Virus record (IMG/VR): IMGVR_UViG_3300037963_000047
Location: 1-20,113 of that record
Source: a virus
Length of the DNA: 20,113 nucleotides
Direction: 5' to 3' (one strand)
Shown: positions 1 through 20,113 of the stretch, piece by piece
Layout of the letters: each line of letters begins with the position of its first letter
Position numbering within the stretch: the stretch's first letter is position 1
The notes under the pieces: model-generated
What the model was told of the DNA's origin: nothing
What the model saw: only the letters and a program-made list of their open reading frames with translations
Databases searched by the model: none
Position numbers and translations under genes: made by a program

Positions 1-88
1 TTATTATAGTGATCTCCCTTTTTAACCCTGTTATATACCCATAAATGGATATAAGGTGCTCACTGGTTGTCTTGGGTTGCTTAGCCAT
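1..88 (-). CDS. Partial gene, N-terminal 29 residues of a small phage protein of unknown function
   Basis: The start codon is at 88..86 and shares one base with the TAA of the giant ejection-type protein upstream (TAATG). The reading frame stays open to the window edge, so only the N-terminus is seen: it begins MAKQPKTTSEH and continues LISIYGYITGLKREITII. The visible part is a short polar leader followed by a segment with alternating hydrophobic residues. I have an impression of similar N-termini on short proteins near the end of late operons in marine phages, sometimes near lysis genes, but I cannot name a function. The gene is the last of the visible operon and appears translationally coupled to its neighbour. 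No ribosome-binding site of its own is visible. Confidence 0.7.
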   Translation of the reverse strand, partial: MAKQPKTTSEHLISIYGYITGLKREITII

Positions 89-3000
89 TATTTTTCTAGG
101 GGGTTTGGTTTTACAGACTCTTCTCCTGGTCCAAAAATACTATTAAATAAAAATCCTTCTATTTTACCAAGATGATTATATGCATCATCAAATAAATATT
201 CTATTTCCATAAGTGCTAATGTTTCTATTGTTAGCTTTAATGTTTCATTTTCTGCAAGTATTAAAAAATCTATTTGTGCTTTTTTAATATCGGGGTCAAG
301 TGAAGAAGTTGCAATCATATTTCTTTGTTCTCTAGAAACTCTTAATTTTGATTCTACTGTTTTTAGTATATCAGATACACTACCAAACGCTTGAACTTCT
401 GGTGTTATTATTGGCTCACCTTTTGCATCAGCTTCTTTAATATTACCAAAAATACCTATTAATCTTGTTTCATGAGATTTTTTTAAATCCATCTGCGAAT
501 AATCTATTTGTTTTAATTTTTTAGCTTTATTTATTAATGAACTCCATTCTTTGTGATATTGAGAATTTTTTATAGGTGCAGCTACTTTAAATCTTCTTGT
601 AATTATACTTAAAGCATTTTTAAAACTAGAAAAATCTGCCTCATCTTCTCTTTTAGCTGGCCGTTCAACAGTATCATCTACACCTTTAACTCTACCAGTT
701 GCAAATTTTTGAACTGTTCTCATTATACCCCCACCTTTTATATTAGGCGTTTCTGAAAAATCACCTTGTTCTAAAATATCAAATGGATATTGTAGTAGAC
801 CAGTAAAGTAAGAACCAATTATATAATCCATTTCTATAGGTGTAAATATAGGATTTTTTACAGTTCCTTCTTTTTTTCTTTCTAAAAATGATCTTGTATT
901 AGCACTATAATGTGACAACTGTATGGCAATTTTTCTAGTGCTAGGTCTTAATTGTAATTGATCTAATCTTTGCCTTTCATATAGACCTAATATAGGTGAA
1001 CCAGAATATAAATTAGTATTAAACATCATTTCTATAAAAGGTCTAACTACAGTAGGTAGAGGCACACCAGGCATTATTTGACTAAATGATTCTGCAACAT
1101 ATTTTTTTGTAACACCATCACTTCCTTTATAAAGACCATCTAGTATACCAACTGCAATGTTAGCAAATATACCTAAATCATATGGTTTTGGCATTGCATT
1201 AAATGGCACTTCAGAATCTAGTACTTTTTTACCCTGTTTATTTATTACATAATTTGGAAACAAATAATTTAATTGTTTAATTCTGCTATCTATTTTTGCA
1301 TATTCTGGATGTTGAGAATTTATATGGTACAATGCTATTTCTGGTGCTACTATAGTTGTTGATACTAGTGCAGCTGCTTTTCCTGGCTGTTCAAAAAATA
1401 CTCTACCTGTTCTATATAATCCCTGTATACTAGCATTTAAAAACATTGTATTTCTACTTAATGCATTTAATAAAACATTAGATCCACGCATACCAAAATC
1501 TGTAGCAACCTCTCTACCAGCAAATGCAGCACCTATATCACTAAATCCTGCAGCTTTTGCTAATTGATATTCACCCATACGAGTTGCATACTCAGCTGAT
1601 TGCACTAATTTTTTATATTGCCTCCAACCATATCCTATAGGCTTACCTATAAATCTTCCTAATTGATTTGTATAAAATTTAGTTACGTTAGATGCTACAC
1701 CAAGACTAGCACCTTTTTCTACCATTTTTTTAAGAGTTCTAGGTGTTAACGCCTCTGTTTCAGATCTAGAAGAATATCCCATACCATTAAGTAATCCTTC
1801 TTTGTACATTTGTGTTTGTCTAAAAGCATTTATATAACCTTTAACACTAGTAAATCCTGGTATGTAACCTACAAAAGGTATATTTTGTTTTTGTAAGGCT
1901 GTTTCTACAGCTTTTCTAGCACCAGTAGATTTTTCTGGATCAAATGGAGGTATTATTTTTTTGTCTAAAATTTTTAAACCACTAGTTCCTTTTAATTTTT
2001 GTTTTGCTAAAGTAGCTCTATCAAGGGATCTACTACCTATACCAAAAGCTGAGTTTATAGTTCCTGCTAGTGTATCTCTAATAATATTAAATGCAACAAA
2101 TGGAGGTGAATAAGTTATAGCTTGTGATGCAAATCTTGCATATTTAGAAGCCCATCCATTTTCACCAAACATTGCTAATACTTTATATGTTTTAGCTTCA
2201 CCTATACCTTTAAATACTTCAGCTAAATTAGAATCCATTATTTCATAAATTTCAGCTTTACCATTTCTGTAGACTATATCAGCAATTTCTTTAGATCCTT
2301 CTGTAGGTTTAAATGTATTTGAAAAAGTTAATACATCAAGACTATCTAAGTTACTTAACTGATCTTTTCTTTTTGCACCAACTTTAGTTACTACATCTTT
2401 TTCTGGATCAAACTTAGCACCTGCTTTACTATATGCTCTCTTTACATTTTTTACAGCTACATTTGTAATTTCAGCAAATTCATTTTTACCAACTTTTCTA
2501 GCTATAGCATTCTTATCAATTTTACCTAACTTATCTCCTTTATCTAACATATTATAAAATGCAATTTTTGCCCTATTTCTATCACTAGCTAAAACAGTTT
2601 GATAAGTATATGTAATTAAATTTTGATATAAATTTATATCACCTTCTTGTTTTTGTTGTGCTATTTTAACAGCACCTGGTCTACTTAATCCTAATAATTT
2701 TCTTGTTTGTTCTTTTACTGTAGATATTACACCTGATGTTGCTGTTTTATCTCTAGTTAAAGGTATAAAAAAAGGATTTTCTCTTAGTATTTTATTTGCA
2801 TCTTTTCTAGCTAATAGCCCAGACTGCACTTGATACTCTAATAATTCATCAGTAAACTGTTTATATTTTTTAAATGCAGCATTGTAAGATGTTCTTGAAA
2901 TTTTTCTATTAGAATCAAAACCATATTTTTTTTTAAAAGCAGAAGAATCTAGCTCTACATAATCTATATATTGTTGTCTTAAAGATTTTTCTGTGGGTAA

Positions 3001-4452
3001 AGTTTTGTCTAATTTAGGTCTTCTTTTTCCTATAAAGTTTTGACGTTTAGCAGCTATATAATTTAAAAATTGATTAACTTCATTTTTATCATCAAATGGT
3101 TTTAATGTAGTATGCAAACCTTCACTTTTACCTTTTATGTAACTAGCTGCTTTTGCTAATTGATCAGGTGGTAAATATACACCATCCATTACAAAACCAT
3201 GTGCTCTAGTGCTAGATGCTGTTAAAAGTCTTAGTTGAAAGTAAGGTTCTAATATAGGGTCTACTTTAAAATTTTTTGATTTATATAATTTTTTTAAATC
3301 AATAACATCTGTTGCAGATTCAGGATCTATTTCTTTTTGTAATACTTTTATAAAATCCCATTGATCTGCTAAATTAGTTCTAACTGCACTTAGTTTATTA
3401 CCAATAACTTTTTTAATTACACCTATAGGGCTATTAACACCTTCGGATTGGTTAGAGTTATCTGGATCTTTTTTAGAAGCATCTCTTAATTTTTTTGTAG
3501 GCAGTGTATTATTTTTTTTTAAAAGTAAATCTTTAGCTTTACTAACTACATAACTACCACCACCACCAACAAACAATCCTATACCTGCCCCTGTTAAAGC
3601 AACTGTGCCAGTTCTTATAGGGTCATAAGTTTGTCTTAAATCTATTTCTTTTTCTACTGTTTGATTAGCAATATCAATAGTACCTAGACCCACACCATCT
3701 ATTGCAGCAACTGAACTAGCACTTTTTAGTAATGCCTCTCTTCTAACTTTTTTAGATATTTCTTGTAATTTTTCTGGACTATCTAATACTCCTTTTTTTA
3801 AAACTTTCTTTTTTACACCTTTTTTAACTTCATTTTTAATTACTTCACCGCCTGCTTTTTTTAATACTCCTTTTGTAACAATACCACCAACACCTATTCC
3901 AAGAAAATTTAATGGGTCTATTATACCTATACCTAGATTTTGAAAAAATCCTTTTGCACCTCTACCACCTTCTTCGTAAAAATTAGGTAATTCACTCCAG
4001 TATCTAGTTAGATAAGATAGTCTAGCTTTTTGATCTTCCGTTATATCTAAACCTTTGACATAAAAATATTCTTTAGCCATATTATAAGTGTTAGCTTGAT
4101 TCCAAGTTCTATCTGATATAAATTTATTAATAGCTTTTATATCGCCATCAACACCATCTTCAAAACCCTCTCCATCTCTGTTAGTATAATATGATTTTGC
4201 TACAGCTGCAAGCTGTTTATTATCATATATATTATCAAATGTATATTTTAAAGATCCATCTTCATTTTTTTGTATGGGTATTATATTATTTATATTATCA
4301 TTTTTAACTATTTCATCAGTATTAATAACATTTTTTTTTCTATATTTTTCTATATTTCTTAATGCTCTGTCTTTAGATGCTAACATTGTGTTAGTATTAT
4401 TTTTATAAGAATCTATATTTACTATAGAATCTCCATATGAATTATTATACAT
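88..4452 (-). CDS. Giant internal-virion/ejection-type protein with LPD38-like region (1454 aa)
   Basis: This is the largest gene of the window and probably encodes a virion protein carried in the capsid and ejected with the DNA, playing the part of T7 gp16. The N-terminal about 160 residues are polar. Glycine-rich hydrophobic stretches lie near residues 166-194 (GIGIIDPLNFLGIGVGG) and 281-303 (GAGIGLFVGGGGS), separated by a strongly basic Lys-rich segment, and could insert in a membrane. The region from about residue 785 (FNIIRDTLAG) to 1010, with GREVATDFGMRG near 977 and NASIQGL near 1005, resembles the large polyvalent protein-associated domain 38 family found in very large phage proteins. 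I see no convincing lytic transglycosylase or peptidase motif. The start at 4452 has no clear Shine-Dalgarno sequence and lies one base after the stop of the preceding gene, so coupled translation is likely. The ejection role is inferred from size, position and domain style. Confidence 0.75.
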   Translation of the reverse strand: MYNNSYGDSIVNIDSYKNNTNTMLASKDRALRNIEKYRKKNVINTDEIVKNDNINNIIPIQKNEDGSLKYTFDNIYDNKQLAAVAKSYYTNRDGEGFEDGVDGDIKAINKFISDRTWNQANTYNMAKEYFYVKGLDITEDQKARLSYLTRYWSELPNFYEEGGRGAKGFFQNLGIGIIDPLNFLGIGVGGIVTKGVLKKAGGEVIKNEVKKGVKKKVLKKGVLDSPEKLQEISKKVRREALLKSASSVAAIDGVGLGTIDIANQTVEKEIDLRQTYDPIRTGTVALTGAGIGLFVGGGGSYVVSKAKDLLLKKNNTLPTKKLRDASKKDPDNSNQSEGVNSPIGVIKKVIGNKLSAVRTNLADQWDFIKVLQKEIDPESATDVIDLKKLYKSKNFKVDPILEPYFQLRLLTASSTRAHGFVMDGVYLPPDQLAKAASYIKGKSEGLHTTLKPFDDKNEVNQFLNYIAAKRQNFIGKRRPKLDKTLPTEKSLRQQYIDYVELDSSAFKKKYGFDSNRKISRTSYNAAFKKYKQFTDELLEYQVQSGLLARKDANKILRENPFFIPLTRDKTATSGVISTVKEQTRKLLGLSRPGAVKIAQQKQEGDINLYQNLITYTYQTVLASDRNRAKIAFYNMLDKGDKLGKIDKNAIARKVGKNEFAEITNVAVKNVKRAYSKAGAKFDPEKDVVTKVGAKRKDQLSNLDSLDVLTFSNTFKPTEGSKEIADIVYRNGKAEIYEIMDSNLAEVFKGIGEAKTYKVLAMFGENGWASKYARFASQAITYSPPFVAFNIIRDTLAGTINSAFGIGSRSLDRATLAKQKLKGTSGLKILDKKIIPPFDPEKSTGARKAVETALQKQNIPFVGYIPGFTSVKGYINAFRQTQMYKEGLLNGMGYSSRSETEALTPRTLKKMVEKGASLGVASNVTKFYTNQLGRFIGKPIGYGWRQYKKLVQSAEYATRMGEYQLAKAAGFSDIGAAFAGREVATDFGMRGSNVLLNALSRNTMFLNASIQGLYRTGRVFFEQPGKAAALVSTTIVAPEIALYHINSQHPEYAKIDSRIKQLNYLFPNYVINKQGKKVLDSEVPFNAMPKPYDLGIFANIAVGILDGLYKGSDGVTKKYVAESFSQIMPGVPLPTVVRPFIEMMFNTNLYSGSPILGLYERQRLDQLQLRPSTRKIAIQLSHYSANTRSFLERKKEGTVKNPIFTPIEMDYIIGSYFTGLLQYPFDILEQGDFSETPNIKGGGIMRTVQKFATGRVKGVDDTVERPAKREDEADFSSFKNALSIITRRFKVAAPIKNSQYHKEWSSLINKAKKLKQIDYSQMDLKKSHETRLIGIFGNIKEADAKGEPIITPEVQAFGSVSDILKTVESKLRVSREQRNMIATSSLDPDIKKAQIDFLILAENETLKLTIETLALMEIEYLFDDAYNHLGKIEGFLFNSIFGPGEESVKPNPLEK

Positions 4453-4453
4453 G

Positions 4454-5641
4454 TTATTTAGCAGGTATTAAAGTTGGATCTAATGCTATTAATAATAAAT
4501 TTCTATAACTATTCCCAGCAGAATCTTTGATGTTTGCTGCAAAACTTTGTGCAAAATGTATTCTTTCTGATCTAGTTTGTAAATCATCAAACATATAACT
4601 TACTAATGTATCTATTTTATCATTATCTGTTGGGTTAGCTGCATTAAAAGACTCACTAAATTGAGTAGCGTTATATCTATTAATATCAAAATTTTTACCT
4701 TGTATTTTTTCTTTAAATGTAGCAGCTTTATATCCATCTAAAACTTGATCTCCTATATATCCTTGAGTTTGATCAAATAAAACTTTATTTGCAGCTAATG
4801 CTGTAGCTGTTAAATCAGCTTTTTCAGTTCCTTTTATTTTATAATTAGATGCTATCCTTGTCATTACTGCTTTAAATGCATTTCTTTCATTTGCTTTTTC
4901 ACCAAATAATTCTATACCAGCAAATTGCCCACTAGCATCTCTTATAATGCCTTGATTAAATCCTCTATAACCTGCTATAGCTTGGTCTACTTGATTAGGT
5001 GTTCCTAAATCTGTAGTAGATACTAGTGGATCTAAATAATCTCTAACTTGCATGCTAGAGAATGCATCAGATGGCACTGGTCCTTTAGCCATATCTTCAG
5101 TTTTCATTTGCATAGGTTGTTTATTACCAACTAAAGACTCAACTGTGTTATATCCTAACGCACCTATATTATCTATACCTAATTTTTTTAATATAGGATT
5201 ATATTTTTCTTCAAAAGTTTGCGTTCTAGTTTGATATCTTGTATTAAAATCTGTTTCAAATTTAGCATTCTTTAATGCTTCTTCATCTAATTTATTTTCT
5301 TTTAATAATTCTTCTAATTGTTTCATAGTATCATCATTTAAAGTAAATTGAGATGCATCTGCAACATTTGCAAAATTTGTATTATATTTTGATTCTAAAA
5401 GTTTATAATTAGTTTTTCTATTTTTTTCAGCTTCAATAGCATTAGGTATAGTTTCAGATAAAAGAGTATCACCAACTCTTGCTAATACGTTAGCTTTAAG
5501 TGCATCATTAGCTTCTGAGTTTTTTATCTTTGCAGATAAAAGCCCTGTAGTTATACCTGTTACTGCTCTTGATCCTGCAACATCTGCAGCACCCTCTACA
5601 ATACTTTCAGCACCTTTTGCTAATCTATCTAGTATACCCAT
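4454..5641 (-). CDS. Putative internal virion protein of unknown function (395 aa)
   Basis: I do not recognise a named family. The N-terminus (MGILDRLAKGAESIVEGAAD) is a likely amphipathic helix with small residues, followed by an Ala/Gly-rich stretch to about residue 40. Residues about 60-150 are charged and probably helical. The middle contains Gln/Asn/Asp-rich segments, and the C-terminus is mixed (SFAANIKDSAG then LLLIALDPTLIPAK). Its place directly before the giant protein, in a run with no spacing, suggests a partner in the internal core or ejection apparatus, roughly where T7 has gp15. This is positional inference only. The start at 5641 is well supported: AGGAGG at 5654..5649 lies seven bases upstream, and the ATG overlaps the preceding stop as TAATG. 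Confidence 0.65.
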   Translation of the reverse strand: MGILDRLAKGAESIVEGAADVAGSRAVTGITTGLLSAKIKNSEANDALKANVLARVGDTLLSETIPNAIEAEKNRKTNYKLLESKYNTNFANVADASQFTLNDDTMKQLEELLKENKLDEEALKNAKFETDFNTRYQTRTQTFEEKYNPILKKLGIDNIGALGYNTVESLVGNKQPMQMKTEDMAKGPVPSDAFSSMQVRDYLDPLVSTTDLGTPNQVDQAIAGYRGFNQGIIRDASGQFAGIELFGEKANERNAFKAVMTRIASNYKIKGTEKADLTATALAANKVLFDQTQGYIGDQVLDGYKAATFKEKIQGKNFDINRYNATQFSESFNAANPTDNDKIDTLVSYMFDDLQTRSERIHFAQSFAANIKDSAGNSYRNLLLIALDPTLIPAK

Positions 5642-6153
5642 TACTCAGCCTCCTCTTGTTCAGGTTTTGCCATTAAACCTTTCTTTTCTACTTTTTTAAT
5701 ATCTTCTTTTACACCCGATGCAGCCCTCTCAGCTTCTTCAGCATTTACTTTAGTTCTAACAATAGATTGTATATTTTCATTATTAGTTATATCAGACATT
5801 GACATGTTAAATTTTTTAACACCTGCTGCTATACCCATAGTTGCAATCATTTTCATTACTGGTGCTGCAATTAAAAAAGCTAAATCTGGATTCCATTTAC
5901 CTTCCATAAAACCATTAAATAAAATTATTCTACCTAATGCTTCTACAGGTACACCTGCATCTAGCATAGCTAATACTTGTTCTGTAAAAGCTGGTCTATG
6001 TAATCTATCCCATACAAACTCAGTTGCCTCTATAGGGTCTGTATATTGTGGTGGATGTTCCCAAGGATAATTACCAGGATCATCTGTTAAACTTTGACCA
6101 GGAATTGGTGCATCAAATGGATTATCTTCGTTTTCTTTGTATTGATCTATCAT
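5641..6153 (-). CDS. Conserved-looking marine phage virion-associated protein, function unknown (170 aa)
   Basis: The N-terminal third is distinctive, acidic and Pro-rich: NPFDAPIPGQSLTDDPGN followed by YPWEHPPQYTDP at about residues 11-40. I recognise this PIPGQSLT...PWE.PP style from proteins of marine podoviruses and myoviruses, where function is usually not assigned. A helical region follows (residues about 42-87), then a hydrophobic stretch at about 88-113 (LAFLIAAPVMKMIATMGIAAG) that could be membrane-interacting or buried. The C-terminus is a charged helix rich in Lys and Glu ending EQEEAE. It sits between a 112-residue protein and the 395-residue putative internal protein, so it is probably part of the same virion assembly. 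The Shine-Dalgarno sequence is weak. Its start is two bases past the preceding stop. Confidence 0.65.
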   Translation of the reverse strand: MIDQYKENEDNPFDAPIPGQSLTDDPGNYPWEHPPQYTDPIEATEFVWDRLHRPAFTEQVLAMLDAGVPVEALGRIILFNGFMEGKWNPDLAFLIAAPVMKMIATMGIAAGVKKFNMSMSDITNNENIQSIVRTKVNAEEAERAASGVKEDIKKVEKKGLMAKPEQEEAE

Positions 6154-6154
6154 G

Positions 6155-6493
6155 TTATGTTCTTTCTATTCTTTTAATTTTATATGCTTGTGTATAATAT
6201 CTATCAAATCTAGTTTCCCAAAATGCATTTAATGTTTGTGCGTTAACTGCTTTTGCATAGTCTACACTTGCTCTAGAACGAGGAGGTCTAGAATAAGGAA
6301 AATTACTACTAAATCTTACTGGAGACACAGCAGTGTTAATAGGTTGAAATCCAGAATCATCACCTTCTTCTTTTGTCAAAAGTTCTGTTGTTATTTTTCT
6401 ACCTACTTTTTCACCTACTGGCCCACCTACTAAATTACCTACATATCCAGATGCATCTATTACAGCACCCTTAATCCATTTACCTATATCCAT
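6155..6493 (-). CDS. Small protein of the ejection/virion module, function unknown (112 aa)
   Basis: No family is recognised. Residues 1-40 form a Gly/Val-rich probable amphipathic or hydrophobic helix (MDIGKWIKGAVIDASGYVGN followed by LVGGPVGEKVG). A polar linker follows with a Pro/Arg/Ser cluster (SNFPYSRPPRSRASVDYAKA, about residues 63-82). The C-terminus is basic and aromatic (FWETRFDRYYTQAYKIKRIER). The combination of a possible membrane-active N-terminus and basic C-terminus fits a minor virion protein, but nothing in the sequence proves it. An AGGAG lies just upstream of the ATG, in the eight bases that separate the gene from the stop of the 458-residue gene, so this gene has its own ribosome-binding site. 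Confidence 0.55.
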   Translation of the reverse strand: MDIGKWIKGAVIDASGYVGNLVGGPVGEKVGRKITTELLTKEEGDDSGFQPINTAVSPVRFSSNFPYSRPPRSRASVDYAKAVNAQTLNAFWETRFDRYYTQAYKIKRIERT

Positions 6494-6501
6494 TTATTCT
6501 C

Positions 6502-7878
6502 CTATGAGTCGGTTAATAAATCAAAACCAAACTTACCAATCATTTGATACATTGCATCCTTAGATGCTGCATCTTGTAATTCCATTGTAGCAGATCTTTC
6601 TAAAGCTGCTACAGCTAAATTATGATTTCTATTTTGTGCGTTCTCTGAAGAAGTATTTACCCAAGATGCTTCATCTCTCCATTGCTGCCATAGCTGAGAT
6701 AAACCCCAGTTAGAGAGGTTTAATAAGTTTTGTGCATTAACTTGGTTAGCAGCATTTACTGCAGATGTATTAGCAGTATTAACAGCTCTTCTCCATACAA
6801 CGTTTGATTGATCAATTGTTCTTTGATTTGTTACATTAAATTGTTGTCTTTGATTTGCTAATGTTGCATTAAATTGTTCTACTGTTGCCTCTCTCTTAGC
6901 ATTAGCTTCATTAACAGCAATAGTATTTTGTGCATTTAATGCATTAATTTTACTTTTTTCTGCCTCTGCAAATTTTTTCATAGCGTCTAGTCTTGCAGCA
7001 TTTTGATCTGCAACTGTTGTAGCTAGTTTACTATAAAATTGATTTACTTGATTTTGACTTGTAGCATTAAATTGATATGCAGCATTTGCAGCAGCTTGAT
7101 CAGATAACAAGAAAGTTTGTCTTGCATTTATATTTTGTAAATTAGTTTGCTGTCTATTAGATAAATTAGCCATATCCATTTGTAGATATGCTCTTGCATT
7201 TGTAACAGCAGCTTGTTGATTATTAGACAGATTTTGAAATATCATCTGCTTATATGTAGCAGCATCTGCAGCAGCTATTGGTACAGCAGAATTCATAATA
7301 CCTTCAGCTAATGCTTCAGCTGCCATTGAACTAGCACTTAGTCCTCTATTAGCCATTGCAGCTTCAGTAGCTTTTGCAGCACCTCTAGCCCATACTGGTA
7401 AAGGATTACCAGATGCTAATGCTGTTGATACTTCATTTTGTAAACTTTCTAGTTGACCTTTTACAGTAGCTTCTGATGTAATAGCACCTTGTGCAGCAGT
7501 CATAGGAGCAGATACTGTTCCTTGTGCAGCTGTCATTGTAGGTGTTTGTGCAGCAACCTGTGCAGCTGTCATTTGTGCAGCAGTTGCAGCTGTAGGTGCA
7601 GTAACCTGTGTTCCAGTTATTGCTGTAGGTGCAGCAATAGTTGGAGCAGCCACTGTAGTAGGAGGTGTAAAACCAAGCGAACCAGATACACCTGCAGTTC
7701 CTAGTAATTCTTGTGGCCCAACATTTTGTAATTGTGGTGATATAGTTGTACCCGTGGGTAAACTAGGTTGTGTTATTAAACTATCAATTAAACTTACAGC
7801 TTTAGCACTACCTGTCTGCTCTGTTTGAGCAGGTGTTAATGTACCTTTCTGTAAGGATATATCATCTGGTGTTGCCAT
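6502..7878 (-). CDS. Long helical Ala/Gln/Asn-rich virion protein, probable internal/ejection protein (458 aa)
   Basis: Three parts are visible. Residues about 1-71 are polar. Residues about 72-134 are low-complexity Ala/Thr/Pro/Gln with repeated APT and MTAAQ units (MTAAQ at 103, 115 and 126). From about 158 on the protein is almost continuous predicted helix. It starts PLPVWARGAAKATEAAM, then NRGLSASSMAAEAL (about 178-191), DMANLSNRQQTNLQNINARQ (about 235-254), and continues with Gln/Asn/Ala-rich coiled-coil-like sequence to the end. I recognise the ARG...RGLSASSM...DMANLSN style from unassigned structural proteins of marine podoviruses and cyanophages. The helical build and the place ahead of the giant protein suggest an internal core or ejection component similar in role to T7 gp14 or gp15. 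The start overlaps the 41-residue gene stop as TAATG, with GGGGAG close upstream. Confidence 0.7.
   Translation of the reverse strand: MATPDDISLQKGTLTPAQTEQTGSAKAVSLIDSLITQPSLPTGTTISPQLQNVGPQELLGTAGVSGSLGFTPPTTVAAPTIAAPTAITGTQVTAPTAATAAQMTAAQVAAQTPTMTAAQGTVSAPMTAAQGAITSEATVKGQLESLQNEVSTALASGNPLPVWARGAAKATEAAMANRGLSASSMAAEALAEGIMNSAVPIAAADAATYKQMIFQNLSNNQQAAVTNARAYLQMDMANLSNRQQTNLQNINARQTFLLSDQAAANAAYQFNATSQNQVNQFYSKLATTVADQNAARLDAMKKFAEAEKSKINALNAQNTIAVNEANAKREATVEQFNATLANQRQQFNVTNQRTIDQSNVVWRRAVNTANTSAVNAANQVNAQNLLNLSNWGLSQLWQQWRDEASWVNTSSENAQNRNHNLAVAALERSATMELQDAASKDAMYQMIGKFGFDLLTDS
7477..7665 (-). repeat. Low-complexity coding repeat (APT / MTAAQ units) in the 458-aa protein
   Basis: This stretch encodes residues about 72-134 of the helical virion protein and is built from short degenerate units, mainly APT and MTAAQ. 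Three MTAAQ copies lie at residues 103-107, 115-119 and 126-130. The DNA shows matching runs of tgcagc and tgtcat on the plus strand. It is probably a flexible linker between the N-terminal part and the long helical domain. Simple coding repeats like this can expand or contract by slippage. Confidence 0.6.
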
Positions 7879-8003
7879 TATCTCCCCTGTCTATTATATT
7901 TTTTGTATCTACGTTTTTCATCTTTGTTTTTTGATTTTTTGTGTACTCGTGGTCGTTTCTTAGGCTTTGGTCTTTCAACGTATGCCTTAAACTTTTTAGC
8001 CAT
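7878..8003 (-). CDS. Small very basic protein (41 aa), function unknown
   Basis: The 126-base frame starts at ATG 8003..8001, overlapping the TAA of the upstream chaperone-like gene, and ends at TAA 7880..7878, overlapping the ATG of the 458-residue gene. One-base TAATG overlaps at both ends, exactly as elsewhere in the operon, strongly support it as a real gene despite its size. The protein starts MAKKFKAYVERPKPKKRPRV and continues with Lys/Arg-rich sequence ending KKYNRQGR. About half of its residues are Lys or Arg. It has no hydrophobic stretch and no cysteines. A nucleic-acid-binding or capsid-interior role would fit the charge and the neighbourhood, but that is inference. It is easily missed by gene callers with a length cutoff. 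Confidence 0.8.
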   Translation of the reverse strand: MAKKFKAYVERPKPKKRPRVHKKSKNKDEKRRYKKYNRQGR

Positions 8004-8290
8004 TATGGTTTAGTTGGCCACGTAGCGTTTTCACATTTCTCTACAGTATCTTTACCTGCAGGTAAATCTCTTAATTCTTGTCTGTATGTCTTCATGTCGT
8101 CTGATAAAGTATTATCAGATAAAGCCAAGTAATCAGTCTCAGCAAGAAGTCTATTTCTTTTAGCTCTAAGATTAGCTAAAGCTCTAGCAGGGGCTGCGTC
8201 TGCCCACGCTTGTTCTTCAGCATCTCTAGCTGCTTCTTCTTCAGCTGTAAACTGTACTCTGTTACCGTTTATATTATGATATCTTGGCAT
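8003..8290 (-). CDS. Phage tail assembly chaperone-like protein (95 aa)
   Basis: The protein begins MPRYHNINGNRVQFTAEEEA and then carries the pattern RNRLLAETDYLALSD...MKTYRQELRDL (about residues 45-76), ending WPTKP. This matches the style of the phage tail assembly chaperone family (Pfam Phage_tail_APC): a short N-terminal segment naming the residue context, then L.ETD......D.....YRQ.LR.L, and a terminal WP..P. In other phages such small proteins accompany tail fibre genes and probably help fold or attach the fibre. Here it directly follows three paralogous adhesin genes. AAGGAG in the 13-base gap upstream is a good ribosome-binding site and supports the ATG at 8290. It shares the TDW/TDY...R..VR/LR core with the 206-residue gene at 13846-14466. 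Confidence 0.75.
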   Translation of the reverse strand: MPRYHNINGNRVQFTAEEEAARDAEEQAWADAAPARALANLRAKRNRLLAETDYLALSDNTLSDDMKTYRQELRDLPAGKDTVEKCENATWPTKP

Positions 8291-8303
8291 TGTGTTTTTC
8301 TCC

Positions 8304-8921
8304 TTAATTAATTCCGTATAGGCAAATATCTCCAGCGTCTATGTTACCACTATCCATTTTAAACTGAACTGCATCTATAGCACTTGTAGTATTACCATAC
8401 CCAGCAACAAAAGTATTGTAGGTATAATCATTTGCTTCTAAATAATTTACAGTTCCCATATAATGTTTTACAAACGTAGTTGACGATGGATTAAATAAAT
8501 GTAAGTAGCCTCCAGCACTTGAGTCATTGTCATTACCCAAACTTCTAGCAAAAGTTTGAATACCTGTACCTTGAGCTATATCTCCTGAAGTATTATAATT
8601 TAACGCTGTAGCACTGTCAGCTTCATCATGTCTTGCATAAAACATTGAACTAGTTTTTGTAACATTATAATTAGAGCCACCATCTACACTAAAGTTAAAA
8701 GAAAAATGAGCACCATCTCCAGATGGATGAATATCTCTAAACATAAATATGTATTCTTTGTAAGTAGAATCTAAAACAACATCACTAGAACCATCTACAA
8801 AAGACAGTGTGCTACTAGAACTAGCAGTCAACTTTTTAATAAACACCATAGATCCAGTATTTAAAGATCCAAAAGTTGTAACCGATCTAACTGCTCTATC
8901 ATTAAGTGTAACTATGCTCAT
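8304..8921 (-). CDS. Beta-sandwich tail-tip/adhesin candidate, paralogue 3 of 3 (205 aa)
   Basis: This is the last of three adjacent paralogues. It starts MSIVTLNDRAVRSV, has the shared ASSSSTLSFVDGSSDVVLD block (about residues 33-51), DSTYKEYIF with a HPS turn, the NPSSTTFVKH block near residue 145, GYGNTTSAIDAVQFKMDSGN near 175, and ends CLYGIN. The whole sequence is predicted beta-rich, with Ser, Thr, Gly and Asn dominating and no cysteine pairs or enzyme motif. The family is common next to fibre genes in marine phages as far as I recall, and is best seen as a small virion-surface or receptor-contact protein; the exact role is unproven. Its ATG overlaps the stop of paralogue 2 as TAATG, with AAAGGA upstream. 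Confidence 0.7.
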   Translation of the reverse strand: MSIVTLNDRAVRSVTTFGSLNTGSMVFIKKLTASSSSTLSFVDGSSDVVLDSTYKEYIFMFRDIHPSGDGAHFSFNFSVDGGSNYNVTKTSSMFYARHDEADSATALNYNTSGDIAQGTGIQTFARSLGNDNDSSAGGYLHLFNPSSTTFVKHYMGTVNYLEANDYTYNTFVAGYGNTTSAIDAVQFKMDSGNIDAGDICLYGIN

Positions 8922-9541
8922 TATGAATCCTTTATTCCGTAGAGTTTTATAGTACCAGCATCTATGTTACCGCTAGACATTTTAAATTGAATTGCATCAA
9001 TTGCAGATGTCGTATTAAAATATCCAGCATTAAATCTTTGAATTGTATAGTCATCTGAATAATAAAATTGCCCAGTTGAAATAAAATGTTTTACAAACGT
9101 GGTTGATGATGGGTTAAATAAAAATATCTGCCCACTTCCAGATTCATCATTTCCATTACCTATTCCACCAGTTAAATCTTGAAAACCTGTCGACTGTGCT
9201 AAATCAGACGCAGCAGAATATCCAAGAGTACCTGAACCACCACCTTCAGAATGATATGCTTCAAAACTTGTTGTGGTCATGGTTACACCATACGCACTTC
9301 CAGTATTTGTACTACCTTGAAAATCAAAAGTAACATTATTTGTTGCTGGGTGTATATTAATAAATTTAAATAAATAAATAGGATAAGTAGAATCTAACAC
9401 TACATCACTACTACCATCTACAAAAGATAATGTAGAACTACTACTTGCAGTTAAAGTTTTAATATGTGTTAACGCTTTAGCTGCCCCAGGTATAGCTGAG
9501 ATATTTGCAATGCTTCTATTGTTATAAGTTACAATTGACAC
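8921..9541 (-). CDS. Beta-sandwich tail-tip/adhesin candidate, paralogue 2 of 3, GTG start (206 aa)
   Basis: This is the middle paralogue. It shares with paralogue 3 an identical block at about residues 32-53 (LTASSSSTLSF through DVVLDSTY), the NPSSTTFVKH block, and NTTSAIDAIQFKMSSGNIDAG before LYGI. The stretches between these anchors have diverged strongly. The start codon is GTG at 9541..9539. It overlaps the TAG of paralogue 1 as TAGTG, and GGAG lies a few bases upstream. The alignment of its N-terminus (MSIVTYNNRS) with MSIVTLNDRA and MSINVCNDRS of the sisters supports this start. It is rich in Ser, Thr, Gly and aromatic residues, with no enzymatic motif. It probably forms part of a homo- or hetero-oligomeric tip; that is inferred from context. 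Confidence 0.7.
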   Translation of the reverse strand: MSIVTYNNRSIANISAIPGAAKALTHIKTLTASSSSTLSFVDGSSDVVLDSTYPIYLFKFINIHPATNNVTFDFQGSTNTGSAYGVTMTTTSFEAYHSEGGGSGTLGYSAASDLAQSTGFQDLTGGIGNGNDESGSGQIFLFNPSSTTFVKHFISTGQFYYSDDYTIQRFNAGYFNTTSAIDAIQFKMSSGNIDAGTIKLYGIKDS

Positions 9542-10143
9542 TATGAAACTCCATACATTTTAAATGTTCCACTTTCAATTGTGTTTGCAGATACTGAAAA
9601 TTGCACTCCGTCTATAGCTGCTGTGACATTAGCGTATCCAGCAATAAATTCATCTTGATGGTAATCTACATAGTATGTATTAGATGTTCTTGCTATAAAA
9701 TTTTTTACAAATGTGGTGTTAGAGGGGTCAAATAAATGTAATTCTCCACTACAACATTGATCATTATCTGAACCTATAAATATCCCTAATCTTTGTGCTG
9801 AAGTGCTTTGTGCAAGATCACTATCGTCTCTATATGCAAGATAAGTTTCATTATCTGCTTCTGCATGACCAGCTCTAAAAAAAGTTGTTGTCATGGTTGC
9901 ATCATAACTACTGCCACCATCTCTAAAAGCAACCTGCAAATGTTTTCCATCATTTGATGGGTGTACATTAATGTATTTAAATATATATTCTTTATAGGTA
10001 GAATCTATATTACTATCAAAAGTTATTGTAGAATCACTACTAGCTGTTATTGTTTGTAATAACACTAAGCTACTACCAGAGACCCCTGAAGGGAGACTGG
10101 TAATGGATGCCATGGATCTGTCATTGCATACATTGATTGACAT
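9541..10143 (-). CDS. Beta-sandwich tail-tip/adhesin candidate, paralogue 1 of 3 (200 aa)
   Basis: This is the first and most divergent copy of the tandem trio. It keeps the family anchors MSI..NDRS, ITASSDSTITF, DSTYKEYIFKYINVHPS, SDLAQST, LHLFDPSNTTFVKNF, GYANVTAAIDGVQF and a terminal MYGVS. It lacks the VDGSSDVV insertion present in the other two, so the loop between the second and third conserved strands is shorter. It contains a CC pair in the variable middle (DNDQCCSGELHLF, about residues 131-143) that the sisters do not have. An AAAGGA lies upstream of ATG 10143, and the preceding gene ends three bases before it. The role is inferred as for its sisters. Confidence 0.7.
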   Translation of the reverse strand: MSINVCNDRSMASITSLPSGVSGSSLVLLQTITASSDSTITFDSNIDSTYKEYIFKYINVHPSNDGKHLQVAFRDGGSSYDATMTTTFFRAGHAEADNETYLAYRDDSDLAQSTSAQRLGIFIGSDNDQCCSGELHLFDPSNTTFVKNFIARTSNTYYVDYHQDEFIAGYANVTAAIDGVQFSVSANTIESGTFKMYGVS

Positions 10144-10146
10144 CTA

Positions 10147-10464
10147 TTATCCTTTAGGGTTATCGTCTTTAATCTTTTTAATTCTTGCTTTCCATGCGTC
10201 TATATCTTTATAGATCTCATCTAACTGATCTCCTATGTCTCCATAGGCAGCTTTTCTTGTAGCCCTGACTGTATTATTAGATTCTTCAGTATTACCAGCT
10301 GTTTCATACTCTGCTATTTTAGAGTCATCAGGTTTAGTAAAACTATAAGTCCAAGTTTTAATGTAATCTCCCGACCCATCATTTTGTAGGGATACTTTAT
10401 CATCATCCCATGTATCAGAATTATCTTCTATATAAAGTTTTGTTTTTGTAAAAAGTGATGCCAT
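10147..10464 (-). CDS. Small tail-associated protein with YGDIGDQLD motif (105 aa)
   Basis: The N-terminal half is polar and partly beta (MASLFTKTKLYIEDNSDTWD). The C-terminal third carries RKAAYGDIGDQLDEIYKDID followed by AWKARIKKIKDDNPKG (about residues 70-105). The pattern YP.IGDQLD......... W...I..IK...PK is a recurrent motif in small phage proteins near tail fibre genes (XkdW-like and related families), where an assembly or chaperone role is often supposed. I recognise the motif but not a proven function. The gene lies between the C1q-bearing fibre and the adhesin trio, with AGGATAA as a weak ribosome-binding site in the eight-base gap. Confidence 0.6.
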   Translation of the reverse strand: MASLFTKTKLYIEDNSDTWDDDKVSLQNDGSGDYIKTWTYSFTKPDDSKIAEYETAGNTEESNNTVRATRKAAYGDIGDQLDEIYKDIDAWKARIKKIKDDNPKG

Positions 10465-10472
10465 AATTTATC

Positions 10473-11318
10473 CTATTCAATTAGTTTAAATCCTAAAAAA
10501 TGTGTTCCAGCCGCATCAGTAAGTAAATTAACTGTTGTGCCGCCATTTTGTCTTGCGTATACTTCAATATAGTCATTTGCACTTAAATTTAATACTGTAT
10601 TTATTTCGCAGGTTCTATCTCTCTCACCTCTATTATATCCATAAGATATTTCTGAACCATTTTTAAAAAGTTTTATTTGCATTTGTTTGTCTGAGCCACC
10701 TAAATCTGCCATAATGTATTGTGCATGAAAAAAATATTTACCACCTTGTCCAGATGGTACAGTAAATTTGTTTGATGCAAAAGCATTTGCAGTATCCCAT
10801 TGCTCTACATCCCAAGTAATTTTAACATTTGTACTATTAGCAACAGATATATTGGCAGATAAATCTACTTTAAAATTTGGAGTATTTTTACCACCTACCA
10901 AAGATACATCTATTCTTTTAAGAGTGCCAGCATCAGATATCAATAATTCATCAGTGTCATCTGGACTACTAGTTAAAGCTGTTTGCCCTGAGATAACATC
11001 ATTGTTTAATTTAGCAGCGGTCACAGTGTCATCTGAAGGAGCCCCTGTGTTTAAAGTATCTCCCAATAAAGTGATAAAGTCTATAACATCACCTGTAGCT
11101 AAATTACTAGCAAAAGTTATTGTTGAACCAGAGATAGTAAAAGAACTACCTGGTTTTTGTAATATACCATTTAAACTAACCAGCATATGATTAGCATTTT
11201 CTGGTTCTACGTTTGAGCCGCCAACTTGCATAGTATATGCTGCCTGTCCGTTTACTACGGATATAGCATCACAAACTTGAAAGTTTCCGACTGTTGGTTG
11301 TTTTCCTATATAGGGCAT
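10473..11318 (-). CDS. Tail fibre/adhesin with C-terminal C1q/TNF-like jelly roll (281 aa)
   Basis: The N-terminus is MPYIGKQPTVGNF, the short M.YIG..P segment that opens many marine phage fibre proteins and probably docks them to the tail. A beta-rich region follows to about residue 88 (VSLNGILQKPGSSFTISGST, then TGDVIDFITLLG). Residues about 95-145 form a linker with DTVTAAKLNNDVISG and ELLISDAGTLKRIDVS. Residues about 147-281 match the C1q/TNF-like jelly-roll pattern: FKVDLSA near the start, FTVPSGQGGKYFFHAQYIM, IKLFKNGSEISYGYNRGE, LNLSANDYIEVYARQNGG, and a final THFLGFKLIE. C1q-like domains are trimeric binding domains, so this protein is likely a trimeric receptor-binding fibre. AAGGAG precedes the ATG. 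Confidence 0.75.
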   Translation of the reverse strand: MPYIGKQPTVGNFQVCDAISVVNGQAAYTMQVGGSNVEPENANHMLVSLNGILQKPGSSFTISGSTITFASNLATGDVIDFITLLGDTLNTGAPSDDTVTAAKLNNDVISGQTALTSSPDDTDELLISDAGTLKRIDVSLVGGKNTPNFKVDLSANISVANSTNVKITWDVEQWDTANAFASNKFTVPSGQGGKYFFHAQYIMADLGGSDKQMQIKLFKNGSEISYGYNRGERDRTCEINTVLNLSANDYIEVYARQNGGTTVNLLTDAAGTHFLGFKLIE

Positions 11319-11339
11319 ATTTCTCCTTAATTAATTTTA

Positions 11340-12407
11340 TTATCTTGCATTTGTTGGGACACCATTAGAATTTACGAAGGGGGACTCTGCGAAGGCCATG
11401 TAGATGTATGAGCCACCTGATTCGTTTGTTCCTGTACCAGAACCGCTAGTTCCTCCTCTGCATTTAAAACCATTTGAAAGAAAATCTATTGTGTTATAAG
11501 CCGAGTTACTAAATTCTGCATCAGTTCCATCTGCAACCAAAGTATTATCCATAGTATTAAAAGTTTCTCTTTTGTTATCATACATTATCCATTGATCTGT
11601 GCCACTTGTTCTTTTTACCATAAACCAACCAACACGAAATCCTGTGTAAACGAATGTTCCATCTGTACTTCCGTTCCCTGTGTAGCTTCCAAATTTTGAG
11701 TAACCCTTTTTTTCTGCGAAGCAGTAAGCTATATAAGTTGCACTAGAACCATTTAAATCTGATTGAGTTCCAACTGTAAATACTGAACTTGTTGGTGCAG
11801 TTTGATTAAACCAACTTGTGTCTAATCCTGTTGTTTTAGCATTAGCTTGATTCAATTTAATAAATTCACTTCCTACAGTTCCACCTAAAACACTTCCAAA
11901 AGTTATCCAATCAGTTCCATCTGTATCTCTTTTTTTAATTATGATCATTTGTGGTGTAACCCCTAATCCATGACCAACTGTACCTGTGCTACCTGTTCCT
12001 GTATAAGACACAATACTAAATCCAGCAGTAGTATTAACAGATACAGAAGTTGTTATGCTTCCATCAGAGTTTGATGATGCAGAGCCACCAGCAAGCCAAT
12101 TCCAAGCTACTAAACTATCTCCACTTTCATTTACTACATTATCACTTCCTACACTAAACCCATCACTATTAAATGCTGTTACACCACCACTTTGTGTGCT
12201 TTCTCCATCTGTTGAATTTTGTCTTAAAGTTTTTTGCGCCCCTCTAACAGAATCTGTAGCATAATGATTTCTTGCACTACTTCTGTTTTTATTCCACACC
12301 CAATCAGGTTGAAATCCAACACCTGTTATAGATTGAGTTGAACCATTACCCGTATATAGTACAGTATTAAAGTATTGTGCTGGGTCGTCTATACTCGTAT
12401 AAGCCAT
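11340..12407 (-). CDS. Tail adhesin with three internal ~100-residue repeats (355 aa)
   Basis: Three copies of one domain are visible. Copy 1 starts at about residue 17 (LYTGNGSTQSITGVGFQPDW), copy 2 at about 134 (SYTGTGSTGTVGHGLGVTPQ) and copy 3 at about 241 (SYTGNGSTDGTFVYTGFRVG). Each runs YTG.GST......GF.P.W...K, then a polar middle, and closes with a line such as SLVAWNWLAG, TYIAYCFAEKKG or YIYMAFAESPF. The pattern resembles a repeat domain seen in cyanophage and pelagiphage tail proteins (DUF7483-like; the name is from memory). The C-terminus ESPFVNSNGVPTNAR is also typical of these. It is likely a surface-exposed binding protein. No enzyme motif is seen. Its ATG overlaps the preceding stop as TAATG. 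Confidence 0.7.
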   Translation of the reverse strand: MAYTSIDDPAQYFNTVLYTGNGSTQSITGVGFQPDWVWNKNRSSARNHYATDSVRGAQKTLRQNSTDGESTQSGGVTAFNSDGFSVGSDNVVNESGDSLVAWNWLAGGSASSNSDGSITTSVSVNTTAGFSIVSYTGTGSTGTVGHGLGVTPQMIIIKKRDTDGTDWITFGSVLGGTVGSEFIKLNQANAKTTGLDTSWFNQTAPTSSVFTVGTQSDLNGSSATYIAYCFAEKKGYSKFGSYTGNGSTDGTFVYTGFRVGWFMVKRTSGTDQWIMYDNKRETFNTMDNTLVADGTDAEFSNSAYNTIDFLSNGFKCRGGTSGSGTGTNESGGSYIYMAFAESPFVNSNGVPTNAR

Positions 12408-13846
12408 TATCCAAACTCCGCTAGGTTTTTTGAGTTGATTGCATAAAATCCACTAGGGACTGCGTATTCAAAGTTTCCATATCCATTTGCATCTGAGTTA
12501 CCTGATGAGATTGCAAAGGGTGGGGAGCCAAAATTATAACTAACTTGTGCAACACCACTACCACTTATTAAACTTACTACAGGAAAATAAAATCCATTAT
12601 CTATAGATGCTGGATCAGTTATAGCGAAACCATTAGAATTACCAGCAGGATTACCACTATTTTCATAAGTCCCATTTACTGACCAATAAATTCTATTGTT
12701 ATCTAAATCTAATGCAACACCTATTATATCTCCAACAGAAAAACCGCTACCATAAGATGCAGTATCACCACCCTCATTATCAGTATAAACTTTTCCATCA
12801 CCTTGATCAAAGGCAAAATCATCACCACCAAATCCAACTCTATAAGTAGTACCTGTCCCAACAGCTATTCTATTTGTAATTCCTATTCTTAATGGACTGT
12901 CATTTGCACTATCATATTTTACTTCCCAATACCATTTACCTTGTGAAAGACCAAATGTTGCTGTCGTACCTGTCCCAGAACCATTAGAACCACTGTAAGC
13001 TCCTGTTAAATTTCCTTCAGAAAAAGTAAATTGAGAATTTAAGTTATCTAAAGGATTAAACGTTGCATAATTATTAGTCGGTGTATCAGTAGATTGATTG
13101 ATTGCGGCTATATTAGTTTCTGTCCAATCTGTTCCACCACCAGCATCATTTCCTAAATTACTAGAATCTTCAAAATCTAAATAACATCCATTATTACCAA
13201 GAGTTAAACCTGATACATCTTTTGGTTTCCATATTGTTGGACTATCGCTATCAAATTCTCCAAATGATGTTGGATCTAATGCTTGTCCATCTACAAAAAC
13301 AAATTCAGCTATATATCCATCCCAATGTCTTGAACTTGATAGTGGATGTGCACCGATTCTATGTTCTATTGCTGAATTTAAATCTCCTTCGTAATTTTGA
13401 TCTGGATAATTAGATGTATCTAAAGCTGTAATTTGAGCACCATTGACATATAATTTTGCTCTATTTGTATTTGTAGATTGTGCTGAATCATATACAGCTA
13501 CAACATGATACCAAGCAGACGGATCTCTAAAAACTTGTGTTGAAACTATTTGGTGAGTATCTGAATTATCAATTTGAAAAGCTAAAGCTGGATCAGAACT
13601 ACCATCTAAATGAAGTCCAGCATAATCAGAACCAGCACCAAATATTGTTTTTTCTGTATTTGCTGTTAATACATCATCACCTATTTTTAACCAACAACTT
13701 ATAGTAAATTTTTTTCTATCTGTTGGAGTACCTAAAGTTCTTGTAAAACATTGATATCTGTCAGAATATTCTATTCTTACAGAATTATCAACTTCATAAG
13801 CTGGTGTAACTTTAGCACCTGGATATAAAAAACTATTAATAGGCAT
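12407..13846 (-). CDS. Tail adhesin with LamG-like and SPRY domains (479 aa)
   Basis: Two lectin-like folds are joined. Residues about 28-190 show the LamG/concanavalin-like pattern: FTISCWLKIGD (47-57), SAWYHVVAVYDS (110-121), RAKLYVNGAQITALD (129-143) and HWDGYIAEFVFVDGQALDP (174-192). Residues about 290-440 show a SPRY pattern: GKWYWEVKYDS (303-313), IGITNR, then SVGDIIGVALDLDNNRIYWS (370-389) with VNG after it, and FPVVSL (421-426). The C-terminus (NFGSPPFA, then VPSGFYAINSKNLAEFG) is typical of this group of phage adhesins. Both folds bind sugars or proteins in other systems, so a host-surface binding role is likely. GGAGG lies a few bases before the ATG, which overlaps the previous stop as TAATG. 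Confidence 0.8.
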   Translation of the reverse strand: MPINSFLYPGAKVTPAYEVDNSVRIEYSDRYQCFTRTLGTPTDRKKFTISCWLKIGDDVLTANTEKTIFGAGSDYAGLHLDGSSDPALAFQIDNSDTHQIVSTQVFRDPSAWYHVVAVYDSAQSTNTNRAKLYVNGAQITALDTSNYPDQNYEGDLNSAIEHRIGAHPLSSSRHWDGYIAEFVFVDGQALDPTSFGEFDSDSPTIWKPKDVSGLTLGNNGCYLDFEDSSNLGNDAGGGTDWTETNIAAINQSTDTPTNNYATFNPLDNLNSQFTFSEGNLTGAYSGSNGSGTGTTATFGLSQGKWYWEVKYDSANDSPLRIGITNRIAVGTGTTYRVGFGGDDFAFDQGDGKVYTDNEGGDTASYGSGFSVGDIIGVALDLDNNRIYWSVNGTYENSGNPAGNSNGFAITDPASIDNGFYFPVVSLISGSGVAQVSYNFGSPPFAISSGNSDANGYGNFEYAVPSGFYAINSKNLAEFG

Positions 13847-14466
13847 TAACCCTCCAATGTTGGAAGTTCACCTAATGGTCTAGTTACAGATCCATCCTCT
13901 TGTTCTGTATAAGTATATAAAGTTTCTAAAGCTGGTGTGTCTGCAGCATTTGTAATAGCTGTTTCCATCTCTGCTGCTTTAGTTCTTACTGCTGCTCTAT
14001 GGGTTGTAATAGATGATGGTACTGCTGTACCCGCATCTGCTTTTCTAACTATATACCAGTCTGTTTCTTGTAATATTCCTGCAGCCTGTGCTTTTAAGGT
14101 TCTAATTAATACTGTTTTTAGTCCTTCTACTTTTACATCCCCAACTTCTTTATCATCAGGTAAATCACCATCATCTGAATCTTGTTGTGTCCATAAGGTA
14201 TCTGCATGTGCTTTAGCTGTAGCTGTACCCCATGATCTAGTTACTTTACCATTACTAAATGTATATGATTCGTTAGTATTAATATACCACTTTTCATCTT
14301 TATAGTTTGTGCTATCAGTTGTAACTTCATAAAGACCTATAGCTTCTTTTTCTGCTTTAGACCATTTATAAAATATATCTGGAGCATATTGATTTCCATT
14401 ATGTTCAAATCCTTTTGGACCAGGAAAAACTTTAGTTATTGAATTGTCTTCTACTAATGCGTACAT
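13846..14466 (-). CDS. Tail fibre assembly/chaperone-like protein (206 aa)
   Basis: The N-terminus reads MYALVEDNSITKVFPGPKGF and then NGNQYAPDIFYKWSKAEKEA (about residues 23-42), the pattern common to small fibre-assembly proteins in which N..YP..IF..WS..E is conserved. After a variable middle, residues about 118-172 contain LIRTLKAQ, LQETDWYIVRKADAGTAVPS and ITTHRAAVRTKAAEMETAI. This matches the tail assembly chaperone (Phage_tail_APC-like) core of ETDW...R......IP..I...R..VR. The same core, shorter, is in the 95-residue protein at the far end of the adhesin cassette. It likely assists folding or attachment of the adjacent adhesins. No Shine-Dalgarno sequence is visible; the start is one base after the previous stop (TAATATG), which suggests coupling. 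Confidence 0.7.
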   Translation of the reverse strand: MYALVEDNSITKVFPGPKGFEHNGNQYAPDIFYKWSKAEKEAIGLYEVTTDSTNYKDEKWYINTNESYTFSNGKVTRSWGTATAKAHADTLWTQQDSDDGDLPDDKEVGDVKVEGLKTVLIRTLKAQAAGILQETDWYIVRKADAGTAVPSSITTHRAAVRTKAAEMETAITNAADTPALETLYTYTEQEDGSVTRPLGELPTLEG

Positions 14467-14467
14467 A

Positions 14468-14872
14468 TTATGATAATGTTAAATTTTGATTTCTTCCAAC
14501 TTCTAACCATTTAGATCCATTGTATCTAAATACAAATACATCACCTTTAGAAGCTGTTGTTGTTAATGTTGGTGCAGTATCTGCGGCAAATTCAAATACA
14601 GCGTTCCATGTTAAAGTTCTTGAACCTGTCCCATCTTGTATTACAAGTATAGATATAAATTGACCAGTGGTATTATTAGTAGGAGCAGCTAATGTTCTAT
14701 TACCACCTAAAGTTAATTTACAAACATCTTGTGTTGAAGCATCCCAAGTCACTGTAGCCTGATCTGTAAGTGTAGATTCACTATAATTTAATTTAGCAGA
14801 CGTAATTAAATCGTCAGCTATATCTGAAGCTGTGAGTGCCTTTGGTGAAGGAACCTGACCAATATACGCCAT
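14468..14872 (-). CDS. Short tail fibre-like protein with YIG N-terminal motif (134 aa)
   Basis: The N-terminus MAYIGQVPSPKALTASDIAD is the same docking-type M.YIG..P opening as in the 281-residue C1q protein, followed by DDLITSAKLNYSESTLTDQA. The rest is a compact beta domain: VTWDASTQDVCKLTLGGNRT, then GQFISILVIQDGTGSRTLTW, and FVFRYNGSKWLEVGRNQN near the end. The LGGNRTL...G....... Q...GSRTLTW...F pattern is familiar from the tips of many phage and prophage fibres, where it caps the fibre. GGAG about 12 bases upstream of the ATG could serve as ribosome-binding site; the preceding gene ends two bases before. It may be an accessory short fibre or a fibre cap. Receptor specificity cannot be read from sequence. 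Confidence 0.65.
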   Translation of the reverse strand: MAYIGQVPSPKALTASDIADDLITSAKLNYSESTLTDQATVTWDASTQDVCKLTLGGNRTLAAPTNNTTGQFISILVIQDGTGSRTLTWNAVFEFAADTAPTLTTTASKGDVFVFRYNGSKWLEVGRNQNLTLS

Positions 14873-14873
14873 C

Positions 14874-15233
14874 TTACGTAATCTCCATTATTGACAGTGT
14901 GCCCGATATTTTATCTGCAACTGAGCAATCTATTCTTAGTGCATCAGTTGTTTCTAAAATAACCTTACCGCCTGATAAAATTTCAAGTGAACTACCTGCA
15001 GGAATGTTTACATCTTTAACTAAAAATGATGTTCCATTCGTTGCTGCTCTACCACCACCAGATGTATCACTAACTAATTCTACTTCTGCTGTAACTGCAG
15101 AACTGTGTATATTAGCTAATACTAAACCAATTACAACCGTAGTTGTAGAACTTGGTGTTGTATACACTGTGTATGGCGTGCCAGCTGAATTAGGTTCTGC
15201 TGCAAAGGTTACTACCTTAAAAGTATTTGCCAT
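14874..15233 (-). CDS. Small beta-rich tail/virion protein, first gene after the internal promoter (119 aa)
   Basis: The protein is almost entirely predicted beta strand: MANTFKVVTFAAEPNSAGTP, TTTVVIGLVLANIHSSAVTA, SFLVKDVNIPAGSSLEILSG, then GKVILETTDALRIDC. This composition and the AVTAEVEL...VNIPAGSSLEILSGGKVIL pattern are common in small decoration or tail-associated proteins of marine phages. I cannot assign a precise function. The start is very well supported: AGGAGG at 15245..15240 lies six bases before ATG 15233, and a sigma70-type promoter lies just upstream of that in the only real gap of the window. It is therefore the first gene of a likely separate transcript that covers the adhesin cassette. 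Confidence 0.65.
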   Translation of the reverse strand: MANTFKVVTFAAEPNSAGTPYTVYTTPSSTTTVVIGLVLANIHSSAVTAEVELVSDTSGGGRAATNGTSFLVKDVNIPAGSSLEILSGGKVILETTDALRIDCSVADKISGTLSIMEIT

Positions 15234-15239
15234 TTATTT

Positions 15240-15245
15240 CCTCCT
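15240..15245 (-). promoter_or_regulatory. Strong Shine-Dalgarno site AGGAGG
   Basis: The complement of cctcct reads AGGAGG and sits six bases before ATG 15233. It is among the best-placed ribosome-binding sites in the window. It fixes the start of the 119-residue gene and matches the idea that a new transcript begins in this gap. Confidence 0.85.
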
Positions 15246-15259
15246 ATTTACTATATAAT

Positions 15260-15287
15260 ATTATATCGTTGTTTTAAAAAAAGTCAA
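15260..15287 (-). promoter_or_regulatory. Near-consensus sigma70 promoter between the fibre gene and the adhesin cassette
   Basis: On the minus strand the -35 box is TTGACT (15287..15282) and the -10 box is a perfect TATAAT (15265..15260), separated by 16 bp. The predicted start is about seven bases further on, near 15253, leaving a leader of roughly 20 bases before ATG 15233. It lies in the only intergenic gap longer than about 25 bp. A 14-bp AT-only palindrome (15253-15266) covers the -10 box. The AT-rich background makes a chance TATAAT plausible, but the combination of both boxes, the spacing, the location and the strong ribosome-binding site argues for a real host-polymerase promoter. 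Confidence 0.7.
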
Positions 15288-15292
15288 TGATT

Positions 15293-17170
15293 TTATCCAA
15301 GTGCTATAGCTAAAGCTGTAGGATCATCTGTTGTAAATCCTGCACTAGTTAAATATGTTTTAACATCTGATAATGCTACTTGCTTCATAGTCCCATTATC
15401 ATTTGTAACTACTCTATCAGCATCTACTAAAGTTGTAGAACTTGCTGATGTATCACCATCCATGATATTTAATTCTGTGGCTGTAGACGTTACCCCATCT
15501 AAAATATTTAACTCAGCAGCCGTAGATGTTACTCCATCTAGAATGTTTAATTCTGCAGCTGTTGATGTTACACCATCTAAGATATTTATTTCAGCAGCTG
15601 TTGCTGTTACGCCATCTAAAATATTTAATTCATCTGTAGTAACTGTCGCACCATCTAATATTTCTAGTTCTGCTTCTGATATACCTGCAGATCCAATAGT
15701 TACTGTACCTGCAAAAGTTACATTAGCACCACTAAATGTCATAGCAGTTGTAGGTGTAGATCCTGATTTAATTACAAGTTCTCCACTAGAATTTGTTAAA
15801 CTACCAAAAGTTGTACCATCATCTTTAAGTGTGACATCTGCTCCACCTGCATCTAAAACTATATCTGTGGTTGCATCTAGTGTAATACTAGATCCTGAAT
15901 CTATTTCTGTAATTATAGGTGTTGTTAAAGTTTTATTAGTTAGTGTAGCAGTTGAAGATGTTGATACTAATCTAGCATCACCACCAGTACTAGGAAGGGT
16001 TAAAACATTATTAGCACTTTCTGAGTGTGGTGCAGCTACTATTTGTTGACCATGAGAATTATTTTCACAATTAAGTTGAAGAGTACCTTGATTAGTATTA
16101 CCTTTAATAGTTACATGCCCTGTACCATTTGGTGCTAATTCAATATCCGCATTTGATGTAGTAACAATATCTTGACCATTCATATCAAGGTCACCACCTA
16201 ACTGAGGTGTACTATCATCCGCAACATTTGATATTGCAGAAGATGTAGCAAGTCCTGAAACTACTGCTGATCTTGCAATTTTTTTAAGCCCACCACCTGA
16301 AGTATCAACTGCTAAAAATACATCATCATCAGCAACTGTAGATATCTCTGATAACGAGCCTACTGCTATTGAATTAAAGTTTGTACCATCTGCAACTAAT
16401 AAATTACCTGCAGTATTTGTACCCATGGTAATATCATCACCTGATACTGTAAGATCTCCAGAAATAGTTAAGTTTCTAAGTCCAGTTAAGTCTTTATTAG
16501 AATCTACTATTACTGCTTTAGATGCACTTACAGTTCCTGCTGTAATACCATCTACTAAATTTAATTCTGAGGCTGTGGATGTAACACCATCCATAATGTT
16601 TAGTTCTGCTGTTGTAGCAGTTACACCATCCATTATGTTTAGTTCTGCTGTTGTTGCAGTTACACCGTCAAGAATATTAAGTTCTGCTGCAGTTGAGGTT
16701 ACCCCATCTAATATATTAAGTTCTGCTGCTGTAGAAGTTACACCATCTAGTATATTTAGTTCTGCTGCAGTTGATGTAATAAGTGTGCCATCTAAATTAA
16801 TAGCATCAACATTAGCTGTACCATCTATAAATAAATCTTTAAATTCTAAACTTGATGTACCTAAATCTATATCATTATCTGTAATAGGTACAATAGCACC
16901 ATCTTGTATTCTTAACTGTTGTACTGCTGCAGAAGATACTTCTACATAAAATTCTAAATGATTATTACTTGTATCTACAAGTATTTTGTTTAAAGCATCA
17001 GAGTCTCTAAGAGTAGTTACAGGTCCACCATCACCCGCAGTGCCATCATGCGTGTGTCCTGTAGATGCATTAAATGCTGATAATAACTGGTTAAACTCAT
17101 CATTAGAATGAGCTGCAGTTATAGTATCACCTGATGTATATGTTGATTGTCGTGCTGAATAGCCTGCCAT
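15293..17170 (-). CDS. Tail fibre protein with two six-copy arrays of a 13-residue repeat (625 aa)
   Basis: The N-terminal domain opens MAGYSARQSTYTSGDTITAA and continues HSNDEFNQLLSAFNASTGHT, then VDTSNNHLEFYVEVSSAA and DNDIDLGTSSLEFKDLFIDG. This is the typical start of pelagiphage-like and cyanophage-like tail fibres and probably attaches to the tail. Residues 133-210 and 497-574 are two arrays of the unit STAAELNILDGVT, six units each. Between them lies a beta-rich shaft (GGDLDMNGQDIVTTSNADIE, TLTNKTLTTPIITEIDSGS). The C-terminus (DADRVVTNDNGTMKQVALSD) is a short tail and no enzymatic domain is visible. AGGAGG at 17185..17180 and the TAATG overlap with the nozzle gene support the start. 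The protein is likely a trimeric fibre that reaches the host surface, with other adhesins attached or alternative. Confidence 0.8.
   Translation of the reverse strand: MAGYSARQSTYTSGDTITAAHSNDEFNQLLSAFNASTGHTHDGTAGDGGPVTTLRDSDALNKILVDTSNNHLEFYVEVSSAAVQQLRIQDGAIVPITDNDIDLGTSSLEFKDLFIDGTANVDAINLDGTLITSTAAELNILDGVTSTAAELNILDGVTSTAAELNILDGVTATTAELNIMDGVTATTAELNIMDGVTSTASELNLVDGITAGTVSASKAVIVDSNKDLTGLRNLTISGDLTVSGDDITMGTNTAGNLLVADGTNFNSIAVGSLSEISTVADDDVFLAVDTSGGGLKKIARSAVVSGLATSSAISNVADDSTPQLGGDLDMNGQDIVTTSNADIELAPNGTGHVTIKGNTNQGTLQLNCENNSHGQQIVAAPHSESANNVLTLPSTGGDARLVSTSSTATLTNKTLTTPIITEIDSGSSITLDATTDIVLDAGGADVTLKDDGTTFGSLTNSSGELVIKSGSTPTTAMTFSGANVTFAGTVTIGSAGISEAELEILDGATVTTDELNILDGVTATAAEINILDGVTSTAAELNILDGVTSTAAELNILDGVTSTATELNIMDGDTSASSTTLVDADRVVTNDNGTMKQVALSDVKTYLTSAGFTTDDPTALAIALG
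15449..15682 (-). repeat. Coding array B: six 39-bp units (13 residues each)
   Basis: The array encodes residues 497-574 of the tail fibre. The six units in order are ISEAELEILDGAT, VTTDELNILDGVT, ATAAEINILDGVT, STAAELNILDGVT, STAAELNILDGVT and STATELNIMDGDT. The length is exactly 234 bp. The edge units are the most divergent and the central units are near identical, as expected for an array growing by unequal exchange from the middle. Confidence 0.9.
16541..16774 (-). repeat. Coding array A: six 39-bp units (13 residues each)
   Basis: The array encodes residues 133-210 of the tail fibre. The six units are three copies of STAAELNILDGVT, two copies of ATTAELNIMDGVT and one STASELNLVDGIT. The length is exactly 234 bp, the same as array B. 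The two ATTAELNIMDGVT units differ by only a couple of bases in DNA, which suggests a fairly recent duplication. Confidence 0.9.
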
Positions 17171-18720
17171 TATCTTCTTCCTCCTGGAGTAAATTCTAGC
17201 TGAAAGCCTTTAATTGAAAATGCATCTGAACTACTTTGGTCATCTATCTTTAGTGCAACTGCAAATCCAGATCCTTCTACTGATTGTCTAATTAGTGGTA
17301 TACCTGATGCATCGTATGTTGCATTATTATATAAAGCAACTCCATATACTGCTGCACCTCCACCTGATGTTATTGATATTTTATCTGGTTGTGGTGTATT
17401 TTGATCATCGTAGTCATATCTAACTGCAAGATCTGCTGTAATAGCTGTACCTTCTCCTTCATAGTTAAGGTTAACTCTTTGCATATATTTTCTAATACCA
17501 GGATCTCCCATTACCATATCTGGAGATCTAAATACTGCTAATATAGTTTCATTAGTAGAACCATTAGCAAATGTATTACCAGTTTCCATTTTATATATAA
17601 AACCATCAAATCCACCAAATACTTGTGTTTCTACACCACTAATAAAATCTGAGTCTGTGCATGATGGTTTAATACCTATCATATCCGAATATTCAAAACC
17701 TATAGATCTTGTATTAGGATTAGTTTTTAATACACCTATAATTCCTTTTGATGAACCTTGTGGTCCTGCAGTTGTAGGATAAAATAATCTATATTGTGAT
17801 TTATCTCTAATAACTAAAGATGATATTCTATTTAATCCTATATCATCAATCCTAGACTGTATTTGCCTAGAAATAGAACCTAGTTCAACGTCACCAATTC
17901 TTGCCGTACCTGCAATAGTTCTTAATCCATCTGGTGCTAAAAATATAACATCTCCACCAATCTCTTGAATACTACCACCATCTCTACAGCCTATGTTTCT
18001 TGTAACTTCTTGTACAGCAAAATTACTAGATGATGTTCCTGTTAATTTATATATTCTATCTTCACAAAATATAATTAACTCATTTCTAAATACTTTTAAT
18101 CCAACAACAGTAGAGTCAACTTTAAATGATCCTGCACCACTAGCTGATGTAAAATTATCTTCTTCAAACGGCACACTAAATATAACTTCTTGTGAATTAC
18201 TTGCACCAGCATAAAACATATGATTTTGAAATGCTTTTACAAACTTAGGATTTGTAGGTGCAGTACCACCACCTGTTGCATTTACTACATCTACTGCAAA
18301 ACTAGAATTAATTATTTGTGCAGGTGAGTGCCCTGTTGCAATAACTAATTTATCTGTACCATTAAAATTAAATTTTTCAAAGTCATAAGCTCTAGTTGAT
18401 GTGCCAAGACTAGTTGTTAAAGTTGTAAAACTACCTGATGTTGTTCCTCTTGATATATCACCACCTCTTGCAGCTATTACTTGACCATTAAATACTATAG
18501 CACAATCTACAACTTTACTGGTATTACTAGAGCCTTCTGGAACTATATTAGTATTATATAATGCAGTTCCATTTACACGTCTATACCCACCCCTAATATC
18601 AGGTTCAAAATTTTGTAGTATAAGAGCTTCTCCAGGAGCCATAGAAAACACATCTTTATTAAGTGTTAAGCCTCCTGCACAACTCACTACAAATGGTGAT
18701 ATAAGGTCAGTTGTTGGCAT
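17170..18720 (-). CDS. Tail nozzle/hub (stabilisation) protein, beta-propeller-like (516 aa)
   Basis: The protein opens LISPFVVSCAGGLTLNKDVF, then FSMAPGEALILQNFEPDIRG and GYRRVNGTALYN, a pattern shared by podovirus tail nozzle and stabilisation proteins (P22 gp10-like, functionally equal to T7 gp12). Repeated blade-like elements follow: FNGQVIAARGGDISRG, KFNFNGTDKLVIATGHSPA, FQNHMFYAGASNS, VFRNELIIFCEDRIYKLTG, GGDVIFLAPDGLRTIAGTAR and FGGFDGFIYKMETGN. These suit a beta-propeller. The C-terminal about 130 residues are a separate beta domain. The length is close to P22 gp10 (about 470) and well short of T7 gp12 (about 790). It forms the tail tube end below the adaptor, through which DNA leaves. 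The start lies three bases after the previous stop and has no clear Shine-Dalgarno sequence. Confidence 0.75.
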   Translation of the reverse strand: MPTTDLISPFVVSCAGGLTLNKDVFSMAPGEALILQNFEPDIRGGYRRVNGTALYNTNIVPEGSSNTSKVVDCAIVFNGQVIAARGGDISRGTTSGSFTTLTTSLGTSTRAYDFEKFNFNGTDKLVIATGHSPAQIINSSFAVDVVNATGGGTAPTNPKFVKAFQNHMFYAGASNSQEVIFSVPFEEDNFTSASGAGSFKVDSTVVGLKVFRNELIIFCEDRIYKLTGTSSSNFAVQEVTRNIGCRDGGSIQEIGGDVIFLAPDGLRTIAGTARIGDVELGSISRQIQSRIDDIGLNRISSLVIRDKSQYRLFYPTTAGPQGSSKGIIGVLKTNPNTRSIGFEYSDMIGIKPSCTDSDFISGVETQVFGGFDGFIYKMETGNTFANGSTNETILAVFRSPDMVMGDPGIRKYMQRVNLNYEGEGTAITADLAVRYDYDDQNTPQPDKISITSGGGAAVYGVALYNNATYDASGIPLIRQSVEGSGFAVALKIDDQSSSDAFSIKGFQLEFTPGGRR

Positions 18721-18723
18721 ATA

Positions 18724-18987
18724 TTAACTATCTTTATCTTTATTTTTATTTAATAACTCTATAGCTTTTTCTAGTGTAATAGTTGGCATAACTTTTATGC
18801 CTAATTTTTTTTCTATTTTTTCTTGAATAGTATCTCCTGGTAACTCATTTAATTCTTTTGACGTTATACCTGGTTTATATTTAGCTTCTAATTTTTCATT
18901 TGCTCTTTTTTCACCATTCATATTAGTTACGATAGTCATACCATTTTTCTTTTCTTCTTCAAATTTTCTTTCTTCTTTAATAGCCAT
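18724..18987 (-). CDS. Small highly charged protein between adaptor and nozzle genes (87 aa)
   Basis: The protein is about 40 percent charged: MAIKEERKFEEEKKNGMTIV at the start, then ANEKLEAKYKPGITSKELNE, GDTIQEKIEKKLGIKVMPTI, and a Lys/Asp-rich tail (LLNKNKDKDS). Helical segments flank a short beta-like stretch, and there are no cysteines or membrane segments. I recognise no family. Its position between two tail core genes suggests an assembly factor or a small structural component, but this is only positional. AGGAGG lies about 12 bases before the ATG, inside the end of the adaptor gene, and the ATG overlaps that gene's stop as TAATG. Confidence 0.6.
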   Translation of the reverse strand: MAIKEERKFEEEKKNGMTIVTNMNGEKRANEKLEAKYKPGITSKELNELPGDTIQEKIEKKLGIKVMPTITLEKAIELLNKNKDKDS

Positions 18988-20090
18988 TAGCTTACTCTGC
19001 CTCCTATATTTACAGCAATGCTTTCTGCAATAGTATCACTACGCATATAGTCATTTCTAGTAGCGTAGTCTACTTTTAATAATCTTAATTTTCTTTGAAA
19101 ATCTCTATCAGCTAACTGTGCATGCTGTGGATCTGATCTTAGCATGTATGTATAGTATTTAGCTCTATCTATAATAAGTGTGCTAAATCTATCTGGTAAA
19201 CTCATAGTATCACCATGTGCTGATAAATCTGTATGTGTTTGATAATAATTATAACCAACTGAATATTCATTTGTATTTGGTCTAGGACTTACACCAAATG
19301 ATGTATAGTTAGGTAATATGTAAACTCTTACTGGTGCAGAGTAACTACCTTTATTGTTTGTGTCATCTGTTGGTTTATAATTTTGTAAATAGTTATCATA
19401 AGATATAAAACTTAATTTTCTATTTATTATATCACTTCTAGATATTCTAACATAATCTACATCTAACTGCACACCTGATGCTTCTAAATATATAAAAGAA
19501 GTTTGTGCTGTTGCTGTAAATGTAGTTTGTAATATATTACCTTCTCTAAAATTAGTAACTGCAACTGTAGTATTTAAATTTTGTGTTCCGCCTGCTGATG
19601 TTCCAACTCTAACAATTAATGCAGTGCTTGAACTATTAGGACTTAAAACTCTAACTTGTAGTTTATAAGTTTTATTTACTGTAGTACTAATAGCTTGATA
19701 TGCGGCTGAACTATTTAAATTTAATCTACCATTACCACTTGAAGTATAAGATGGTGATCCATCACCAGTAGTCCAACTATTTATGTTAGATGTAAACTCA
19801 CCATTAGTAACTAATTCTTTTGGACCCATTGAAAATGAATCCATATCTACTTTTCTTAAATCATTTGGTAAGTCATATTCATTATCACCTACAAATAAAT
19901 CTTGTGTAGTTCTTGCATATAACAAAGGTATTTCACCTGTTTCATTGTATATATCATGAATACCTTTATTAATAAAATCTTTAACAGCAGTTTGTATACC
20001 TCTACTAGAACTAAACGTACTAGAGGTTAACTCTGTCTCGTTTAATTCTCTAAGTACTCTGTTTGTGAGTGTTAGGTAAGTTGTTGCCAT
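18987..20090 (-). CDS. Head-to-tail adaptor/tail tubular protein A-like with inserted CBM-like domain (367 aa)
   Basis: Residues 1-90 (LTNRVLRELNETELTSSTF, then GIQTAVKDFINKGIHDIYNE, and NEYDLPNDLRKVDMDSF) and 217-367 (LSFISYDNYLQNYKP, MSLPDRFSTLIIDRAKYYTY, DFQRKLRLLKVDY) form a helical adaptor like the tail tubular protein A or gatekeeper proteins that sit under the portal. Residues about 92-216 interrupt it with a beta-rich block: ELVTNGEFTSNINSWTTGDG, GRLNLNSSAAYQAIS, KTYKLQVRVLSPNSSSTALI, TTFTATAQTSFIYLEASG and LDVDYVRIS. The VTNGEF......W......G.L.......Y and final VDYV.IS pattern is that of carbohydrate-binding-module jelly rolls. Without the insert the protein would be about 240 residues, a usual adaptor size. 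No Shine-Dalgarno sequence is seen in the 23 bases available upstream. Confidence 0.75.
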   Translation of the reverse strand: MATTYLTLTNRVLRELNETELTSSTFSSSRGIQTAVKDFINKGIHDIYNETGEIPLLYARTTQDLFVGDNEYDLPNDLRKVDMDSFSMGPKELVTNGEFTSNINSWTTGDGSPSYTSSGNGRLNLNSSAAYQAISTTVNKTYKLQVRVLSPNSSSTALIVRVGTSAGGTQNLNTTVAVTNFREGNILQTTFTATAQTSFIYLEASGVQLDVDYVRISRSDIINRKLSFISYDNYLQNYKPTDDTNNKGSYSAPVRVYILPNYTSFGVSPRPNTNEYSVGYNYYQTHTDLSAHGDTMSLPDRFSTLIIDRAKYYTYMLRSDPQHAQLADRDFQRKLRLLKVDYATRNDYMRSDTIAESIAVNIGGRVS

Positions 20091-20113
20091 TTTGTAATAA
20101 ATTTAAAATTTTG

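Follow-up and report, generated by a model that had tools for sequence, protein, structure and literature searches.

Gene content of the block

The window, by which we mean the whole stretch of 20,113 nucleotides that was analysed, holds a block of 11 intact genes that fill positions 8003–15233, with conserved tail genes on both sides. All 11 lie on the minus strand, their ends mostly overlapping or nearly touching. The eight beta-rich adhesin candidates originally predicted in this interval were borne out, and they are accompanied by three small chaperone-like genes. The block genes cannot be attributed to chance, since they recur in dozens of contigs as well as in the isolates HTVC010P, HTVC019P and HTVC034P. 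The features of the block and its edges are as follows.

17170–18720, minus strand: nozzle-like tail protein, backbone marker (88% identity to HTVC033P, 44% to HMO-2011)
15293–17170, minus strand: backbone fibre, upstream edge of the slot; conserved N-terminus (about 135–230 aa), variable shaft
14874–15233, minus strand: small virion structural protein (72–74% identity to 'virion structural protein' of HTVC010P and HTVC034P)
14468–14872, minus strand: small tail-fibre-like protein (PHROG 9017 tail fibre, E=9e-8)
13846–14466, minus strand: second chaperone-like gene (PHROG 4912 tail fibre assembly, weak and partial, E=4e-5)
12407–13846, minus strand: lectin-like adhesin, Laminin-G and SPRY (Laminin_G_3, E=1.5e-16; SPRY, E=2e-9)
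11340–12407, minus strand: DUF7483 adhesin/virion protein (PF24299, E=8e-126)
10473–11318, minus strand: adhesin with putative N-terminal mount and weakly C1q-like C-terminus (PHROG 18673 tail fibre, E=2e-53)
10147–10464, minus strand: YGDIGDQLD small accessory protein, 105 aa, just upstream of T1 (PHROG 9114, E=2.5e-21)
9541–10143, minus strand: T1, gene one of the triplet, 200 aa (PHROG 14820, E=7e-65)
8921–9541, minus strand: T2, gene two of the triplet, 206 aa, GTG start (PHROG 14820, E=5e-87)
8304–8921, minus strand: T3, gene three of the triplet, 205 aa, with position-locked termini (PHROG 14820, E=3e-93)
8003–8290, minus strand: small tail-fibre-assembly/chaperone-like gene, 95 aa (PF16778 Phage_tail_APC, E=3e-13)
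7878–8003, minus strand: very basic 41-aa ORF, downstream edge of the slot, conserved in relatives

Judged by its genes, the source phage is an HMO-2011-type pelagiphage (SAR11 phage), a podovirus: the adaptor and neighbouring tail genes, like the nozzle-like gene, are related to those of HMO-2011 and HTVC033P, and the flanks are co-linear. Pelagiphages infect the most abundant bacteria of the sea and, to our knowledge, next to nothing has been established about their host recognition; in the pelagiphage records examined, receptor-binding genes are mostly entered as 'hypothetical protein'.

The expectation of at least five kinds of adhesin held as regards diversity, but three of the eight candidates form one family and behave as a unit. 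The products of 12407–13846 and 11340–12407 correspond to the N-terminal and C-terminal parts, respectively, of one PHROG 19943 virion structural protein. The N-terminus of the 10473–11318 product (about residues 1–105) shares 80–81% identity with HTVC019P and HTVC034P, where the C-terminus differs, which hints at a conserved mount with an exchangeable, weakly C1q-like C-terminus. The C-terminal profile gave C1QTNF5 as its top, weak PDB match (E=0.06), and one of eight members of this C-terminal family matched PF00386 (C1q, E=2e-4); the window's own domain had no PF00386 match.

A chaperone-like gene had been proposed near each end of the block. The one at 8003–8290 is clear, with 49.7 bits against PF16778 (curated cut-off 26.6) and a relationship to the solved structure 2kz6 (E=6e-7). 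Its homologue stands directly after almost every complete triplet of the type seen in the window and after single-gene alleles, and both Pfam's label and this adjacency suggest that the product is probably a chaperone. The case for 13846–14466 is weaker, being limited to the PHROG 4912 match, and a Pfam profile search gave no significant family. This gene lies upstream of the two genes for the Laminin-G/SPRY and DUF7483 proteins, and its homologue adjoins that of 14468–14872 in four contigs (L071, L072, L040 and L066). Close homology between the two chaperone-like genes was ruled out, as BLASTP found no similarity. The YGDIGDQLD protein predicted in mid-block is a real gene. Its AlphaFold2 (AF2) model (pLDDT 95.8) comprises an XkdW-like N-terminal domain and a helical hairpin; the resemblance is weak both in sequence (PF09636, E=0.015) and in fold (top Foldseek match xkdW, PDB 2hg7, E=0.12, prob 0.96), and it suggests another small accessory protein rather than an adhesin.

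The adhesin slot is exchangeable

Other phages with the same backbone (nozzle 83–95% identical) carry unrelated adhesins in place of the block, the variants being kelch-like, glycine-rich, single-gene, one-triplet and two-triplet. These swaps on a near-identical backbone agree with the proposal of a modular set of adhesin and small chaperone-like genes that can be exchanged, and they are the opposite of a set fixed and co-linear in relatives. On the upstream side of the slot, the N-terminus of the 15293–17170 fibre is 49–59% identical in HTVC033P, HTVC103P and HMO-2011, with the remainder unaligned; on the downstream side, the 7878–8003 ORF is near-identical in L002, L042, L060, L071, L078, L079 and HTVC033P, and DNA identity between the window and HTVC033P resumes at 8004. 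Sequence comparison thus supports the reading of 8003–15233 as a modular slot for adhesins within the tail module of this HMO-2011-type phage.

In HMO-2011, HTVC033P and HTVC103P the slot likewise lies between the fibre gene and a homologue of the gene at 6502–7878 and holds adhesin-like genes, but its gene content is different and the triplet is absent from these three isolates. The HMO-2011 slot contains about 15 short genes in a run, largely annotated as 'putative tail fiber' or 'tail-related', so that the earlier contrast with podoviruses bearing one or two receptor-binding proteins was overstated for this group.

Three paralogues are maintained as a set

T1, T2 and T3 each cover the PHROG 14820 profile (206 positions) almost end to end; the library gives no function for it. 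We surveyed the family among close relatives, using three seeds and the best 80 loci per seed. Exactly three copies were present in 135 of 141 complete arrays and six copies in 2, although more distant members may break this rule of three, given that the seeds were close relatives. The exceptions include three copies plus one extra (L231), a triplet with a broken T1 (L199) and a chimeric contig (L309). The 580-aa ORF of the latter was rejected as a natural fusion, as it is chimeric and joins bacterial DNA to T2, and the survey found no natural T1-T2 or T2-T3 fusion with two full domains. Gene junctions overlap in 87% of cases, mostly by 1 nt, and in the window T1 overlaps T2, and T2 overlaps T3, as stop/start. 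Three copies are kept in at least four backgrounds, namely the HMO-2011-type window, HTVC010P, HTVC019P and HTVC034P. Moreover, all three can be replaced by one distant homologue, which in L071 lies between the YGDI and PF16778 genes; in L312–L316 and the isolate Lederberg a single distant homologue stands before the PF16778 gene.

Predicted fold of the triplet proteins

The AF2 model of T3 is a beta-sandwich (pLDDT 90.9) with an all-beta domain at residues 25–205 and a low-confidence N-terminus (mean pLDDT 47–50 over residues 1–20). A fold search against the PDB returned no match at E<0.001, and the trimer geometry can thus not be taken from a template; the best weak matches, M2AP and galectin-8, are too weak for us to claim a lectin fold. 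Matches in BFVD place T3-like folds in the C-terminal domains of phage tail fibres. For example, the marine phage proteins A0A6J5NEP3 ('Tail fiber protein') and A0A6J7WNA6 (Stf repeat protein) have C-terminal domains with the fold of the T3 model (TM-score about 0.6–0.8). In those fibres the domain is part of a single, often longer chain, whereas the triplet spreads it over three short chains, each with an anchor of its own.

Ends are locked to gene position and heads are mobile

We examined 125 non-redundant triplets for how well each part of the protein predicts gene position (33% expected by chance). Residues 1–60 gave 99% accuracy, the C-terminus 91% and the central head 54%. The position-locked N-terminal stretch spans ~66 residues, and position-informative columns reach residue 60 and recur at 196–203. 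Gene overlap alone was rejected as the source of this signal, since overlaps involve at most about the first five codons. On trees, position changed 6 times for the N-terminus and 47 times for the head, against ~71 after shuffling, i.e., clustering by position is strong for the former and weak for the latter. Pairs taken across positions rise in nucleotide identity from about 0.2–0.7 to 0.8–0.98 near codon 70–80, and most drop again at the gene end. These profiles are those of heads that have moved between positions, with sharp breakpoints, which on the AF2 model fall in the loop after strand 56–66 and in the region before the last strand. The heads of one triplet always differ, with a maximum identity of 0.61. 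Gene conversion within the triplet was rejected, as within-triplet head identity averages 0.46, equal to that between triplets, and never exceeds this maximum.

Anchors of T1, T2 and T3 covary strongly (Mantel r 0.81–0.85, and 0.65–0.75 within one anchor type), while heads do not (r 0.04–0.14), even though they sit between the anchors on the DNA; the correlation of anchor with head is also low (r 0.04–0.26). A lineage-specific duplication maintained through linkage, in which the position signals would record nothing but descent, would fit a module common to related phages, and the first ~5 codons of T2 and T3 can be constrained by overlap. However, linkage would act alike on anchor and head, which behave oppositely in the same genes, and it would not readily keep three copies across the backgrounds listed above; we regard this explanation as very improbable.

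The same observations bear on the suggestion, made in the original prediction, that the block is a store of alternative receptor binders, with virions showing one or some. Heads that differ in each triplet and are traded between phages are compatible with it, as are the varied remaining adhesins of the slot. For the triplet it is nevertheless improbable, because the strict copy number of three (or six), the coupled translation and the co-adapted anchors indicate that all three proteins are needed together; a non-systematic look at the block noticed no invertible or switching element. Fixed copy number and co-adapted anchors point instead to obligate partners of one assembly.

Anchor column 6 is occupied by a small residue in T1, an aromatic one in T2 and Leu or Ile in T3 in 101 of ~104 alignable triplets (Cys, Tyr and Leu in the window), as would be needed if three different chains packed together through residues of complementary size. 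The window proteins end in YGVS (T1), LYGIKDS (T2) and GDICLYGI (T3). The less common SNGTT anchor type (about 20 of 125 triplets) speaks against this reading in that its column 6 does not align cleanly; in it, the C-terminal signatures of the first two genes are exchanged. Such an exchange is hard to reconcile with a serial stack, in which T1 would sit on the fibre, T2 on T1 and T3 on T2, the order being fixed by binding to the previous protein. Although a fixed gene order and position-specific termini would follow from stacking, heads swap between positions while anchors stay put, and stacking through heads would need a head-anchor matching that is at odds with the low anchor-head correlation. 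We consider this arrangement unlikely, to about the same degree as the store.

A candidate heterotrimeric tip

We observed directly that copy number is fixed at three, that the termini are locked to position, that heads are shuffled, that anchors covary and that a single gene can replace the triplet. On this basis we think it probable that 8304–10143 encodes one receptor-binding tip, a 1:1:1 heterotrimer whose heads can be exchanged. From the genes we infer heterotrimer formation, location in the virion, receptor binding and the role of the chaperone. T1, T2 and T3 would be made together through translational coupling and would assemble 1:1:1 by means of three non-equivalent N-terminal anchors together with the domain's first and last strands, so that each chain would show the cell a different beta-sandwich head. 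The PF16778 protein encoded just downstream of the triplet probably helps assembly. We propose that the anchor, rather than the head, determines assembly specificity; heads would therefore be exchangeable across positions, and recombination could bring in a replacement from any triplet position of another phage. As an outcome, receptor specificity may be varied combinatorially over the three chains.

In the main competing model, three separate homotrimeric adhesins would be attached next to each other to a common mount that has a specialised socket for each. Homotrimers are the usual form of phage fibres, such sockets would also yield position-locked, covarying anchors, and the constant difference between the heads of one triplet suits three separate adhesins. 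In addition, a Synechococcus phage homologue of a virophage heterotrimer has been modelled as a homotrimer (PMC12724248). On the other side, the same place holds either one gene or three, and copy number climbs by threes, where sockets would more easily allow two or four; the small/aromatic/aliphatic complementarity of column 6 runs over three chains, and translational overlap suggests equal amounts. We therefore view side-by-side homotrimers as possible but doubtful, and clearly behind the heterotrimeric tip.

Whether several unrelated SAR11 phage groups share such an asymmetric three-chain tip, keeping co-adapted anchors while trading heads across phages and positions, seems to us an evenly balanced question. 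Our search of the open literature returned no report on the triplet genes in pelagiphages, nor any virion proteomics or structure of triplet-bearing phages, and in the literature searched a combinatorial adhesin of this kind is without description for tailed phages. If the heterotrimeric reading is true, three tandem PHROG 14820 genes could be annotated as one tip, the variable heads would be a pointer to receptor determinants, and a change of specificity without breaking assembly would be explained. A further unrelated protein family would also join the very few viral tail heterotrimers known, which would suggest that the passage from a homotrimer to three differentiated chains happens repeatedly.

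Comparison with known three-chain systems

Heterotrimers have been reported before, from a virophage and, in a preprint, from a mycobacteriophage; the rule of three and the split between anchor and head are described here. The tripartite tail of virophage DSLV2 is encoded by three consecutive same-strand paralogues of ~200 aa that cluster by gene position, and its proteins are reported to co-purify as a heterotrimer and to bind Synechococcus LPS (Chu et al. 2025, PMC12724248). The pelagiphage triplet shares this arrangement and also the clustering, strongly for the N-terminus and weakly for the head. The DSLV2 proteins, however, belong to the PF07484 tail-collar family and to a virophage capsid setting beside the minor capsid gene, unlike the triplet; neither 68 triplet members (E 0.01) nor the window genes matched PF07484. 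Head exchange between positions, as seen in the pelagiphage triplet, is not reported in the part of PMC12724248 that was available.

The consecutively numbered tail proteins gp35, gp36 and gp37 of mycobacteriophage Mysterious are reported, from cryo-EM, to form a heterotrimer with beta-sandwich cores and a projecting N-terminal arm (preprint, PMC13252515). This trimer is a siphophage baseplate accessory of one phage, for which neither a copy-number rule nor head exchange is reported in the text consulted, whereas both were seen in the pelagiphage triplet across a surveyed family. A search of the phage collection for T3 homologues gave no mycobacteriophage match at E 1e-5.

Eukaryotic C1q, an A/B/C heterotrimer, has three chains that resemble one another without being identical, and each carries one globular recognition head. 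Its likeness to the triplet is only an analogy of how the two would work, and the 68 triplet family members showed no C1q profile match. A rule of three general to all tandem adhesins in these phages is unsupported, since the other runs are few and include pairs and triples alike. Other tandem adhesin triples were C1q-like in two contigs (L314 and L315) and glycine-rich in a third (L078).

Cassette content of the adhesin slot

The window is a virus fragment of 20,113 bases in which every gene lies on the minus strand. The genes that frame the adhesin block are the following:

18987-20090, minus: adaptor (SU10_adaptor match)
17170-18720, minus: nozzle-like gene, 88% identical to that of Pelagibacter phage HTVC033P and 44% to HMO-2011
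15293-17170, minus: fibre gene with a conserved N-terminus, upstream slot edge by comparison with isolates
7878-8003, minus: extremely basic 41-aa ORF (MAKKFKAYVERPKPKKRPRVHKKSKNKDEKRRYKKYNRQGR), downstream slot edge, conserved in most HMO-2011-type contigs checked

HTVC033P DNA is 82-87% identical to the window across 5636-8004 and 16798-20112, and between 8004 and 16798 nothing aligns except short fibre-gene stretches; at the corresponding place HTVC033P has unrelated genes, among them a putative ferrochelatase and two 2OG-Fe(II) oxygenases. Since the flanks align around an unrelated interior, the adhesin block is, by this comparison, inside a replaceable slot. The basic ORF also has a DNA match in HTVC019P (L086:15545-15670). 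The adaptor carries an additional segment of ~100 aa (roughly residues 89-187), similar to a carbohydrate-binding module (CBM_4_9, E=6e-4, under the curated cut-off), that the HMO-2011 adaptor (238 aa) lacks.

All eleven genes at 8003-15233 were confirmed as real and annotated to the limit of the profile libraries, and the eight adhesin candidates originally proposed were borne out, the other three being small accessory genes. One of these, the YGDIGDQLD gene, shows weak XkdW similarity and a small alpha/beta domain plus helices in a single-chain AlphaFold2 (AF2) model. The products of 12407-13846 (lectin-like) and 11340-12407 (DUF7483) probably function together, because they match opposite ends of one PHROG family of 1,227 positions; in HTVC103P this pairing occurs twice.

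We compared cassette content among contigs sharing the adaptor and nozzle genes, as the original prediction had proposed, and found several kinds of cassette on nozzles 83-95% identical to that of the window. The slot is hypervariable and adhesin-like, and thus not the fixed, co-linear set in relatives that would have spoken against the adhesin reading.

Cassettes on closely related nozzles
L002, L060, L079: kelch-like proteins, about 330-600 aa
L078: three glycine-rich proteins and further genes
L042, L043, L056: 287- and 87-aa genes only
L006: two triplets
L071: the window's set, with the triplet replaced by one gene

L006, whose nozzle shares about 95% identity with that of the window, carries two complete triplets with different anchor types, one with proteins of about 220 aa (9369-11349) and one with proteins of about 205 aa (12546-14388). 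On some backbones, oxygenase-type genes lie beside the adhesins (L078:13565-20569; HTVC033P, L082:12481-14595, annotated as 2OG-Fe(II) oxygenase with the putative ferrochelatase), and these might modify the surface of the virion or of the host.

Copy number of the triplet

Three minus-strand genes, 9541-10143 (T1), 8921-9541 (T2) and 8304-8921 (T3), are paralogues of one another. The block formed by a 10473-11318 homologue, the triplet and the chaperone-like PF16778 gene is largely common to HTVC010P, HTVC019P (Autographiviridae) and HTVC034P, with its order kept, although the small gene that precedes the triplet differs from phage to phage. Viral contigs were searched with three seed alignments and genomes with one, at a strict threshold and with seeds biased toward relatives of the window. 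Exactly three copies were found in 135 of the 141 complete arrays and six contiguous copies in two; the others were L231 (three plus one), L199 (broken first gene, counted as 1 and 2) and the chimeric contig L309. In the first scan, incomplete arrays of fewer than three genes were all near a contig end. Gene junctions overlap in 87% of cases, mostly by one base, and in the first scan a PF16778-type gene stood immediately 3' of nearly all complete window-type triplets.

In L199 (820-1329), triplet gene 1 is apparently broken (169 aa, gap before T2), with T2 and T3 still open and a second, complete triplet on the same contig. L309 (Roseovarius MAG contig JALQUE010000049.1) has typical bacterial genes joined directly to a truncated T2 and looks like an assembly chimera, not a prophage. 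Triplet genes on two SAR11-assigned contigs, L308 (single-cell assembly AG-439-N16) and L310 (Pelagibacter SAG-type assembly), are consistent with infected cells and support SAR11 as host.

A lone distant homologue of 186-207 aa directly precedes the PF16778 gene both in L071 and in the loci related to it (L312-L316). The isolate Lederberg EXVC029P shares this minimal arrangement: its fibre gene is followed by a small virion protein, a C1q-annotated adhesin, the single homologue and a PF16778-type gene. If one gene gave a homotrimer and three genes a heterotrimer, the one-or-three gene count of the unit would be explained. Just upstream of the single-gene tip lies a second tandem run, of three C1q-like paralogues (about 172-186 aa; L314:2295-3908, L315:2292-3908, L312:351-1976), possibly a second three-chain adhesin family.

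Anchors and heads of the triplet proteins

We predicted gene position from nearest neighbours drawn from other triplets (125 non-redundant triplets; a sliding window was also run). Accuracy reached 99% for residues 1-60, within the N-terminal anchor, 91% for the C-terminus and 54% for the central head (chance, 33%). On trees of 50 triplets, the N-terminus changed position 6 times and the head 47 times, shuffled labels giving about 71. Near-identical heads occur on unlike anchors across positions (HTVC034P position 1 and L170 position 2: head 92%, anchor 41%). In such cross-position pairs nucleotide identity rises sharply near codon 70-80 and, in the majority, drops again within the last ~10 codons; on the T3 AF2 model (pLDDT 90.9, first ~20 residues of low confidence) these breakpoints lie in the loop that follows strand 56-66 and ahead of the final strand, 194-204. 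A serial stack of the three proteins is disfavoured, because heads exchange freely.

Mantel correlations between the three genes were 0.81-0.85 for anchors and 0.04-0.14 for heads, and within a single anchor type 0.65-0.75 and about 0, respectively. This covariation is more than linkage alone can account for, because on the DNA the heads separate one anchor from the next. The column that says most about position is residue 6 of T3: in 101 of ~104 alignable triplets, T1 has a small residue there, T2 an aromatic one and T3 Leu/Ile; the minority SNGTT anchor type has no alignment there. The main rival reading, three homotrimers on a single mount with three sockets, accounts for the anchor covariation but leaves both the one-or-three copy rule and this size-complementary column unexplained.

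The most economical reading is that the triplet would form a 1:1:1 heterotrimeric tip, in which translation coupling of T1, T2 and T3 would give equal amounts and differentiated anchors would enforce the correct partners, leaving the heads to vary freely. Heterotrimers from consecutive tail genes are reported for virophage DSLV2 (three genes; PMC12724248) and for mycobacteriophage Mysterious gp35/36/37 (preprint, PMC13252515). If our inference is right, the triplet would function like both; by sequence it belongs outside the DSLV2 tail family (no PF07484 match among 68 triplet members), and mycobacteriophage matches were absent from the T3 homologue search of the phage collection. In the open literature, 'heterotrimeric tail' in the viral sense was found in the DSLV2 paper alone, and the literature searched yielded no description of the anchor/head exchange pattern.

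A ~320-aa fibre adjoining the triplet in L131, L201, L214 and L236 has remote homology to the triplet proteins along part of its length; from this homology, fusions of the head domain to the mount of 10473-11318 homologues may exist as well.
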